Shown piece after piece: positions 1 to 64,000 of a DNA stretch of 64,000 bases. A model generated the notes under the pieces. That model was given only the letters and a program-made list of their open reading frames with translations, was not told where the DNA came from and did not search any database. The translations under genes were made by a program, and so were the position numbers. How positions within the stretch are numbered: the stretch's first letter is position 1; every line of letters begins with the position of its first letter. The DNA is from Desulfobacterium sp. (lineage in GTDB: Bacteria; Desulfobacterota; Desulfobacteria; Desulfobacterales; Desulfobacteraceae), in assembly GCA_016342325.1 (NCBI GenBank), contig JAEINR010000006.1:62001-126000 (forward strand), read 5' to 3'.

Positions 1-1898
1 CCGCCAACGGCGCGACCCCGGGTCTCTATCGGTGGAATAAGGGAGGAACGGACAACGCCCTTGATCTGCACAATTATTTTGTGCCGGGGGATCTTGGAAA
101 CCCTGACAGAACCACCTGGGCCCAAAGGACCCGGGCGTATCTTGATACGCCTGTTAATTCGGCCGTCAACGTCGTTATCTGGTCATGGTGCGGCCAGGCC
201 GCCACATCAACAGCCAATATCGATATCTACCTGAACCTCATGGAAGGCTTGATCGCAGATTATCCGGATGTGAAATTTGTGTTCATGACAGGCCATCTTA
301 ACGGATCCGGTCCCCTGGGCCAGCTCAACCTTGCCAATGAGCATATCCGGGCCCATTGCAGGGCCAACAACAGGATCCTCTATGATTTTGCCGATATTGA
401 AAGTTATGATCCCGATGGCCAGGTTAACTATATGGCGCTCAATGGAAACGACAATTGCGATTATGATACTGACAACAACGGCTCTTTGGACAGAAACTGG
501 GCCAGGGAGTGGCAGGAGAGCCATACGCTGGGGGTGGACTGGTGGGCATCAGGCGCTGCCCACAGTCAGCACCTCAACGGTAACCGCAAAGGATATGCCG
601 CCTGGTGGCTCTGGGCGACCCTGGCCGGGTGGAAGATGGAGCAATGCATGCCGCCGCCGTCCCATCTGACTGCGGTTGCAGATGCCATGGGGCAAAAGAT
701 CTCCCTGGCGTGGCAGGACAACTCCCGGGAGCCCAATGAATGCTGTTTCTTAATCCAGAGACGGGTTGACGGAGGGGACTGGGACGACGGTTATGCCCGG
801 GTGGATGCGGATGTCACCCGATACGAGGATACCGATCTTGTTCTTGGGTCTTATTCCCACAGGGTAGTGGCACGGCTGGATCCGGGTCCCGGAGGTGAGC
901 CCTGTGAATCAAATCCGTCCAATACGGTTTCAGCGGTTATTTCCATTGCTGTTCCCGCTCCCCCTTCCGGGCTTGCTTCCCAGGTGGACGGGTTTGATAT
1001 CATGCTTTCCTGGAATGATGACAGTGACAATGAGGAGGGCTTTATTGTTCAACGAAAAATAGATGGTGAAGGGTTTGAAGATCTTGGAACGGTCTTGCCG
1101 AATAGTGACGCCTATGTGGATTCATCCCTGGCACCGCTTCATACCTATACCTATAGGGTAAAGGCCGTGAACAGTTTTGGCGGGTCAGACTATTCCAATG
1201 AAACCGCTGAGTATCTTGACCGGGAGACTATGACCATTACGCTCAAGCAGGGGGTTGGGGAATATGGGGGGTGCATGGACGCTTACCTGGATTCGGCAAA
1301 TCCTTCCACCAATTTTGGAGATACCCGATACGAATATGTGGAAAACGCGCCCAAGGCAAATCTGGCCATTCGCTTTGATCTGCCTGAACAGATAAAAAAC
1401 AGGGAGATCCTTGGGGCAAGGCTCATATTCTACTGCTGGAGTGTTTTAGACCCTGTACCGGGAAATCATCTGGAACTGTACCGAATCACCCAGCCCTGGC
1501 ATGAAAACAGTGCCACATGGGAGTCAAACACCCCAGGCCAAAACTGGACAAGCCCGGGGGGAACATATGATCCGGTTTTCCTGGACAGCTGTCCCATTGA
1601 GAACCAGTCTTATTACCCCGGGTTTGATATCACCCAGGCGGTTCAACAGTGGTCCAGGGGAATCCTGGACAACAATGGTGTTATCTTAATCAATAACACA
1701 GGGACAAGAACCGGAATCAAGGCCAGCGAGTACGATGAGTACGCAAGGCCCAGCCTTGAGATCACCTATGGCAATACACTGGTATGCCTGTTGGACAATG
1801 ACCATGACAATGATGTGGATGGATGGGATCTGGCCCTGTTTGCAGCCGGGTTTGAGCCGGGTTGCATGAACGCGTTTGCAGGTGCGTTTGGTAAATAA
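1..1898 (+). CDS. Secreted multidomain SGNH-hydrolase-like protein with FN3, DNRLRE and dockerin-like parts (5' end missing)
   Basis: The frame is open from the window edge, so the true start and signal peptide lie upstream; the GTG at 81 is only the first in-window start codon. Numbering from that GTG, residues 1-185 resemble an SGNH/GDSL-like hydrolase fold (WSWCGQ, FMTGHLNGSG and a late HSQHLNGNRKGYAAWW block, which could carry the catalytic His). Two fibronectin type III repeats follow (about 193-290 and 293-382), then a DNRLRE-type beta domain (about 387-565; TWES and DITQAVQQWSRG are typical) and a C-terminal calcium-loop stretch, DNDHDNDVDGWDL, like half a dockerin repeat. An extracellular carbohydrate- or surface-associated role is inferred; the substrate is unknown. 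The PEP-CTERM-type gene starts 27 bases downstream. Confidence 0.75.
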   Translation, partial: ANGATPGLYRWNKGGTDNALDLHNYFVPGDLGNPDRTTWAQRTRAYLDTPVNSAVNVVIWSWCGQAATSTANIDIYLNLMEGLIADYPDVKFVFMTGHLNGSGPLGQLNLANEHIRAHCRANNRILYDFADIESYDPDGQVNYMALNGNDNCDYDTDNNGSLDRNWAREWQESHTLGVDWWASGAAHSQHLNGNRKGYAAWWLWATLAGWKMEQCMPPPSHLTAVADAMGQKISLAWQDNSREPNECCFLIQRRVDGGDWDDGYARVDADVTRYEDTDLVLGSYSHRVVARLDPGPGGEPCESNPSNTVSAVISIAVPAPPSGLASQVDGFDIMLSWNDDSDNEEGFIVQRKIDGEGFEDLGTVLPNSDAYVDSSLAPLHTYTYRVKAVNSFGGSDYSNETAEYLDRETMTITLKQGVGEYGGCMDAYLDSANPSTNFGDTRYEYVENAPKANLAIRFDLPEQIKNREILGARLIFYCWSVLDPVPGNHLELYRITQPWHENSATWESNTPGQNWTSPGGTYDPVFLDSCPIENQSYYPGFDITQAVQQWSRGILDNNGVILINNTGTRTGIKASEYDEYARPSLEITYGNTLVCLLDNDHDNDVDGWDLALFAAGFEPGCMNAFAGAFGK

Positions 1899-1925
1899 TA
1901 ATTAAATAATGAAAAGGAATTTCAA

Positions 1926-2645
1926 ATGAAAAAACAACTTATAGGTCTGTTATCGGTTCTTTTAATTTTAAGCTGTTCCACCGGGGTGCATGCATACACT
2001 TACTCGGGGGATATCCTTGGCGGCTGGTTAAGCCTGAGTGTTACAGAGGGATATGCGTCCGCGTCCCTGACAACCCGTGAAAATCAACCCCTTGTTGTTG
2101 ATTTTAGTTTTGATTCAGCACCGTCCGGAGCGTTGATGAGCTACACCGCCTCGGCCACCCTTTCCCTTAATCTGTTAGGTTTTTTTCCGTTTGGTTTAGC
2201 GGTGCCGGATACGGCGCTTGGCACCTTTACCGCCCCTGATCTGTCAACGCTTTTAGGGGATGGTGTGTCGCCTGCCGTCCATGAAGGCAGCCGACAAATG
2301 TCCGGCGCATTGGGTGGGTATTCCCTTACCGATGCCACCTTGGATTATGATTACACCTTTACACCCGATCAAGGGGTTAATGGTCGATATGCCATTGTCA
2401 TTGATCGGTTGACCCTATCCGGGGGCAATACAAGCGAGGTGCTTTCCGGTCTTGTTGATGATTTAAACCAATCCGGCCAGATCCCTCTGCCCGAGCCATT
2501 GAAGGCCCCGTTTGTCATTCCCACCTCGGTCACCGGGACATTTGATATCCAGGCGGCTGCCCCGGTGCCGATACCGGGTGCTGTCTGGCTTCTGGGTTCA
2601 GGGCTCCTGGGACTTGTCGGCCTGGGCAGAAAAACGAAATATTAA
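1926..2645 (+). CDS. PEP-CTERM/VPxPxA-CTERM-sorted exported protein
   Basis: A 239-residue protein of unknown specific function. It has a Sec signal peptide (about 1-23, MKKQLIGLLSVLLILS..., cleavage near VHA-Y), a beta-rich, Ser/Thr/Gly-rich body without recognised domains, and a C-terminal sorting tail: VPIPGAVWLLGSG, then a short hydrophobic helix and the basic end GRKTKY. That tripartite tail is the VPLPA variant of the PEP-CTERM signal, processed by exosortase in exopolysaccharide-producing bacteria. No exosortase lies in the window. The start follows an AAGGAA-type ribosome site and the gene sits just after the secreted hydrolase, so the two may be co-expressed surface proteins. Confidence 0.85.
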   Translation: MKKQLIGLLSVLLILSCSTGVHAYTYSGDILGGWLSLSVTEGYASASLTTRENQPLVVDFSFDSAPSGALMSYTASATLSLNLLGFFPFGLAVPDTALGTFTAPDLSTLLGDGVSPAVHEGSRQMSGALGGYSLTDATLDYDYTFTPDQGVNGRYAIVIDRLTLSGGNTSEVLSGLVDDLNQSGQIPLPEPLKAPFVIPTSVTGTFDIQAAAPVPIPGAVWLLGSGLLGLVGLGRKTKY

Positions 2646-2679
2646 ATTTTGAAAAATGCGTTGGGGGCGGGTTGGGAAG

Positions 2680-3591
2680 CTAGAGCAACTCTTTTTGCCA
2701 GGTTGCCTGGTTCCGCCCTTTTCGCTTGGCTTCATAGAGCATTTTATCTGCGTTTTCAAACAATTGACGCGCGGTTTGTTCCATGGACGGCACAAGGGTG
2801 GCGCCGCCGATGCTCACCGTCAACCACTGGGATGCGGTGGAGCCGGCATGTTCGATGCCCAGGGTCTCCATGGCCTTACAGATCCTTTTGGCAAGTTTGG
2901 CCGCCCCCTGGGCATCGGTTTCCGGCATGAGCATGACAAACTCTTCACCACCGTAGCGGGCGGCAAAATCGGTGGTGCGTTTCAACTCCCGGGTGAGCAT
3001 GGCAGCAATGGTTTTCAACACCGCATCCCCCTGGCCATGGCCGTAGGTGTCATTGTACTGTTTGAAATGATCCACATCCAGAATCCCCAGGGAAAGGGGA
3101 ACCCTGTTGCGGATGGCCCGCTGCCATTCCTGGGAAAACCGCTCTGTGAAACTGCGGTGATTGGGAATTTCCGTTAATCCGTCCAGCAGGGCGATGCTTT
3201 CCAGCAGCTTGCGCTGGCGCACGATCTTGAGGTGGATTTTGATCCGGGCCAGAACAATGGCCGGATGAAAGGGTTTGGTTACATAATCCACGGCGCCCAG
3301 GAGCAGCCCCTTCTCCTCTTCCTCCCCCCCCCCCAGGGCCGTGATGAAAATCACCGGTATATCCCGGGTGGTTTGCGTTTCTTTTAATGCCTTCAATGTC
3401 TGATAACCATCCATGCCGGGCATCATGATATCGAGAAGAATAAGATCGGGGGGCTGTTTTTCGGCGCGTTCAAGGGCCTGCTCACCGTGTTTGGCCAGGA
3501 TTACCGTGTAATCGGCTTTCAGGAGATCGGCAAGCACGTTCAAGTTGAACCGCTCATCGTCCACCACGAGAATGCGTTGTTTTTTAGTCAT
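2680..3591 (-). CDS. PleD/WspR-like response regulator with GGDEF diguanylate cyclase
   Basis: A 303-residue protein from the ATG at 3591. The receiver domain (1-120) has acidic D11/D12, phospho-acceptor D54 (LLDIMMPGMDG) and K107 (VTKPF). The GGDEF domain (about 135-300) has an intact GGEEF active site at 214-218 and an RxxD product-inhibition site (RTTD, 205-208) exactly five residues before it, so active, feedback-regulated c-di-GMP synthesis is expected. The start codon overlaps the stop of the upstream hybrid kinase by 8 bases (ATGACTAA), which indicates translational coupling and that this protein is the kinase's output. A longer in-frame start 42 bases upstream is less likely because it would run further into the kinase gene. 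Confidence 0.92.
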   Translation of the reverse strand: MTKKQRILVVDDERFNLNVLADLLKADYTVILAKHGEQALERAEKQPPDLILLDIMMPGMDGYQTLKALKETQTTRDIPVIFITALGGGEEEEKGLLLGAVDYVTKPFHPAIVLARIKIHLKIVRQRKLLESIALLDGLTEIPNHRSFTERFSQEWQRAIRNRVPLSLGILDVDHFKQYNDTYGHGQGDAVLKTIAAMLTRELKRTTDFAARYGGEEFVMLMPETDAQGAAKLAKRICKAMETLGIEHAGSTASQWLTVSIGGATLVPSMEQTARQLFENADKMLYEAKRKGRNQATWQKELL

Positions 3592-6500
3592 GTTCGTTTT
3601 CCTGTGATGGTTCCAGGCCCAAGGTTTTTTCAAGGGTCCCCAGGGTGGTCAGGGCGTGGTCAAAATCCAGGTGCTCGATCTCATGGATCAGGGTCGCAAC
3701 CGTGTCGGCTGTTTCCGCCAGGGTCAGGGTTTCTCGTATATTGGGAATCAGATCTTCGGCTTCACAATTGCCTTCTTCCAGAAAGAGGGTCAGCTGTTCC
3801 ATGAGTGCCATGGCCCGGATGGGGGAGAATTGTTCGATGGCCGCCGGCAGGGCGGGCTCACCAACCGGTGCCAGGGGACGAAGTTCTGCCAGAACCCCCT
3901 GGAGAGCCAGGGAAAAGGCCGGGAACGCTGTTTTTGCATGTTTCAGATCTCCTGCCATGAGCGGGGGTTCAAGGTTTGCCGCCGTGGTGGAGAGAAGGGA
4001 CGCGCCGATGTTGCCGGCCACCCCTTTGATGGTATGAACGTACCTTAATACCTGGGTGTGATCTCCTTGGGCCAGCGCTTTTTCCATTCCATCACCGATC
4101 CGGCCGTAGTCATTATAAAAATCGATGAGCAGCTTTTTGTACAGCTGGTTGTTTCCCCCTACGTTTTTGACCCCCTGGACCGCATCGACAGTGGTGAGAT
4201 GGGGCAGGGGGGCATCGGTTTGATGGCGTTGTTCATGGGGCTTTGCCAGAAACCGGTGTCCCGGTTTGATCCATTGTAAAAGGACGTTCATCAGTTCATC
4301 CGGGTCGATGGGTTTGGTCACATGGTCATCCATGCCCGCGTCCATGCTTTTTTTCCGGTCTCCGGCAATGGCATGGGCGGTCATGGCAACGATGGGCAGA
4401 AGGGCATATTCCGGCAGGCGCCGGAGTCTTCGGGTGGCTTCCAGGCCGTCAAGCTCCGGCATCTGGATGTCCATGAGTACCAGGTCAAACTCTTTTTCAG
4501 CGATGGCGGCAATGGCCTGGAGGCCGTTTTTTGCCGTATCCACCCGGATGCCGGCCTGGATCAAAAACTCCCTGGTCACCTGGCGGTTGATGGCGTTGTC
4601 CTCCACCACCAGCACCTGGGCACCGGCAATGGCCGTCAGTTGATTCTGTGGGGGGACGTATTCTTGCCGTTTCTTTCTTCTCTCCCAGGTCTCCCGGTTG
4701 AAAATCATGGTGATGGTATCAAACAGCAGGGACTGGTTCGTCGGTTTGGTGATGAAACCGTCAATGCCGGATTCTATGGCATCGTTTTTCACTTCCGCCT
4801 GGTCGTAGGCCGTCACCATGAGAATGGCCGGTGTTTGCGGGGGCGCCTGTTGGCGCTTGATCATGCGCAGGGTCTCAATGCCGTCAAGCCCGGGCATCTT
4901 CCAGTCCAGCACCACCAGGTCAAAATAGCGGTCATGGGCGGCGGCGTAGGCAATGTGTTGAAGGGCCGCTTCCCCCGAAACCACCCCTTCCACATCAAAG
5001 GAGAGGGACTCGAGCATGGTGCAGAGCACCTCCCGGGCCGCATCGTTGTCGTCCACCACCAGCACCTTGATTCCCATGAGATCGGCTGCTGGAAGGGGGA
5101 TGGGGAGGGGCTGCTCCTTGCCCAGGGCAAACACTGCCGTGAATGTGAAAGAACTGCCCTGTCCGGGTGTGCTTTCGATGCGGATCGTTCCCCCCATAAT
5201 TTCCACCAGATGCCTGGAGATGGACAGGCCAAGCCCTGTGCCGCCGAATTTCCGGGTGGTGGATTCATCGGCCTGGGTAAAGGGCTGGAACAGGGAGCTG
5301 ATTTGTTTTTCCGATAGCCCGATACCGGTATCGGTCACGGAAAAGCAGAGGGTCACCTCGCGGTCTGTTTTTTTTTGGACCATTACATGGACGACGATCT
5401 CCCCCTGTTCGGTGAATTTCACGGCATTTCCGGTCAAGTTGGTCAAAATTTGGCCCAGGCGCAGGGGGTCGCCCAAAAGGTTAAGGGGCACATCCGGGGC
5501 GGTTGAGAACACAAGTTCCAACCCTTTTTTTTCCGCGTTGAATGCCACGAGGTCGGCCAGGGAACCCAAAACGTCATCCAGATTGAACTCAATGGTTTCC
5601 AGGGAGAGCTTGCCGGCTTCCACCTTGGAAAAATCGAGGATATCGTTGATGATATGAAGCAGCGCATCGGCCGAGGATTTAATCTTTTGGATGTAATCGG
5701 TCTGCTTGGGGGTGAGATCGGTTCCCAGGGCCAAATGAGCCATGCCGATCACGGCGTTCATGGGCGTGCGGATTTCATGGCTCATCCGGGCCAGAAAATT
5801 GCTCTTGGCCTGGTTGGCCGCCCAGGTCGCTTCTTCCACCGCTTTTCGTTCCCGGATGTCGATGATGATGCCCCGGACCCCGGTAATTTTTCCGTTTTGA
5901 TAGATGGGGGTGGAATAACTGATCACCGGTATCTTTTCACCGCTGGCGGCATAAATATCGTATTCCCCGGGCAGCTGCTTTTTTCCGGCGATGACCCGGG
6001 CAAAATGTTCCCGGGCCTTGGACTGATCTTCCGGGGAAAGGAACGCCATGATATTCAGGTTGCCCAGATCTTTTTTAGAATAACCGGACATTTGATACCC
6101 GAATTCATTGGCATAGGTGACGGCCCCCTCGGCGTCGGCTTCATAAATCATCTGGGGCAGGAGGTCGGACAGGTCTTTGAACCGCTTTTGGCTTTGACGC
6201 AGGGCGGCTTCCACCTGACGGCGTTCTTCAATTTCACGGCCCAGGCTCCGGTTGATCCGGGACAGCTTTCGGTTCCAAAAAAGGATCACCCCGGCAATCA
6301 GCACGATTCCGCCCAGGACTTTCCAAAGCCATGGGTAGTCGACCCTCTTCTCATAATGGACGTTCAGCCATTTGCTGTAGATGGCCCGGTGCTCCTGTTC
6401 GTCCATGGCGGCAAGCACCTTGTTGATGATGGAAAGCGCCAGGGGATATTGGGGGTCGATACCGATCCTGTGGGCAAACTGGAATTCGGTGGCGCCGGCG

Positions 6501-7231
6501 ATTTTCAGGTTTGTCATGCCCAGTTTCTGGAGTTTTTCAATGGCCACGGCCATGTGGCCCACAAAAGCGAACACCTCACCGTTTGAAACCTTGATGAGCG
6601 CCTGTTGCACATCATCGGTCTGCACGGTGGTGATTTTCGGGTAATCGCTGGTGAGGAAATGGTAACTGGTATACCCCTTGCCCACCGCCACCTTTCTTCC
6701 GTTCAATCGGGATGTGTCCTGGATAAAGGGAATATCCTCCCGGGTGACGATGACCAAAGGAAAGGTGATGAACGGTTCCGACAGGAGGATCTCTCGACCG
6801 ACGATATCCTTTAACCCCAGGGCCGGGATCACCTGGATCTTTTTATCCACATACTTTTGGAGAACGTCGGCCCAGGTGTTGCTCTTTTGGAATGAAAATT
6901 TCAACCCGCTGCGAAGGGTGATGGTCTTCAAATAATCGGCGATGATGCCGTCAAAGCCTTTGGGGCTATCCACAATGGAGAGGGGTTTCCAGTTGACTTC
7001 GCTGAAGACCAGGGGCTGGTGAAGCGCAATAAATTCCTTTTCCCCGGGGGTCAGGGAGAGCCCTTGTTCCGTGCTGTTTTTCGGGGGGGGAGTTATCGGC
7101 GGCGCTGCCCAAGTGCCTTGGGGGCCTAGGAAGACAATCAAGAGGATGGCCCAGCAAAACAGTGCGCCCAGGCCCATCCCTGGGAACGCGTTGCCTCTGA
7201 TTAAGTGTTGCGCTTTTTCTCTGGGTGCCAA
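3584..7231 (-). CDS. BvgS-like hybrid histidine kinase (SBP_bac_3, PAS, HisKA, HATPase, two REC, HPt)
   Basis: A 1215-residue membrane kinase. In order: a signal/TM segment (about 17-42), a periplasmic amino-acid-binding-protein-like domain (about 60-290), a TM helix (about 300-320), a short coiled coil, PAS (about 355-470), HisKA with the H-box MSHEIRTPMNAVIG near residue 484, HATPase (NAVKFTEQG near 604, then the G boxes), two receivers (VLVVDDNDA near 724; VLVVEDNAINRQ near 872), and a C-terminal HPt (VHTIKGVAGNIG near 1069). This is the layout of an unorthodox phosphorelay sensing a small periplasmic ligand. It is coupled to the diguanylate cyclase at 2680-3591, so ligand sensing probably controls c-di-GMP. 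The ligand cannot be told from sequence. Confidence 0.92.
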   Translation of the reverse strand: MAPREKAQHLIRGNAFPGMGLGALFCWAILLIVFLGPQGTWAAPPITPPPKNSTEQGLSLTPGEKEFIALHQPLVFSEVNWKPLSIVDSPKGFDGIIADYLKTITLRSGLKFSFQKSNTWADVLQKYVDKKIQVIPALGLKDIVGREILLSEPFITFPLVIVTREDIPFIQDTSRLNGRKVAVGKGYTSYHFLTSDYPKITTVQTDDVQQALIKVSNGEVFAFVGHMAVAIEKLQKLGMTNLKIAGATEFQFAHRIGIDPQYPLALSIINKVLAAMDEQEHRAIYSKWLNVHYEKRVDYPWLWKVLGGIVLIAGVILFWNRKLSRINRSLGREIEERRQVEAALRQSQKRFKDLSDLLPQMIYEADAEGAVTYANEFGYQMSGYSKKDLGNLNIMAFLSPEDQSKAREHFARVIAGKKQLPGEYDIYAASGEKIPVISYSTPIYQNGKITGVRGIIIDIRERKAVEEATWAANQAKSNFLARMSHEIRTPMNAVIGMAHLALGTDLTPKQTDYIQKIKSSADALLHIINDILDFSKVEAGKLSLETIEFNLDDVLGSLADLVAFNAEKKGLELVFSTAPDVPLNLLGDPLRLGQILTNLTGNAVKFTEQGEIVVHVMVQKKTDREVTLCFSVTDTGIGLSEKQISSLFQPFTQADESTTRKFGGTGLGLSISRHLVEIMGGTIRIESTPGQGSSFTFTAVFALGKEQPLPIPLPAADLMGIKVLVVDDNDAAREVLCTMLESLSFDVEGVVSGEAALQHIAYAAAHDRYFDLVVLDWKMPGLDGIETLRMIKRQQAPPQTPAILMVTAYDQAEVKNDAIESGIDGFITKPTNQSLLFDTITMIFNRETWERRKKRQEYVPPQNQLTAIAGAQVLVVEDNAINRQVTREFLIQAGIRVDTAKNGLQAIAAIAEKEFDLVLMDIQMPELDGLEATRRLRRLPEYALLPIVAMTAHAIAGDRKKSMDAGMDDHVTKPIDPDELMNVLLQWIKPGHRFLAKPHEQRHQTDAPLPHLTTVDAVQGVKNVGGNNQLYKKLLIDFYNDYGRIGDGMEKALAQGDHTQVLRYVHTIKGVAGNIGASLLSTTAANLEPPLMAGDLKHAKTAFPAFSLALQGVLAELRPLAPVGEPALPAAIEQFSPIRAMALMEQLTLFLEEGNCEAEDLIPNIRETLTLAETADTVATLIHEIEHLDFDHALTTLGTLEKTLGLEPSQENEHD

Positions 7232-7435
7232 TTTACGAAGTAATGGTTCCTGGGTACAAAGGGTTTACTTGAATCATAGACGGCCAACCACATCCATGAT
7301 GTGTATAACAAGTGCTCTGTTGGGTGTCAATCTCAAACAGAATACCGGCATTATTCGGATTTTCATTCCTTTGGGCGGTTTGGAAATTTAATGGTTTGAT
7401 GCCAAGGGCGGATACTGATAGAGTCTCTCCCCAGT

Positions 7436-8932
7436 ATGGAAACGCAAAAGGAAAAAAAACATAATTGGTTGGGGCTGAAGCTTGGGATCACCCGAAAGCT
7501 GTCCATCATATTTCTGTTCTTCATCCTGATCTTTTACGGAACCCTGGTGGTCCTGTTTCTGAATGTTCAGCAGATGATCAAGACCTCGGAACAGATTGTG
7601 GGGATCAACAACCGGATTTCGGAATTGTCAACCTCCATGCAGGAGAGTCTCCTGGCCATGGAGGTGAATGATAAGAAGTACCGGCTCCTTGGAAAGGAGA
7701 TGTACCGGGGATATTTTGAATCGGCCAGAACGGATTTTGAAGCCGCCCTAAAAGGTATTGTTGGTCTTGAATCTCCCCATTACCGGCTCTCCGGCCGTTG
7801 GAATGAGATCTGTAAAACCTATGGGGCCCATCCCAAGGGCACCGGGCTGAAACGGAAAGGGAGCGCCTGGGCACGGGAGGAGACAGTGAATGGTTGGATC
7901 CGGGATTTAACCAAGGCCAGGCTTGAAAATGAAATAGAGATTGAAAATGCCCTCATCTCCATCAACGCCCGGAGCAAGGGGAGCTTGAAGAAAGGGCTTC
8001 TGGGCCTTGGACTTTCGGTTCTGATGGCTGTGCTGGGCGTGGTGGTGGTGTCCAGATCCATGCTGACCCCGCTAAAGGCATTGACCCGGGGGGTGAAGAT
8101 CCTACCTGGCAATAAAACCGCCGCCATGGTAGAAACAAACGCAAGGGATGAATTTGGCGAACTTGCGGCGGCCTTTAATGAAATGAGCCGGCAGTTGAAA
8201 GAGGAGGAGGATCTCAGGTCGGATTTCATTGCCAGCTTGAGCCATGAAATAAGAACCCCCCTTTCCTCCATCCGGGAATCGGTCAACATGATCATGGAAG
8301 AGGTGCTGGGACCGGTGAATCAGAAGCAGCAAAAATTTCTTCATATTGCCGATGCCGAGATCGCCAGGATAAGCGATCTTTTTGATCACCTTCTCCATCT
8401 GTCCCGGCTGGAATCCAAGGTGCAGCAGGTACGGTTTCTCCCCATAAACCCCAACCGGCTTATGGCGGAAGCCTCGGAGATCCTGGTGCCAAGGGCTGAA
8501 AAAAAAGAGATCCGCCTCACCCTCCACCCCATGGCTGAACCGCCCATGGTGATGGGAGGAGAAAAAGAGATTCTCCAGGTGCTCCTCAATATCATTGGAA
8601 ACGCCATTAAATTTTCGTATAAGGGCGGCACCATCGATATCCATACCCTGGCAGCCCCCGGGGCGGTCAGGTTCCGGATCGCCGATGACGGACCCGGCAT
8701 CCCGGAAGGGGAAGCGGCGTTGATCTTCAATAAATACTATCGATCCCGGGAGATTCGGAATCACATGGACGGCGTGGGCCTTGGGTTGAACATCTCCAGG
8801 AAAATTGTGGCGTTCCACCATGGAGAAATCTGGATGGAAAACCATTCCGGTAAGGGTTGCTCTTTTTACTTTACTTTACCCTGCCCTGTTGAGGGGCAAC
8901 AATCAGGTATGGATGAGAATGTCCGGATATAG
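7436..8932 (+). CDS. GlrK/QseE-like sensor histidine kinase
   Basis: A 498-residue membrane kinase with TM1 (about 23-45), a periplasmic helical sensor region (about 46-184), TM2 (about 185-205), HAMP (about 205-260), a HisKA H-box LSHEIRTPLSSIRES (near 270) and an HATPase domain with NAIKFSYKG, ADDGPGIP and DGVGLGLNIS. It heads a three-gene run with a lipoprotein (overlapping its stop) and a sigma54-dependent activator, the same order as qseE-qseG-qseF (glrK-yfhG-glrR) of enterobacteria. Assignment to that family rests on architecture and synteny. The start has a poor Shine-Dalgarno. The 204-base gap to the divergent hybrid kinase should hold both promoters. Confidence 0.88.
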   Translation: METQKEKKHNWLGLKLGITRKLSIIFLFFILIFYGTLVVLFLNVQQMIKTSEQIVGINNRISELSTSMQESLLAMEVNDKKYRLLGKEMYRGYFESARTDFEAALKGIVGLESPHYRLSGRWNEICKTYGAHPKGTGLKRKGSAWAREETVNGWIRDLTKARLENEIEIENALISINARSKGSLKKGLLGLGLSVLMAVLGVVVVSRSMLTPLKALTRGVKILPGNKTAAMVETNARDEFGELAAAFNEMSRQLKEEEDLRSDFIASLSHEIRTPLSSIRESVNMIMEEVLGPVNQKQQKFLHIADAEIARISDLFDHLLHLSRLESKVQQVRFLPINPNRLMAEASEILVPRAEKKEIRLTLHPMAEPPMVMGGEKEILQVLLNIIGNAIKFSYKGGTIDIHTLAAPGAVRFRIADDGPGIPEGEAALIFNKYYRSREIRNHMDGVGLGLNISRKIVAFHHGEIWMENHSGKGCSFYFTLPCPVEGQQSGMDENVRI

Positions 8933-9521
8933 CGTAAGATCCAATGTTTGGGGGAAACTGCTCCTCGTGATTCCCGGGTGCTGGCTTTTTTTGGGGTGCC
9001 ACTTTCCGGCGATCCCCGGCAGTGCCGGAATGGCAAAAGAGAGCTTGGGTGAGGCGGAAACCGCCTTTTTCCAGAAACAGTACACCCGGGCGGGCCGGCA
9101 ATTTCAAGGGATATACGACCGGAGCCGGGACCCAAGACTCAAAAACGCAGCGTTTCTCGGCCTCATCTGCACCGACCTCATGACAGCCGAAAACCAGACG
9201 GCGTTCCAAGGGGCGCTGGCTTCGTTGAAACGATGGGACGCCCTGGACCGGGAGGGGGCCCATGGTGGAAACCCGGCCCTCATGGTGGGGGTCCTTGAAA
9301 AGCTGATACGGCAAAACCGGGCAGAGGCCGGCCTTACGTCCCAGGAAATGAAGAAGATGACCCGAACCCACCAGGAAGAGATGGAACAGATGAGATCGGT
9401 CCAAAAAGAACTTGAGGGTAAAATCCTTTGGCTGAAATCCACCATGGAAACCCTCCGGCACCAAATCTCCGAGCTTGAGACCATCGACCAGGAGTTCCAG
9501 GAAAAAAGGAAACCCATATGA
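8919..9521 (+). CDS. QseG/YfhG-like outer-membrane lipoprotein, accessory to the two-component system
   Basis: About 200 residues from the ATG at 8919 (an ATG at 8913 is also possible); the start lies inside the last codons of the kinase gene. A basic N-terminus and hydrophobic core end in a lipobox-like LFLGC (Cys about 27), so lipid attachment is likely. The middle is helical and TPR-like (YTRAGRQFQGIYDRSRDPRLKNAAFLGLICTD would be one repeat unit), and the C-terminus is a coiled coil ending ETIDQEFQEKRK, recalling the end of E. coli QseG. QseG in enterobacteria links the kinase to the envelope. The position between kinase and regulator supports the call; sequence similarity is modest. Confidence 0.7.
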   Translation: MSGYSVRSNVWGKLLLVIPGCWLFLGCHFPAIPGSAGMAKESLGEAETAFFQKQYTRAGRQFQGIYDRSRDPRLKNAAFLGLICTDLMTAENQTAFQGALASLKRWDALDREGAHGGNPALMVGVLEKLIRQNRAEAGLTSQEMKKMTRTHQEEMEQMRSVQKELEGKILWLKSTMETLRHQISELETIDQEFQEKRKPI

Positions 9522-10840
9522 ATCCAAGGATTCTGATCGTAGACGACGATCCCAATATTATCGAGGTCCTGGATGCCAGGCTCACGGCCTCGAGCTTCCA
9601 TGTATTAAAGACCTGTGACGCGCCTTCTGCCCTTGATCTCCTTAAAAAACATCGGGTGGATCTCATGATCTCCGACATGAAGATGCCGGCCATGGGGGGC
9701 ATGGACCTGCTCAGCCGGGTGCGCAGCTTTCTGCCGGCACTGCCGGTGATCTTTCTCACTGCCTACGGCACCATTCCCGATGCGGTGGATGCGGTGAAAT
9801 CCGGCGCCGTGGACTATATTACAAAGCCTTTTAACGGGAAGGATCTCATTAAAAAGATCAACCAGATCCTCGGCCCGGACAAAGGCCCGGACATGGGGGG
9901 CGTGGAAGGCGATTTCTACTGGGGGAAAAGCCCGGCCATGGAGGCGCTCTACGAGAAGATCCAAAAGGTGGCGCCAAGCCAGGCCAACGTGCTCATCCTG
10001 GGGGAAAGCGGGGTGGGAAAGGAGTGCATTGCCAGGTTTGTCCATGACTTGAGCCCACGGCGTGATCACCCCTATGTGGTGGTTGACTGCGGATCCACCC
10101 CGGTGGGCATCCTGGAAAGCGAACTCTTCGGCCATCTAAAAGGCTCCTTTACCCATGCGGTCCAGGACAAGACCGGCCTCATGGAGGTGGCAGACAAAGG
10201 CTCCCTGTTCCTGGACGAAATCGGGAATATCTCCCCGGAGATGCAGCGGCGGCTCCTGCGGTTCCTGGAGGACAAAAAGATAAGGCGTGTGGGGGCCATC
10301 AAGGAGAAGATCGTGGATTGCAGGGTCATTTCCGCAACCAATGCCGACCTTGCCGCTGATATTGATGCCGGGACCTTTCGCCAGGATCTCTACTACCGCC
10401 TGCGGGTGGTGCCCCTGAACGTGCCGCCTTTGAGGGAACGAAAAGAGGACATTCCGGAACTGGCCAGGTTCTTTGCGGATCGATACACCCGGGAAAACAA
10501 ACTGTTGCCCATTGAACTGCCCAAGGAGACCCTGGACTGGCTAAAAAACTATCCCTGGCCCGGTAATGTCAGGGAGCTGAAGAACGCCCTTGAAGCCGGG
10601 ATTATCCTTTGCAGAAATAATCGTTTGACCCCCGGGGATCTTCAATTGGAACCCTTTTCAGGTCCCCAGGACATGGAGACGCCCTTCTCCATCAAGGATA
10701 GTGAAAAAGAAACCATCATCCGGGCCTTGAAACAGAGCCGGGGGGTTCAGAAGAGTGCTGCGGAGCTTTTGGAGATCAGCAGGCGGGCCATCCATTATAA
10801 GATCAAGAAATATGGGATTGACGCTTCAGCCTATAAATAG
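9518..10840 (+). CDS. NtrC-family sigma54-dependent response regulator (GlrR/QseF-like) with altered GAFTGA loop
   Basis: A 440-residue protein. The receiver has phosphosite D53 (ISDMKMP) and K103 (YITKPF). The AAA+ domain has Walker A GESGVGKE (162-169), Walker B SLFLDEIG (about 229-236) and the arginine-finger region. A Fis-type HTH occupies about 400-440 (QKSAAELLEISRRAIHYKI). Its start overlaps the lipoprotein stop by ATGA. The sigma54-contacting loop, normally GAFTGA, reads GSFTHA (209-214). A to S is a familiar change, but the Gly to His at the fifth position is unusual and could weaken or change sigma54 engagement. The targets are unknown; in enterobacteria the orthologue activates small-RNA genes controlling glmS. 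Confidence 0.9.
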   Translation: MNPRILIVDDDPNIIEVLDARLTASSFHVLKTCDAPSALDLLKKHRVDLMISDMKMPAMGGMDLLSRVRSFLPALPVIFLTAYGTIPDAVDAVKSGAVDYITKPFNGKDLIKKINQILGPDKGPDMGGVEGDFYWGKSPAMEALYEKIQKVAPSQANVLILGESGVGKECIARFVHDLSPRRDHPYVVVDCGSTPVGILESELFGHLKGSFTHAVQDKTGLMEVADKGSLFLDEIGNISPEMQRRLLRFLEDKKIRRVGAIKEKIVDCRVISATNADLAADIDAGTFRQDLYYRLRVVPLNVPPLRERKEDIPELARFFADRYTRENKLLPIELPKETLDWLKNYPWPGNVRELKNALEAGIILCRNNRLTPGDLQLEPFSGPQDMETPFSIKDSEKETIIRALKQSRGVQKSAAELLEISRRAIHYKIKKYGIDASAYK

Positions 10841-10853
10841 CGGCCGGGGGAGG

Positions 10854-10899
10854 GAAAAAAAAAGGGGGCGGAGGGCCCGGAAAAGAGCCGCTCCGCCCC
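10854..10899 (-). terminator. Rho-independent terminator for the gene at 10917-11237
   Basis: A 9-bp perfect stem, ggggcggag at 10865-10873 with ctccgcccc at 10891-10899, is followed on the minus strand by a run of nine T (the A run at 10855-10863). On the plus strand the same hairpin lacks a T tail, so it may stop readthrough from the sigma54 regulator only weakly. Confidence 0.8.
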
Positions 10900-10916
10900 G
10901 ACATGTTCCCATCCAT

Positions 10917-11237
10917 CTAACTGATGAGTCTAGCCTTTTCAACAATAATGGTATCAATGGTATCGCCTTTTAAGAGCGTCCCTGTGATGCTCACTTTTTT
11001 ACCGATGATTTTTTCAAGACCTGAACCGCCCAGGATGTAGGTCTTCTTGTCGGTGCTCAGGATGATTTGTTTTCCGGTTTTATTGACCATGCCGGTGAAG
11101 GTCTGATGGGTTTGCGCTTCAATGGTTTTTTCCGTAACAACAGGATCCCCGGCCTTGGCCTTGATCTCACCTGCAGTGGCCGTAGTTCCCATTCCAATCA
11201 TTCCGATAACTATCATTACAGCAAAAGTCTTGTTCAT
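10917..11237 (-). CDS. Small periplasmic protein of unknown function, OB-fold-like
   Basis: 106 residues with a clear signal peptide (about 1-22, ...TTATA-GEIKA) and a compact beta-rich domain (about 40-106: TFTGMVNKTGKQIILSTDKKTYIL...KVSITGTLLKGDTI). The pattern 'tG.v....g...L.tdk..Y.L.G...e...gk.V.vtGtl..g..I' resembles small OB-fold-like proteins that bind cations or oligosaccharides, but no specific family is certain. It is preceded by an AGGAG-type site (aaaggagcgcatcacATG on the minus strand) and followed by its own strong terminator, so it is a single-gene unit. Confidence 0.75.
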   Translation of the reverse strand: MNKTFAVMIVIGMIGMGTTATAGEIKAKAGDPVVTEKTIEAQTHQTFTGMVNKTGKQIILSTDKKTYILGGSGLEKIIGKKVSITGTLLKGDTIDTIIVEKARLIS

Positions 11238-11839
11238 GTGATGCGCTCCTTTTTTATCTTTGGTTTATATGAAACTCCGGGTCTTCGACCCATTTTTTGT
11301 TGTGGCCGAAGCGCAAATACCATGCTCCGGCCCTGCCGGTTATTACCGTCATAAACAGTGGCTGGGTTTCAAAAGGGCTGAAAACTCAAATTCGCCCGGA
11401 GGGAAACCCGCACTTGGGCGGTTGTTCATGTCCAACAACGCTATAGAATAGCAAAGTGCGTGCCAAAAAGTTAAGTATCTGATCTTTAAGGAGGTAACTG
11501 TTTTCTATTGAGGGAAAGCCCACCCGGGGGTTACGAAATCTGCGCATCTGGTTACGGAAGGTGCACCCGGTGGGAGCGACGGCATCAGGTCCATGAATAC
11601 AAGGGCATGAAAAGGACGTCGTCGTTGGTTCACGGATTTCAAGGGGCGAGCCAACGCTTCAATATCGTTTATCCCGGGGGCTTGATGTGGTAAAGGTAGC
11701 GTTTAAATATGTTTGCCCTCCAATGGATACCCCATTCCCTATTGTCCTGGGAAACGGTATCTATTTAAATGCGAAGGGCGGATAGATGGATTTTAATCCC
11801 CCAGGGCCCCCTAGGCCGTTGATATGGAAGACGCGTTGT
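11238..11839. other. Unexplained 600-base intergenic region
   Basis: Between a minus-strand and a plus-strand gene. It must hold both promoters, but no clear -35/-10 pair was found. A good Shine-Dalgarno (aaggaggt, 11488-11495) precedes a TTG-initiated 61-codon frame at 11508-11693, whose product (MRESPPGGYEICASGYGR...) is not recognised and has odd composition. The GC-rich block at about 11515-11690 differs from the AT-rich flanks. It may be a decayed gene or a structured RNA; neither can be supported further. Confidence 0.3.
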
Positions 11840-12817
11840 ATGATGGAAAAAATTAAAAAACAGTGGTTTTTGATCGGTCTTGTTTTTGTTTCTCTGGCGG
11901 TCGTCTTTGACCGGTCCAATTTCCTGGCAAACGTCGGGATGGCGCTAAAGGATAACCACGGCCCTGAAGTGATGATCTTTTTGATCTTCATCTTTTCAGG
12001 TCTGCTGATTGAAAGTGATCAGGTGAACGCCGGCATCAGAGATGTTAAATCAACGGTTTTAGCCTTGGCCGTCATCATTGTATTTGCCCCCATTGCTGCC
12101 TTGCTGCTGTCCCTGCTTCCCCTTGAAACCGGTGTGGCCATCGGTCTTTTCATCGTGGCGGTGATGCCCTCAACCCTGTCTTCCGGGATTGTGATGACCG
12201 GCACCGCAGGCGGTAACATGGCCCACGCCCTTTTTGTGACGATCCTGTCCAATTTCATCGCGATCTTTTCCATCCCTGTTGTACTTTCGATGCTTCTTTC
12301 ATTCCTTGACCAGGAAAAAAAACTGGCCATCGATCAGGGGGCCATCATCTTCAAACTGGTCCTGCTGGTTCTTTTCCCTTTGATGATCGGGATGGTGGCA
12401 AAGGCAAAGGTGATTCGCGTAAGTCACCTGGGTCGATTCAAGTTTCAGATGATGAACCAGTTTCTGATTCTCGGTATTGTCTTTATCTCCATTGCAGGGG
12501 CAAAGGAGGTACTGGTGGGAAAAGGGGCCGCCTTTCTTTACATACTGGTGCTTGTGGCTGGATTTCATCTGATGCTTCTGGGGTTCTCTTTTTTCCTTGT
12601 AAAACTTTTCAGGGTGGAAAAAGGTCGGTATGAGAGCATTGTTTTCATGGGGTCCCAAAAGACACTGGCCCTGTCGGTGATGATCCAGGTCACCTATTTT
12701 AACGAATTTGGAACGGCTTTGCTTGTCTGTGTCGTCCATCACATTATTCATTTGATGATTGACGGGTATCTGAGTGCAAAGATGGGCAGGAATGCGACCT
12801 CCATGCCCCCTGCCTGA
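11840..12817 (+). CDS. BASS-superfamily membrane transporter (YfeH/bile acid:Na+ symporter-like)
   Basis: 325 residues from ATGATG at 11840; a longer frame begins at 11786, but its extra residues (MDFNPPGPPRPL...) are untypical. There are about ten hydrophobic helices. The FIFSGLLIESDQV and VAVMPSTLSSGIVMTGTAGGNMAHALF stretches match the two sodium-binding crossing regions of the BASS fold, and the family of sodium-coupled organic-anion transporters is the best fit. The substrate cannot be predicted. No operon partner; the gene ends against repeat copy A and converges on the Kef-like antiporter gene. Confidence 0.82.
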   Translation: MMEKIKKQWFLIGLVFVSLAVVFDRSNFLANVGMALKDNHGPEVMIFLIFIFSGLLIESDQVNAGIRDVKSTVLALAVIIVFAPIAALLLSLLPLETGVAIGLFIVAVMPSTLSSGIVMTGTAGGNMAHALFVTILSNFIAIFSIPVVLSMLLSFLDQEKKLAIDQGAIIFKLVLLVLFPLMIGMVAKAKVIRVSHLGRFKFQMMNQFLILGIVFISIAGAKEVLVGKGAAFLYILVLVAGFHLMLLGFSFFLVKLFRVEKGRYESIVFMGSQKTLALSVMIQVTYFNEFGTALLVCVVHHIIHLMIDGYLSAKMGRNATSMPPA

Positions 12818-12823
12818 CCGGTA

Positions 12824-12907
12824 ATTTAGCTTCTTAGCTCTGATCTTCGTGCTATTTGGGCAAGGGAATCAGAAAACTTTTTTGGTTCTGGCTTGTACAG
12901 GTTATGG
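12824..12907 (+). repeat. Dispersed intergenic repeat, copy A
   Basis: An about 80-base element beginning TTTAGCTTCTTAGCTCTGA and ending TGGTTCTGGCTTGTACAGGTTA. The same order of short blocks recurs at five other places in the window. The central part can pair (CTGAT with ATCAG) and the end forms a small hairpin (CTG..CAG around CTTGT). Its end supplies the TAA stop codon of the antiporter gene on the other strand. Confidence 0.8.
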
Positions 12908-15025
12908 TTTGGGGCTGTATACCACCAGCATGGACTTGTTGCAGTTCCTGGCCACATCCTCGCTGAGGGAACCAAAAAAGAGCCGGGGCAGACCCTGGGA
13001 TGCTTCTGCGGCCATGACCAATAGATCGTGATTGTCTGATTCTTTGATAATGGATTCAAGCAGGGCTTCAGATGAGGCGACCTTGAAACTCACCACAGAA
13101 GCCAGGTCCGCTTTTTCAGTCCATGTTTCAAGGTCTTTTTTTTCAGAGACAAGGGCCTCCCTTGAAGCACCCGATGGCACTAGCCGGAGGAGCAGGATCT
13201 TGTGGTGCCCAATGGCTGCCAATGAACACAAAACGCTTTCAATGGCTGTCAGGTCTTCAGGGTCGATGATGGGAACCAGGATCCGTTCAGTGTGAAGTTC
13301 GCCAACAAATCTTGCCACAATCACAGGGCACCCTGCCTGGTTTGCGACTTTTTCAACAACCCGGTGGTATTCGTTGACTTTCCGCTGGGGGTGTCCCACC
13401 ACGATGCCAAAGGATCTGTTTTTACGGGTAATATCTACGATGCCGTCGGGTACGGTTTTTGCCCGGACAACTTCAAAATCGAGTCGGGTACCCAGCCCTT
13501 GAACCTCCTTTTCAGCGGCCTTAAATAACTCCTTCCCTAGGCGTTTCTGTTCATTGGATGTCCTTTTTGACCCTTCAGACACCACCCTCACGGCCAGGGG
13601 GAGTGCCCGGTGGTAATTGGCGATCAGGGCCGCTATCCGTGCTAGTGCTGAAACGGTTTTTATATGAGAACCGCCAATGATCACGGTGCCGTTGGAATTC
13701 TCAGGAATGGTCAACGGCTCCCACACCCAGGGAACGAGTTTGACGATTTCAGGCTTGTTGATACGAACATCAAACGTGTGATTGGGGGGGATCTCCTGGT
13801 ATTTTCTAGCGCCCGATGTAACCTCACCGGCTCTTTCCACTGCATACTTTGCGCAAAGGGGGCCCATCAGTTCCGAGAGCACCACGCCTGCCAGAACAAC
13901 CGGGGTGATCACCTCTGAAAACAGGGAGAGCCTGGGATCGCTTTGGATGAGAAAGATCAAGCCGATGGCAACACCTGCCTGGGGGATCAGCGCAATTCCC
14001 AAATATCTGCGAACCGCGACCGGTGTCGCTGCAATGCGGGACCCTGTATAGGCGCCTGCGATTTTTCCAAGGCACCTGAGCAGAAAATAGGTGAGCCCTA
14101 TCCATCCGGCCACGGCCAGTGAAATAAAGTGCAAATGGGCCCCTGCCAAGGTGAAAAAGAGAACCAGGATCGGTGGCTCAAAAGAGTGGAGAACGTTGAA
14201 AACGCGTACATCACGGCGGTCCCGGTTGATGATGACAAATCCCGCAGCCATGCCTGCAAGCAAAGGGGAAAAATGAAACAGCCTGGCGGTCTCTCCGCAG
14301 AGAAGCAACATGGCAAGCCCCAGGGTGAGCATCTCCCCCCTGTGTCTCAGATGTTTCATTGTGAAATCAAGGATAAAGCCTGTGAGGACACCTGAAAGCA
14401 GGGAAAGGATTATTTCCAGGAGGCTTTCGCCCATGGCCACGACAATGGACCCTGTTCCCCCCAGCACATGGTGGGCAAAACTGATGGCAACCCCGAAAAA
14501 CATGATGGCCAGGGCGTCGTCCACAGCCACCACCGCCATCAGGGTGGAGGTGAGCGGTCCCTTGGCCTTGAGCTCCTGCATCACATGGAGTGTGGCTGCA
14601 GGTGCCGTGGCAACGGATACGGCTGCCAGGAGCAGCGCCAGAACAAAGAGATTGCCCATGGTCCATAGGGGATCGCCATGGTAGGTGGCCCGGGCCACGA
14701 AAAACGTCCCCGTCAATACCAGAATAAAAGCACCTGAGGTCTCACAGAGTCCGATCAGTCCAATACTTTTCATCATGTATTTCAGCCGCTTTAATTCCAG
14801 GTGTTCGCCAATCCCAAAGGCGATCAACATCAAGGCGATTTGGGTGAAATGCTCAAGCTGGGAACCCATCACCTCTTTTGTGATCAGGCCAATTCCTGAG
14901 GGGCCCAGTAAGAGCCCGGCCAGGATATACCCGGTAACTGAAGGCAGCCGGAGCAACTGCCCCAGCTTTGCCGTCAAGAAACCTGCCACCAGCAAAATGG
15001 CAAGGGCAAATGTCACTTCATGCAT
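12902..15025 (-). CDS. Kef-type CPA2 cation/proton antiporter with two C-terminal Usp domains
   Basis: 707 residues. The first ~390 form 11-13 membrane helices of the Na+/H+ or K+/H+ exchanger family (LPSVTGYILAGLLLGPSGIGLI near the N-terminus; a conserved acidic/ATLHV core in the middle; LVVAGV-type end helices). The remaining ~300 residues hold two universal-stress-protein-like segments (about 430-560 and 575-700; VIIGGSHIKT and RILVPIIDPEDLTAIES) in place of a TrkA-N domain, so regulation by adenine nucleotides rather than NAD(H) is plausible. It probably acts in pH or K+/Na+ homeostasis. It stands alone, with its stop codon inside repeat copy A. Confidence 0.88.
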   Translation of the reverse strand: MHEVTFALAILLVAGFLTAKLGQLLRLPSVTGYILAGLLLGPSGIGLITKEVMGSQLEHFTQIALMLIAFGIGEHLELKRLKYMMKSIGLIGLCETSGAFILVLTGTFFVARATYHGDPLWTMGNLFVLALLLAAVSVATAPAATLHVMQELKAKGPLTSTLMAVVAVDDALAIMFFGVAISFAHHVLGGTGSIVVAMGESLLEIILSLLSGVLTGFILDFTMKHLRHRGEMLTLGLAMLLLCGETARLFHFSPLLAGMAAGFVIINRDRRDVRVFNVLHSFEPPILVLFFTLAGAHLHFISLAVAGWIGLTYFLLRCLGKIAGAYTGSRIAATPVAVRRYLGIALIPQAGVAIGLIFLIQSDPRLSLFSEVITPVVLAGVVLSELMGPLCAKYAVERAGEVTSGARKYQEIPPNHTFDVRINKPEIVKLVPWVWEPLTIPENSNGTVIIGGSHIKTVSALARIAALIANYHRALPLAVRVVSEGSKRTSNEQKRLGKELFKAAEKEVQGLGTRLDFEVVRAKTVPDGIVDITRKNRSFGIVVGHPQRKVNEYHRVVEKVANQAGCPVIVARFVGELHTERILVPIIDPEDLTAIESVLCSLAAIGHHKILLLRLVPSGASREALVSEKKDLETWTEKADLASVVSFKVASSEALLESIIKESDNHDLLVMAAEASQGLPRLFFGSLSEDVARNCNKSMLVVYSPKP

Positions 15026-15095
15026 TTAAAATCCCTCCTTTTTCTGGATGGAATCAAATAGGTGTCCCGGAAATCTGATTGTCTTCTTGGTTATT

Positions 15096-16775
15096 TTAAG
15101 ATTCGCCACCGTCCAGAAGTGCCCGTACCGTTTTCCCAAGTTCGGTCATCTGCAGGGGCTTTTCAACATACCTTTTGATGCCGAGGGAGCGGGCTCTGTT
15201 TTTGGAAATATTGTCGGAGTATCCCGTGCAGAGGATGATGGGAAGCCCGGGTCGGAGTTTGAGAAGTGCTGTTGCAAGAAGGTCCCCGGTCATCTCCGGC
15301 ATGGTCATGTCCGTGACGACGAGATCGAATTCATGGGGATCGGACTTGAACCGTTCAAGGGCCTGAACGCCGTTATTGGCAGTGGCGACACTGTAGCCCT
15401 GCTCCCTGAAAAATGTTTGGGCAATCCGGGTAAGACTGGGTTCGTCATCCACGATCAAGAGCCGTTCCGTTCCCTTGGAAACGCTCTTTTCCTCCGGGTT
15501 CTTTCCAGGGGCGGCCCCGGCTTTCTCGGTAACCGGAATAAAGACGTGGAAGCTCGTCCCCTTGCCGGGTTCGCTCCTGGTAACGATGTGGCCCTGGTGG
15601 TCCTCAACAATACTGTGAACCAAGGCCAGGCCCAGCCCCGTTCCCCGGCCCATTTTTTTGGTGGTGAAATAGGGTTCAAAGATTCGGTCCAGGGTTTGCT
15701 GATCCATGCCGTGACCGGTATCTGAGACCATGAGTTCGAGATAGTTTCCAGGTGACAGGGGCGCCACGGACGGGTCCTGCTCCGGGATTGATTTTTCCAT
15801 AAGTTTCACGGTCAGGGTGCCGCCGGTGTCGCCCATGGCGTGGTGGGCGTTGGTGCACAGGTTTATCACCACCTGGTGAATGTTTGTTGGATCTGCCATC
15901 ACAAGGGCCTTGGACCGGATCTCGTCCCGTATCTTAATGGTTGCGGGAAGGCTTGACCTCAAGAGTTTCAACGCCTCTCCCACCACCATGAACATCGGCA
16001 GAACCTGTTTGCGGTGACTGGATTTCCGACTGAAGGTCAGTACCTGTTGGATCAGATCGGCGGCCTTTTTAGCACCCTTCAGGATCTGGTCGATATCGGT
16101 TTTGGCCTTTTCAGGGTTTGAGATATGGGATTGGGCCAGCTGGGAATAGCCGAAAATGCCGGACAGGATGTTGTTGAAGTCGTGGGCGATCCCGCCGGCC
16201 AGGGTGCCCATGGCCTCCATTTTGCGGGACTGGTCAAGCTGGGCCTTGATCTCTTCCTTCTCTTTTTCCATGGTTGCAAGATCTGTGATGTCCCGGACCA
16301 GGGCCAGAATGTGCGTCTTGCCCTCGATATCGACCCGGGAGGCGTTTATGTCGCACACCATGGTTCTTTTGTCGTTGGCCTCCATGGAGATGCCCCTGAG
16401 GATTGATTTGTCAGAGCTGTTTCCGAGAATGAGCCCTGGCATGACGGGCGTTTCTTCCCTGGGGCTGACCAGGGTGTCAAGGTGCAGTTGGTTCATCTCT
16501 TCCGGCAGGTAACCGAACATTCTCTGGGCAGTGACGTTGGAGAGAACAATGGCGCCGGTGTCCGGATCGACAAGGATGATGCCGTCGCTGGTGCTGTTGA
16601 AGATCAGGCTGAATTTTTTCTCGTTTTCCTCGGCCCGTTCCTTTGCAAGCTTCAGCTCCTTGATCTGTTTCTGGAGCTGGGGGTAGTAGCTCTTTCGCAG
16701 GGAGCTCTTTCCAAGGCCGACGATTCCCTTCCTCAGCTTATTTTGTTCTGTTGGATCCTTAAAATGCTTTGGCAT
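15096..16775 (-). CDS. Cytoplasmic PAS hybrid histidine kinase with C-terminal receiver
   Basis: 559 residues with no TM segment. An N-terminal coiled coil (about 30-55) leads into PAS (about 55-170, FSLIFNSTSDGIILVDPDTGAI), a HisKA of the GGIAHDFNNILSGIFGYSQL type (H near 197), HATPase (NLCTNAHHAMGDTGG; GRGTGLGLALVHSIVEDHQG), and a receiver (about 438-555) with IVDDEPSLTRIA, D at VVTDMTMPEMTG and K at VEKPLQ. The HDFNN-type kinases with a C-terminal REC are abundant in Desulfobacterota. Its start overlaps the alcohol dehydrogenase gene by 17 bases, so the two are in one transcript; control of alcohol/aldehyde metabolism is a guess. Confidence 0.9.
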   Translation of the reverse strand: MPKHFKDPTEQNKLRKGIVGLGKSSLRKSYYPQLQKQIKELKLAKERAEENEKKFSLIFNSTSDGIILVDPDTGAIVLSNVTAQRMFGYLPEEMNQLHLDTLVSPREETPVMPGLILGNSSDKSILRGISMEANDKRTMVCDINASRVDIEGKTHILALVRDITDLATMEKEKEEIKAQLDQSRKMEAMGTLAGGIAHDFNNILSGIFGYSQLAQSHISNPEKAKTDIDQILKGAKKAADLIQQVLTFSRKSSHRKQVLPMFMVVGEALKLLRSSLPATIKIRDEIRSKALVMADPTNIHQVVINLCTNAHHAMGDTGGTLTVKLMEKSIPEQDPSVAPLSPGNYLELMVSDTGHGMDQQTLDRIFEPYFTTKKMGRGTGLGLALVHSIVEDHQGHIVTRSEPGKGTSFHVFIPVTEKAGAAPGKNPEEKSVSKGTERLLIVDDEPSLTRIAQTFFREQGYSVATANNGVQALERFKSDPHEFDLVVTDMTMPEMTGDLLATALLKLRPGLPIILCTGYSDNISKNRARSLGIKRYVEKPLQMTELGKTVRALLDGGES

Positions 16776-17907
16776 AGATCTCCTCGATCTCTTTCTTGGT
16801 CGGCATCACCGGATTGGTGACAATACAGGGGTCGGTCATGGCAAAGCCTGCAAGGGTAGGAAGTTCTTCCTTTGAAATACCCAGGCCGGACAGCCGGGTC
16901 GTGATACCCACCCGCTTTCTGAAACTGGTTAGGGTCTCTAAAAGCGCCTGTCGGGTCTCCTGGGGGTCCCGGAAGGGTTCAAGTCCCATGGCCAGGGCAA
17001 GGTCGCCGTATCTTTCCCGGGCGTGATCGAAATTAAAGTCCACAACCGGTTCCAGCAAGATGGCGTTGCTCTCTCCGTGGGAAAGGTCGAACCGTCCCCC
17101 AAGGCTGTGGGCCATGGCATGGACCAGGCCGAGGCTTGCGTTTGAAAAGGCGAGTCCTGCAAGGAGGCTTGCCAGCATCATGGCGGAGCGGTGAGCCATG
17201 TCCAAGGGGTGGTTCAGGGCAGATTCCAGGTGCTCCCGGATCAGGGAGACCGCCTTGATTGCATTGATGTCGGTGATGGGAGAACTGGCATTGGACACAT
17301 AGGCTTCCATTGCGTGGACCAGGGCGTCCATGCCGGTTTCGGCTGTCAGTGCTTTGGTCAGGGTCGTGGTGGTCCCAGGATCGATGAGGGAGAGGTCCGG
17401 TACCACGGATTTACTGATGATGGCAATCTTGATCCTTCGCCTGGAATCGCAGATGATGGAAAATTGGGAGATGTCAGCCGCCGATCCCGCTGTGGTGGGT
17501 ACGCATATCAGGGGCGGCCCAGGTATCGATACCCGGTCAACCCCTTCAAATTCCAGGATATGTTGTTCGTTGGAACTGACGATCCCGATCCCCTTTGCGC
17601 AGTCTATGGGACTTCCGCCGCCCACGGCAACCATGAGATCGCACCCGGTTTTCAGGAAGGTTTCCGCTCCCGCCATCACCTCGTGGTCCCGGGGGTTGGG
17701 AGAAACATTGCTATAGATCTCTGTGGTAAGCCCTTCCTTTTCCAGGGACGTTGCAACCTTGTGGGCCCAGCCGGCACCCAAGACCCCCTCGTCCGTCACC
17801 AGCAGCACTTTTTCGGCAGCAAACTGCCTTGCATAGGAGCCGACTGAATCAAGGGCCCCCGGGCCGAAGATCAATTCCGGGGCGACAAATTTTCTCAGTT
17901 CATCCAT
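16759..17907 (-). CDS. Iron-containing (group III) alcohol dehydrogenase
   Basis: 382 residues from the ATG at 17907, preceded by cagggagaag; longer frames upstream have no site. The N-terminal Rossmann-like half has GPGALDSVG and the nucleotide-binding GGGSPIDCAKG. The C-terminal helical half carries the metal-ligand pattern of the family: D in ETGMDALVHAMEAY, H in LVHAMAHSLGG and H in SHGESNAILLE. The product should be an NAD(P)-dependent oxidoreductase of primary alcohols or aldehydes; the substrate is open. It is immediately upstream of, and overlaps, the PAS hybrid kinase gene. Confidence 0.92.
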   Translation of the reverse strand: MDELRKFVAPELIFGPGALDSVGSYARQFAAEKVLLVTDEGVLGAGWAHKVATSLEKEGLTTEIYSNVSPNPRDHEVMAGAETFLKTGCDLMVAVGGGSPIDCAKGIGIVSSNEQHILEFEGVDRVSIPGPPLICVPTTAGSAADISQFSIICDSRRRIKIAIISKSVVPDLSLIDPGTTTTLTKALTAETGMDALVHAMEAYVSNASSPITDINAIKAVSLIREHLESALNHPLDMAHRSAMMLASLLAGLAFSNASLGLVHAMAHSLGGRFDLSHGESNAILLEPVVDFNFDHARERYGDLALAMGLEPFRDPQETRQALLETLTSFRKRVGITTRLSGLGISKEELPTLAGFAMTDPCIVTNPVMPTKKEIEEIYAKAF

Positions 17908-18089
17908 GGCTTCTCCCTGTTTGCTCACTTTTTCGGGTCTGTTTCTGCCTGCAAGCATATAACTGGTTGGGGGATCTGTCAAAAAGAATATAAGGGGTTG
18001 TCCTAGGGCGGCAGGGCCGGGGGAACGGGTGTTTTTTTTGCGGCGTTGCAGTGACCGGTGCAATGCCAGCGCAAATGCGTGGGACGATT

Positions 18090-18165
18090 TTTAACCGATC
18101 TGCAACGCCGGCATTGGAAAAATGCGGATATTTAATCGGTCTGCAACGTTGGTACCGGAAAAATT
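18090..18165 (-). repeat. Tandem duplication of the 3' end of the PACE gene
   Basis: Two about 32-base units with a ~42-base offset (about 18090-18122 and 18133-18165) share CTGCAACG, a central GG.A.YGG and GGAAAAAT. The second unit encodes the last residues of the PACE protein (KIFPVPTLQTD, stop); the first, outside the gene, would encode IFPMPALQIG then stop in the same reading direction. A weaker third relative (ttgcagtgaccggtgcaatg) lies just before. Confidence 0.6.
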
Positions 18166-18560
18166 TTGTCGTAACAGCCGTTGAACATGACCGTATACAC
18201 CGGCACCATCAGCAAAAAGGAGAGATCCAGTGCAAGGGCCTGGAGCAGGCTGTAGTTCATCCAGTACATCACCCCTGGAATGGTAGCAAAGAGCAGTCCC
18301 AGTTCAAAAAGGCAGGCATGGATGATTCGCAAGGGCAATGAACGGGGGTAGAACCGTTTGCCAAGCCGCTTCAATCCATGGTCGAAGAGCAGATTGTACA
18401 GGTAGTTCCAGCCCATGGCCGCGAGACTGAGCATCGCGCTTAATCGTCCTATGTGGCTGGCGGGTTGTTTCAGGACCCAGGAAAGAAACGGGATACAGAT
18501 GGCCAGCAGGATGCACTCAAAGAGAAGGGTGTGGCGTAATCTATCCTTATGGGTTCGCAT
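18132..18560 (-). CDS. PACE-family multidrug efflux protein (AceI-like)
   Basis: 142 residues with four TM helices arranged as two bacterial-transmembrane-pair repeats. Diagnostic features include RLRHTLLFECILLAICIPFLSWVL, the AAMGWNYLYNLLFD segment and the second-repeat RIIHACLFELGLLFATIPGVMYWMNYS. Members export biocides such as chlorhexidine, and short-chain diamines, using the proton gradient. A LysR regulator is divergently transcribed 200 bases away, the usual arrangement for aceI and aceR. The 3' end has been duplicated in tandem (see repeat at 18090-18165). Confidence 0.9.
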   Translation of the reverse strand: MRTHKDRLRHTLLFECILLAICIPFLSWVLKQPASHIGRLSAMLSLAAMGWNYLYNLLFDHGLKRLGKRFYPRSLPLRIIHACLFELGLLFATIPGVMYWMNYSLLQALALDLSFLLMVPVYTVMFNGCYDKIFPVPTLQTD

Positions 18561-18762
18561 GGTAAAAGCTCCTTTGTCATATTGTGTTTTTGTTTTAACC
18601 TCCTTTCCGCCAAGGAGCGTCTCCTTTGCGGGGCAGTGGTATTTGTTTCCTCTTTTATTCTATTTTTAAGATGGAATAAAGTTTGGTACTATCCGAAAAG
18701 CGGATAGGTCGCCGACCAATTGCCGGCGCTGGTTTGGAAATAGGGGGAGAGGAGGTGAAGCC

Positions 18763-19644
18763 ATGGGGATATCCCTGGAATATCTGGAAGCATTTGTGAC
18801 AGCCGCGGATGCCGGTTCTTTTTCGGCAGCTGCCCGTCGCATGGGCAAAGCCCAGAGCCGTGTCAGCACGGCCATTGGAAATCTGGAGATCGATCTTGGG
18901 GTGACGCTCTTTGATCGGAGGGGCAAATATCCCATACTGACACCGGGAGGGGAGACATTGCTCCGTGAATCCCGGCAGATTCTCCATGGTTTAAAAGCCC
19001 TGACCGATCATGCCAATGTCATCGCAGGCGGGGTGGAACCCCGATTGAGGATCGCCTGGGATGAACTGGTGCCTACGACCTTGGTGGCGGATCTCCTTGG
19101 GCAGTTCAATTCCCGGTTCCCGGTAACGGAACTGGCGCTTTTGACCGGAGTGATGGGTGACATCAGTGATATGGTGGCAGGTGGACGGGCCGATCTAGGG
19201 ATCGAGGTGCCTTTGGGGCAGCCGGACGGGCGGTGCGACTGGCGGCATCTGGGTCATCTGGAGTTTATCATCGTGGCGGCAGCAACCCACCCCCTGGCTC
19301 GGCTGGCCCAGGTTTCCCAGGGGGATCTTGCGCCCCACCTCCAGCTGGTGCCTGTCAGCAGGGGCGGTGAACGTGAATCCGAGGCCTTTATTTTTGGCAA
19401 CCGGGTCTGGCATGTTGAAAACATCCAGATCGCGAGGGAGTTAATACTGAGGGGCGAGGGGTGGGGGGGCCTGGCCGAATACCAGATCCGGGATGATCTT
19501 GGGGCCGGACGCCTGGTCAAATTGCCCGTGGTGTTCGGCAACAGCACCTTTACTGCGGGGATCTATCTGGTCAATGAAAAGGGCGGGCGCCTCGGCCCTG
19601 CCGCCACCTGGTTTGCCCATGCCTTTGTCAAAGCCATTGCATGA
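18763..19644 (+). CDS. LysR-type regulator, probable controller of the divergent PACE gene
   Basis: 293 residues. The winged HTH occupies the N-terminus (about 1-60; YLEAFVTAADAGSFSAAARRMGKAQSRVSTAIGNLE with LFDRRGKYPILTPGGETLL). A periplasmic-binding-protein-like effector domain follows (about 90-290; LRIAWDELVPTTLVADLL, RADLGIEVPLG). The divergent position next to the PACE efflux gene suggests local regulation from the 18561-18762 intergenic region, though an effector cannot be named. Start ATG at 18763 has a ggaggtgaagcc site directly upstream. Confidence 0.92.
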   Translation: MGISLEYLEAFVTAADAGSFSAAARRMGKAQSRVSTAIGNLEIDLGVTLFDRRGKYPILTPGGETLLRESRQILHGLKALTDHANVIAGGVEPRLRIAWDELVPTTLVADLLGQFNSRFPVTELALLTGVMGDISDMVAGGRADLGIEVPLGQPDGRCDWRHLGHLEFIIVAAATHPLARLAQVSQGDLAPHLQLVPVSRGGERESEAFIFGNRVWHVENIQIARELILRGEGWGGLAEYQIRDDLGAGRLVKLPVVFGNSTFTAGIYLVNEKGGRLGPAATWFAHAFVKAIA

Positions 19645-19806
19645 TGGCGGGGACCAGAACGGATCGAGGACAGCTTGAGGCGCTTTTCCTCCATGGGCAA
19701 GGATGATCACCGTTTGCTTCCACCGGCCAAGGAAATCCATTGGGGTTCCGAAATCTCCATTTTCAGAGCAATTGCCTTAAATCGTTAAAAAAATTACATT
19801 TATTTT

Positions 19807-19835
19807 TTGACACCTGTTTAAAAATCCGATATAGC
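19807..19835 (+). promoter_or_regulatory. Candidate sigma70 promoter of the NSS transporter
   Basis: TTGACA at 19807-19812 and TATAGC at 19830-19835 are separated by 17 bases in an AT-rich stretch, 40 bases before the start codon of the sodium-dependent transporter. Confidence 0.6.
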
Positions 19836-19874
19836 CTCTTGTTTTGTTTATCTAATTTTTAACAGGAGGTTTAA

Positions 19875-21392
19875 ATGCAACAACGAGAACAATGGGGAAC
19901 TCGGGCTGGTTTTGTACTGGCCGCCATCGGATCCGCCATCGGCCTTGGCAACATCTGGCGTTTTCCCTATGTGGCCTATGAAAATGGAGGCGGTGCCTTT
20001 TTTGTGCCCTACCTCTTTGCAATGCTTACCGCCGGTATTCCATTTCTGATCCTTGAATTCGGCCTAGGTCACAAGTACCGGGGATCGGCGCCCCAGATTT
20101 TTGCAAAATTGTCCAAGCGGTGGGAGTGGGTCGGATGGTGGCAGGTGCTGGTCTGTTTTGTCATCTCCATCTACTATGTCGCCGTTGTCGGCTGGTCCAT
20201 CTCCTATCTTTTTCTTGCCTTTAACCAGGGATGGGGTGCGGATACCGGGGATTTTTTCTTTAAGGAGTTTCTGGCGCTTTCGGACGGCCCCCTGGATTTT
20301 GGCGGCATTCGGTGGCCCATATTTGCCTCTGTTGTTGTGGCCTGGGGTATTTGCTGGTTTGTGCTCTTCAAGGGGGTTAAGAAGGGGATCGAGACCGCCA
20401 GCAAGATCTTCATGCCCATCTTGTTCGTCATGGTTCTCATCATCACGGTCAGGGCCGTTACCCTGCCCGGTTCCCTCGAGGGACTCAACTGGATGTTTAA
20501 GCCGGATTTCTCGGCGCTTCTCAATATTGACGTCTGGGTTGCGGCCTATGGCCAGCTCTTCTACTCCTTGAGCATTGGTTTTGCCATCATGCTCACCTAT
20601 TCGAGCTATCTTCCCAAGGAGTCGGACATCAGCAATAACGCCTTTATCACTGCCTTTGCAAACTGCGGGTTCAGCATTATCTCTGGAATCCTTGTCTTTT
20701 CCGTTCTCGGCAACATGGCGTTGAACCAGGGTGTGGGTGTGGATCAGGTTGTAAAATCCGGTGTCGGCCTCGCCTTTGTGACCATTCCCAAGGCCATTAA
20801 CTATCTGCCAAGCCCCGTTTTCTTTGGAACGCTCTTCTTCACGGCCCTGATCTTTGCCGGCTTGAGTTCCCACATCTCCATCTGCGAGACCTGTGTTGCC
20901 TCCCTCATGGGCAAGTTTGACCTGAACCGGAAAAAGGCCGTGACCATTTATTGTCTCTTCGGATTGTTCACCGGAACGATCTTTGCCACCAACAGCGGCC
21001 TCTACATCCTCGATATTGTAGATCATTTTATCAATAATTTTGGTGTGCTTGCGGCAGGTCTTGTGGAGATCATCCTGCTGGCATGGTTCTGCAAGCTTGA
21101 AACCTTTCAGAAGCACATCAACCGTACCTCGGATTTTGCCGTGGGCAATTGGTGGATCTTCTGTCTGAAGTTCGTAACGCCCCTCGTCCTGGGCTACATA
21201 AGCGTTGCCAAACTGATTGCAGACATCCGTGTCGGTTATGAGGGCTATCCTGCCAATGCACTTTTCTACTTCGGGTGGTTGGTCGTGGTAATGGTTGTCG
21301 TGATCGGCGTTATTCTCCAGACAACCACATTAATGGGAAAGGGCGCAGCAAGCAGCCCTGTTAAATCAAACCGCTCAATTGAGGAGGGATAA
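19875..21392 (+). CDS. NSS-family sodium:amino-acid symporter, large subunit (MetP/MhsT/LeuT-like)
   Basis: 505 residues, 11-12 TM helices of the LeuT fold. TM1 carries the family signature WGTRAGFVLAAIGSAIGLGNIWRFPYVAYENGGGAF, whose unwound GSAIGLGN forms the Na+ and substrate site; TM6/TM8 residues (FYSLSIGFAIMLTYSSYLP; GLSSHISICET) are also conserved. An amino acid or related amine is the likely substrate. The next gene encodes the 33-residue small subunit, as in two-gene MetPS transporters. The start follows aacaggaggttta. Confidence 0.95.
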   Translation: MQQREQWGTRAGFVLAAIGSAIGLGNIWRFPYVAYENGGGAFFVPYLFAMLTAGIPFLILEFGLGHKYRGSAPQIFAKLSKRWEWVGWWQVLVCFVISIYYVAVVGWSISYLFLAFNQGWGADTGDFFFKEFLALSDGPLDFGGIRWPIFASVVVAWGICWFVLFKGVKKGIETASKIFMPILFVMVLIITVRAVTLPGSLEGLNWMFKPDFSALLNIDVWVAAYGQLFYSLSIGFAIMLTYSSYLPKESDISNNAFITAFANCGFSIISGILVFSVLGNMALNQGVGVDQVVKSGVGLAFVTIPKAINYLPSPVFFGTLFFTALIFAGLSSHISICETCVASLMGKFDLNRKKAVTIYCLFGLFTGTIFATNSGLYILDIVDHFINNFGVLAAGLVEIILLAWFCKLETFQKHINRTSDFAVGNWWIFCLKFVTPLVLGYISVAKLIADIRVGYEGYPANALFYFGWLVVVMVVVIGVILQTTTLMGKGAASSPVKSNRSIEEG

Positions 21393-21393
21393 C

Positions 21394-21495
21394 ATGGCAA
21401 CATCAGCCGTTATTATGATGGTGTTCGGCCTGGGGATCACCTGGGGCGGGGCAGCGGTATGCATATCCATTGCCTTGAAACGAAAGAACTTGTAA
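21394..21495 (+). CDS. MetS-like small subunit of the NSS transporter
   Basis: A 33-residue single-helix protein (MATSAVIMMVFGLGITWGG... ending KRKNL) one base after the stop of the large NSS subunit, with its own gaggagggataac site. MetS subunits are tiny proteins of this kind (PF16951-type: short N-terminus, 'MMxxGxxxxWGG' helix, basic tail), needed for transport by MetP-type symporters. Position, length and the WGG motif together make the call secure although it is below ordinary gene-calling size. Confidence 0.88.
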   Translation: MATSAVIMMVFGLGITWGGAAVCISIALKRKNL

Positions 21496-21500
21496 TTTCC

Positions 21501-21540
21501 CGACGGGGGAGGCCAAACGCCTCCTCCGTTCTTTTTTATT
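21501..21540 (+). terminator. Rho-independent terminator of the NSS transporter operon
   Basis: Stem ggaggc/gcctcc, extended by further pairs (cgg...ccg and one G-T), around the loop caaac, followed by ttctttttta. It ends just before the convergent chemoreceptor gene. Confidence 0.85.
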
Positions 21541-21586
21541 GTTTACGCCAAACACACCCCATGCAGTAATCTTTGCAAAAAAAATA

Positions 21587-23290
21587 TTAAACAGAGCTGA
21601 TGGGGTATCGATTTGGAGGGATCTCTTCTTTTACTTGACTTTCCATGGATGAATCCATTCTTGTGACCTGATAAACGGATTGTCTTTCCTTATTTTGATT
21701 CCCCGCCTTTGACCCTTCCAGAATAATGATAAGATCACGAATATACCCTTTCATCTGCACCGATTGTGTGTTCAGTTGTGCTGATGCAGACGCTGAGGCT
21801 TCGGCATTGGCGGCATTTTGCTGGATAACTTTATCGACCTCGGCAACGGCGTTGTTTATCTGCTCTATACCGGCGGACTGCTCCTCAGATGTTTCCGCAA
21901 TTTCACCCACAAGTTCTCCTACTTTTTTTGCGCTTTCCGATACTTTGGAAAAGGTGTCATTCGCCATGTTCACCAACTGGGAACCATCCATGATCTTTTT
22001 TACGGTCGTTTCAATGAGGTTCGACGTATTTCTTGCGGCGTCAGCAGCTCCCATGGCCAGCTTTCTAACCTCCGCTGCCACAACCGCAAATCCGGCACCG
22101 GCTTCACCCGCCCGGGCAGCCTCCACCGATGCGTTCAAAGCCAGTAAATTGGTCTGAAAGGCAATCTCGTCAATGGTTTTAACAATCTTCGATGTTTCTT
22201 TGCTTGCTTCTGAAATTTCATCCATGGATGTGGTTAATTTATTCATGGCGGTATTGGCCTTTAAAATCAAGTGGTTGGTTTCTTCCCTCTCCAGGTTCGC
22301 TTGACCTGCATTGTCGCCATTCTGTTTGGTCGTGGCGGCCATTTCTTCCAGGGAGGCGCCGGTCTCTTCAATGGATGACGCCTGGTTGGCGGCACCTTGA
22401 GACAAAACCTGACTGGAAGAAAGCACAACACCGGATGCCGCTGAGACCTGATCCGCATCGTTGTTCAACCCTGTGATTGAATTGTTTATCACCTTGGAAA
22501 GCCGTGATATGACGATGAGCATGCCGCCCAGATCTGATGTGGTTTTTTCCTTGACGCTTCTGTTTAACGCCGAAAAATTTTGGGTTAATCGATGGATTTT
22601 TTGATTTGTGTATACCTTGCTGATACAAAGCAGCAGGGTGCCATAATTTTGTCCTTCCACCACCACAGATCTTTCGATTAAAAAAACCAGTTCATCCTTT
22701 TTGGAGGCATTTAAAACCCTGTCGATTTTCTTTTTCTCTTTTCCTGTTTTTAAATACCCGCTGATGAGTGGATGCTTTTTATTGAAATACCGTGTCAAAG
22801 GCTTGCCGTTTGGTTTTAAAAATACGGTATATACAACATTCGCATTTTGAGAAGCGGATTTAACATAATTGTTCAGTGCCAGAAAATTGTTGGTCACAAT
22901 GGCGGATGGCGCGACCTGAATCAGTAACGTTGCCAATGCATTGGCACTTTCCTTTAAATCCGCTTCCATGTCAGCGTTTAGGAGTTTTACTTGAACGTTG
23001 GTCCGCGCTGCAATCTCTTTGCTGATTTCAATGGGCAGGGCGTCAGATTCACTCCCCAAATTTACTTTTAAATTATTGCTTACCTCGTTTGCCAGTGTTA
23101 TGAATTTTTCTTTTGTTTCCGAATTGTTTTTTTCTATGGAGTTATTTACAGAATCATTGAGCTGTTCAAGTTGATTGCTCTGAATATTGGTGATGATGAT
23201 TAACAATATGGTAATGCAAAATCCAAGGGACACTATTGTCGTGATCATCAGTGTTTGTCTCAATCCACCGCTTAAAATCCTCAATATCAA
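21587..23290 (-). CDS. Methyl-accepting chemotaxis protein overlapping a PhnD-like binding protein gene
   Basis: 567 residues. TM1 (about 13-34), a periplasmic region (about 35-210), no clear second TM helix by eye, then a long coiled-coil signalling domain with the conserved hairpin tip [24 protein letters not shown]. The start is taken as TTG at 23290 because GAGGG lies five bases upstream and the frame is closed by TAA directly before it; an ATG at 23248 is the alternative. Either way the 5' end lies inside the PhnD-like gene (125 or 83 bases of overlap, +1 frame), so binding protein and receptor are probably one sensory unit. The C-terminus lacks an obvious CheR-binding pentapeptide. Confidence 0.88.
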
Positions 23291-23909
23291 TTATTCCCTC
23301 GGCAGTCATTCGTTCCAGTGTATCGGTTCGCACGGTTCCGAAGTCAACCACCGTATTTAAAACCGCAAGGACAACATTGTCATGTTTTCCGCCAAAATCT
23401 ATCCTGGAGAAGTCTTTAAAAGGGTCAATGGAGACGTTTTTTAGTTCCTTATAGGCCATTTGCCAGCCACCGAATGAGCTTTTTTTGACAGCCATAAAGC
23501 TTTTTCCTCTCATATCGTTCAAGGTGTTAATGTCGTCGTTATCCGTGGAGGTAATGATAATCCCGCCAAACGATTTTAACGATTTCCCCTGCCGGCTGTT
23601 GACCATGGTCGCAATTGCTGATGCGTTGTATTTTATCTTTGTGGTGACAAACATGGAAGAATTGACCAGAAAAAAATCAATTTTGTTATTTTCAACGGCT
23701 GGATTCACCTGATCAAAATCAAGGGGAACGATTTCAAATGTTTTTCCAGGTAAGTTTGAAGTCAAGTACTCACCGGTTGCCTTCCATTGCTTCAGCGCTT
23801 TGATCGCCCCTCTTTTTGCCAGAATTCCTATTTTGTAATCCTCGGCCGAAACGGCACTTGCCTGAAATCCTAAAAATACCGCCAATAGTATAAAAGAAAT
23901 TTTTTTCAT
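23166..23909 (-). CDS. PhnD/SsuA/transferrin-like periplasmic substrate-binding protein
   Basis: 247 residues from the ATG at 23909 (site aggggaaaaaag). Signal peptide about 1-22 ([17 protein letters not shown]). The body follows the phosphonate-binding-protein pattern: [21 protein letters not shown], then [35 protein letters not shown] and [13 protein letters not shown]. No ABC permease or ATPase is beside it; instead its 3' end overlaps the chemoreceptor gene, so it likely presents a ligand to that receptor or is a receptor ligand domain split off by frameshift. The last ~38 residues ([13 protein letters not shown]...) share DNA with the receptor and look like readthrough of that sequence. 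Confidence 0.85.
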
Positions 23910-24370
23910 CTTTTTTCCCCTTTTGACAATTGATAGTATTATTAAAATAAACAATTTTTTGGGGATTAATGCCGAATCAGTTGAAAAAAAGACCGTAAAT
24001 ATTCCCAAAACCAATTGTTTGTGACGAATTTAATTATTACGATAAATCGCTGTGAAAAAAGACCTTTTAATGTCACCCCGATTAGGGCGCCAATAGATGA
24101 GAATGTGTTGTCCGTCAAAGAATAATGAAAGGGGCAAAAACTTGACCTCTTACTTGGTTGGAAAAAAAATATAGCAAGGTTAAGGGTGTGCGTCAATACC
24201 ATACTGTTGAATTATTAGCACTGGGATGGCATTCGGTTGAGGGGCTTTCTCTCCATGATTTCGGATGGGTTCAATACGGGTTCTGGGACAGGGAAAGACC
24301 GGGGATGCGCCATGGGATACAGGCGATGGCCGGTTTTTATCCGCGATCTTTTCCCCTAACCTGGTTCTTT
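23910..24370. other. AT-rich intergenic region, no gene seen
   Basis: 460 bases upstream of the PhnD-like gene and downstream of the ferredoxin-type gene, both on the minus strand. The part next to 23909 is strongly AT-rich and probably contains the promoter of the binding-protein/receptor unit, but no convincing -35/-10 pair was identified. Open frames inside lack ribosome sites and recognisable products. Confidence 0.4.
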
Positions 24371-25429
24371 CTATATGTTCCCCCTCTCCTTTGCCATGTT
24401 CAGGTAGGTTTCAAAGAGGTTTGCCGGGGGATCATACTGGTCGGCCGCCGCTTTTTGTTCTAACCTCAAGGCGTCGGTGGGACACTCTGTAACGCACACG
24501 CCGCAGCCGATGCACCGCTTGGGATCGACCCGGGCGGTCTCCCCAAGGGTGATGGCATCCATGTGGCAGCGTTCCACACACGCTTCGCACCCGGTGCACT
24601 CCGCTTCATCCACCCTGGCAAAAAAGTTGGTGTGCACCACCAGGGCCGGGCTATCCAGGGTCTTTAAGTTTTTCAGCACCTGGCAGCAGCATCCGCAGCA
24701 CATGCAGATGTTGGCGGGTTTTTTGGCGTTGCCCGGCTGGAGCACCAGGCCCGCCTTCTGGCCGATGGCCAGGATTTTCAAGGCCTCTTCCTGGTCGATG
24801 GTGCGCCCAAGGCCGTTTTCCTCGTAATAAAAGGCGCCGGTGCCAAAGCTGAGGCACACCTCAAGGGGATTGTCGCAGCCTTTTCCCATCATCTGGTGCT
24901 CCTTTCTGCAGATGCAGTCGGAGACCACGATTTTGCTCTGGGTTCGGATGATCTCTTCGGCCGTCTCGTAGGGCATGGTGGTCATCTCGGCCGTAATCTC
25001 CTTTGAGATGGGAATGACCCGAAGCTGTTTTGTCTCGTGGTTTATCCAGCTTTTGTGCATTAGCTGGGGGAGGTATTCGTTGACATCCTCGATCAGCTCC
25101 TTGGTGAGATTGTTGAGTTGATACTCCCAGATGCCCACGACAAACTGGGAGGCCATGTAGTGGGGGGTGCCGCCCTTGCCCGACCGGAAGATCAGCCCTT
25201 TCTTAGACATGGCGTCCAGAAAGGGGACCAGCTTTTCCTCCGGGACGTCCAGGCGCTGGGCAATGGGGGCTGCCGGTTCGGGCAGCATGTTAAGCCCAAG
25301 GGCGATCCTTGCTTCCTCCTCGGAGAAGAGGCGTTCCAGTATTCTGAGCTCCACACCGGAGTCTGTGGCAGGAAAGCCGGCGGGAAGTTTGTCCAAATGG
25401 TCAGCAAGTTGTTTGTAGAGCTCGGTCAT
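24371..25429 (-). CDS. Cysteine-rich 4Fe-4S ferredoxin-type protein with N-terminal winged-helix-like region
   Basis: 352 residues, no signal peptide. The N-terminal ~100 residues look like a helical winged-helix unit (LERLFSEEEARIALGLNM...PIAQRLDVPEEKLVPFLDAMSKKGLIF). The middle has two cysteine clusters (SDCICRKEHQMMGKGCDNPLEVC and ANICMCCGCCCQVL) and the C-terminus a bacterial 2[4Fe-4S] ferredoxin (CTGCEACVERCHMDA, CIGCGVCVTECPTDA). This type is common in Desulfobacterota, with unknown electron partners. It is divergent from the GlxA-like regulator, which may control it. Start chosen at ATG 25429 with aaggagacgacc upstream. Confidence 0.85.
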   Translation of the reverse strand: MTELYKQLADHLDKLPAGFPATDSGVELRILERLFSEEEARIALGLNMLPEPAAPIAQRLDVPEEKLVPFLDAMSKKGLIFRSGKGGTPHYMASQFVVGIWEYQLNNLTKELIEDVNEYLPQLMHKSWINHETKQLRVIPISKEITAEMTTMPYETAEEIIRTQSKIVVSDCICRKEHQMMGKGCDNPLEVCLSFGTGAFYYEENGLGRTIDQEEALKILAIGQKAGLVLQPGNAKKPANICMCCGCCCQVLKNLKTLDSPALVVHTNFFARVDEAECTGCEACVERCHMDAITLGETARVDPKRCIGCGVCVTECPTDALRLEQKAAADQYDPPANLFETYLNMAKERGNI

Positions 25430-25569
25430 GGTCGTCTCCTTTTTTGTTAAGCAACGGATTGTCAGATGGATTTCATGTCTCTTTTATATAGGGGTTGCAA
25501 CAAAAAAAGGAAAGTGGCATAAATGACAAATACTGTGCAGGAAATGCCACATTCACCCGGAGGAAGATC

Positions 25570-26574
25570 ATGGCCAGAATCAGCATGTGGACCGGCGAGG
25601 GATGCCTTTTTTCTAGCATTTCGACCCTGATGGACGCCTTTTCCATTGCCAACCTATGGAATCGGACCGTTGACGACACAGCGCAAGACCCCCTGTTCGA
25701 GGCACAGGTCCTCACCTTGGACGGCAAATCCGTCCAAGCCTACGGCGGTATCGGGATAACGCCCCACGGCGCCATCAGCGATGTTACCCAGAGCGATTTC
25801 ATCGTTATTTCGTCCCATATGCCCCATGTGGGAACCCTGCCCGACCGTCTCGACCAGTTGCTCGCCTGGATAGAGCGGCTTCGAAGCCACGGGACCACCG
25901 TGGGCACGGTGTGCACAGGGTCCTTTATCCTGGCCGAAATGGGGCTGTTGGACGGGAAACTTGCCACCACCAACTGGCATTTTGCCAACCTGTTCAGGAA
26001 ACGGTATCCAAAGGTCAACCTGAAGCCGGGCTTGATGATGACCGAGGACCAGGGCATCATCTGCACGGGCGCCGCAACCGCAGTCCACAATCTGGCACTC
26101 CACCTCATCGAGACCTTTGGTTCAAGGGAACTTGCCTCGGTGTGCGCAAAGGCGCTCCTGGTGGACCCCAACCGCATGAGCCAGGCCCCTTACATGATCT
26201 CCGAGTCCCGGAAAAACCATGGCGATGTCCAGGTGCTGAAAGCCCAGGAGCTGATGGCGGCAGATCATGGAAAGAATATCGCCATTGATGCCATTGCCGA
26301 GGCGGTGGGGATCAGCCCCCGTCACTTCAAGCGAAGATTCAAGAAGGCCACCGGGGAGATGCCCCTGAAGTACCTCCAGTGTATCAGGATCGACGCGGCA
26401 AAAAGGCTGCTTGAAACCTCCCGGGAGACCATCGACGAGATCACCTGGGCCGTGGGCTACCGGGACACAAGCTCGTTCTGCAGGCTGTTCAAGCAGCACA
26501 CGGATTTATCTCCCAGGGCTTACAGAAATAAATTCTTTCAATCCGAACCCGGTTCCCCTGCTGGGATTCTTTAA
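25570..26574 (+). CDS. GlxA-family AraC regulator with DJ-1/PfpI-like domain
   Basis: 334 residues from the ATG at 25570, just after ggaggaag; the longer frame from 25495 has no site. A class-I glutamine-amidotransferase/DJ-1-like domain (about 1-190) has the nucleophile elbow GTVCTGSFILAE, and a C-terminal AraC/XylS double HTH (about 235-330: IDAIAEAVGISPRHFKRRFKKATG and IDEITWAVGYRDTSSFCRLFKQHT). Family members sense small metabolites and activate adjacent operons. It lies divergent to the ferredoxin-type gene, and its TAA stop shares the tetranucleotide TTAA with the convergent YhhQ-like gene. Confidence 0.9.
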   Translation: MARISMWTGEGCLFSSISTLMDAFSIANLWNRTVDDTAQDPLFEAQVLTLDGKSVQAYGGIGITPHGAISDVTQSDFIVISSHMPHVGTLPDRLDQLLAWIERLRSHGTTVGTVCTGSFILAEMGLLDGKLATTNWHFANLFRKRYPKVNLKPGLMMTEDQGIICTGAATAVHNLALHLIETFGSRELASVCAKALLVDPNRMSQAPYMISESRKNHGDVQVLKAQELMAADHGKNIAIDAIAEAVGISPRHFKRRFKKATGEMPLKYLQCIRIDAAKRLLETSRETIDEITWAVGYRDTSSFCRLFKQHTDLSPRAYRNKFFQSEPGSPAGIL

Positions 26575-27260
26575 TCCTCTTTGATCTTGTGCTGGGCGAA
26601 CCAGTGTCGTGCAAGATAGATAAACGGGGTATCTGCCGCTCCCACTACCCATTTCAGAAGGTAGGTTGTCCAGAAGATCTCAAACAGTGCCGTTGCCGGA
26701 AACACGCCCCAGAACGCCAGAAGCGTGAACACACTGGAATCGATCAGCTGACTGACCATGGTGCTGGCATTGTTCCGCAGCCAAAGCAACTTTGCTGAAG
26801 GAAAGCGTTTCTTCCAGAAGTCATAGGCCCACACATCGTGGGACTGGGATATGAAATAGGCAATCAGGCTTGCTCCGGCCACCCGGGGCATGAACGAAAA
26901 GATATTTTTCAGGCTCTCCTGGGCGAAATCATCCGGTGCTGGGGCAAAGTAGAGGGCCATGTTCATGAGAACCGTCATGGCCACCAAAGAGAAAAGACCG
27001 ATGTGAACCGCTTTTTTTGCCGCGTTTTTTCCATAAATTTCCGACAGTATGTCGGTGACAAGGAAGGAGGAGGCATAGACGATGTTACCAAGGGTTGCCG
27101 TTACCCCGACAAGCTCCACCAGTTTTACCACCTGGATGTTGGCCACAATGGCGGCAATGGGCACCCAGGCATAAAGGCCTGTCTTTCCAAAGAGTCTGTA
27201 AATGATGAGAATGAAACCAAAATTGACGGCAAGCATCGCAAACCATAGCAGTTCGTTCAT
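26571..27260 (-). CDS. YhhQ-like queuosine-precursor transporter (VUT family)
   Basis: 229 residues from the ATG at 27260, directly after ggaggttctccc; an upstream in-frame start at 27347 lacks a site. Six or seven TM helices with the VUT/YhhQ hallmarks: NIVYASSFLVTDILSEIYGKNAAKKAV, FISQSHDVWAYDFWKKRF and NNASTMVSQLIDSSVFTLLAFWG. The family takes up preQ0/preQ1 or queuine for tRNA modification. No preQ1 riboswitch was recognised in the leader; the region upstream holds dispersed repeat copy B instead. Confidence 0.93.
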   Translation of the reverse strand: MNELLWFAMLAVNFGFILIIYRLFGKTGLYAWVPIAAIVANIQVVKLVELVGVTATLGNIVYASSFLVTDILSEIYGKNAAKKAVHIGLFSLVAMTVLMNMALYFAPAPDDFAQESLKNIFSFMPRVAGASLIAYFISQSHDVWAYDFWKKRFPSAKLLWLRNNASTMVSQLIDSSVFTLLAFWGVFPATALFEIFWTTYLLKWVVGAADTPFIYLARHWFAQHKIKED

Positions 27261-27637
27261 GGGAGAACCTCCAGTTTTGTTAAGGCGGGTGCTGAGACCG
27301 CCAGATTTAAAATGGGGGAGGGTATCAGCTTTATCGGGCAATATCAACCGGAAAGCCGCTTTCCCCTGTTTTAGCTTCTTCGCTTTGATTTTCGCGTTAT
27401 TTTGGCAAGGGAATCAGGAACCCTTTGGTTCTGACTTGTCCAGGTTAGGTTGTGTCCTGGCCCGGATTGCATCCTTAACTTGAAATGGCATAAGTGCCGT
27501 GCTATTTTAATTGAACGGTATTTTTTAATAGAATTGAATTTTAAGTTTCCTCCTAGGTTTCAACCTGTACGGTTTTTTTCTTACAATATACCCAACCTGC
27601 TGCATGTATCGTCCGCCCGCCTTGGGAAGGGGCAAGA
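27261..27637. other. Divergent intergenic region holding repeat copy B
   Basis: Separates the YhhQ-like gene (minus) from the double-Cache kinase (plus). Apart from repeat copy B at 27369-27449 it contains AT-rich sequence upstream of the kinase with no confident promoter. A preQ1-type riboswitch was looked for and not found. Confidence 0.4.
27369..27449 (+). repeat. Dispersed intergenic repeat, copy B
   Basis: Begins TTTTAGCTTCTTCGCTTTGA, contains TTTTGGCAAGGGAATCAGG and ends GACTTGTCCAGGTTAGG. Same block order as the other copies; the arm TGATT pairs with AATCA. It sits in a divergent promoter region, unlike the copies at gene 3' ends. Confidence 0.8.
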
Positions 27638-30475
27638 ATGATGTTTAATTCATTGAAATCACGCATAATACTCTCTATTACAGGGATTGTTGTATTCTCC
27701 CTTGCAATAACAATCTTTTTTTTCAAGCAACGGGCAGAATACGAATTGTCAGATGCCATTGAAGTCAATGCGCTTAACGCCGTGGAAGCGACAAAAAATT
27801 ATGTGGAATTGCAACATAAGAGTATCCTTTACCATAAATCGGTCATGCTTTCCCGTAGGAAGATAGAACTGAAAAACAACGCGACCATCGCATTCTCATT
27901 GATCAACAGCGCGTACCAGGAGTACAAAAATGGACAAATCAGTGAAGGGAGCGCAAAGCAACACGCAATGGATGATCTCAGGCGGGTGCGGTATGATGAC
28001 GGCATCGGATATTTCTGGATAAATGATACGGGTCGTCCCTATCCCAGGATGATCATGCATCCGACCATTCCGGAATTGGAAGGAAAAATCCTTGATGACC
28101 CGGGGTTCAACTGTGCTTTTGGCAGAAAAGAAAATTTATTCAAAGCATTTGTCGATGTCTGCCTTGCAAAAGAAGAGGGATATGTTGACTATCTTTGGCC
28201 CAAACCCATTCCCGGAGGACTTACGGAACAGCAACCCAAAAAATCTTATGTGAAACTCTTCAAGCCCTGGAATTGGATCATTGGGACCGGTGTCTATATC
28301 GATGACATTGAAAAAGATGTTCAGGATCGACTCGATGCCGTGATTGAAGATTTGAATAAAATAATTCTCAAACAGAGAATTGGTGAACACGGCTATTTCT
28401 TTATTTTCAATGAAGAGAATCATGTGCTTGTTCATCCCAATCGTGCGGGAATGGATGGGAATGAGTTTGTAAACCCCATAACAGGCAATGCCATCCTAAA
28501 TGAAATGAAAGAGGTCGTGCTCGGTTCCGACCCTTATCTTGAGTACCTGTGGGATAAACCCGGCTTTAAAGGGGAATATCGATTCTATAAAAAGGCCTAT
28601 GTGACCTACTACGAACCCCTGGGCTGGTACATCGGCAGCACTGTTTACAAAGAAGAATTTGAACAAAAAATATCAACATTTATTAATGCGATCCTTCTTT
28701 TTTCCGGTTCTGTTCTTGTGATAACCATGATTATCTCACTGCTTGTCGCAAGAAGCATCACAAAATCGCTAAATATGCTTGTTCTTTCCATACGTAAAAC
28801 AGGCAGAAATGGTATCCCCGTCGATACCATTCCCGAAACAGGAACCGTTGAGATGAAAGTGCTTAGTGCCACCATGAATAATATGATCGATTCTATCAGT
28901 AAATCCCGGAAGGCGTTAAAAAACCAGCGGGATTTTTCCCTGGGTATTATCAAAGGTGCGCCTTATCTTATCTGCGGGTTGACCCCTGATGGCATCATCA
29001 CCTTTATTAATCCTGCCGGGGAAGGGGCAACAGGGTATTGCAAAGAGGAACTCATTGGAAAAAACTGGTGGCAAGGATTCTGCTATGTTGAGGAACATGA
29101 ACAGGCTGAAAAGCTGTTCAAAGCGTTTGCCGGAAGTGACGTTGTTGATTATGAGATGCGGTTGAACTGCAAGAACGGTGAACAGAAAACCATTGTCTGG
29201 AATACCCTTATCAAGCGAGACGAGAATAGCGATATCCTGGAAATTATAGGGTTTGGCCATGACATCACGGCGCGCAAGCACGGGGAAGAGGAGCTTTATC
29301 TTTTGCGCAATTACTTGTCCAACATCATCGACTCCATGCCGTCTGTGCTGGTTGGGGTGGGCGCGGATGGCAAAGTGACCCAGTGGAACAAGACAGCGGT
29401 GGAAACCACGGGGATCAAAGCCTCGGCCGCCCAGGGCAAAAATCTGTATGATGTGTTTCCCCAAATGGCTTCGGAGATGGAAAAAATAGCCGAAAGTATC
29501 CGGGTCCGGGAAACAAAACAGGAACGGAAAAAGCCCCGCTTGACGGAAAAGGGCATCTGCTACGAGGATGTGACCATCTATCCCCTGGTCGCCGACGGTG
29601 TGGAAGGCGCAGTGATCCGCATCGATGATGTCACGGACAAGGTGAGGATGGAAGAGATGATGGTCCAGTCTGAAAAGATGCTTTCGGTGGGTGGTTTGGC
29701 CGCAGGTATGGCCCATGAGATAAACAATCCCCTGGCCGGTATGATGCAGACCGCCGATGTCATGGCAAGGCGCTTGGGAACGAGGGCGGATATGCCGGCC
29801 AACCTGAAAGCCGCCGAGGCTGCCGGCACCACAATGGAAGTCATCCAAAGCTTCATGGAGGCCCGGGGCATATTGCGCATGGTCACGACCATCATTGAAT
29901 CGGGCCGCAGGCTGGCGGCCATTGTGGAGAACATGCTCAGTTTTGCCAGAAAGAGCGATACCCAGGTTTACCCCCATGCCCTTGATGAACTCATGGACAA
30001 GACCCTGAAGCTTGCGGCCACCGACTATGACCTTACAAAACAATACGACTTCAAGCGGATCGAGATCCGGCGGGAGTATGAAGAAAATCTTCCCCCTGTG
30101 CCCTGCGAGGGGGCCAAGATCCAGCAAGTTCTGCTCAACATCCTCAGAAACGGTGCCCAGGCCATGGAGGCGGCGGAAATAAGGACCCCGCTGTTTATTC
30201 TCCGTATCCGGTTTGAAAAAGAGAGAAAAATGGTCTGCATGGAGGTAGAGGATAATGGCCCCGGCATGATGGAGGAGACCCGGAAACGGGTGTTTGAGCC
30301 GTTCTATACCACCAAACCCGTTGGGGTTGGCACCGGTCTTGGCCTGAGTGTCTCCTATTTTATCATCACGGAAAATCACTGTGGAGAGATGACTGTGGAA
30401 TCCCGGCCGGGATCCGGCGCAAAATTCATCATCCGCCTTCCTCTGAAAATCAGGAAACCAGGTCCTGTGTGTTGA
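27638..30475 (+). CDS. Double-Cache, double-PAS sensor histidine kinase (orphan)
   Basis: 945 residues. TM1 (about 10-29), a periplasmic dCache_2-type sensor of two similar units (about 50-225 and 240-345; GYFWINDTGRPYPRMIMHPTIPELEGK and GYFFIFNEENHVLVHPNRAGMDGNEF), TM2 (about 353-373), HAMP, PAS1 (about 430-545), PAS2 (about 560-670), a HisKA H-box AAGMAHEINNPLAGMMQTADV (near 690) and HATPase (about 810-940, EDNGPGMMEETRKRVFEPFYTTKPVGVGTGLGLSVS). No response regulator adjoins it. It likely senses a small carboxylate or similar ligand. Because a terminator follows, linkage to the nitrogenase-like genes 200 bases downstream is uncertain. Confidence 0.92.
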   Translation: MMFNSLKSRIILSITGIVVFSLAITIFFFKQRAEYELSDAIEVNALNAVEATKNYVELQHKSILYHKSVMLSRRKIELKNNATIAFSLINSAYQEYKNGQISEGSAKQHAMDDLRRVRYDDGIGYFWINDTGRPYPRMIMHPTIPELEGKILDDPGFNCAFGRKENLFKAFVDVCLAKEEGYVDYLWPKPIPGGLTEQQPKKSYVKLFKPWNWIIGTGVYIDDIEKDVQDRLDAVIEDLNKIILKQRIGEHGYFFIFNEENHVLVHPNRAGMDGNEFVNPITGNAILNEMKEVVLGSDPYLEYLWDKPGFKGEYRFYKKAYVTYYEPLGWYIGSTVYKEEFEQKISTFINAILLFSGSVLVITMIISLLVARSITKSLNMLVLSIRKTGRNGIPVDTIPETGTVEMKVLSATMNNMIDSISKSRKALKNQRDFSLGIIKGAPYLICGLTPDGIITFINPAGEGATGYCKEELIGKNWWQGFCYVEEHEQAEKLFKAFAGSDVVDYEMRLNCKNGEQKTIVWNTLIKRDENSDILEIIGFGHDITARKHGEEELYLLRNYLSNIIDSMPSVLVGVGADGKVTQWNKTAVETTGIKASAAQGKNLYDVFPQMASEMEKIAESIRVRETKQERKKPRLTEKGICYEDVTIYPLVADGVEGAVIRIDDVTDKVRMEEMMVQSEKMLSVGGLAAGMAHEINNPLAGMMQTADVMARRLGTRADMPANLKAAEAAGTTMEVIQSFMEARGILRMVTTIIESGRRLAAIVENMLSFARKSDTQVYPHALDELMDKTLKLAATDYDLTKQYDFKRIEIRREYEENLPPVPCEGAKIQQVLLNILRNGAQAMEAAEIRTPLFILRIRFEKERKMVCMEVEDNGPGMMEETRKRVFEPFYTTKPVGVGTGLGLSVSYFIITENHCGEMTVESRPGSGAKFIIRLPLKIRKPGPVC

Positions 30476-30610
30476 TCCCTTGACTCCGGTCATGGTTTGG
30501 GATACTCAAATAATCTGATCGGGAATCGATATTTATTCATCGGATGGAGATCCGGGTTCTTAATGGAAGTGGAGAGGTGAAGAAGGATAGGCAAATCGGA
30601 AGTTCTTACA

Positions 30611-30634
30611 CGGCAGGATTCTCCTGCTTTTTTT
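30611..30634 (+). terminator. Candidate Rho-independent terminator after the double-Cache kinase
   Basis: Six-base-pair stem gcagga/tcctgc with a three-base loop, followed by seven T. Short but well formed; it separates the kinase gene from the nitrogenase-like genes that start 38 bases later. Confidence 0.65.
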
Positions 30635-30672
30635 ATGATAATGGGGTCTGGAAGCGGGTATACTAAGGATCT

Positions 30673-32856
30673 ATGAAAATCGCAATCTACGGCAAGGGCG
30701 GCATCGGCAAGTCAACCATTTCGGCAAATCTCGCAGCCGCCCTCTCCCTGTCAGGGAAACGGGTGCTTCAGATCGGCTGCGATCCCAAGCACGATTCAAC
30801 ACGGCTCTTACTTGGTGGCAGGAAAATCACCACCGCCCTTGACTACATGAAAGAGGTGCCGGTTGCCCGCCAGCGCCTGGACGGGGTGCTTCACCAGGGG
30901 TTCAACAACATTGTGTGCGCCGAAGCCGGCGGTCCCGAGCCCGGGGTCGGGTGTGCGGGCAGGGGAATCCTGAGCACCTTTGCCCTGTTTGAGCGCCTGG
31001 GCCTTGACATGGAACGGTTTGACGTGATCATCTACGATGTCCTGGGGGATGTGGTGTGCGGTGGGTTTGCTGTTCCCTTGCGAAAGGGGTTTGCCGACCG
31101 GGTCTATGTGGTCACCTCCGAGGAGTTCATGTCCATCTATGCCGCCAACAATATCCTCAAGGGCGTCAAGAATTACGATGGAGAAGAGCACCGCCTGGCT
31201 GGGCTGGTTCTCAACAGCAGGGGAGACTCCGAAGACCGGACGCCGGTTGAGCGATTTGCTGAAAAGGTCGCCCTGCCCGTGGTCAGGACCGTGCCCAGGA
31301 GCGACCGCTTTCGCCAGGCCGAAATCATGGAAAAAACTGTTGTGGAGGCGTTCCCGGATTCCCCCGAGGCCCGGGTGTTCCACGGATTTGCCCGGAGCGT
31401 CATGGAGAACACCACCTTCTATCCTGCCTTTTCCCTTGACGAGGACTTTCTTGAACAGACGATCTTCATGGGCAGGGAGCCGGACCCGGCAATTGAAATA
31501 CCGGCCCGGGAGGCGCCTGAAACGCCTGTTGAGACCGTGGCCGATCTTGCAACTGGTGCAACGCCCGTGTTTTTGTCAAAGAGCATGATGACCCGGGAAC
31601 CCCTCCACGGTTGTGCCTTTGCCGGCGCCCTTGCCACGACCACCCAGGTGGTGGATGCCATCACCGTTGCCCACGGTCCCAGGAGCTGCACCCACATTGC
31701 TTTCCAGGCCATCTTTTCGGCCGGGCTCAGGCTCCATACCCAGAAGCAGATGCTGGTGCCAAACCAGCTGGCACCGGCCGTGATCTCCTCGGACATGGAT
31801 GAGAACACGGTGATTTATGGTGGCAACGACACCCTTGCCCGGACCCTTGAAACCGCGGTGGAAAAAAAGCCCGGGGCCCTGTTCCTTTTGACCACCTGTC
31901 CTGCAGGGGTGATCGGGGATGATCCCGATGCTGCGGTCCGGGAGATCCGGGCGCGCTACCCGGATCTGCCTGTCATTCCCATCACCACGGATGGAAATCT
32001 CAGGGGGGACTACATGCAGGGGGTGCTCAACGCCTCCATGGAAGGGGCCGCAGCACTCATGGATCCAACGGTCCAAGCCCGGCCGGACCGGGTGAACGTC
32101 ATTGCTGAGAAAAACATCGCCTATAATGCGGAAGACAATTTCAATACCATCACCGACATCCTCGGGCAGATGGATATCCGGATCAACTGCCGGTTCGTGA
32201 GAAACACTCGGGTCAAGGACCTCAAGGCGTTCCTCAGGGGCGGGTTGAACCTGCCCGCCTATACCGACTACTTCGGTCGTATCATGGCCGATTTCCTGAA
32301 GGAGCGCTTTGACAGCCCCACGGCGAGCCTCCCGTTTCCCGTGGGATTCACCGAGAGCAAGCTCTGGATACGGGAGATAGCAGCCTTTTTCAACAAAGAG
32401 GAAAAAGGCGAAGCCATCATCGAAATCTTTCAGGCCCGGTATGAAACCCTGATCGCAACCCACCGAAACGCCCTCAAGGACAAGCGCCTCATGATCATCA
32501 CCTATGTTCACAATGTGGACTGGATTGTTGAGGCCGCCTTTGACCTTGGCATGGTCGTCTCCAAGGTGTGCATCTTGAACTACTCCCAGGACAACAGGTT
32601 CACCACCCGCTATCCGGGTCGGTTCCAGGTGGAGACAGATTACCCGCCCCACCAACGGGACACGGACCTCAAACGGTTGAGGCCGGATATCCTGGTGGGT
32701 AACTATACGCCCAAGACCCTTCCCTTTCCCGTCCATGTGGACACCATTCCCATGTGCCCGGATGTGGGGTTCTACGGCGGGATCGCCTTTGCACGGCGCT
32801 GGGCAAGCCTGGTCAAATCACCGGTAAACGAAGGATGGAAAAACGATGGAATTTGA
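30673..32856 (+). CDS. Nitrogenase-like fusion: NifH/BchL-type Fe protein joined to a NifD-type subunit
   Basis: 727 residues. Residues 1-265 form a complete Fe protein: P-loop GKGGIGKST, cluster ligands Cys94 (GVGCAGRG) and Cys129 (DVVCGG). After a Pro/Glu-rich linker (about 268-298), residues 300-715 form a component-1 alpha-like subunit with three P-cluster-type cysteines: Cys314 (HGCAFAGA), Cys339 (HGPRSC) and Cys409 ([11 protein letters not shown]). Near residues 545-560, where NifD has the FeMo-cofactor Cys, the sequence is [11 protein letters not shown] without Cys; the region of the cofactor His reads [11 protein letters not shown] (Cys695). This points to a nitrogenase-superfamily reductase without FeMo-co, related to the group IV/DPOR/CfbCD kind. 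Its natural substrate is unknown. The next gene overlaps by 11 bases. Confidence 0.88.
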
Positions 32857-34138
32857 TTGCCAACCCATACCCCCGGACAGTTTTACCGGTGCCATCATGG
32901 CGGTGGAGGGAATCACGGATGCTGCCGTACTCCTCAACGGCCCCACCGGATGTAAGTTCTATCACGGATCGATCTCGGAGAGTCTCCTGTCCAGGGCAGC
33001 GTATCTTGATCCCCTTTATTACTCCGAAGAGTTTTACTTTGGCCAGCCACGGGTGCCGGCCACCTACCTGGACGATTATGACTATGTGTTCGGCGCCACC
33101 CAAAAGCTTGAAAAAATTCTTCCCGTGGTCGCAGAAAAAGGTCATTCTCTCATCGTCATCGTCAACTCTCCGGGGGCCGCCCTGATCGGCGACGACCTGG
33201 AACGGTTCATCAAGAACGCCTGTTTGCCGGTACCCTGCCTTGCCATCGAAAACACGGGGTTTTCAGATGCCTTTGCCACGGGGTTCCAGGACGCTGTCAT
33301 CCAAGTCATCAAGCAGGTCGATCCAACCCCGGGTACATCCCCAACCCCCCGGGTCAACTTGATGGGCCTCTCCATTTTTCACCACCACTGGCAGGGAAAC
33401 CTCAACGAACTGACCCTCCTCCTCAACGCCTGTGGTATCGAGGTAAACACCGTGCTTTGTGCCGGAACCACCATGGCCCGGATGGAGAACCTTGCAACGG
33501 CCGGGTGCAATCTTGTGATTCACCAGGAGTATGCGGATAAACTGGCCCTTTTTTTAAAGGAGCGGTTCCATCTTCCCACCCTGGTGCCCTCGGTGGGGGC
33601 TCCCATGGGGTTTGAGGCCACCGAAGCCTGGATTACAGAAGTTTGTGAAAACTTTGATCTCGATCCTGCACCTGGAATGGCCATCATCAAAAAAGCACGG
33701 AATCGCAGCCATGAAGTCCTCAACCGGTTCAACTCCCTGACCGGCCTGCCAAAGGGGGCGACCTTTGCCCTGGTAGCGGACGCCTCTATTGCGCTTCCCC
33801 TGGTGACCTGGCTTTATACTTATCTTGGCATGGTGCCCGTTGCAGTAAAATTTGTCGAAACCGTGGATTGTTTTGCCGATGCGTTAACCGCGTTTCTCCA
33901 CAGGATCGACTGCGCAGATGCCCTGAATGCCGATATTGTTGCTGCCACGCCCGATATTGTCCTGGGAAGCCAGGCCGATATATCCCGCCAGCGCCTGGCG
34001 GGATACCCCTTTGCCGGTATCGATATCTCCCTTCCCGCCGCAAGTCATATCCATGTGGTTGAAAAGAGCTTCATGGGGGCCCAGGGGACCCTTTACCTTA
34101 TCGAAAAGATCATCAACGGACTGTTCCGGAAAATGTGA
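32846..34138 (+). CDS. NifK/NifD-like component-1 partner of the fusion protein
   Basis: 430 residues, oxidoreductase/nitrogenase component 1 fold. Two N-terminal cluster-type cysteines are present (Cys5 in FDCQPI; Cys36 in [11 protein letters not shown]), but the third position, TTC in most relatives, is [12 protein letters not shown] (Ser108, no Cys). With the three Cys of the fusion, the dimer interface could bind a [4Fe-4S]-type or unusual P-cluster with mixed ligands, as DPOR does with an Asp. Other family features include [19 protein letters not shown] and the C-terminal [10 protein letters not shown]. It overlaps the fusion gene by 11 bases and has a gaaggatggaaaaacg site, so equal expression as a complex is expected. 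No nifB, nifE or nifN is nearby. Confidence 0.85.
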
Positions 34139-34507
34139 TCAACGAAAATCCTACCGGATACATTGACAGAAAATAATAAGTATAATATCCTAAGACATTA
34201 TAACTAAACGATAAAAGAAGATTTCGTTCCGGAAATCATCCTCAACAAGAACGATTCCTGCCTGGCTTTTGCATCTAATCTAAGAAAGACGTTTCCAAAA
34301 CCTGCTTCGTTAATCTGCCTTTTACCGATAATTAAATGGTCTCGAATATTCCTTGGTGTGTGCCTTTTATCTGGGGCAGGGGGCCTGTTTGTTACGACTA
34401 TAGTGCTGGTCAAATGACGTGATACCAACCCACCATTATTAATAAGTAGCGGTATCAATTGATCTGACCAGAGCGATAAAAGGGTGAATGAAGTAAAGGA
34501 GGATATC
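34139..34507. other. AT-rich spacer between the nitrogenase-like pair and the ABC operon
   Basis: 370 bases. TTGACA at 34163 and TATAAT at 34181 look tempting but are only 12 bases apart; TATCCT at 34186 gives 17. Minus-strand sequence at 34204-34400 could encode an unrecognised ~60-residue peptide ending LLRMISGTKSSFIV, possibly a gene remnant. No terminator is evident after the NifK-like gene, so readthrough into the ABC operon is possible. Confidence 0.35.
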
Positions 34508-35716
34508 ATGAAAAAACTTATTTTATTGTTTGTCTGCTGTCTCATGGCATGGGGTGTAACGGTACCCGCCAACGCCAAAGGGATCATCAAAATTGGAGGG
34601 GTCGGTCCCCTTTCCGCTCCCGGATCATTTGAGAGCGGAAAAGAGATGAAAATGGCCATGGAGCAGGCCATCGAGGAGATCAATGCTGCAGGTGGCGTCT
34701 TGGGAAAAGAGGTCGCACTGGTCTTTGAAGATACCCAGGGGCTGCCCGAAAAAGGCACGGCCGCCATGGAACGGCTGGTGCTGAAACACAAAGCCGTTGC
34801 CGTGGTGGGGGAGTTTCACAGTTCTGTTGCCAAAGCTGAGATAGAAGTGGCAAACAGGCTTAAGGTCCCCTTGATCATTGCTGAAGCCTGGGCTGATGTG
34901 ATCACCGCCAAACAATACAAATATGTATTCAGGATCGCCCCGGCCAACTCTCTATTTTACCGTAAAATTGCCAATTGGATTCACGCGGCCGGTTTTAAAA
35001 ACGTTGTGATGATCACGGAAAATTCCGACTATGGCATCGGTGTTGAAAGGGTGATCCGGGAGCAGTTGAAAAACGCCGGTATCAAAATGACTTCCATTAC
35101 TGCCGAAAGAACGATCCAGGATTTTACGCCCCAGCTCCTGCGATTCAAGCTGGCCACGCCGCGGCCGGACCTGCTCTTTGGGATTTTCACCGGCGCCGGA
35201 GAATTGCTCATGGTCAAGCAGGCCCATGAAATCGGGTTTGCCCCGACAAAGGAAACAGCCCTGTTTGCCGTGGGCACCGATGCCCTGCATAAGGAATTCT
35301 GGGAAATCACCGGTCAAAGCGGTCAATACGTCCTGACAAAGACAGGGTATTATCCCGGAATTAAATTTACCGAAAAGACCGATCCCTTTATCAAGCGCTT
35401 TAAAGAGAAATATAACCGGGAACCCACATTTGCCGCCATGGAAGCCTACGAGGCGGTGTATCTGGTGGCCCATGCCCTTAAACGAGCCGGATCCACCGAC
35501 CCTGATGCCCTGGTTGCAGCCTTGGAAAAAACCCGATTCACCGGTCTTCGCGGTGTGATCCGCTTTTCCCTGGACAGGGAACCGGCGTATATGTATCACC
35601 AGTGGCCGGGGACGCCAGCCTTTGTCATTCAGTATACCCAGGTCAATCAACCGTATACGGATGCACTGCTTCTCTGGCCCAAAGCCCACAGCAATGGCCA
35701 GTTGATGAAACCGTAA
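34508..35716 (+). CDS. LivK-like periplasmic binding protein of a branched-chain-amino-acid-type ABC importer
   Basis: 402 residues from the ATG at 34508 (strong site aaaggaggatatc). Signal peptide about 1-23 (VTVPANA-KG). Type I periplasmic-binding fold: IKIGGVGPLSAPGSFESGKEMKMAMEQAIEEINAAGGVLGKEVALVFEDTQG, AVVGEFHSSVA and AEAWADVITAKQYKYVFRI. Such proteins bind amino acids, amides, urea or aromatic acids; the ligand cannot be told. It heads the livKHMGF-type operon directly downstream of the nitrogenase-like genes. Its TAA stop falls in a degenerate copy of the dispersed repeat. Confidence 0.93.
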   Translation: MKKLILLFVCCLMAWGVTVPANAKGIIKIGGVGPLSAPGSFESGKEMKMAMEQAIEEINAAGGVLGKEVALVFEDTQGLPEKGTAAMERLVLKHKAVAVVGEFHSSVAKAEIEVANRLKVPLIIAEAWADVITAKQYKYVFRIAPANSLFYRKIANWIHAAGFKNVVMITENSDYGIGVERVIREQLKNAGIKMTSITAERTIQDFTPQLLRFKLATPRPDLLFGIFTGAGELLMVKQAHEIGFAPTKETALFAVGTDALHKEFWEITGQSGQYVLTKTGYYPGIKFTEKTDPFIKRFKEKYNREPTFAAMEAYEAVYLVAHALKRAGSTDPDALVAALEKTRFTGLRGVIRFSLDREPAYMYHQWPGTPAFVIQYTQVNQPYTDALLLWPKAHSNGQLMKP

Positions 35717-35792
35717 CCCGGACAAGCCGGCACCCAAAAAAGCTGATTTTTTGCAACCATAACGCGAAAATAAGCGTTAAGAAGCGAACAGG
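35712..35792 (-). repeat. Dispersed intergenic repeat, degenerate copy F
   Basis: Reverse orientation, running cgTAACCCGGACAAGCCGG ... aaaaaagctgattt ... AACGCGAAAATAAG ... TTAAGAAGCGAA. The small end hairpin is CCGG-CTTGT-CCGG on the minus strand, where other copies have CTGG-CTTGT-CCAG, a compensated pair change. It begins at the stop codon of the binding-protein gene and separates it from the permease gene. Confidence 0.55.
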
Positions 35793-35818
35793 AAACAGCC
35801 CGGAGCAGGGAGGGGGTA

Positions 35819-36721
35819 ATGACTGAATATCTTCTACTTCAAGCATTGAACGGCCTTATCATCGGTCTTATTTATGCGTTAATGGCCCTGGGCCTGACCC
35901 TGATTTTTTCAGTACTCAAGATCGTGAACTTTGCCCACGGCGAACTCTACATGCTGGGGGCGTATTTTTCCTATTATCTGGCCAAACTGTTTGGGTTCCC
36001 CCCTGTCCTGGCGGTGTTGTCGTCAATGATCATTGTGTTCTTTATAGGGGTTGTCATTGAGGTGTTATTCCTTCGTCCGGTATATACGGGGGCGGTTGAG
36101 CGAAAAGACGAATACGCCATACTGATCACCTTTGGGTTGTCCATTTTTTTGCAAAACCTTGCCCTGTTTGTATTTGGTCCCTGGACCCGGCGGTCCCCCT
36201 CCTTCATGTCCGGAACAACATCCGTCTATTCCCTCAGCATCAGTAATGACCGTCTTTTTGTATCTGCCCTGGCCGTTGTTTTTATGATTGCAACCCTGGT
36301 CATCATCGGCAGGACCTTTATGGGAAAGGGGTTGCGGGCCGTGAGCCAGGACAGGGAGGCTGCCGCCATTGCGGGTATAAATCCCTTTAAGATGAACCTC
36401 CTGGCCTTTGGTGCCGGTTCGGCGCTTGCGGCTGCGGGGGGGGCCCTTATCGGGCCGATTTTCCTGATATTTCCGACCATGGGCGCAATGCCGGTGATAA
36501 AATCCTTTGTGATCATTGTGCTGGGGGGGATGGGGTCCATCAAAGGGTGTATTATTGCAAGTCTTATCCTGGGGGAGGCGGAGAGCCTTGGGTCTGTTTT
36601 GTTTCCGGATTTGACCCGGGGGCTGGCCTATAAAAATGCCATCGGGCTTTTGTTTCTGGTGGTTGTGCTCCTCGTGAAACCCACCGGTCTGTTTGGTGAA
36701 AAACATGTGAGGATGAAGTGA
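35819..36721 (+). CDS. LivH-like ABC permease
   Basis: 300 residues, about eight TM helices. LivH hallmarks are present: ALNGLIIGLIYALMALGLTLIFSVLKIVNFAHGELYMLGAY at the N-terminus, MGKGLRAVSQDREAAAIAGINPFKMNLLAFGAGSALAAAGG (the ATPase-coupling EAA-like loop), and VLGGMGSIKGCIIASLILGEAE. It forms half of the membrane channel with the LivM-like protein. The gene follows a gggaggggg site and overlaps none of its neighbours; 7 bases separate it from the livM-like start. Confidence 0.94.
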   Translation: MTEYLLLQALNGLIIGLIYALMALGLTLIFSVLKIVNFAHGELYMLGAYFSYYLAKLFGFPPVLAVLSSMIIVFFIGVVIEVLFLRPVYTGAVERKDEYAILITFGLSIFLQNLALFVFGPWTRRSPSFMSGTTSVYSLSISNDRLFVSALAVVFMIATLVIIGRTFMGKGLRAVSQDREAAAIAGINPFKMNLLAFGAGSALAAAGGALIGPIFLIFPTMGAMPVIKSFVIIVLGGMGSIKGCIIASLILGEAESLGSVLFPDLTRGLAYKNAIGLLFLVVVLLVKPTGLFGEKHVRMK

Positions 36722-36728
36722 ATCCATT

Positions 36729-37670
36729 TTGAAGAATTTAAAGCGTCTGACACCCATGGTTTTATTTCTTGCCGCAATGGCTCTGCCGGTTGCACTAGAC
36801 GGGTACGGGCTGCACATTCTTATCATTGCGTATTATTATGCGTTGCTGGCTTCCAGCTGGTGCCTGCTGGCCGGCTATGCCGGACAGTTTTCATTTGCCC
36901 ATGCCGCCCTTGCTGCTGTGGGGGCCTACACCTCGGCATTACTGGTATTGAATACGGACATTTCTCCGGTTTTCAGCATCCCCATCGGCAGTGTTGCTGC
37001 TGCCGGGGTCGGATTCTGTATCGGCTTTCTCTGTCTTCGGTTGCAGGGACCTTATCTTGCCCTTTTTACGATTGCCTTTTCTGAAATTTTCAGAATTGTG
37101 CTCAATGCCGAATACCGGTATACCGGCGGTAATTTCGGTTTGAACGTGCCGCCGCTGTTCAGCCAGGAATCCAGGATCTTATATTATTACACCATCCTTG
37201 GGATATTGATCCTGTCCCTTGCGATCATGCATAAAATTGTGAAATCCCGGCTGGGTCTGTTTTTCCGGGCGGTGCGGGAGGATGAGGAAGCGGCTGCAAC
37301 CCTTGGTGTGAATGTCATCAAATATAAGATTTTGGCTTTTGTCATTACAAGTTTTTTTGCCGGTCTTGCCGGCGGGTTTTACGCACATTATGTCCGCATT
37401 CTCACCCCGAATATCATACAGCTGCCCCAGATGGGGCTTATCATCGCAATGGTGGTGATCGGCGGGATCGAGAGTCTGGCAGGGGCGGTTGCAGGGGCGT
37501 TGATCCTGCAGCTTGCGGCAGAATATCTTCGGGATTATGAGGAGTTGCGCTGGGTGTTTTTTGGATTGCTGCTTGTGATTACGTTACGGTTTTCTCAAAA
37601 CGGGCTGATCTATCCGATTTATAAGCGATTGACTAAAAAAAGTGAAAAAGACCATGCTGAAAGTGACTAA
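36729..37670 (+). CDS. LivM-like ABC permease
   Basis: 313 residues from TTG at 36729, an unusual start seven bases after the livH-like stop; the ATG at 36756 would shorten a basic N-terminus (MKNLKRLTPMVLF). Features: YALLASSWCLLAGYAGQFSFAHAALAAVGAYTSALLV, LGLFFRAVREDEEAAATLGVNVIKYKILAFVITSFFAGLAGGFYAHYV (ATPase contact) and MVVIGGIESLAGAVAGALIL. About nine TM helices. It overlaps the ATPase gene start, consistent with an operon. Confidence 0.94.
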   Translation: MKNLKRLTPMVLFLAAMALPVALDGYGLHILIIAYYYALLASSWCLLAGYAGQFSFAHAALAAVGAYTSALLVLNTDISPVFSIPIGSVAAAGVGFCIGFLCLRLQGPYLALFTIAFSEIFRIVLNAEYRYTGGNFGLNVPPLFSQESRILYYYTILGILILSLAIMHKIVKSRLGLFFRAVREDEEAAATLGVNVIKYKILAFVITSFFAGLAGGFYAHYVRILTPNIIQLPQMGLIIAMVVIGGIESLAGAVAGALILQLAAEYLRDYEELRWVFFGLLLVITLRFSQNGLIYPIYKRLTKKSEKDHAESD

Positions 37671-38364
37671 GCTGACAAAGCGTTTTGGCGGTTTGACTGC
37701 ATTGGAAAATGTCTCCTTTAAAGTGGCGAAGAATGAAATTCTAGGGGTCATTGGTCCCAATGGCTCAGGCAAGACAACCCTGATCAATGTCATTAACGGC
37801 ATCCATAAACCGGACAACGGCGATATCTTTTTTCGAGATAAATCCATTGGCCGGCTTTCGTCCTATCAAATTGCCAAAAAAGGAATCGGAAGAACCTTCC
37901 AGGTCACCCGAATCTTTAGAAGAATGAGCGTGATGGAGAATATGATGGTGCCCGCACTGTCGATCTCTAGGTCTGGGAACCAGGAAGCGTTGCTTCATAA
38001 GTCCCTTGGGATTCTCACTCTTTTAAAAATCGTTCATCTGAAGGACGAATACGGGAGAAGTCTTTCCGGGGGACAGCATAAATTGCTGGAACTGGGACGG
38101 GTGTTGATGCTGGATCCCGATCTCATCCTGCTGGATGAGCCCTTTGCAGGGGTGCATCCTGAACTGAAAGCGGACCTCCATGATCATATCAGAAAACTCC
38201 ATGGCCAGGGCAAGACCTTTATTCTGATCAGCCATGATATGCATTCCATATTCAGTCTCAGCCAGCGGCTCATGGTGCTAAGTTCCGGAAAGAAAATTGC
38301 CCATGGCACACCGGAAGAGATCAAGCAGAATGAAGAAGTCATTGAAGCCTATTTGGGAAATTAA
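37654..38364 (+). CDS. LivG-like ABC ATPase
   Basis: 236 residues from the ATG at 37654 (MLKVTKLTKRFGGLTAL, the typical LivG start; a GTG at 37642 would add four residues), overlapping livM by 17 bases. Walker A GPNGSGKTT, Q-loop GRTFQVTRIF, signature LSGGQHKLLELGRVLM, Walker B LILLDEPFAGV and switch His in LISHDMH. The signature glutamine-histidine variation (GGQHK rather than GGQQR) is common in this subfamily. It energises transport with the LivF-like partner encoded two bases downstream. Confidence 0.94.
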   Translation: MLKVTKLTKRFGGLTALENVSFKVAKNEILGVIGPNGSGKTTLINVINGIHKPDNGDIFFRDKSIGRLSSYQIAKKGIGRTFQVTRIFRRMSVMENMMVPALSISRSGNQEALLHKSLGILTLLKIVHLKDEYGRSLSGGQHKLLELGRVLMLDPDLILLDEPFAGVHPELKADLHDHIRKLHGQGKTFILISHDMHSIFSLSQRLMVLSSGKKIAHGTPEEIKQNEEVIEAYLGN

Positions 38365-38366
38365 GT

Positions 38367-39083
38367 ATGTCACTTGAAGTAAAGGATGTTTTTGCCGGGT
38401 ATTATGCAGATATAAATATTTTACAGGGGGTTTCCGTCTCTGCTGAAAAGGGCAGGATCACCATTGTCATCGGCGCCAATGGGGTCGGGAAATCAACACT
38501 GTTTAAAGTCATCTATGGGTTTTTAAAGCCCCATTCAGGAAAAATAATCTACAATGACGAGGAGATCACCGGCACAAATCCATACACCATATCAAAGAAA
38601 GGAATTTCCTATATTCCCCAGCGCAGAAATATCTTTCCCTATCTGTCCGTGGAGGAAAACTGGGAAATGGGGGCCTGGATTTTCAGAAAAGATAAGAAAC
38701 GGATGAAACAGCGCATTAAAGCCAATTATGAGCGGTTTCCAACCCTTGGGTCCAAAAGAAAAACGGATGCAGGGTCCTTGAGCGGCGGGGAGCAGAGAAT
38801 GGTGGAGATCGGAAGGGCCCTGATGGTGGATCCCGACCTTATTCTGGTGGATGAACCCACGGCCGGTCTTGCGCCGGTGGTGGCGAAAGAGATCTATTCT
38901 AAATTGAAACAGCTGAACAGGGTCGAGAACAAAACCATTTTACTGGTGGATCAAAATATCCGCCAGGCCATGAAAATTGCCGATTATATTTATATCCTTG
39001 AATTGGGCAAAAATAAAACCCAGGGGTCCAAAGCGGCGTTTGAAACCGACTTAAAAGCCATGATAAAAGATTGGCTGTTCTGA
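38367..39083 (+). CDS. LivF-like ABC ATPase
   Basis: 238 residues. Walker A GANGVGKST, Q-loop YIPQRRNIFPYLSVEENWEMG, signature LSGGEQRMVEIGRALM, Walker B LILVDEPTAGLAP and a switch region LLVDQNIRQAM with Gln where most ABC ATPases have His, as is usual in LivF proteins. Starts two bases after livG. It is the last gene of the transporter operon; downstream a three-unit 10-base tandem repeat and dispersed repeat copy C separate it from the convergent YkgJ gene. Confidence 0.94.
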   Translation: MSLEVKDVFAGYYADINILQGVSVSAEKGRITIVIGANGVGKSTLFKVIYGFLKPHSGKIIYNDEEITGTNPYTISKKGISYIPQRRNIFPYLSVEENWEMGAWIFRKDKKRMKQRIKANYERFPTLGSKRKTDAGSLSGGEQRMVEIGRALMVDPDLILVDEPTAGLAPVVAKEIYSKLKQLNRVENKTILLVDQNIRQAMKIADYIYILELGKNKTQGSKAAFETDLKAMIKDWLF

Positions 39084-39106
39084 CATACCGGCCAGGCGTG
39101 AGAACC

Positions 39107-39136
39107 TTCCCCCGGCTTCCCCCGGCTTTCTCCGGC
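39107..39136 (+). repeat. Three-unit 10-base tandem repeat next to copy C
   Basis: TTCCCCCGGC at 39107-39116 and 39117-39126, then the variant TTTCTCCGGC at 39127-39136, directly abutting the TTAACCTGG end of dispersed repeat copy C. Probably slippage at the repeat boundary. Confidence 0.7.
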
Positions 39137-39217
39137 TTAACCTGGACAAGCCGGGACCAAAGAAATTCTCTGATTCTCCTGCCCAAATAACACGAAAATC
39201 AGGGCTAAGAAGCTAAA
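39136..39217 (-). repeat. Dispersed intergenic repeat, copy C
   Basis: Reverse orientation: TTAACCTGGACAAGCCGGGA, then TCTCTGATTCTCCTGCCC, AAATAACACGAAAATCAGGG and CTAAGAAGCTAAA. Arms CTGATT (39170-39175) and AATCAG (39197-39202) can pair. It lies between the convergent livF-like and YkgJ genes. Confidence 0.8.
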
Positions 39218-39226
39218 TCTAAAAAA

Positions 39227-40411
39227 TCAAAATGCCGTCATCTCGGCCCTAGGTTCAGCCGCTGTTATCATGGATGTTTCAACGGGAAGCACGTGGTAAA
39301 TTCCCCGCACGTTACAGTTGTCCGCCGTTCGGTCGTGGTGAATGAGGAAATCGAAATTCTTTAACCGGGAGTAAAACGCCTCAAATACCTGGTTCCGGGT
39401 TTCAAGGAAGATAAAACTGTCCCGGTGAATTCCGAAAACAGATGCGGCATGATGAATTATGAGAAATAAGCAGGCAGCCGACATGTATTTGTGGATGGTT
39501 TCCCTGTATAGCTCGGGATAGAACTTTGATACATTGAGGGACTTTGAATGGGAACTATAGGATAAAATCAATTCCGTGGAGATCTCCCTTTCCTTTTCCC
39601 GGCTGTAGAGAAAATACTCGATGCATGAACCGTCCTGTTGGTAGGAAAGGGAGAATCGATCGAGAAAGGCCGGCACCTGGATATCCATAAACGAAAATGT
39701 GGAATCTTCCATGTTCCGGCAGGCGGGAAGCCGGTCAAACAGATGTTCTCCCCCAAGCCATCGGGTAAAGGGCTCTTTGTTGGTAAGGCAGCAGTCCATG
39801 GCCCTTGGCAATTCCAGGGGGGTTGAATCGACCCCATGGTAGCGGCATACCGTACGGACCGTCTCCCGGGCAAGATAATAGACAAAATTGCTTGAACTTG
39901 AGGTCTCAATTTCAGAGTTGTGATTCCCTGACTGGAAGGCATCCACGCAAGCCTCGTGGCTGTAGGATGTCCACGACCTGCAGATGAGCGGCCGCACCGG
40001 ATAGATGCTGCATTTTTCCTGTTGAAGAAAAATGCACGGGGAACTCTTCTTTACCCTGACCCGGGTTTCCAGGGATTTTCCTTCGGTCAGGAGCCGGTTG
40101 TTTTGAATCCGCTCCCCTAAAAGGGTCCGGTCCTGGTCCGTGAACGCGGTGTCGATCCAGGAGAAAATAAGCAAGGCCTCGGCAGGCGTCAATTTTATCT
40201 GGTTATAACAGCAGTAGCTGCACCCGGATTTGCACTCCACCCGGTCTTCTTCTTGTGTTTCATGGACGTTTTCCACGATGCTCGCGGCCAGGTCCATGAT
40301 TTCATGCAGGGCCGCCTTTATCCCTAACTGGGAAAAATCCGGTTTTAAATGGGCGCTTGTAATTTGTATAAATAGGTTTTTAAGGGCATCTTCCGCATTC
40401 GTTCTGTCCAC
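39227..40411 (-). CDS. YkgJ-family cysteine-cluster protein with a long C-terminal domain
   Basis: 394 residues, cytoplasmic. The N-terminal half has the YkgJ zinc/iron-cluster pattern: CKSGCSYCCYNQIKLTPAEALLI (about 61-83) and PCIFLQQEKCSIYPVRPLICRSWTS (about 125-149), then an ACVDAF stretch with another Cys. The remaining ~200 residues (SFMDIQVPAFLDRFSLSY..., YRETIHKYMSAACLFLIIHHAA) are not recognised; this is longer than the usual ~100-residue YkgJ protein. The function of the family is not established; metal binding is expected. It converges on the ABC operon, so no link to it is implied. Confidence 0.85.
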   Translation of the reverse strand: MDRTNAEDALKNLFIQITSAHLKPDFSQLGIKAALHEIMDLAASIVENVHETQEEDRVECKSGCSYCCYNQIKLTPAEALLIFSWIDTAFTDQDRTLLGERIQNNRLLTEGKSLETRVRVKKSSPCIFLQQEKCSIYPVRPLICRSWTSYSHEACVDAFQSGNHNSEIETSSSSNFVYYLARETVRTVCRYHGVDSTPLELPRAMDCCLTNKEPFTRWLGGEHLFDRLPACRNMEDSTFSFMDIQVPAFLDRFSLSYQQDGSCIEYFLYSREKEREISTELILSYSSHSKSLNVSKFYPELYRETIHKYMSAACLFLIIHHAASVFGIHRDSFIFLETRNQVFEAFYSRLKNFDFLIHHDRTADNCNVRGIYHVLPVETSMITAAEPRAEMTAF

Positions 40412-40723
40412 TCTATCGCATCTCCTTAACCTCTATGCATGGCAGAGAGAGGTCTACGGCGAAATGCAGAAGATATCAGAGCCTACAGCTTGTGTTCGAT
40501 TTTGTCAGGGCAAGTCCCTGACAATTGTGGCGATCATACACCCTATGGCCAAGAGTCACAACAACAAGGTGACGGATGGCCCAAATATCCTGAACCCGAC
40601 CTTTATCCGGTGAGACCCTCCCATTGTGGTTGCGGGTCGGACCTTGACTTCCTTAGACGATTGGAATAGTAAAGAAAATAATGGTTTTAAATACAAGCGC
40701 GTACATAAAAACAAGGAAAAATA
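40412..40723. other. Intergenic region with a perfect inverted repeat
   Basis: 312 bases between the YkgJ gene (minus) and the GNAT gene (plus). It carries a perfect 9-bp inverted repeat, TTGTCAGGG (40501-40509) and CCCTGACAA (40515-40523), with loop CAAGT, in the middle of a moderately GC-rich block that is not obviously coding. It could be an operator or part of a gene remnant. Confidence 0.4.
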
Positions 40724-41254
40724 ATGCCAGCAGATGACGTATTGATTCGCCAGGTTAAAAGAGACGATCTAAATGAGTGCTTTTTGATCGAAGCGGCCTG
40801 TTATACCACGGATGGTGCAACAAAAGAGAAGATCGTAAAACGGATAGATGTTTTTCCCGAAGGCTTTATTGTTGCCGAGGTGAACGGCAGGGTTGTCGGT
40901 TTCATCAATGGGGGATCGACCTGCAAGGAAGATATTACAGATGAAGCGTTTAAAGATATGGTCGGCCATGACAGCTCCGGAACAAACATCGTCATCTTTT
41001 CCGTGGCCATTCATCCGGAGTTTCAGAAAAAAGGGATTTCAGTCCCTCTCCTGAAGACGTATATTGAATTGTCGAAAGATCTTAAAAAAAGCAAAATACT
41101 ACTGATCTGCAAAGATGACCTGGTTAAATATTATGGAAGATTCGGTTTCTCTTACATGGCAGAATCCAACTCAGAACATGGCGGCTTTAAATGGCACGAA
41201 ATGGGGCTTCTTCTAAACGAAGATGGGGCGGGAACTGAACCGAACAGGCCCTAA
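40724..41254 (+). CDS. GNAT-family N-acetyltransferase
   Basis: 176 residues. Acetyl-CoA-binding fold: IRQVKRDDLNECFLIEAACY at the N-terminus, EGFIVAEVNGRVVGFINGG, and motif A IFSVAIHPEFQKKGISVPLLKTYIE, where the usual Q/RxxGxG/A is QKKGIS. The end has the YYGRFGFSYM turn. The acceptor is unknown; amine or diamine acetylation (AANAT-like) would be compatible. It may be co-transcribed with the HD hydrolase 108 bases downstream. Confidence 0.88.
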   Translation: MPADDVLIRQVKRDDLNECFLIEAACYTTDGATKEKIVKRIDVFPEGFIVAEVNGRVVGFINGGSTCKEDITDEAFKDMVGHDSSGTNIVIFSVAIHPEFQKKGISVPLLKTYIELSKDLKKSKILLICKDDLVKYYGRFGFSYMAESNSEHGGFKWHEMGLLLNEDGAGTEPNRP

Positions 41255-41361
41255 AGATGAGTAAAGCCGCGTGTCGGGGGATTGCCCCATCACCCACGGC
41301 ACGGGCAGTCCGTCCCGGGTGATAACCCTTTTACCGTAAAAGCAGGAGATGACCTAATCGA

Positions 41362-41955
41362 ATGAACATTGAATCCACAATTGATTTTCTAAAGGAAATT
41401 GAAAAATTTAAGACATGTGAAAGAACCTGTCAGACCACGAGTATCGGACGGGCTGAAAGTGATGCAGAACATTCCTGGCACCTGGCTGTTTTCCTGGTTC
41501 TCCTTGAAACCGAATTCGAAAATATCGATTTTGCCAAACTTTTAAAACTGGCATTAATTCATGATTTACCGGAAGTTTATGCCGGTGATACCAATCCGTA
41601 TCGCGGTGATACGACCAATAAAGAAGAAAACGAAAAAAACGCAGCTGAAAAGCTGTTCGCAATTTTACCTGACCCGGCAGCCAATAAACTTTCCTCATTA
41701 TTTGAGGAATACCTGAAACAGGAATCCCTTGAGTCCCAAATCGTCAAATCCGCTGATAAGTTGATGCCGCTGATTCAGAATCTATGCACCAATGATCATC
41801 ACTCTTCATACCGGAAATTGAATGTTGAATACCCGGAAGTTTTGAAATACATGGGCAAGTATTTTTCCGGCGGGGTGCTTGAAAAGTTCTATGGAAGCCT
41901 GCTATCGGAAGCGCAGCAGAAGGGTGTTTTTTCAGCGTCCGACGTAAAGGCATAA
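41362..41955 (+). CDS. HD-domain phosphohydrolase (YfbR-like 5'-deoxynucleotidase)
   Basis: 197 residues. HD ligands can be read directly: AESDAEHSWHLAVF (first His), LKLALIHDLPEVYAGDT (His-Asp and acidic), and SADKLMPLIQNL (terminal Asp). Size and these motifs match the YfbR/HDDC2 family that dephosphorylates deoxynucleoside monophosphates and related nucleotides. The start follows aaaagcaggagatgacc. The physiological substrate is inferred from family only. Confidence 0.9.
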   Translation: MNIESTIDFLKEIEKFKTCERTCQTTSIGRAESDAEHSWHLAVFLVLLETEFENIDFAKLLKLALIHDLPEVYAGDTNPYRGDTTNKEENEKNAAEKLFAILPDPAANKLSSLFEEYLKQESLESQIVKSADKLMPLIQNLCTNDHHSSYRKLNVEYPEVLKYMGKYFSGGVLEKFYGSLLSEAQQKGVFSASDVKA

Positions 41956-42024
41956 CAGGAGAGGGAGCAAAGCAATCCAAACCAAACCGAAGCATCTGAC
42001 AAGGGCATTAATTTGGAGGAAAAA

Positions 42025-42456
42025 ATGAAAAAAGAACTGGAACCCGGCTTCACCTTTACCTTTGAGTATCAGGTCCCTGAAGAGAACACCGTCCCTTTTT
42101 TATTCCCGGAGATGCCCGAGTGCCAGGAGATGCCCAGGGTTTTTGCAACCGGATATCTGGTGGGGCTGTTTGAACTGGCCTGCATTAAAGCGATCAATCC
42201 TTTTATCAACTGGCCGGCCCAGCAGACCGTGGGAATTCACATCAATATCAGCCACGAAGCGGCAACGCCGCCGGGAATGACCATCACCGTCCAGGGAACC
42301 GTGACAGAAATCAAAGGGAAAAAGCTTTGCTTTTCACTGACGGCCTTCGACGGTGTGGATCAAATTTCCCAGGGGACCCATGAGCGATTCATCATCAATG
42401 CTGAAAAATTCAACACTGGGATTAAGGAGAAAGAGAAAAAACAGGTTGCTCCCTGA
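42025..42456 (+). CDS. FlK-like hotdog acyl-CoA thioesterase
   Basis: 143 residues from the ATG at 42025, six bases after GGAGG; a TTG at 42013 would put that site inside the gene. Hotdog fold with the FlK-type core: MPRVFATGYLVGLFELACIKAI, TVGIHINISHEAATPPGMTITVQGTV and CFSLTAFDGVDQISQGTHERFI. FlK enzymes hydrolyse small acyl-CoA thioesters; here the substrate is unknown. It converges on the enoyl-CoA hydratase gene, a plausible acyl-CoA neighbourhood. Confidence 0.88.
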   Translation: MKKELEPGFTFTFEYQVPEENTVPFLFPEMPECQEMPRVFATGYLVGLFELACIKAINPFINWPAQQTVGIHINISHEAATPPGMTITVQGTVTEIKGKKLCFSLTAFDGVDQISQGTHERFIINAEKFNTGIKEKEKKQVAP

Positions 42457-42505
42457 GTCGGGGGCGCCTGACGGATCTGTCCGGCAGTCTCCTTCCCAGT
42501 GAAGG

Positions 42506-43282
42506 TTACTGCCACACAGGCGCTCTTTTTTCCATGTAGGCGGTTCTGGCTTCCTGGGCGTCGAGGCTGTTATGGCAGCGTTTTTGAAGTTCAAAATAGC
42601 ATTTGAACGCTTCCTCAAAACCCATGCCGCGGGATTGATTCATAAAGCGTTTTCCCATGCGGGTGCCGGTTGAGCAGGTTTTGAGATATTGTGCGCCAAT
42701 GTCGTTGAGGTGGGAACTGAAATCCGTGGTCGGCACAACATGGTCGGCAAGGCCGATGGCAAGGGCTTTTTCGCCATCGATGTTTTCCCCGCCCAGGGTC
42801 AGTCGCCTGGCCCATCCCATGCCCACGAACCCTGGCAGACGCCATGGCCCCATTCCGGGGATAATGGACTCCTTGATGGCCGGCAGCCCCCATAGACAGG
42901 CCGGGTCAGTGACCCGGATATCTGCTGCCAGGGCCAGTTGAAGTGCCCCGCCAAGACAGTATCCATGGGCGCCGAGAATGACGATTTTATCCATCTTTTC
43001 AATGGTAAGAATAATTTCTTCCCAGCGCTGGTAATAGTCCATGCCGATCTTTCCTGCGGAGAATTCCTTTAGATCCAGGCCGCTTGAAAAGGCCCGCCCA
43101 CGACCCCGAATGATAACGACCCTCACGTCGGGATCTTCTCCCAGTGCAAGCATCACTTGATAAAATTGTCCGCAGGTCTCATTATCGACCGCATTGAGAT
43201 ACCGCTCCCGTGTAAAGGTGACCCAGGCCATCTTCCCCTCTTTTTCCAACGTCACATTCTGGTGATTGATCACTATTTCCAT
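42506..43282 (-). CDS. Enoyl-CoA hydratase/isomerase (crotonase) family protein
   Basis: 258 residues from the ATG at 43282 (site ggggagaaacc). The oxyanion-hole motifs are conserved: RGRGRAFSSGLDLKEFSA and GAHGYCLGGALQLALAADIRV, as is GLPAIKESIIPGMGPWRLPGFVGMGWARRLTL. The Glu at the second acid position (IKESIIPGMG, one of the hydratase glutamates) is kept. It may act in beta-oxidation or in aromatic/alicyclic degradation, both common in Desulfobacteraceae; the exact reaction is open. Upstream there is a 12-base palindrome (43381-43392) that could be an operator. Confidence 0.9.
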   Translation of the reverse strand: MEIVINHQNVTLEKEGKMAWVTFTRERYLNAVDNETCGQFYQVMLALGEDPDVRVVIIRGRGRAFSSGLDLKEFSAGKIGMDYYQRWEEIILTIEKMDKIVILGAHGYCLGGALQLALAADIRVTDPACLWGLPAIKESIIPGMGPWRLPGFVGMGWARRLTLGGENIDGEKALAIGLADHVVPTTDFSSHLNDIGAQYLKTCSTGTRMGKRFMNQSRGMGFEEAFKCYFELQKRCHNSLDAQEARTAYMEKRAPVWQ

Positions 43283-43852
43283 GGTTTCTCCCCCTATATC
43301 GGACATGCATGTCCGTTGATGATCCTCTTCACGAATTTAATCCCGTGATGTTGTTTTGGGTGAAAAACGGTTAAAAATTTAGCTGATCAGCTTCAGTTCG
43401 TGGGGTTGCTTCAGGCTGACGCGTATCCCTTTTACCGTAGATTGTTACATCGTATCATTCTATGTAATTATAACCAAATATTTTGATGGCAGGGGACCTT
43501 GTTTTTAAATCCCTGCCGTCCTTCAAGGGCAGCCCTTTGTCATCAGGGGAGAGACCCCATGATTCGTTTCTTTGCCAAACACCTCACAGTCGTCAATCTG
43601 TTAATGGTGCCGCTCCTTGCCCGTTGCCGCCCTTGACCGATTCCTTTAAAGGGCCTACAATGCTTTTGTAGAGATTAAGATCTTGGATTTTTTCACAATA
43701 TATAGATATTTACCCAGGCGTTCCACTGCCCATCCCGTGAAATTTGTTAACCACGGCAATGGCAGTCATGGCACAATTGCTACTGCAAGGGAAAGACGCG
43801 CTGTCAACAAAAATGACAGATAAATAACACAACCCAAAAGAGGAAAAATTCC
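43283..43852. other. Intergenic region with a palindrome and a 25-codon frame
   Basis: 570 bases between the crotonase gene (minus) and the flavodiiron gene (plus). A perfect palindrome AGCTGATCAGCT lies at 43381-43392. A 25-codon frame at 43559-43636 (MIRFFAKHLTVVNLLM..., stop) is preceded by ggggagag and recalls the first residues of an inner-membrane protein such as an RND permease or GspC; it is probably a gene remnant. The AT-rich stretch just before 43853 should hold the flavodiiron promoter. Confidence 0.4.
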
Positions 43853-45031
43853 ATGAAAGCAAGAAAAATTGAAGACGGCATATTCTGGATGGGGGCAATC
43901 GATTGGGAAACAAGGCTTTTTGATTCATTGATCCCCCTGCCCGATGGCACCAGCTACAATGCCTACCTGATCCAGGGGAGTGAAAAAACAATGCTCATTG
44001 ATACGGTGGAGCCCACCATGATTGATGAGCTGATGTCACAACTGGAAGGTGTGGAAACCATCGATTACATTGTCAGTCTCCATGCAGAGCAGGATCATTC
44101 CGGGGGGATTCCCCAAGTTCTTTTGCGCTACCCCGATGCCAAGGTGATTGTAAGCCCCAAGGCAAAAGGAATGCTCTTGGATCTTATGACCATTCCTGAA
44201 AATGCCTTCATGGTTGTCAATGATGGTGACATTGTCTCCCTTGGCGATAAAACCGTGGAGTTTATCCATATGCCCTGGGTCCATTGGCCGGAAACCATGG
44301 TGGCCTATCTCAAAGAAAACAAAATGCTGTTCAGTTGTGATTTGTTCGGGTCCCACCTGGCAACCACGGATCTTTATGCTTCCGATGAAGGGCGCGTTTA
44401 TGAGGCATGCAAACGCTATTATGCCGAAATAATGATGCCCTTTCGCACCATCGTTAAAAAGAACCTGGAAAAACTCAAACCCTATTCCATCAATACGATC
44501 GCACCGAGCCATGGGCCCATCCATTCCAACCCCGCTGCTATCGTGGCGGCCCATGACCAATGGGTTAACTCACCTTCGAAAAACCTTGTGGTATTGCCCT
44601 ACATCTCCATGCACTCCAGCACCCAGAAGATGGTTCACCATCTCATCGCTTCCCTTGTGGAAAAAGGAGTCCGTGTGGAACCCTTTAACATGACCGTGAC
44701 CGATATCGGAAAGCTGGCCATTGCCCTTGTGGATGCGGGCACCATCGTTATTGGAACACCGACGGTACTGGCAGGTCCCCATCCCAATATCGTATATGCC
44801 ACCTGCCTGGCAAATGCACTTCGTCCCAAGGCAAAATTTGCCTCCATTATCGGGTCCTACGGCTGGGGAGGAAAGACCGTGGATATCCTGGCCGGTATGA
44901 TTCCCAACCTCAAAGTTGAACTGATTGAACCCTACCTTGCCAAGGGAAGACCCTTGGCATCTGATTTTAAGGCCCTTGACGGCATGGCTGAAACCATTGC
45001 TTTAAAACACAAAGAAAACGGTTTCATCTGA
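43853..45031 (+). CDS. Flavodiiron protein (FprA/ROO-type NO and O2 reductase)
   Basis: 392 residues. The lactamase-like domain keeps all diiron ligands: H77, E79, D81 and H82 (HAEQDHSGG), H144 (VHWPETM), D163 (SCDLFG) and H220 (APSHGPIH). The C-terminal flavodoxin-like domain (about 250-390) has the FMN loop VVLPYISMHSSTQKM and IGSYGWGGKTV. Such proteins reduce O2 to water or NO to N2O in anaerobes and take electrons from rubredoxin; no rubredoxin gene is adjacent. The glycerol-3-phosphate dehydrogenase gene follows at 85 bases. Confidence 0.95.
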   Translation: MKARKIEDGIFWMGAIDWETRLFDSLIPLPDGTSYNAYLIQGSEKTMLIDTVEPTMIDELMSQLEGVETIDYIVSLHAEQDHSGGIPQVLLRYPDAKVIVSPKAKGMLLDLMTIPENAFMVVNDGDIVSLGDKTVEFIHMPWVHWPETMVAYLKENKMLFSCDLFGSHLATTDLYASDEGRVYEACKRYYAEIMMPFRTIVKKNLEKLKPYSINTIAPSHGPIHSNPAAIVAAHDQWVNSPSKNLVVLPYISMHSSTQKMVHHLIASLVEKGVRVEPFNMTVTDIGKLAIALVDAGTIVIGTPTVLAGPHPNIVYATCLANALRPKAKFASIIGSYGWGGKTVDILAGMIPNLKVELIEPYLAKGRPLASDFKALDGMAETIALKHKENGFI

Positions 45032-45115
45032 TAGGGCATGACCGGCGTCCGGATCCATGGACGTTTCAACAGGAAATTGCTTTGCTGAACTTAAGAAAAT
45101 GAAGGGATTGGACCT

Positions 45116-46684
45116 ATGCAGAGAGAACATTTAGTCAATCAATTGAAGCGTCATTCAGAGAAAATATGGGATATCATTGTTATTGGGGGAGGTGCAACAG
45201 GGCTTGGCGTTGCCGTGGATGCCGCTTCCAGGGGGTATTCGACCGTTCTGCTGGAACAATCCGATTTTGCCAAAGGGACATCCAGCAGGAGTACGAAACT
45301 GGTCCATGGCGGGGTGAGATATTTGGCCCAGGGGGATATCTCACTGGTGCTGGAAGCATTGCATGAACGGGGGTTGTTACGCCAGAACGCACCCCACCTG
45401 GTTGAAAATCAAGCCTTTATCATCCCGAGTTATGATTGGTGGCAAGGCCCGTTTTATAATGTCGGGATGAAAGTGTATGACATGATGGCCGGTAAACTCG
45501 GGCTGGGTCCATCGGAAAAAATTTCCAAGGAAAAGACCCTGGCAGCCATTCCCAACTTGAGTGAGAAACAACTCAATGGCGGGGTGATGTATTATGATGG
45601 ACAGTTTGATGACGCCCGCCTGGCCGTCAACCTGGCGCAAACCGCCGTGGAGAATGACGGTATTGTTCTAAATTATATGAAAGTGACGGGTTTACTCAAA
45701 GATGAACAGGAACTGATATGCGGGGTCCATGTAACGGATGAAGAAACCCAAGACCGGTATACCCTTAAATCCCGTGTTGTCATCAATGCCACGGGTGTGT
45801 TCGTTGATGATATCCTGCACATGAATGATTCTGGGGCCCCAAAAATAGTCCGGCCCAGTCAAGGGGTTCATATTGTCCTGGACAAGTCTTTTCTGCAAAG
45901 TAAAACAGCGATTATGATTCCTAAAACCTCGGATCAGCGCGTCCTGTTTGCGGTTCCCTGGCATGGCAAAGTGGTTGTGGGTACCACGGATACGCCCCTT
46001 GAGGAAACCGCCTTGGAACCCCGGGCCCTGGAATCGGAAATCGAGTTTATTTTATCCACCGCAGCACAATATCTGGAAAAGATTCCCCAGAGAAAAGATG
46101 TTTTAAGTGTTTTTGCCGGTCTGCGGCCCCTTGCAGCGATGCAGGGGGATGAGAAAAAAACAAAAGAGATCTCCCGCAACCATAAACTGATCGTTTCCCT
46201 GTCCGGTCTTATAACGATCACCGGGGGCAAGTGGACCACCTATCGTAAAATGGCGGAGGATACGGTCAACAAGGCGATGCTTGTGGGCGGATTACCTGAA
46301 AAGGACTGCGTCACCGGAAACATGCCGATCCACGGGTATGTCAAGAATACCCGTTTTGACACACCCGGGTATTACTATGGTGCGGATCGGGCGTACATCA
46401 TGGACCTTATTTATGAGGACAGTTCTTTGGGTGACAGATTACACCCGGATTACGAATTTACAAAGGCCCAGGTTGTCTGGGCCGTTAAAAACGAAATGGC
46501 CCGCACCATTGAAGACTTTCTATCGCGCAGGGTCAGGGCGCTTTTGCTGGATGCCCGTGCCAGCATGAAAATGGCGCCGGCGGTGGCGACCTTAATGGCC
46601 CGGGAGCTGGGGCGTGATCAGGATTGGGTGAACGCTCAAATCAAACAGTATCTTGAACTGGCCGGGGGATATATCCTGGATTAG
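45116..46684 (+). CDS. FAD-dependent glycerol-3-phosphate dehydrogenase (GlpA/GlpD-type)
   Basis: 522 residues. N-terminal dinucleotide fold IIVIGGGATGLGVAVDAASRGYSTVLLE, the family segment DFAKGTSSRSTKLVHGGVRYLAQGD, and catalytic-region motifs VINATGVFVDDI, VGTTDTPL and SGLITITGGKWTTYRKMAEDTV. The C-terminal DAO_C domain (about 390-510) is present. It oxidises glycerol-3-phosphate to dihydroxyacetone phosphate, passing electrons to quinone or a partner. There is no glpB, glpC, glpF or glpK beside it, so it looks like the single-polypeptide GlpD kind. Confidence 0.94.
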   Translation: MQREHLVNQLKRHSEKIWDIIVIGGGATGLGVAVDAASRGYSTVLLEQSDFAKGTSSRSTKLVHGGVRYLAQGDISLVLEALHERGLLRQNAPHLVENQAFIIPSYDWWQGPFYNVGMKVYDMMAGKLGLGPSEKISKEKTLAAIPNLSEKQLNGGVMYYDGQFDDARLAVNLAQTAVENDGIVLNYMKVTGLLKDEQELICGVHVTDEETQDRYTLKSRVVINATGVFVDDILHMNDSGAPKIVRPSQGVHIVLDKSFLQSKTAIMIPKTSDQRVLFAVPWHGKVVVGTTDTPLEETALEPRALESEIEFILSTAAQYLEKIPQRKDVLSVFAGLRPLAAMQGDEKKTKEISRNHKLIVSLSGLITITGGKWTTYRKMAEDTVNKAMLVGGLPEKDCVTGNMPIHGYVKNTRFDTPGYYYGADRAYIMDLIYEDSSLGDRLHPDYEFTKAQVVWAVKNEMARTIEDFLSRRVRALLLDARASMKMAPAVATLMARELGRDQDWVNAQIKQYLELAGGYILD

Positions 46685-46889
46685 GCTTTTCCCGAAGAGA
46701 AGCCATACGGACACCCATGCAAAATGGAAATCAGCCAAGAAAACAGATTGACACCGTCCTTGGTTTGTGGGTATCGTAATTATTGAAAATCAAGACATCG
46801 CCGAACACCATTATTTTAAAGACTCTATCAAGAATTTTTTTAAAAAATGCCATCCCATGGTGGCCATTTTAAAGGACGGGGCCTTGTAA

Positions 46890-47414
46890 ATGAAAAAATA
46901 TCTTAAAGGCGTTCTACTTGTATTGGCCGGTTTTGTAATTGCTTTTCCCGTTTTCCTCATGACCAATTTTGCCATGCTCCAGACCTCCACACCTGAGTTT
47001 TGCTCCAGCTGCCACGAAATTGAGCCGGCCTATCGTGAGTGGAAAACATCCAGCCATGCATACAACAAACGGGGGGTTGTGGCCGTGTGCATGGATTGTC
47101 ATCTGCCGCCGCCTGAAAAAACCATCCAGTTTCTCTACGGCAAAACCGTCCATGGGTTAAAGGATGTGGTGGGGCATTTTCTGGGTGGGGAATACGACCG
47201 TCTTGAGACCCGACGGACGGCCACCCTGGGCATGGATAACGACAATTGCCTGGGCTGTCACCAGAATCTTCTCTATATCTCCACCCGGAGGGGCAGCATG
47301 CTGGCCCACCGGACGGTGCTCTATCCGCGGCCCGGATATGAGAAACAGTGTACGGAATGCCACGAAAACCTGGTGCACAACCCTGCACCCCTGTATCAGT
47401 TCGCAACCTATTAA
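46890..47414 (+). CDS. Tetraheme NapC/NrfH-type membrane cytochrome c
   Basis: 174 residues. An N-terminal uncleaved TM anchor (about 5-27) precedes four CxxCH haem sites: CSSCH, CMDCH, CLGCH and CTECH. This is the architecture of NrfH/HaoC quinol dehydrogenases, which pass electrons from the menaquinone pool to a periplasmic multiheme enzyme. The octaheme protein starts 50 bases downstream, so an NrfH-HAO type electron-transfer complex is likely. The translation start follows ggacggggccttgta, a weak site. Confidence 0.93.
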   Translation: MKKYLKGVLLVLAGFVIAFPVFLMTNFAMLQTSTPEFCSSCHEIEPAYREWKTSSHAYNKRGVVAVCMDCHLPPPEKTIQFLYGKTVHGLKDVVGHFLGGEYDRLETRRTATLGMDNDNCLGCHQNLLYISTRRGSMLAHRTVLYPRPGYEKQCTECHENLVHNPAPLYQFATY

Positions 47415-47463
47415 AGTAAACCCATTGAAAAATATAATCATGCAAAAAAAAGGGGCAAAAACC

Positions 47464-48873
47464 ATGAAAAGAATTTTGATGTTTGCATTTTTGGGTTGCG
47501 CCATAATGACGCTGTCAATGTTATGGCCTAGGGCGGGGGAAGCGGTTGCTGAAGACCTACTGAAAGCAAAAGAATTCAGGATCGAAAGAAGCATGCCCAA
47601 GGAGGCGATGGCCTGTATCCAGTGTCACAAGCAGGAAAATCCCGGGCTTTTTGCGGATTGGGCCCACAGCCGTCACGCCAACGCCAACATCACCTGTTAC
47701 GACTGCCACAAGGCCGACGAGCGGGATCCGGATGTGAGCCAGGACCATTTCAAGCAGTATGAACGCTCGGACAGGGGAGTCTACGGAACCAAAGAATACC
47801 GGGTTCCTGTGGCAGCTGCCGTGACGCCCAAGGACTGCTCCCGCTGCCATCCGGATGAGGCAAAACAGTACAGCCTCAGCAAGCACGCCAACACCCTGGA
47901 ATTGATCTGGAAGATCGATCCCTGGCTGAACTCGGGCATGAACAGTGAAATTGAAAGAAATTCCGGCTGCTACTACTGCCACGGCACCATTCTGGAAATG
48001 AAGGACGGTAACCTGGATCCAAACACATGGCCCAATACCGGGGTCGGACGGGTTAACCTGGACGGCAGCAAGGGCAGCTGCACCAGTTGCCATACCCGGC
48101 ATCGTTTTTCCGTTATGGAAGCCAGGAAACCGGAAGCCTGCGGCCAGTGCCACCTGGGACCGGACCATCCCCAGATCGAGATCTATACCGAGTCCAAGCA
48201 CGGTGATATCTACAACACTTTTGGGGACGAGTTTAATTTCAACGCCGCTGCAGGCACCTGGACACCGGGTGTGGACTACCGCGCCCCCACCTGCGCTGCA
48301 TGCCATATGTCCGGATCGGGAACGGTCATGACCACCCACGATACCACTGAACGGATCTCCTGGGAGACCCAGGCGCCGCTTACCGTGCGGCCGTCGGAAT
48401 TTGCAGCATTCCCTGCCAATAATAATTGGGAAGTGGAGCGGGACAAGATGAAGGTCGTGTGTACCCAATGCCATGGTAACAAATGGGTGAACGATCACTA
48501 TACCAAGTTGGACAAGGTGGTCGAGGAGTATAACGAAGTTTACTACAAACCGGCAAAGAAAATGCTTGATACCCTTTACGAAAAAGGTCTTATCACCAAG
48601 GAGCGATATTTTGACGAAGACCCGGAGTTGGAATTCTATGAACTCTGGCACTATCCGGGCCGTCGGGCACGGATGGGAACGGCCATGATGGCACCGGATT
48701 ATGCATGGTGGCACGGGTTCTATGACTGTAAGATTGTGTTCAACAAATTCATGGAAGAGGGCCACGATATGATCAAGCACAACAAAAAAGCGTACAAGCA
48801 CACGGAATATCCCAATGCAACCGGGGCCAGGAAACAACGCCCCATGCCCATGGCAATGCCTGCGTCCAAGTAA
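47464..48873 (+). CDS. Octaheme HAO-like cytochrome c (epsilon-HAO/HaoA type)
   Basis: 469 residues with a signal peptide (about 1-28, GEAVA-ED). Eight CxxCH haem sites in order: CIQCH, CYDCH, CSRCH, CYYCH, CTSCH, CGQCH, CAACH, CTQCH. The spacing and the late LWHYPGRRARMGTAMMAPDYAWWHGFYDC block match the hydroxylamine oxidoreductase family. Pairing with a NapC/NrfH-type gene is typical of the epsilon-HAO group, thought to reduce nitrite or hydroxylamine to ammonium rather than oxidise hydroxylamine. I could not place the cross-linking Tyr that true HAO uses. The ATG at 47464 was chosen because it gives the signal peptide; longer frames upstream overlap the previous gene. Confidence 0.92.
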   Translation: MKRILMFAFLGCAIMTLSMLWPRAGEAVAEDLLKAKEFRIERSMPKEAMACIQCHKQENPGLFADWAHSRHANANITCYDCHKADERDPDVSQDHFKQYERSDRGVYGTKEYRVPVAAAVTPKDCSRCHPDEAKQYSLSKHANTLELIWKIDPWLNSGMNSEIERNSGCYYCHGTILEMKDGNLDPNTWPNTGVGRVNLDGSKGSCTSCHTRHRFSVMEARKPEACGQCHLGPDHPQIEIYTESKHGDIYNTFGDEFNFNAAAGTWTPGVDYRAPTCAACHMSGSGTVMTTHDTTERISWETQAPLTVRPSEFAAFPANNNWEVERDKMKVVCTQCHGNKWVNDHYTKLDKVVEEYNEVYYKPAKKMLDTLYEKGLITKERYFDEDPELEFYELWHYPGRRARMGTAMMAPDYAWWHGFYDCKIVFNKFMEEGHDMIKHNKKAYKHTEYPNATGARKQRPMPMAMPASK

Positions 48874-48895
48874 TTCAAACGACGTATCCATAAGT

Positions 48896-48934
48896 AAAAA
48901 AATCCCGTCCACCTGTGTGGGCGGGATTTTTTTT
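48896..48934 (+). terminator. Rho-independent terminator of the NrfH-like/octaheme operon
   Basis: An 11-pair stem (atcccgtccac with gtgggcgggat, one G-T) around ctgt, flanked by an A run and followed by eight T. The symmetry lets it work on both strands. Confidence 0.92.
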
Positions 48935-49169
48935 ATCTGTTCTCAGCCAAACCCTCTTTGAATCCATAGGAATTATCCGGTTTTCTGTTTATCAGGCAGA
49001 ATGGAGGATTCTACAGTTGGAAAACAGAGGGACATGGTTCAAAAATAGGTTGTCAAACCCTGTCATATTTGTTACTGGATGCAAGGCGTTTTTAGCAGCG
49101 CACACAAAGCCGCACCCACTGATAAACAACGTTCGGCAACAGTAAATAAAAATATGGGATCGTTATTAA

Positions 49170-49797
49170 ATGAAAACAATTCATGCCCAATCTGTCAATA
49201 TTCCGATTGCTCAATCGTCTGCAGTTTCGACAATCAATGGCACGCTTTATGGTTCAGGCCAAAAGGCAATTGTTCTCTCCAACATGGATACCAATGATCA
49301 AAGTGAATGGGACCCCGTCATTAACAATTTGGTTTCAGACGGATATATGATTCTGACATATGACTATTATCTCCATCTGGAAGATCAATATAGCACTCTT
49401 GAAGATGCGGTTTCATTTGTCAGGAATAGGGGTGCCAGGGAAATCATCCTTATTGGTGCGAGCAGAGGGGGGGGTCGCATCCTTAAAAGTCGCTACCAGA
49501 TATAGCGATAACAGGTGTATCGTCGGTGTGGTCGCCCTTTCTGCTCCCATCGAATATGAAGGAACTACCTTTTATAGCAATGACGAATTGCGCAGTATAA
49601 AAATACCCAAACTGATAATCAATTCCGAATTTGATGGTGGGGCAAATGATACCCGTAAAATGTCTGAAATCTTAAGCAACCCCAAAGAAGTATTGTTCTA
49701 TGCAGGAGATGCCCATGGCACAGAACTCTTTAGTAATGAAGGAGAAGCCTTCGTTACTAAGCTTAAGCATTTCATTGCGTCTGTGTTTGAAAATTGA
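49170..49797 (+). pseudogene. Alpha/beta-hydrolase-like gene interrupted by a frameshift in a G8 tract
   Basis: Two overlapping frames (49170-49505 and an upstream-truncated 49360-49797) together give one ~208-residue protein if one G is removed from the eight-G run at 49467-49474. The join then reads LIGASRGGVASLKVATRYSDN, the nucleophile elbow of an alpha/beta hydrolase, and the rest has VALSAPIEYEG, DELRSIKIPKLIINSEFDGGAND (acid) and GDAHGTELF (His). As given, the first frame stops soon after the elbow. It could be a real mutation, slipped-strand phase variation, or a sequencing error. It starts an AT-richer gene trio with the FrnE-like and Tam genes. Confidence 0.75.
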
Positions 49798-49809
49798 AAG
49801 GAAACAGTT

Positions 49810-50436
49810 ATGCCTAACCGTTTTGAATTTGAAATCTATTCGGATTTTAATTGCACTTGGTGCTATTTTGATAAAGGATCAATAAAAAGGCTGAGAAATG
49901 AATATGACATTCGTGTTGTTTGGCGTGCATTCCCTTTACATCCGGACATCCCCGAAGATGGCTTGTTGATTGAAGAGCTGTTTGGCAATAATTTTCCAGT
50001 GATGAACGACAAAATCCAACAATTGGAAAAAAAGGCTTCTGAGTTGGGCTTACCATTAGCAAGGCGGACTGCTATTTCAGATAGTCGGCTTTCACAGGAA
50101 CTTGGGAAATGGGCCGAAACCAAAGGCAAATCGGATGAATATCGGGATGCAATATATGAGGCGTATTTTGCCCATGGACTTAACATCGCAGATCCATCAG
50201 TGCTATTGGACGCCGTTGAGACTTCACAACTTTCCCGGGAAGAAGCCCAATCAGTTATTGAAACAAGGTTATTCAGCCAGGCTGTAGATGATGATTGGGA
50301 GAAATCGGAAGAATTGAAAATCATGGTTGCCCCGACCTATATTTTGAATCAAGATAAGTTGATAGGGTCACAACCCTATGGAAAGTTGGAGGAATTGATG
50401 TTGTCTAATGGTGTTTCGAGAAAACTCGGGAGATAA
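49810..50436 (+). CDS. FrnE-like DsbA-family oxidoreductase
   Basis: 208 residues, no signal peptide. Thioredoxin-fold start FEIYSDFNCTWCYFDKGSI with redox motif C15-TW-C18, the DsbA-like helical insertion, and the cis-Pro region VAPTYILNQDKLIGSQPYGKLEELM. FrnE-type proteins act in cytoplasmic thiol or polyketide chemistry, often in oxidative stress. It begins 12 bases after the interrupted hydrolase gene, so the two were probably co-transcribed. Codon use is more AT-rich than in the surrounding genes. Confidence 0.88.
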   Translation: MPNRFEFEIYSDFNCTWCYFDKGSIKRLRNEYDIRVVWRAFPLHPDIPEDGLLIEELFGNNFPVMNDKIQQLEKKASELGLPLARRTAISDSRLSQELGKWAETKGKSDEYRDAIYEAYFAHGLNIADPSVLLDAVETSQLSREEAQSVIETRLFSQAVDDDWEKSEELKIMVAPTYILNQDKLIGSQPYGKLEELMLSNGVSRKLGR

Positions 50437-50516
50437 TAAGGCATTTTATCGTTAATTGCTTTGATCACAGTCATCACTTATACCGGCGTTATATAGTAAT
50501 CATCAAGGAGAATAAA

Positions 50517-51299
50517 ATGTCCGATTGGCAACCTGATCTATACATGCAGTTTAAATCAGAGAGAACCCAACCTTCAATTGATTTGGTCGCTAAAATTGAT
50601 CAAGTTGCACCAAAAACCATCATTGATATGGGTTGTGGCCCGGGAAACAGTACACGGATTTTAGCAAACAGGTGGCCGGAATCTAAAATCATCGGCATAG
50701 ACAGCTCAGCCGCAATGATCGAAAAGGCAAAACAGGAGTATCCAAACCAAGAGTGGCAAATGGCAAATGCTTCAACCTATGAATCCGCAATGAAATTTGA
50801 TGTTGTTTTTTCGAATGCCGTCATACAATGGATCCCAAATCATGAACACTTGTTCACTAAATTCCATGCCCTGCTCTCTAACGATGGTGTTGTTGCTGTT
50901 CAAATCCCGCAATTTTGGGATATGCCACTTGGGAAAATCATAGAAAATATTGCGACCGCCACCCGGTGGAAAGACCAAACAGGTGGCGTTTCAACTCTTT
51001 TTACAATTCATGACTATTCCTTCTATTATGACATCCTGTCTAATCTATTCAATTCAATAGAAATATGGGAGACCCATTATCTACATGTTTTGGAAAATCA
51101 TGTGTCTGTTTTGGAGATGATTAGAAGTACTGGATTAAAACCGTATCTTGAAAGGTTGACGGATGATTCCGCTCGGAGAGAATTTGAAGAAGCGGTGCTA
51201 AAAGAGATAAGAGAAGCGTATCCAATACAAAAGAATGGAAAGGTTCTTTTGCCATTTAATAGACTCTTTTTCACGGGACGCAAGTCGACTCCAGTGTAA
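50517..51299 (+). CDS. tam: Trans-aconitate 2-methyltransferase-like SAM methyltransferase
   Basis: 260 residues. SAM-binding motif I reads IDMGCGPGNSTRILANRWPESKIIGIDSS, followed by FDVVFSNAVIQWIPNHEHLFTKFHALLSNDGVVAVQIPQFWDMPLGKII and the C-terminal PYLERL...LPFNRLFFTGRK, which match Tam over its whole length. The enzyme methylates trans-aconitate to relieve aconitase inhibition. The gene has a tcaaggagaataaa site and shares the AT-rich character of the two preceding genes, suggesting joint acquisition. Confidence 0.88.
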   Translation: MSDWQPDLYMQFKSERTQPSIDLVAKIDQVAPKTIIDMGCGPGNSTRILANRWPESKIIGIDSSAAMIEKAKQEYPNQEWQMANASTYESAMKFDVVFSNAVIQWIPNHEHLFTKFHALLSNDGVVAVQIPQFWDMPLGKIIENIATATRWKDQTGGVSTLFTIHDYSFYYDILSNLFNSIEIWETHYLHVLENHVSVLEMIRSTGLKPYLERLTDDSARREFEEAVLKEIREAYPIQKNGKVLLPFNRLFFTGRKSTPV

Positions 51300-51377
51300 T
51301 GCAAACAATGAACCCACTAAAAACGGCCAAGGGCCATTAGGAATTTACACCCATGTGCCAATTTAGTATGGTGGTTG

Positions 51378-51461
51378 TTTTAGCTGCTTAGCTCTGATTC
51401 TCGTGTCCTTTTGGCAAGGGAATCAGAAAAACGCTTTGGTTCTGGCTTGTCCAGGTTAGGG
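51378..51461 (+). repeat. Dispersed intergenic repeat, copy D
   Basis: Best-preserved hairpin: CTGATTC (51394-51400) pairs perfectly with GAATCAG (51420-51426). The start reads TTTTAGCTGCTTAGCT and the end TGGTTCTGGCTTGTCCAGG, with CTGG-CTTGT-CCAG forming the second stem. It lies between tam and the helicase gene, both on the plus strand. Confidence 0.85.
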
Positions 51462-51499
51462 GACTGTTAATACTTGTTTGGAAATTGGGAAAAAGAGAT

Positions 51500-53983
51500 A
51501 TGGCTTCACCACCTTTAAAAAACCATGAACTTGAGCTGGCCAGGGAATTTGTTCAATACACGGACAGCCATATTTTTTTAACAGGAAAAGCCGGCACCGG
51601 TAAGACCACCTTTCTGCATAACCTGAAAGGGAATACGGCAAAACGGATGATCATCACCGCCCCCACCGGGGTTGCGGCCATTAATGCGGGGGGGGTTACC
51701 CTTCATTCTTTTTTTCAGCTGCCCTTTGGCCCGTTCATACCCGGCAGCGAGGCGTCTGAAAAGAACCGTCAGCGGTTGTTCCGGTTCAGCAAGGAAAAAA
51801 TACGGATCATCAAGAGCCTTGATCTCCTGGTGATCGACGAGATCAGCATGGTGCGGGCCGATCTGTTGGATTCAGTGGATGCGGTTTTGCGGCGGCACCG
51901 GCGCAATGATAAGCCGTTTGGCGGGGTTCAGTTGCTGTTGATCGGGGATCTGCACCAGCTGTCTCCCGTGGCAAAGCAGGATGAATGGCAGCTGTTGCAG
52001 GAACATTATGAGTCGGTTTATTTCTTCAGCAGCCATGCCCTTGCCCGGACAGAACTGTTTACCATTGAATTGAACCATATTTACCGTCAGTCCGACGTCC
52101 GGTTCATCGAGCTGCTGAACCGGGTCCGGGATAACCGGCTGGATTCCGTTTCCATTGGGGAACTGAACCAGCGGTATATTGAAAATTATACGCCTGAAGA
52201 GGACCAGGGCTATATTACCCTGACCACCCACAACAACAGTGCCGACCGCATTAATCTCACCCGGCTTGGGGATTTGGCGGGAAAAGAGTATGGGTTTAGT
52301 GCTGAGATTTCCGGAGATTTTCCCGAAAAGACCTATCCGACCCCGGGTATCCTCATGTTTAAGCTGGGTGCCCAGGTGATGTTTCTTCGCAATGACGCCT
52401 CGGGCGAAAAACGGTATTACAACGGTAAAATAGGCAAAATAACCACCATTTCCAGCAAGCAGATCCGCATTACCTGCCCGGGAGAAACGGAAGAGATTGT
52501 GGTGGACCCCGTGGACTGGGAAAACATCAAATATACGGTGAACGAAGAAACCAAGGAGATTCAAGAGGATATCATCGGCAAGTTCAGGCAATTCCCTTTA
52601 AAGCTTGCCTGGGCCATCACCATCCATAAAAGCCAGGGCCTGACCTTTGAAAAGGCCGTGATCGATGCCGAGGCCGCCTTTGCCCATGGCCAGACCTATG
52701 TGGCGTTGAGCCGTTGTAAAACCCTGGAGGGCATCGTGCTCCGCTCTCCCATCCCCTCCCATGGCATTGACACGGATGAGTCGGTCCTGTGCTTTGATGA
52801 AAGGGTCCGGGAAAACCCGCCCTCTGAAACCCGCCTTGAGAGCGCCAAAGTATCCTACCAGCAGCAATTGCTGCTGGCGTGTTTTGATTTTCAATTGCTG
52901 CACAACCGCCTTAACTACCTTGCCCGGCTGTTGCAGGGCAATCCCGGCCGGGTTCAGGTGTCGGGCATTGCTGATATTGGGCGGTTGCAGGAGATGGCCC
53001 GGGAAACCATTCTTCCGGTCAGTGAGAAATTCAAGCATCAGCTGACCACCCTGTTTGTGGAGACCACCCTGCCAGCATCCGATGACCATATTCTGGAGCG
53101 GATTGGCAAGGCATCCCCATGGTTTGAGGAGAAAATCGCTTCGATTTTTGATGATCTATTGCAGAAAATGCAGGTGGAGACGGACAATAAAGAGCTTGCT
53201 AAGAAGATTGGAAATGCCCTGAATAATCTCAAGCAGGAGATCCTTGTGAAGCGTGCCGGCATTGGATCCTGTGAAAACGGTTTTTCACCGGGCCGTTATT
53301 TGCGCGCCGTATCAGCGGCTGAGATCGACTTTGTCCCTGAAAAGGGGAAAAAGCCCCAATCCCCGGGGTACAGTGAATCAGATATTGAACATGGGGAGTT
53401 GTTCCAGTCCCTTAAGGCGTGGCGTTCCTCCACGGCCAAGGCACAAGGCGTTGCGCTTTATCAGGTCCTCCATCAACGGGTGTTGATCGAGATCGCCGTG
53501 GGGTTGCCCGACACTGTTGCGGCCCTGACGAAAATCAAGGGTGTTGGCAAGAAAACCCTTGAAAATTATGGTGACGATCTTTTGGAAATGGTTGTGGGCT
53601 ATCGCAAGCAACACGGGATTGAGCAAGTGAAATTGCCGGAACCCAAGGTGGGGGCCGGGGAAAAAACAGCCACCGGTTCAGACACCAAAACCGTCAGTTT
53701 TGATTTGTTCAGCAAGGGGTTGACCATCGACCGGATTGCCGAAGAAAGGGGGCTTGCGGCATCCACCATCCAGAGCCATCTCTGCTTTTTCATCGAGGAC
53801 GGTGCCCTGGAGATCAACCGGCTGCTCTCGCCTGAAAAACAGGAAGTCATTGGCGCGGCACTTGGGAAGACGCCCAGGCAATCCGTGAAAGCGGTGAAAA
53901 AAGAGCTGGGAGATGCCTTTTCCTATGGGGATATCAACCTGATGGTGGCCCACCTGAAGTGCAAGCGCCCGGCTGCCCAATAG
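51500..53983 (+). CDS. PIF1/RecD-like AAA helicase with HRDC and C-terminal HTH-like domains
   Basis: 827 residues from the ATG at 51500 (site ggaaaaagagat). Helicase motifs: Walker A LTGKAGTGKTT, motif Ia TAPTGVAAINAGGVTLHSFF, Walker B LLVIDEISMV, motif III LIGDLHQLSPV, and the C-terminal LAWAITIHKSQGLTFEKAVID...TYVALSRCKTLEGI. A long middle region follows, then an HRDC-type domain (about 630-700, LKAWRSSTAKAQGVALYQVLHQRVLIEIA) with a KIKGVGKKTLENYG helix-hairpin-helix, and an HTH-like end (TIDRIAEERGLAASTIQSHLCFFIEDGALE, as in RecQ wing regions). A role in G-quadruplex or stalled-fork processing is inferred from PIF1 relatives. It stands alone, followed by a strong hairpin. Confidence 0.9.
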   Translation: MASPPLKNHELELAREFVQYTDSHIFLTGKAGTGKTTFLHNLKGNTAKRMIITAPTGVAAINAGGVTLHSFFQLPFGPFIPGSEASEKNRQRLFRFSKEKIRIIKSLDLLVIDEISMVRADLLDSVDAVLRRHRRNDKPFGGVQLLLIGDLHQLSPVAKQDEWQLLQEHYESVYFFSSHALARTELFTIELNHIYRQSDVRFIELLNRVRDNRLDSVSIGELNQRYIENYTPEEDQGYITLTTHNNSADRINLTRLGDLAGKEYGFSAEISGDFPEKTYPTPGILMFKLGAQVMFLRNDASGEKRYYNGKIGKITTISSKQIRITCPGETEEIVVDPVDWENIKYTVNEETKEIQEDIIGKFRQFPLKLAWAITIHKSQGLTFEKAVIDAEAAFAHGQTYVALSRCKTLEGIVLRSPIPSHGIDTDESVLCFDERVRENPPSETRLESAKVSYQQQLLLACFDFQLLHNRLNYLARLLQGNPGRVQVSGIADIGRLQEMARETILPVSEKFKHQLTTLFVETTLPASDDHILERIGKASPWFEEKIASIFDDLLQKMQVETDNKELAKKIGNALNNLKQEILVKRAGIGSCENGFSPGRYLRAVSAAEIDFVPEKGKKPQSPGYSESDIEHGELFQSLKAWRSSTAKAQGVALYQVLHQRVLIEIAVGLPDTVAALTKIKGVGKKTLENYGDDLLEMVVGYRKQHGIEQVKLPEPKVGAGEKTATGSDTKTVSFDLFSKGLTIDRIAEERGLAASTIQSHLCFFIEDGALEINRLLSPEKQEVIGAALGKTPRQSVKAVKKELGDAFSYGDINLMVAHLKCKRPAAQ

Positions 53984-54013
53984 ATCCGGATTGATCCATG
54001 GACCAATCCGGAT
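53984..54013. terminator. Hairpin between the convergent helicase and hcp genes
   Basis: A perfect 10-bp inverted repeat, ATCCGGATTG (53984-53993) and CAATCCGGAT (54004-54013), whose loop can itself pair (TCC/GGA). No T run follows on either strand; it may terminate both converging transcripts or block antisense readthrough. Confidence 0.55.
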
Positions 54014-54024
54014 TCGTGATGGAA

Positions 54025-55740
54025 CTACTTGCCCTGCATCATCGCTTCAATGTCTGCATCCACATCGCCGGTGGGTTTGATGTCAAATTTATCCACCAGC
54101 ACGTTCAGCACCGTGGGGGAGACAAAGGCCGGCAGTGTGGGGCCAAGGCGGATTCCCTTGACGCCGAGGGAGAGAAGGGCCAGAAGAACGGCCACGGCCT
54201 TCTGCTCATACCATCCGATGTCATAGGAGATGGGCAGTTCGTTGATATCCTCAAGGCCGAACACCTCTTTGAGCTTTAGCGCGATCACGGCCAGGGAGTA
54301 GGAATCGTTGCACTGGCCTGCATCCAGCACCCTGGGGATGCCGCCGATGTCGCCAAGGTTGAGCTTGTTATAGCGATATTTTGCACAGCCTGCGGTGAGG
54401 ATGATGGTATCTTTGGGCAGCTTTTCCGCCACCTCGGTGAAATACCCCCTGTCCTTTTGCCTGCCGTCGCATCCGGCCATGACTATGAATCGTTTGACGG
54501 CACCGGATTTCACCGCATCCACCACCTTGTCCGCCAGGGCAATCACCTGGTTGTGGGCAAACCCACCTGTGATGGTGCCGGTCTCGATCTCCTGGGGCGG
54601 GGCGCATTTTTTGGCCCGGTCGATCACCTCTGAGAAATCCTTGGTCTTGCCGTCTTCCCTGTCTGTAATATGTTTTAATCCGGGAAAACCAACCACGCCC
54701 GTGGTGAAGATACGATCCTTGTAAGTGTTTTTCTTTTTAATGGGAATGATGCAGTTGGTGGTCATGAGGATGGCACCGTTAAAGGTCTCAAAATCCTCGT
54801 TTTGTTTCCACCAGGAGCTGCCGTAGTTGCCCTTGAGGTGGCTGTATGATTTAAAGGCCGGATAGTAGTTGGCCGGCAGCATCTCCCCGTGGGTGTAGAC
54901 GTCCACGCCGGTGTCTTTGGTCTGCTTCAGGAGTTCTTCCATGTCCTTGAGGTCGTGGCCGCTGATGAGGATGCCGGGCTTGTCACTGACGCCGATGTTG
55001 ACCTCGGAGATCTCAGGATTGCCGTATGCTTTGGTATTGGCTTCGTCCAGGGTTGCCATGGTGGTTACGGCGCATTCCCCGGCCTGCATCACCAGGCCCA
55101 CCATCTCGTCCACGGAGAGATCTTCGGTGGTGGAGGCAAGGCCCTTGAGTATGAAATCATAGATCTCATCCTTTTCCACTCCCAGAACGGCCGCATGATC
55201 GGCATAGGCGGCAACTCCCTTGAGGCCGATGATCAGCAGTTCCCGCAGGGACCTGACATCTTCGTTCTCCGTTGCCAGCACGCCGACTGTTTTTGCCTTT
55301 TCCTGGTAATCCGGGACATCATCATCAAACCAGAGGGCCGACTCATGGAGCAGGCTTTCTTTGGCTGATTCAGGCGCGCCGGCAAACAGGCCCACGATCT
55401 TTTGCCACAGGGAGTCTTTTGCGGCACCGGGGGCCAATGCATCAAATTTATCTTTCAGCTCTTTTTTTACTTCCAGGGACTGTTGAATCCAGGCAACAAG
55501 ACTGCCATCGTCAAAATTGGCATTGGTGATGGTGGTAAATAGCCCCTTGACAGCGAAACGGCCCACATCACGGCCCAGGTCCACCCCTTCAGCCTTGAGT
55601 CCTTCTGCAAGAACGGCGATTCCCTTGAGGTTGTAGATCAAAAGATCCTGAAGATTGGACGTGGTGTCCTCTTTCCCGCATACGCCTTTGACGGTACAGC
55701 CTTTTCCCTTTGCGGTTTCCTGGCACTGAAAACAAAACAT
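54025..55740 (-). CDS. hcp: Hybrid-cluster protein (Hcp, hydroxylamine reductase / NO reductase-type)
   Basis: 571 residues from the ATG at 55740 (site ggagggatcaat; a longer frame to 55791 is unlikely). The N-terminus [22 protein letters not shown] has the class I cluster pattern C3, C6, C15, C21. Hybrid-cluster regions include [48 protein letters not shown] and [10 protein letters not shown]. Hcp is implicated in reduction of hydroxylamine and of NO to N2O, and in S-nitrosylation. A palindrome of the HcpR kind lies 75 bases upstream of the start. No Hcr-type reductase gene is adjacent. Confidence 0.96.
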
Positions 55741-56062
55741 ATTGATCCCTCCGTTGGTTTGGGGTTTGTCTTTAATTGTGGTAATGACCATATCCGATGG
55801 AAAGCATAATTTCCTTGACCTGGGTCAAGTAAATTTCTTATTTTCCATTTTGGTCAATCTTTCCGGATATCCGCGTGGGCGGTACGGGCAAGAAGAGAGA
55901 AACGTATTGACGAATTCGGCTGTTTGGTTGATCTATTATGTCAATGCCGACGGTGTCATAAAATAGTTGGGATATCTGATTTAGTTTATAGGTTTTTGCG
56001 GCAATTACAATGAAATTGACAGATGATGTGAAAAAAAAAGTGTATAGAAAGGATGGACGCCC
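55741..56062. other. Divergent promoter region of hcp and the GDPD-like gene
   Basis: 322 bases containing the HcpR-like site at 55815-55828. Beyond it no gene is evident; sequence near 55900-56060 is AT-rich and probably carries the promoter of the plus-strand GDPD-like gene. Confidence 0.5.
55815..55828. promoter_or_regulatory. Probable HcpR/CRP-FNR-type operator upstream of hcp
   Basis: A perfect 14-base palindrome, TTGACCTGGGTCAA, embedded in AT-rich sequence. It matches the inverted repeat (TTGACC-GGTCAA) reported for HcpR, the CRP/FNR regulator that controls hcp in sulfate reducers. It lies about 75 bases before the hcp start codon. HcpR itself is not in the window. Confidence 0.75.
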
Positions 56063-56878
56063 ATGGGCTTGAAAAAGAGAGGAAAACTGATGAAAACAAA
56101 GGACCTTATCATACTGGGCCATCGGGGCTGCAGAAACGAAGATGTTCCGGAAAATACCATGGCCGCATTTCAGCGGGCGTTTGATGTGGGCGCCGAAGGC
56201 ATTGAGATCGATGTGGAGTCGACAAAGGACGGGCAGTTGCTTGTGGTCAACCGCTGGTTTTTGAAGAAGAATTGCGATCTCTTCCCCTGGGAGAGGAACT
56301 TGGATGAAATTTTGTCCCAGGGCAGGAAGAGGGGGGTCTTGTTTCCCCGCTTTGACGAAGTGTGTCAATTCATAAAGGAGCGGCCGGGGTGGATATTCAA
56401 TGTCGAGATCAAATCCAGCCATCGTTTTTTGTGCAGAACAGCCCAAAAGGCTGCCCGCTGCATCGTGGATTTCGGGATAGAGGATCAGGTGATTGTCTCC
56501 TCATTTGATGTCAATACCCTGCTGACGGTGAAGTTCTTTCAGGCCCGACTGGAAACCGCTTACCTGTTCCGGAAAGAGGACCGGGTGGTAAATCTCGACG
56601 ATAAAAAGCGCTTTTGGTACAAGATTAACGGGATGATCAACCGGTCCGGAATCAAGGCTGTGATCGCCAGGGTTGATACCCTTCATCCGGAAATAAGCCT
56701 GTTTCACAAAACCAAAAAAATATTCTGGCAGCGCAACCCCTTGCTGGCAAACAAGCCGGTCAATACATGGAGTGTGGACACGGAAGACCATTTTGACAAG
56801 GCCTTGGTCAACGGGGTGGATATCATCATCTCTGATAACCCCGGGGCCATGGTGGCCTATCGTTCCGGACAGTCTTAG
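56063..56878 (+). CDS. Glycerophosphodiester phosphodiesterase-like protein with altered active site
   Basis: 271 residues (ATG at 56090 with an AGAGGA site is an alternative start). The GDPD TIM barrel is recognisable: GHRG (H20, R21), PENT (E30, N31), then EIDVESTKDGQLLVV (E48, D50). The usual second catalytic His, in VxHD at about residue 63, is Asn (VVNRW), and the following RTT loop is shortened. Other late motifs (FNVEIKSS, VIVSSFD, NTWSVDTED) remain. Catalysis may be weak or lost. If active it would release glycerol-3-phosphate, which the dehydrogenase 10 kb away could use, but no operon link exists. Confidence 0.82.
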   Translation: MGLKKRGKLMKTKDLIILGHRGCRNEDVPENTMAAFQRAFDVGAEGIEIDVESTKDGQLLVVNRWFLKKNCDLFPWERNLDEILSQGRKRGVLFPRFDEVCQFIKERPGWIFNVEIKSSHRFLCRTAQKAARCIVDFGIEDQVIVSSFDVNTLLTVKFFQARLETAYLFRKEDRVVNLDDKKRFWYKINGMINRSGIKAVIARVDTLHPEISLFHKTKKIFWQRNPLLANKPVNTWSVDTEDHFDKALVNGVDIIISDNPGAMVAYRSGQS

Positions 56879-56923
56879 CAATCGGGGACGTCAGGGCGCT
56901 TGCGAGGGCCACCCCATAAATAT

Positions 56924-56952
56924 GACAGGGCTTGCCAAAGGCAAGCCCTGTC
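56924..56952. terminator. Strong perfect hairpin between convergent genes
   Basis: ACAGGGCTTGCC (56925-56936) and GGCAAGCCCTGT (56940-56951), a 12-bp perfect stem with a three-base loop (13 bp counting the flanking G-C pair). No T run follows on either strand, so this is a candidate bidirectional terminator or processing hairpin. Confidence 0.6.
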
Positions 56953-56999
56953 TCAATCGATGCTCAATCATAACCCCTGAGCTTCAATTAACCCCTATA

Positions 57000-58208
57000 T
57001 TATTCATGGACATAAAAAGGCCATTTATGGAAAAACCACTCGTTAAATAACAGTGGAATGATCCACCAGAAGTTCCATATCAGGGATTCGCCATGGGGAA
57101 ATCTGTGGGAAAGATCCGTCATGTGGTGATTTCCAAGTGCCCAGTGACCAAAATTACCAAAATAGAAAATATAGTAACTGATGGCGGTCAGGACCAGAAC
57201 ACCCACGGTGCGAAAGAGAAACGCATTCCAGCTGTCCGGGTCGGCCATGGGAGTCATATCATCAAAGTAGTGATGCCATATGAGAAAAGGAATCAAGGTA
57301 AAGCCTGCGATCTCAGCAGAGTGCAGCCATAGGAAACGTTGCACTTCGGCTGCGCCCTTTGTTGATTGCAACAGGGCAAATGTTTCCGGGGGAACCCAGA
57401 GGTAAACAATCTTTTTGCAAACGAGGGCAATGATGTAGGCTGCGACAAACGAGATGACCACAGAGACCATCCCTTTCCACGGCTGGGGAAGCTTGATGAG
57501 GCTCCAGGGCTTCATTCGCCAGACATTGGCTGTCATGAAAAGGATGATGATGGCCCATTCCCACCATCCAAACACCCAGTGAACATGGGACGTTCCACCG
57601 ATGCTTGTCCACCAGGAAGCGTTGAGTACAGGCCCCTTGAAGAGAACACCAAAAAAGGGAACAATGAGAATAACATAGCAAAAGAGGGTGATAATAGAGC
57701 CCCAGGCGATTTCTGCTATCCCACCGGCCGGCTGGGGGATATTGCTCGGCTGTACAGGCCATTTCCCAAAGAAAATGGTGGACACGGGAAAGGTGTAAAA
57801 TCCGATCAGCACAAAACCGACAATGGCAACCTGGGCATAGAGGCCTTTTTCACCGATGGCATCCAGGCCATAATAACTGAGAAAATTTAACCCGGTCCCA
57901 AGAACACGGTAAAAAATAACATCAATGATAAACCAGACCATGGTGATATTCACCAGGGTCATTATGATCCCCCTGACTGGCTGGGGAAGATTTTGAAATG
58001 GCCAATCCCCCAGGAACATGTGCTGAAACAGCCCAACAAGTATCATCATCGCCAGATACATTACAAATGGGTAGGGGAACCATTGAACTGGTCCCCTGGG
58101 ATCACTTAAAAGAAACCATGTTACCAGGGCCACTCCCAGGAAAACAAAGAAAGAGATGATTCCGGTAAGAGGTTGCCCCCAACGAGGTTTTAATTCTCCT
58201 GTTGCCAT
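57000..58208 (-). CDS. Unrecognised polytopic membrane protein with repeated W-P-QPxxG motifs
   Basis: 402 residues, about 11 hydrophobic helices, no recognised family. Three internal units share [G/K/D]WP-x-LPQP-x-G-[I/M] just before a TM helix: DWPFQNLPQPVRGI (68-81), KWPVQPSNIPQPAGGI (149-164) and KPWSLIKLPQPWKGM (233-247). A shorter relative sits at the N-terminus (RWGQPLTGI, 9-17) and the protein ends HKWPFYVHE. His and Trp residues are frequent near the membrane faces (HVHWVFGWWEW, IWHHYFDD, LGNHHM). The repeat pattern suggests duplication of a two-helix unit. The 5' region carries two TetR-like operators and a promoter, so it is a separately regulated gene; function unknown. Confidence 0.8.
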   Translation of the reverse strand: MATGELKPRWGQPLTGIISFFVFLGVALVTWFLLSDPRGPVQWFPYPFVMYLAMMILVGLFQHMFLGDWPFQNLPQPVRGIIMTLVNITMVWFIIDVIFYRVLGTGLNFLSYYGLDAIGEKGLYAQVAIVGFVLIGFYTFPVSTIFFGKWPVQPSNIPQPAGGIAEIAWGSIITLFCYVILIVPFFGVLFKGPVLNASWWTSIGGTSHVHWVFGWWEWAIIILFMTANVWRMKPWSLIKLPQPWKGMVSVVISFVAAYIIALVCKKIVYLWVPPETFALLQSTKGAAEVQRFLWLHSAEIAGFTLIPFLIWHHYFDDMTPMADPDSWNAFLFRTVGVLVLTAISYYIFYFGNFGHWALGNHHMTDLSHRFPHGESLIWNFWWIIPLLFNEWFFHKWPFYVHE

Positions 58209-58317
58209 ACACTACTCCTTTTCAAAACAATTATTAAACAATTCATTTTCAAACTGAGCCATAATTGTGCTTTGCGCCTCACTTTAATTAAAACCCTATC
58301 TCTTGAATCTGAGCGCT

Positions 58318-58333
58318 CAGTCGCAAAAAATAC
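58318..58333. promoter_or_regulatory. TetR-type operator candidate, copy 1
   Basis: TGAGCGCTCA (58320-58329) is a perfect 10-base palindrome followed by GTCG. A close relative recurs 80 bases away. It sits in the leader of the gene at 57000-58208. Confidence 0.5.
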
Positions 58334-58397
58334 CAAATAAATATCCACCATGATATCGGTGAGATAGTTATTCTTTTTTTAAGTTTGGCTTTTCCGA

Positions 58398-58412
58398 TCA
58401 AGCGCTCAATCG
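58398..58412. promoter_or_regulatory. TetR-type operator candidate, copy 2
   Basis: TCAAGCGCTCAATCG shares AGCGCTCA.TCG with copy 1. It lies just downstream of the candidate -10 on the minus strand, where a bound repressor would block initiation. Confidence 0.5.
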
Positions 58413-58420
58413 TTTATAGT

Positions 58421-58449
58421 GTATTAAGACGTTCGTTTTCTTTTGTCAA
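58421..58449 (-). promoter_or_regulatory. Candidate sigma70 promoter for the gene at 57000-58208
   Basis: On the minus strand, TTGACA (58449-58444) and TAATAC (58426-58421) with a 17-base spacer. Operator copy 2 begins about 10 bases downstream. Confidence 0.45.
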
Positions 58450-58534
58450 TGGTTTTTTTAAGGGGGCAGGTGGGAATTGGATCGGGACAGGATAATTTTT
58501 CCAGGGGTGACCCTGGGAAGACGATACGTTTCTG

Positions 58535-59989
58535 TCAGGCGGATTTCGCTCCTCCCGTTAGTGAGACAAGGTCCTGGACAAATTCTCTCATCTGGTTGGC
58601 CTGCCTGTCCATCTCCTCTGAAGCGGATGCAGAGCCCCTTGCATTTTCCGAGTTTTCCCTGATGACGTGGTCCATTTCCATGGCAGCCTTGTTCACTTTC
58701 TCAATGCCGTTGTTCTGTTCGCTTGAGGTGATGGCGATATTATCCACAATGGCGCCGACTTTGGTCGAGTTTGCTGCGACCATTGAAAACGCATGGTTTG
58801 TCTTTGATACAAGCGCTGAACCGTTGCTTATTTTCAGTACGGTTCCCTCGATGAGTTCAGAAGTGGTTTGAGCGGCTTCGGCAGACCGCTTTGCCAGATT
58901 CCTGACCTCCTGGGCGACAACGGCAAATCCTGCGCCTGCCTCGCCGGCCCTTGCCGCTTCCACGGCAGCGTTCAGGGCCAGCAGATTGGTCTGAAAGGCT
59001 ATTTCGTCAATGGTTTTGAGGATGGTGAATGTTTCCTCGCTGGCTGTTGAGATCTCATCCATGGATGAAGTCAGTTGATCCATGGATTCATTGGCCTTCT
59101 CGATAATCTTGTCCCCTTGCCTGACCAGATCTTTTGCTTGTTTTGCATTTTCGGCCGTCTCTCCTGTCATTGAAGAGATCATTTCAAGGGATGACGACGT
59201 CTGCTCGATGGCGACAGCCTGATCAGAAGATCCCTTTGCAAGGCGCTTGCTTGAGGATGAGATCTGGTGGGATGCGGTTGCAACCTGCTCGGATCCGTCT
59301 GCAAGGCCGGTGATCACCCTTTCCAGGGGGACGATGATGGACCTTGCGACCAGGATTGTAATAATAAGGGAAATCACAAGGGCACCCACAACCAGCCACA
59401 TGAACAGGCTTCTCCCGTTTTTGGCTGAAGCGTTGGAATCGGAAAATGTCCTTTCGGTCATCCTGCTTTCCAGTGTGTAAAAATCTGTGGCAGCGGTATC
59501 TAATTTTTCCTGTCTGTCTGAAACTTCCTCCATCATCGGTATGGCAATCATCCTGTCGAGGGATGCCAGGTCCATCATTTCAACGGCGGCTTTTTCAAAA
59601 TCGGTTAACGCCTCTTTTATCCTTTGAAGAATTTTTATCTCTTCCGTATCAAGGCTGGAACGCTTTTCAAAAGCGGCAATCATTTCTCCGGATTTGGCAA
59701 TGTTCAGCCAGATCTTTTTGCGGATTATCTCTATCTTTTCATCCTCTATGCCTGAGTCTGCAAGGGCGATGACGTGCATCAGGGCGCTGTTGGCATAATT
59801 TATGAGCTGCCTGATACTGCTGCTTGTACTTGCTTTTTCAAATGCGACATTGACCACGTGGTCCAGTGCGGCCTCCTGCTTGAGAGAGCCCATATATGAC
59901 ATCACAGCCGCAGAAAGGAGAATCACCATGACAAGCACAGGAGAGAGAAAAATTTTTGTCGTAACGGATAGGTTGCGAAATTTTTTCAT
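58535..59989 (-). CDS. Methyl-accepting chemotaxis protein with 4HB-type sensor
   Basis: 484 residues. TM1 (about 12-33), a four-helix-bundle periplasmic domain (about 34-185), TM2 (about 193-215, [23 protein letters not shown]), HAMP (about 216-265) and a signalling domain with the tip [24 protein letters not shown]. No obvious CheR pentapeptide at the C-terminus (SLTGGAKSA). The Cache-domain secreted protein is encoded 130 bases upstream on the same strand and may feed it a ligand. Confidence 0.93.
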
Positions 59990-60119
59990 GGCGTTACAAT
60001 CCCCTGTTGATACAGTTATCGGCCATGGTCATAACCTCTGCCATGTTGATACGGCAGTAAACGAGATAGATCAGAGTTGTCGCTGGCCCTGGGGGACAGA
60101 AGTTACGACCGTTTAATAC

Positions 60120-60590
60120 CTATTTGTAAATCCCGGCTGCTGCGAACATCTCCTTGCCCATAATCCTTTTGACATATGATATTTTGTGCTGGATCCTTCC
60201 GGTCTCGGGATTTACCCACCTGTATTCGCTCCATCCTTCGCCTTTTTCCCTGGCAATGGAGATCATATCCTTTACAAGATATTTACCGTCCGGATCCTTT
60301 ACGTTGAGAACGTTTTTACCAACCCCTGAAGGCTTTGGCGGATATGCCAACCAGACCCCGTTCCAGTCCACAACAAACACATACAGCTCACCCTTTGCGC
60401 CTTGTCTGTATCCTCCGTTCTTGTCATTGAGTATCTCCCGGGCCTTTTCGAGCCCCATTTTTTCGATGAGGACAACGGCTTTTTCAGTCAGGTTCTTTGC
60501 GTCATCGGGTGTAAAATTACCTGCGTTGGCCGGTATCCAGGAAAAAAGAATAACAAATAACGCACCTGTAAACAAAATGGTTCTCTTCAT
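60120..60590 (-). CDS. Secreted single-Cache-domain protein
   Basis: 156 residues from the ATG at 60590 (site ggggactcctatt); an upstream frame to 60650 lacks a site. Signal peptide about 1-23 (WIPANA-GNF). The remainder is an sCache-type domain: ELYVFVVDWNGVWLAYPPKPSGVGKNVLNVKDPDGKYLVKDM and GWSEYRWVNPETGRIQHKISYVKRI. Such domains usually sit inside receptors; a free secreted one next to a chemoreceptor suggests a ligand-capturing partner. Known soluble Cache proteins are often in operons with kinases or MCPs. Confidence 0.88.
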   Translation of the reverse strand: MKRTILFTGALFVILFSWIPANAGNFTPDDAKNLTEKAVVLIEKMGLEKAREILNDKNGGYRQGAKGELYVFVVDWNGVWLAYPPKPSGVGKNVLNVKDPDGKYLVKDMISIAREKGEGWSEYRWVNPETGRIQHKISYVKRIMGKEMFAAAGIYK

Positions 60591-60916
60591 AATAGGAGTC
60601 CCCTTTTTGAAATTGCTTGCTACCTTGCTGTTGGTTTGTTTATCCATCACCCGATTGTGACGGGATCGTGCCTAGGTTCTTACAGGATGTTGAACATCTT
60701 CCGGCGACGTTTTTTATTGAAAAAAATAGGTTAACGTCCTGGGAGGAGTCTGGGGAATCTCATGTCAATGTTGATCTGGTCCATGGGGAAGGCCGAAGGA
60801 TTGTAAGAGCGTGTCGCAAGAAGTTAAGAAAAAGATGATTGGATTGTAAAATAGGCGCTTGCTTGTTGTCAAGAAAAGGATTAAAAAAATGGAAAAACCG
60901 AGGGAGGGGAAGCTTT

Positions 60917-61672
60917 TTACTCCGGATGCCACCCGGACCGGGCGCGGCATGCAAGGGTGCCGTCGTTTTTTACGACGGCATGGTCATAGACGGAAGGTGT
61001 GTCGGCGGGGAAACCCACGGAGCGGGCCTGGTCTCCAAGTCGCAGTTCGCTCTTGAACTCCAGCTCAAGGAAGGCCAGGTGCCGATTTAAAAGCACCTGG
61101 TCGGGAAGGGTTTCGAGGATCCATTCCGCGTATCGGACGTTGTTGACGTGGCCGTTGGTATCCAGGTCCCGGAAACCGGCCAGCCAGGAGATGCCGTTGT
61201 CCAGCTTGTCCATCTTTCCCAGGCGTTTCGGGATCAGGGCTTCGTGGGCCGGTCCCAGTTCGGACTCGGGTAGCGTAACCGGCAGGGCCGAAGCGCGAAC
61301 CATGCGCCGGGTGTCACCATTCACCAGCACCCAGCTGCTCACGCCGGCTCCGAGAAGCCGGTTATCCTTTCCCCTGGCCGTGTAGGCCCGATTAAAAAGC
61401 AGGCGATCCCCTCCGGCATGCCAGGTGGTGACGGAGACTTTTTCTCCACGCATGGGAAGCACTTCCAGGGTCATTTTTATCCCTGTCATCGCCCAGAAGA
61501 GTCCGTGGTCCATAACTTGATCAAAGACGCCGTCTTCGGCATCGGAGTGACGCACGGCCGCCTCCTGGAAATATCGAAGCATGGCCACCGGAAACATGCG
61601 TCCCAAAGGCCCGCAATCCCAGGAAGGGACCTGGAATGTTGTTGTAAAACGATTGTTCTTTGAAATCATCAT
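60917..61672 (-). CDS. Acyl-ACP thioesterase (FatA/FatB-like)
   Basis: 251 residues. Double-hotdog fold: a first unit with GPLGRMFPVAMLRYFQEAAVRHSD, and a second with the catalytic region LAGFRDLDTNGHVNNVRYAEWILETLP, whose N-x-H-x-N is the family hallmark. It releases free fatty acids from acyl-ACP. Its start ATG overlaps the patatin gene stop by ATGA, so the two are translationally coupled. Confidence 0.92.
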   Translation of the reverse strand: MMISKNNRFTTTFQVPSWDCGPLGRMFPVAMLRYFQEAAVRHSDAEDGVFDQVMDHGLFWAMTGIKMTLEVLPMRGEKVSVTTWHAGGDRLLFNRAYTARGKDNRLLGAGVSSWVLVNGDTRRMVRASALPVTLPESELGPAHEALIPKRLGKMDKLDNGISWLAGFRDLDTNGHVNNVRYAEWILETLPDQVLLNRHLAFLELEFKSELRLGDQARSVGFPADTPSVYDHAVVKNDGTLACRARSGWHPE

Positions 61673-62742
61673 GGGATTCTTTTCACCCTCTCTTGAATTC
61701 GCCCGGATGCCACAGCCTCCAGGAACTGGTCCCCCAGGCGGCGGCCCATGGCCACGCTTTTTTTCCAGAACGCCACCCGCTCTCCATCCTGGCCGGCAAG
61801 CCGTTCAAAATCCCGGCGGTCCGGGATACGGCCCAGGGGAAGATCCGCCACAAAAGAAGGGGAGGGGGCCAGGAGCAGTACATCGGAAAGCCGTGAACCG
61901 TCTGCGATCCGTTCGGGCCTGTTCTTATCGAACCAGCCCAGGGTCACCGTGCTGTGAAAATGGGGATAGAGCACAATCCCCTTCTCCCCTTTCAGGAAAT
62001 CAAAGGCGGGATGGTAATGGAAAAGCCCCCCGTCGCGATAGACCCCTTCCGGCGCTCCGGGAATATTGCCAATACTTTCCATAACATAGGGAATGGACCC
62101 GCTGGCCAAAAGCGCCTGCCGCAGGTTTTTACCCGTCAGGGGCACTGTGCCTCCGGGAAATTCACCATTGTTCGAGATAAAAGGAACATCCCTTGGGTCA
62201 TAGAACAGGGTGGGCTGGCACTGCCGGCGGAACAGATCCCGGGAAATCCGGTTGGCCCCCCAGGCCATTGCAAGCCCTGCCGCCATGGCCAGGGGATGGT
62301 TTGATGCCAGTGGCCCCCGGCAGCGTACCGCCGAGAGATGAAGCCGGCAATAGGGGTGGGCCAGAATTTTCTCCGCCATTCCCGGTGGGAGGTAGGCGTC
62401 CATGATCCGGTCGGCTTCCTTTGCCACCTGCCGGGGGGTTGTTTTGCCCTTGTAATACTGATGGATATAGGCATGGGTCAGGCGATCAAAGCCCGCCATT
62501 GGATCATCCTGGGCCGCTGCTGCGGACTTCCACGACCCGATGGAGGTGCCGAACAGGTGCAAGGGTTTCTTTCGTCCCACAAACCACCGGCCGAAAAGCG
62601 CCGATTCCAGCCCATGAAGCACCAGCCATTTTGCTGCCCCGGAGGCCCCCACCACCATGGAAACATCATCCGGAGACAGCCCATTGGATCGAATCCGCTC
62701 ATACGCCCGGTGCCCCGCCAGAAACATCAAATCCCCTGTCAT
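61669..62742 (-). CDS. Patatin-like phospholipase/acyl hydrolase
   Basis: 357 residues from the ATG at 62742 (site ggagaaacc). Serine-aspartate dyad: GTSIGSWKSAA (G-x-S-x-G) and YRDGGLFHYHP (DGG). The oxyanion-like glycine stretch is VVGASGAAKWLVLHGLESALF. It should hydrolyse membrane lipid or other acyl esters. It is coupled to the acyl-ACP thioesterase gene. Dispersed repeat copy E is upstream, between it and the PaaI-like thioesterase gene. Confidence 0.88.
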   Translation of the reverse strand: MTGDLMFLAGHRAYERIRSNGLSPDDVSMVVGASGAAKWLVLHGLESALFGRWFVGRKKPLHLFGTSIGSWKSAAAAQDDPMAGFDRLTHAYIHQYYKGKTTPRQVAKEADRIMDAYLPPGMAEKILAHPYCRLHLSAVRCRGPLASNHPLAMAAGLAMAWGANRISRDLFRRQCQPTLFYDPRDVPFISNNGEFPGGTVPLTGKNLRQALLASGSIPYVMESIGNIPGAPEGVYRDGGLFHYHPAFDFLKGEKGIVLYPHFHSTVTLGWFDKNRPERIADGSRLSDVLLLAPSPSFVADLPLGRIPDRRDFERLAGQDGERVAFWKKSVAMGRRLGDQFLEAVASGRIQERVKRIP

Positions 62743-62755
62743 GGTTTCTCCTTTG

Positions 62756-62838
62756 CCTAATCTGGACAAGCCAGAACCAAAAAAGTTTTCTGTTTTTCTT
62801 GTCAAAATAACACGAAAAACAGAGCTAAGAAGCTAAAA
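62756..62838 (-). repeat. Dispersed intergenic repeat, copy E
   Basis: Reverse orientation: CTAATCTGGACAAGCCAGAA, then AAAAAGTTTTCTGTTTTTCTTG, AAAATAACACGAAAAACAG and AGCTAAGAAGCTAAAA. The main arms are CTGTTTTTC (62790-62798) and GAAAAACAG (62814-62822), a perfect 9-bp pairing in which both sides differ from copy D in a compensating way. Confidence 0.85.
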
Positions 62839-62876
62839 AATCATTGAAAAAATAGTGTTTCCCGGGGCGGGGGCCT

Positions 62877-63398
62877 CTATTGATTATCATACGCCTGGGC
62901 CCATTCCGTAAGTTCCGATTGGGGTATGATATCCATGGTGGCGAACTCTTCCATGGTGAAAAGCACGAATTCCCCCTCGGACGAAGCGCACAAATCCCCT
63001 TCTCCATTTCGGATTTCGGCCCCCACCCGGGCTTTTCGCTCGCTGATCCGCTCCTTGATGTAACCGGTGATGGAAAGGGGGGTGCCGATACGCACTGGTT
63101 TTATGAAGGCAACATGCATCCCTTTGGTCAGAATAAACCGCTTGGTGAGATGAATGGCGGTCCAGCCCATGATCTCGTCAAGAATAGTGGCGAGGATCCC
63201 CCCATGGACGAGGTTGCTCCATCCGCGGAATCGTGGGGGCACCGTCAACCCGGACCGAAGCGCTTCCCCATTGGATTCAAAGGTCATCTGAAGGCCGTAG
63301 GGATTTTCCGCCCCACAGGCAAAACACTCCCGATCCCGACCCACCAGGGGGGTCCATTGTGCCTCTGTCATGGTTTCTTTTTCATCACATTTTATCAT
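62877..63398 (-). CDS. PaaI-like hotdog thioesterase
   Basis: 173 residues from the ATG at 63398 (AGGTGA six bases upstream); a GTG at 63407 and an ATG at 63371 are alternatives. The hotdog core reads GWSNLVHGGILATILDEIMGWTAIHL (HGG..A.l.D type) with KGMHVAFIKPVRIGTPLSITGYIKER. The N-terminus CFACGAENPYGLQM may bind a metal or stabilise the fold. It hydrolyses an acyl-CoA of unknown identity. Encoded directly downstream of the TetR gene, whose stop is 9 bases away. Confidence 0.9.
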   Translation of the reverse strand: MIKCDEKETMTEAQWTPLVGRDRECFACGAENPYGLQMTFESNGEALRSGLTVPPRFRGWSNLVHGGILATILDEIMGWTAIHLTKRFILTKGMHVAFIKPVRIGTPLSITGYIKERISERKARVGAEIRNGEGDLCASSEGEFVLFTMEEFATMDIIPQSELTEWAQAYDNQ

Positions 63399-63407
63399 TC
63401 GATTCAC

Positions 63408-64000
63408 CTAATTTTCTGCTGCTCTTAAAATTGTTCTGGCCGCCTGGATCATGTGGCGGCAGTGGTCATCAAAGGTCCCGGCCTCGATGTGGTAGCGGCA
63501 GAAATAGTGGGACCCTTCGGACAGGGAGATCAGGGCTTCCGTTGATGCCTTTGGGTCCTCCACCCGGATCACTCCGGCCTCGGAAAGAAGGACCATCTGT
63601 TCCAGGAGGTATCTTCGGTAATGCCCGTAAAGGTTGCGCACCCGATCCCTCACCGATCCGTCCCGTTGGCTTAGGGCCAGAAAGGAGAAAACCACTGAAA
63701 TGCTGGCAGCGTTATGCCATTCCCGGCTCCAGATCAGGGATAGAAGGTGCTCCAGGCGTTCTTGGGGATCCCCGCCCTTGGGAAGCCGCGCAAACAGTGA
63801 TGTATAGGTTTGAAGTACTTGGTCCACCAGGGCCATCACCATCTTCTCCTTGGAGCCGAAGTAGTGGATGATCAGGCTGGCATGGACCCCCGCCTGTTTC
63901 GCCACCTTGGCCACCGAGGCGTTTTCAAAGCCCTCGGCTTCGATTACCTGGTAAAACGCCTTTAAAATGGCTGGTTTTCGCTCTTCTGCGTTCTGCCTTT
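63408..64000 (-). CDS. TetR-family regulator (5' end beyond the window)
   Basis: Frame open to the right edge. The visible 197 residues start inside the HTH (AILKAFYQVIEAEGFENASVAKVAKQAGVHASLIIHYFGSKEKMVMAL is the helix-turn-helix and its wing) and continue through a ligand-binding helical domain. A fatty-acid-responsive (FadR/YtcD-like) effector is plausible given the downstream acyl-thioesterase and lipase genes, all on the same strand; it likely controls that cluster. Confidence 0.92.
   Translation of the reverse strand, partial: RQNAEERKPAILKAFYQVIEAEGFENASVAKVAKQAGVHASLIIHYFGSKEKMVMALVDQVLQTYTSLFARLPKGGDPQERLEHLLSLIWSREWHNAASISVVFSFLALSQRDGSVRDRVRNLYGHYRRYLLEQMVLLSEAGVIRVEDPKASTEALISLSEGSHYFCRYHIEAGTFDDHCRHMIQAARTILRAAEN

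Follow-up and report, generated by a model that had tools for sequence, protein, structure and literature searches.

A fused Fe-protein/component-1 chain in Desulfobacterium sp. and a tentative link of its family to corrinoid reduction

A stretch of 64,000 nucleotides from Desulfobacterium sp. (the window) carries two adjoining genes, here called HD and K, the first of which appears to join an Fe protein and a catalytic subunit of the nitrogenase superfamily in one chain. The locus raises the question of whether this fusion is genuine and which substrate such an enzyme would reduce. The preliminary description of the locus named no substrate and proposed a superfamily tree, a genome search for the same fusion and a survey of its neighbours; the neighbourhoods of the relatives suggest a corrinoid substrate.

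The gene pair, its fusion and its tether

HD (30673–32856, forward strand) is an open reading frame of 727 amino acids without internal stop, which according to Pfam and alignment comprises an Fe-protein domain (residues 1 to ~266; 30673–31470), a flexible linker (residues ~267–301; 31471–31575) and a component-1 alpha-like domain (residues ~302–727; 31576–32856), all on the forward strand. Fer4_NifH matches residues 1–261 (E 2.4e-87) and Oxidored_nitro residues 314–714 (E 8.5e-69), confirming that both domains reside in a single chain. The K gene (32846–34138, forward strand) encodes a beta-like subunit of 430 amino acids, likewise matching Oxidored_nitro (E 4.4e-53), and the ORF coordinates bear out the reported overlap with HD of 11 bases (32846–32856). 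Upstream lies a dCache kinase gene (27638–30475), and the gap contains a terminator-like stem with a T run (30612–30628, forward strand) and, immediately 5′ of the HD start, a promoter-like match (30635–30664, forward strand), both of them consensus matches. Across the region, terminator-like matches show no excess (3 vs. 4.8 in shuffles), and promoter-like matches number 5 (2.3 in shuffles, sd 1.4). Genes of a branched-chain/urea-type ABC transporter follow downstream (34484–39083). In the 20 window proteins put through Pfam, 10 of which were also compared with NCBIfam, there is indeed no nifB/E/N, bch/chl or cfb product, as the preliminary description stated for the vicinity; a canonical, separate nif cluster is found on another contig of the same genome.

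In a separate search across named genomes of several phyla, the H domain was found in the same open frame at 33 of 34 related loci, the 34th (L081) starting at a contig edge. Compared with the nearest relative, L050 (91% identical), dN/dS amounts to 0.165 for HD and 0.176 for K, and the HD chain is therefore under purifying selection. An assembly artefact or chance fusion is ruled out by this recurrence together with dN/dS. The tethered-enzyme family is rare and widespread. Viral contigs yielded no relative with a single-protein query, and among the 40 of 246 plasmid records listed the annotated matches were nifD, vnfD and nifE at ~26% identity or less. While the fusion is thus real, it is not unprecedented, since the architecture was noted in print in 2012: one sentence, with data not shown, places it in Archaea, Firmicutes and Deltaproteobacteria, and that passage gives no accession, function or corrinoid link (PMC3464626). 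These fusions very likely represent the same family as HD, of which the present sample lacks the archaeal members reported at that time.

The Fe protein is intact, as first described: the P-loop GKGGIGKS, the switch I motif CDPKxDS, Cys94, Cys129 and a further switch motif (13 residues) are invariant in 34 aligned fusions including that of the window. We take their roles from NifH, with Cys94 and Cys129 presumably serving as [4Fe-4S] ligands. In VIA-align, the domain superimposes on 7qqa_B with Z 34.2 (rmsd 2.1, 264 aligned). The linker, measured between positions 261 and 302 of the window protein, spans 30–111 residues in the family (median 42), and residues 267–297 are modelled at low confidence (pLDDT <50). 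Because it is long and of low confidence in the model, the tethered Fe protein may still dissociate in each cycle, and the tether could keep it local, not locked. Of the proposal that a covalent chain changes electron delivery, one part stands: supply would be altered, each (HD)2K2 having a single Fe-protein dimer at its disposal unless it also draws on a separate Fe protein; an impeded release does not follow, given the flexible linker.

Placement in the superfamily and cluster ligands

Among the best 25 of 32 NCBIfam matches for HD and the best 16 for K, none reaches its cut-off. This applies to nifH (315.1 bits, cut-off 394.35), nifD (88.1, cut-off 653.55) and nifK (25.2, cut-off 427.3), and the BchN/B models remain far below theirs, with maxima of 51.7 bits on HD and 98.7 bits on K. 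For the Fe-protein half, the highest score comes from CfbC (322.9 bits, cut-off 402), and the D half obtains 31.2 bits with CfbD (cut-off 268.4). CfbCD acts on a tetrapyrrole, as HDK is proposed to; unlike HDK, however, it is described as having no NifK homologue (PMC11423573), and its two cut-offs both exceed the scores found here.

By sequence score, D half and K find their best or near-best PDB relatives in MarD and MarK of Group IV. VIA-align likewise ranks MarD closest to the D half (Z 28.0), tied within 1 Z unit with the DPOR B subunit. In Foldseek, K retrieves DPOR chains as best matches (TM 0.76), and the whole fusion retrieves Fe proteins only among the best 50. K is thus nearer to the DPOR B subunit and MarK than to NifK, and the original label of a NifK-like partner is not retained. 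The superfamily tree resolves the family into one clade each for the D and K domains (SH-aLRT 100), outside the sampled Nif, Mar and Bch rows and apart from BchN, BchB and BchZ. MarD groups with rows F152b, F152c and C149D and MarK with F152a, F152d and C149K, the family being placed elsewhere; BchY and T153 rows sit on very long branches and their positions are unsure. This placement outside characterised groups refers to a set of rows in which MarD and MarK are partial, BchY_293 was picked by length and carries no HMM label, and which does not extend to CfbD, NfaHDK or the isethionate reductase IsrHDK of Group IV. The preliminary interpretation is therefore upheld as regards a fusion outside the groups placed, though not in its NifK likeness or lack of precedent.

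The cysteines refine this picture. D Cys314, Cys339 and Cys409, equivalent to alpha C62/C88/C154, are invariant in all 34 fusions, as is Cys506. In K, Cys36 (equivalent to beta C95) is the only invariant cysteine (30/30), and no other within the first 70 residues is conserved in at least 30%, the beta-70 column itself having no motif-based location. All 16 family K rows carry Pro at beta-153, a position occupied by Cys in MarK, NifK, NifN and BchB and by Ala in BchZ. The alpha-275 position holds Tyr, His, Met or Phe (7/7 family rows), and all 18 family rows compared at alpha-442 show a gap, so that an equivalent of alpha-His442 is absent. K Cys36 aligns with a BchZ Cys and a BchB Asp, which we take to be the fourth cluster ligand beside three Cys; the first BchN Cys falls three columns off in the D alignment. 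These residues make up the ligand set of a predicted 3+1 [4Fe-4S] site of the kind found in tetrapyrrole reductases, not that of nitrogenase. A nitrogenase P-cluster takes three Cys from each subunit, of which D offers three and K does not, and the FeMo-cofactor ligands alpha Cys275 and His442 are both missing. The 3+1 ligand set of DPOR and COR at the D/K interface, in contrast, is present in the sequence, the cluster it would hold being a prediction. HDK resembles DPOR (BchLNB) and COR (BchXYZ) in combining an Fe protein with two component-1 subunits, in these ligand positions and presumably in having no large cofactor, and would share with them a tetrapyrrole substrate. It differs in that their Fe protein is separate and that of HD fused, in forming its own clade, and in the genes beside its linked relatives, which belong to corrinoid salvage, not bch.

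The affinity to MarD and MarK could also be read as that of a Group IV enzyme of methylthio-alkane-reductase type, one that carries a large Fe-S-C cofactor and cleaves a C-S substrate, the more so as MarHDK-like genes have been reported in or near clusters with corrinoid proteins, ascribed to methionine salvage (PMC10418091). Besides a P-cluster, Mar contains an [Fe8S9C] cluster (PMC12552129). The HDK family, however, lacks several ligands of both, forms clades separate from MarD and MarK, and has neither the alpha-275 Cys nor the six P-cluster Cys expected of Group IV; the partial Mar rows keep Cys at alpha-88, alpha-154, alpha-275 and beta-153 (other positions lie outside those rows), the last two of which are absent from the family. 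A Group IV enzyme of this kind is therefore very improbable.

Corrinoid genes and riboswitches beside the relatives

The survey of neighbours revealed corrinoid genes or riboswitches at 20 of 34 loci, spread across the family tree. Mapped on the tree, the link label requires 9 changes; shuffled labels need 10.4, and 125 of 500 shuffles reach a count this low, so the label is spread, not clustered; in this test the short loci L053 and L074 (<5 kb) were left uncounted, L081 lay outside the tree, and L068, with only a weak DUF4430 match, was scored unlinked. At 13 of the 34 loci neither a corrinoid gene nor a riboswitch was found, though L053 and L074 are short. A later sample of seven contigs contributed five new loci, L170 and L174 lying in the genomes of L065 and L064; one of the five (L173) is linked and four (L171, L172, L175, L176) are unlinked.

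At gathering score, RF00174 or RF01689 identifies cobalamin riboswitches at 14 of 34 loci. RF00174 alone accounts for 13 of 34, where 1.06 would be expected from the mean density in 14 of the family genomes and 1.79 at 3.4 per Mb; the scan was made after CobU-type neighbours had been noticed at the same loci. An earlier estimate (8 of 14 loci vs. 0.58 expected) was recomputed for all 34 because its 14 genomes had been chosen after the riboswitch results, not blind; the density used for the 34 loci still derives from these 14. None of seven control loci carries a riboswitch, and 20 NifH-type control loci are devoid of the phmmer markers save for one TonB match, a comparison which favours the family because the markers came from its own neighbours. 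A riboswitch lies directly 5′ of HD in L066 (8631–8820, HD at 9089) and L056 (8601–8751, HD at 8891), and heads a same-strand gene run including HD in L078, L082, L069 and L173, that of L082 scoring 34.6 bits and thus barely above the cut-off of 31.5.

The spirochaete operon of L071 encodes, in this order, an adenosyltransferase, a BtuF-type binding protein, FecCD, an ATPase, HD, K, CobU, a TIM-barrel protein, CobT and CobS; L069 and L073 show the same markers. In the planctomycete L062, CobU, CobT, CobS and a PF01902 gene precede HD and K. PF01923 adenosyltransferases diverge from HD in L046 and in L052 (on a contig shared with L045), the spirochaete enzyme is a weaker PF01923 match, and a CobA-type PF02572 gene lies directly upstream of HD in L066. 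Adenosyltransferases of two Pfam families hence adjoin HDK in three lineages. Their genome-wide presence (33 of 34 family genomes have PF01923 or PF02572; control genomes, 9/14 and 7/14) says little, because adenosyltransferases are common.

Cobalamin riboswitches also control B12-independent isozymes. HDK might then be a riboswitch-repressed, B12-independent substitute or bypass for a B12-dependent enzyme, with a non-corrinoid substrate. In L055 and L056, HDK is followed by a gene judged by eye to be MetE/UROD-like, the L056 copy having no Pfam match at 1e-5, and in one case a B12 riboswitch does control metE, the gene of the B12-independent methionine synthase (PMC11260477). Such an isozyme is nevertheless not expected, since HDK sits within or beside genes for corrinoid uptake, adenosylation or nucleotide-loop assembly in spirochaetes, Planctomycetota, Bacteroidota and Formimonas, and we consider it improbable.

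A corrinoid could also be the substrate of another reaction, namely ring reduction, repair of damaged corrinoids, reductive loss of an upper ligand, or a reaction coupled to the PF01902 ATPase or radical SAM gene that adjoins HDK at some loci. DPOR, COR and CfbCD all reduce the macrocycle, not the metal (PMC7242693). A PF01902 (Diphthami_syn_2)-type gene lies directly upstream of HD in L060, L061, L062 and L076 and on the opposite strand in L059, where a radical SAM gene is directly upstream. PF01902 is however confined to these 5 of 34 loci, the radical SAM query matched just its own locus, and the adenosyltransferase neighbours of two families favour metal reduction; another corrinoid reaction is thus unlikely, although less so than a bypass enzyme.

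A candidate corrinoid reductase and the copy in the window

The evidence from relatives is best accommodated, if tentatively, by HD and K acting as an ATP-driven corrinoid reductase of DPOR/COR type, most likely yielding Co(I) for adenosylation. HD and K would assemble as a nitrogenase-like oxidoreductase, probably (HD)2K2, with a mode of action as in DPOR and COR and a corrinoid (vitamin B12-type) as substrate. With a [4Fe-4S] cluster shared between them (Cys94/Cys129), the paired, tethered Fe-protein domains would be powered by ATP binding and hydrolysis and would send low-potential electrons on to another [4Fe-4S] cluster, whose ligands would be D Cys314, 339 and 409 and K Cys36; from this cluster the electrons would reach the corrinoid in the D/K cavity. 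The flexible linker would raise the local Fe-protein concentration with dissociation still allowed. The likeliest reaction is a one-electron reduction (Co(II) to Co(I)) of an imported corrinoid, handed on to cob(I)alamin adenosyltransferase.

The same step is carried out by the flavoprotein PduS, which depends on NADH and contains two [4Fe-4S] centres (PMC2982820), and by the flavin-dependent cobalamin reductase CobR (PMC7242693), which supply the electrons for corrinoid adenosylation in some systems; for CobA-type adenosylation, the low-potential electron has been ascribed to free flavin (PMC7242693). In contrast to what is proposed for HDK, neither PduS nor CobR is described with a nitrogenase fold or ATP use in the passages concerned (PMC2982820, PMC7242693). 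Among the literature matches listed, mostly open-access, and in passages of PMC4285132, PMC8941943, PMC9600662, PMC3543383, PMC3306737, PMC7242693 and PMC11206085, there is no report that places an enzyme of nitrogenase type in the salvage or uptake of corrinoids or under the control of a cobalamin riboswitch; nifHDK homologues beside transporter genes have been reported in Desulfitobacterium (PMC3306737). HDK may constitute a novel functional class, an ATP-hydrolysing, tethered reductase with which diverse anaerobes would convert salvaged B12-type cofactors to the Co(I) state ahead of adenosylation, a reading held slightly more cautiously than the reductase itself.

In the window, phmmer markers detected no corrinoid gene near HDK, and Rfam returned no match at gathering score over its whole length; L050 likewise has no corrinoid gene or riboswitch nearby. 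A cryptic cobalamin riboswitch 5′ of HD was also considered and none was found with Rfam, the two matches before HD being at chance level (E up to 5) and neither of them a riboswitch. Since B12 genes and riboswitches are absent from its vicinity and only one of five later loci is linked, we infer the function of the window copy from its linked relatives, as which it would presumably act. It might instead have taken on a different substrate, such as a compound brought in by the ABC transporter or sensed by the dCache kinase, given that these genes flank HDK here, that similar ORFs do so in L050, and that no riboswitch or corrinoid gene is nearby. Yet the window copy has the same invariant residues as the linked relatives and is 70% identical to L051, where a TonB receptor gene and a cobalamin riboswitch precede the pair, and no other locus among those listed has this transporter after HDK (part of L064–L070 being covered by the next ORFs only). 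Such a recruitment is accordingly judged improbable, and corrinoid reduction remains the preferred reading for the window copy as well.

If true, corrinoids would be an added substrate class for the nitrogenase superfamily, and several of its members would come under one theme, tetrapyrrole reduction, with HDK beside DPOR, COR and CfbCD. As a natural single-chain Fe-protein/catalytic-subunit system, HDK offers a test bed for the nitrogenase dissociation rule, and NifH-based surveys may miscount HD genes as nitrogen fixers. Linked copies are found in named strains, e.g., Desulfocicer vacuolatum DSM 3385 and Labilibaculum filiforme, which makes the hypothesis open to testing.

The fused gene and its relatives

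The fusion gene HD, in which an Fe-protein part (H) precedes a component-1 alpha-like part (D), forms a single open frame of 727 codons on the plus strand (30673–32856). It is followed, with an 11-base overlap, by the beta-like partner K, an open frame of 430 codons on the same strand (32846–34138). Pfam assigns residues 1–261 of HD to Fer4_NifH, residues 314–714 to Oxidored_nitro, and K to Oxidored_nitro; frames and domains thus bear out the preliminary description of an Fe protein fused to an alpha-like subunit with an overlapping beta-like partner. On a separate contig, C185, the genome (a 6.67-Mb assembly of 205 contigs, the window being C31:62001–126000) has a conventional nif cluster as well, in which four genes match Oxidored_nitro and one gives a strong NifH-type match.

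Matches of a D-half alignment, scanned in one genome per species, yielded 34 family loci (L050–L083), the closest named relative being that of a Desulfobacterium MAG (L050; 92% identity across the D part). The H domain lies in the same open frame as D in 33 of the 34 (724–860 aa, untrimmed); the exception, L081, starts at a contig edge. A K-like frame lies 3' of HD in all 33 of these loci and in L081; in L053, L059, L074, and L077 it runs off the contig. An assembly artefact, which the same description had named as what would overturn the fusion, was checked and is ruled out by the recurrence of this frame. Both HD and K are under purifying selection.

The fusions are 42–91% identical to the window copy, and their hosts, many of them MAGs, include Desulfobacterota, Chloroflexota, Bacillota, Spirochaetota, Bacteroidota, Planctomycetota, and Actinomycetota. 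The family is nevertheless rare. In the window's order, 5 of 291 genomes contain full-length fusions, the window genome counted, and genome G243 contains a fragment; four wider, partially overlapping samples, each centred on a known carrier genome, gave family matches in 5/391, 2/297, 1/345, and 5/348. The G243 copy (L049:1–1791) looks damaged, HD being cut by the contig start and K split across two frames.

The linker that joins the two parts (between window positions 261 and 302) varies within the family from 30 to 111 residues (median 42), and Ala, Pro, Lys, and Gly are abundant in it. The structure model of the window's fusion (mean pLDDT 82.8, pTM 0.65) has pLDDT below 50 at residues 267–297. 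A linker of such length should allow the Fe protein to come off and rebind. Provided that no separate Fe protein is involved, an (HD)2K2 assembly would hold two Fe-protein protomers and no more, a single dimer for each tetramer, which is half the number that a nitrogenase can bind.

Placement in the nitrogenase superfamily and cluster ligands

At cut-off, no NCBIfam match was obtained among the families listed for HD (25 of 32) or K (16). A tree of 68 D- and K-type subunit rows, built by quick search without bootstrap, puts the family's D (n = 18) and K (n = 16) rows in one clade each, both with SH-aLRT 100 and a long stem. These clades are separate from NifD/E, NifK/N, BchN, BchB, and BchZ, and from MarD/MarK of methylthio-alkane reductase together with the other Group-IV-like pairs; the tree has some very long branches (BchY, T153), includes MarD and MarK as partial sequences, and leaves out CfbD and isethionate reductase (IsrHDK). 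Within this set, placement inside a characterised group, the other outcome that would have undercut the preliminary description, was not found. The closest fold to the D half is MarD (Z 28.0, rmsd 4.6, 361 aligned), tied within 1 with the next, a DPOR (BchLNB) B subunit (Z 27.3, rmsd 5.0, 390 aligned). For K, the closest folds are DPOR chains (Foldseek, TM 0.76), and the best profile score is that of MarK (112.9 bits), followed by a DPOR B subunit (85.9 bits).

Across the 34 fusions, the Fe-protein motifs are invariant (P-loop, CDPKxDS, CAGRG at Cys94, and the motif around Cys129), as are Cys314, Cys339, Cys409, and Cys506 of the D part, while position 695 is Cys in 26/34; in K, Cys36 is the sole invariant cysteine (30/30). 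In an alignment with own-genome and related NifD/E/K/N, BchN/B/Z, partial MarD/K, and other nitrogenase-like pairs, Cys314, Cys339, and Cys409 occupy the alpha C62, C88, and C154 positions, and K Cys36 that of beta C95, where BchZ has Cys and BchB Asp. The beta C153 position is Pro in 16/16 family rows (Cys in NifK, NifN, MarK, and BchB; Ala in BchZ), the alpha C275 position Tyr, His, Met, or Phe in 7/7, and the alpha H442 column is gapped in 18/18. By these aligned residues, HD and K possess the ligand set for one 3+1 [4Fe-4S] cluster, which they would bind on the same plan as DPOR and COR (BchXYZ), and lack several ligands required for a P-cluster and for a large cofactor.

Two further nitrogenase-like loci were also observed. 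Four consecutive component-1-like nitrogenase genes of Candidatus Formimonas warabiya (L152:1912–7818) group with MarD and MarK in the tree and have no NCBIfam match at E 1e-60. The Clostridium tetanomorphum genome, which has a fused HDK, also encodes a second nitrogenase-like set that is unfused, a 249-aa Fe protein with two short component-1-like subunits (L153:2246–5509).

Corrinoid genes and cobalamin riboswitches beside HDK

Neighbour clustering over the 34 loci revealed CobU/CobT/CobS-like and BtuC/BtuD-like genes. Pfam identified CobU, DBI_PRT (CobT), CobS, Peripla_BP_2, FecCD, and Cob_adeno_trans in L071, and elsewhere CobS and PF01902 (L062), DUF4430 and an ECF S component (L082), CbiQ (L066), and Cob_adeno_trans (L052). 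In an Rfam scan run after the clustering, RF00174 or RF01689 passed the gathering score in 14/34 loci (L051, L054, L055, L056, L059, L060, L061, L064, L066, L069, L076, L078, L081, and L082), apparently elsewhere than at the head of HD's gene run in L054, L055, L059, L060, L061, L064, L076, and L081. With phmmer corrinoid-gene matches in L052, L062, L067, L071, L073, and L077, 20/34 loci are linked. FecCD and Peripla_BP_2 genes also serve siderophores and haem, which makes L067, where they stand alone, the weakest member of the linked set. L068 shows a weak DUF4430 match, and Rfam and phmmer gave no link in 13/34 (L050, L053, L057, L058, L063, L065, L070, L072, L074, L075, L079, L080, and L083; L053 and L074 span less than 5 kb).

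Twenty control regions of 10–20 kb, each surrounding an unfused NifH-type gene from the same order, contained no corrinoid marker by phmmer apart from one TonB receptor. This comparison favours the family, as the markers were taken from its own loci and any source locus necessarily matches. No such bias of marker choice affects the riboswitch test, which gave 0/7 in the control regions scanned. From the RF00174 density in 14 family genomes (126 matches, three below cut-off, in ~61.7 Mb), 1.06 loci would be expected to carry the element, or 1.79 at 3.4 per Mb, versus 13/34 observed; the formal P values (1e-11 and 6e-9) are too small, because riboswitches cluster together and related loci are not independent, yet the excess is large. 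An earlier estimate, from 14 genomes chosen after the scan, was 8/14 loci versus 0.58 expected. On the family tree, the linked label takes nine changes, at least seven forced by supported branches, so the link is not one lineage's accident. The claim is tempered by five later loci unused in forming the idea: L173 is fully linked, and no link was found in L171, L172, L175, and L176 (contigs of 10.6 and 11.2 kb for the last two).

Operons were read from gene coordinates and strands. Spirochaete loci L071 and L073 run adenosyltransferase–BtuF-type–FecCD–ATPase–HD–K–CobU–TIM barrel–CobT–CobS, an order resembled by L069, which a riboswitch heads, and by L077 up to its contig end. L173, of the same class, reads riboswitch–TonB receptor–BtuF–FecCD–HD–K–CobU–CobT–CobS, with no adenosyltransferase match. 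Further arrangements are CobU–CobT–CobS–PF01902–HD–K (L062, Planctomycetota), riboswitch–HD–K (L056, Chloroflexaceae), riboswitch–TonB receptor–HD–K (L051, Desulfocicer), and riboswitch (weak)–CbiQ–ABC–SLH–DUF4430–HD–K (L082). Labilibaculum (L078) has riboswitch–binding protein–FecCD–ATPase, riboswitch–binding protein–HD–K, and riboswitch–TonB receptor; Formimonas (L066) has riboswitch–PF02572 adenosyltransferase–riboswitch–HD–K–riboswitch, followed by an SLH protein, a DUF4430 protein, and CbiQ. In L052 and L046, a PF01923 adenosyltransferase diverges from HD. Adenosyltransferases of two Pfam families adjoin HD in three lineages, the best hint to the reaction step. Genome-wide, in a set of 34 made up of the window's genome and 33 more, PF01923 occurs in 26, PF02572 in 26, and at least one of the two in 33; these genes being common, that is no more than compatible with such a step.

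Other neighbours were also noted. In Marinisporobacter and a Planctomycetota MAG, the gene immediately preceding HD encodes a PP-loop ATPase of the PF01902 (Diphthami_syn_2) type, perhaps for the amidation of a corrinoid (such genes are L060:4305–5021, L061:8417–9073, L062:8337–9092, and L076:5400–6065; L062 by Pfam, the others by phmmer). The xylose-isomerase-like TIM barrel (PF01261) between CobU and CobT in the spirochaete operons (L071:7562–8257, L073:7593–8285) is possibly a stand-in for a missing salvage step. SLH and DUF4430 proteins lie close to cobalamin riboswitches (L066:14035–17514, L082:3908–9106, also L060, L061, and L076), accompanied in L066 and L082 by CbiQ-type transporter genes, and may form cobalamin capture systems in Bacillota. 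In one MAG, and only there, the gene immediately before HD encodes a radical SAM protein (L059:8265–9068), recalling the radical SAM gene beside isrHDK.

Proposed function and the window copy

Corrinoids are modified tetrapyrroles, and an Fe protein with ATP is a known route for low-potential electron delivery. The most economical reading is that HD and K would constitute an ATP-driven corrinoid reductase. We consider a corrinoid the probable substrate; that the enzyme reduces Co(II) to Co(I) in preparation for adenosylation is put forward more tentatively, as somewhat short of an even chance. The nitrogenase-like DPOR, COR, and CfbCD reduce tetrapyrroles, according to PMC7242693. The fusion itself is already in print, mentioned with no function assigned by Dos Santos et al. 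(2012; PMC3464626); in the top-ranked results and passages of the literature searched, no nitrogenase-like enzyme was reported to take part in the salvage of corrinoids.

The window's HDK is flanked by a dCache/PAS histidine kinase (27638–30475) and a branched-chain/urea-type ABC transporter (34484–39083), with similar ORFs at both places in L050. Rfam and phmmer found no riboswitch or corrinoid gene close to it, and none of the genome's 11 RF00174 riboswitches lies inside the window; the function proposed for it is therefore that of its relatives, and among the linked ones L051 is nearest, with a fusion 70% identical to the window's. On the minus strand, between an AraC-type regulator and the kinase, lies a PF02592 gene (Vut_1, putative vitamin uptake transporter; 26571–27347); proteins of this family are usually queuosine-precursor transporters.
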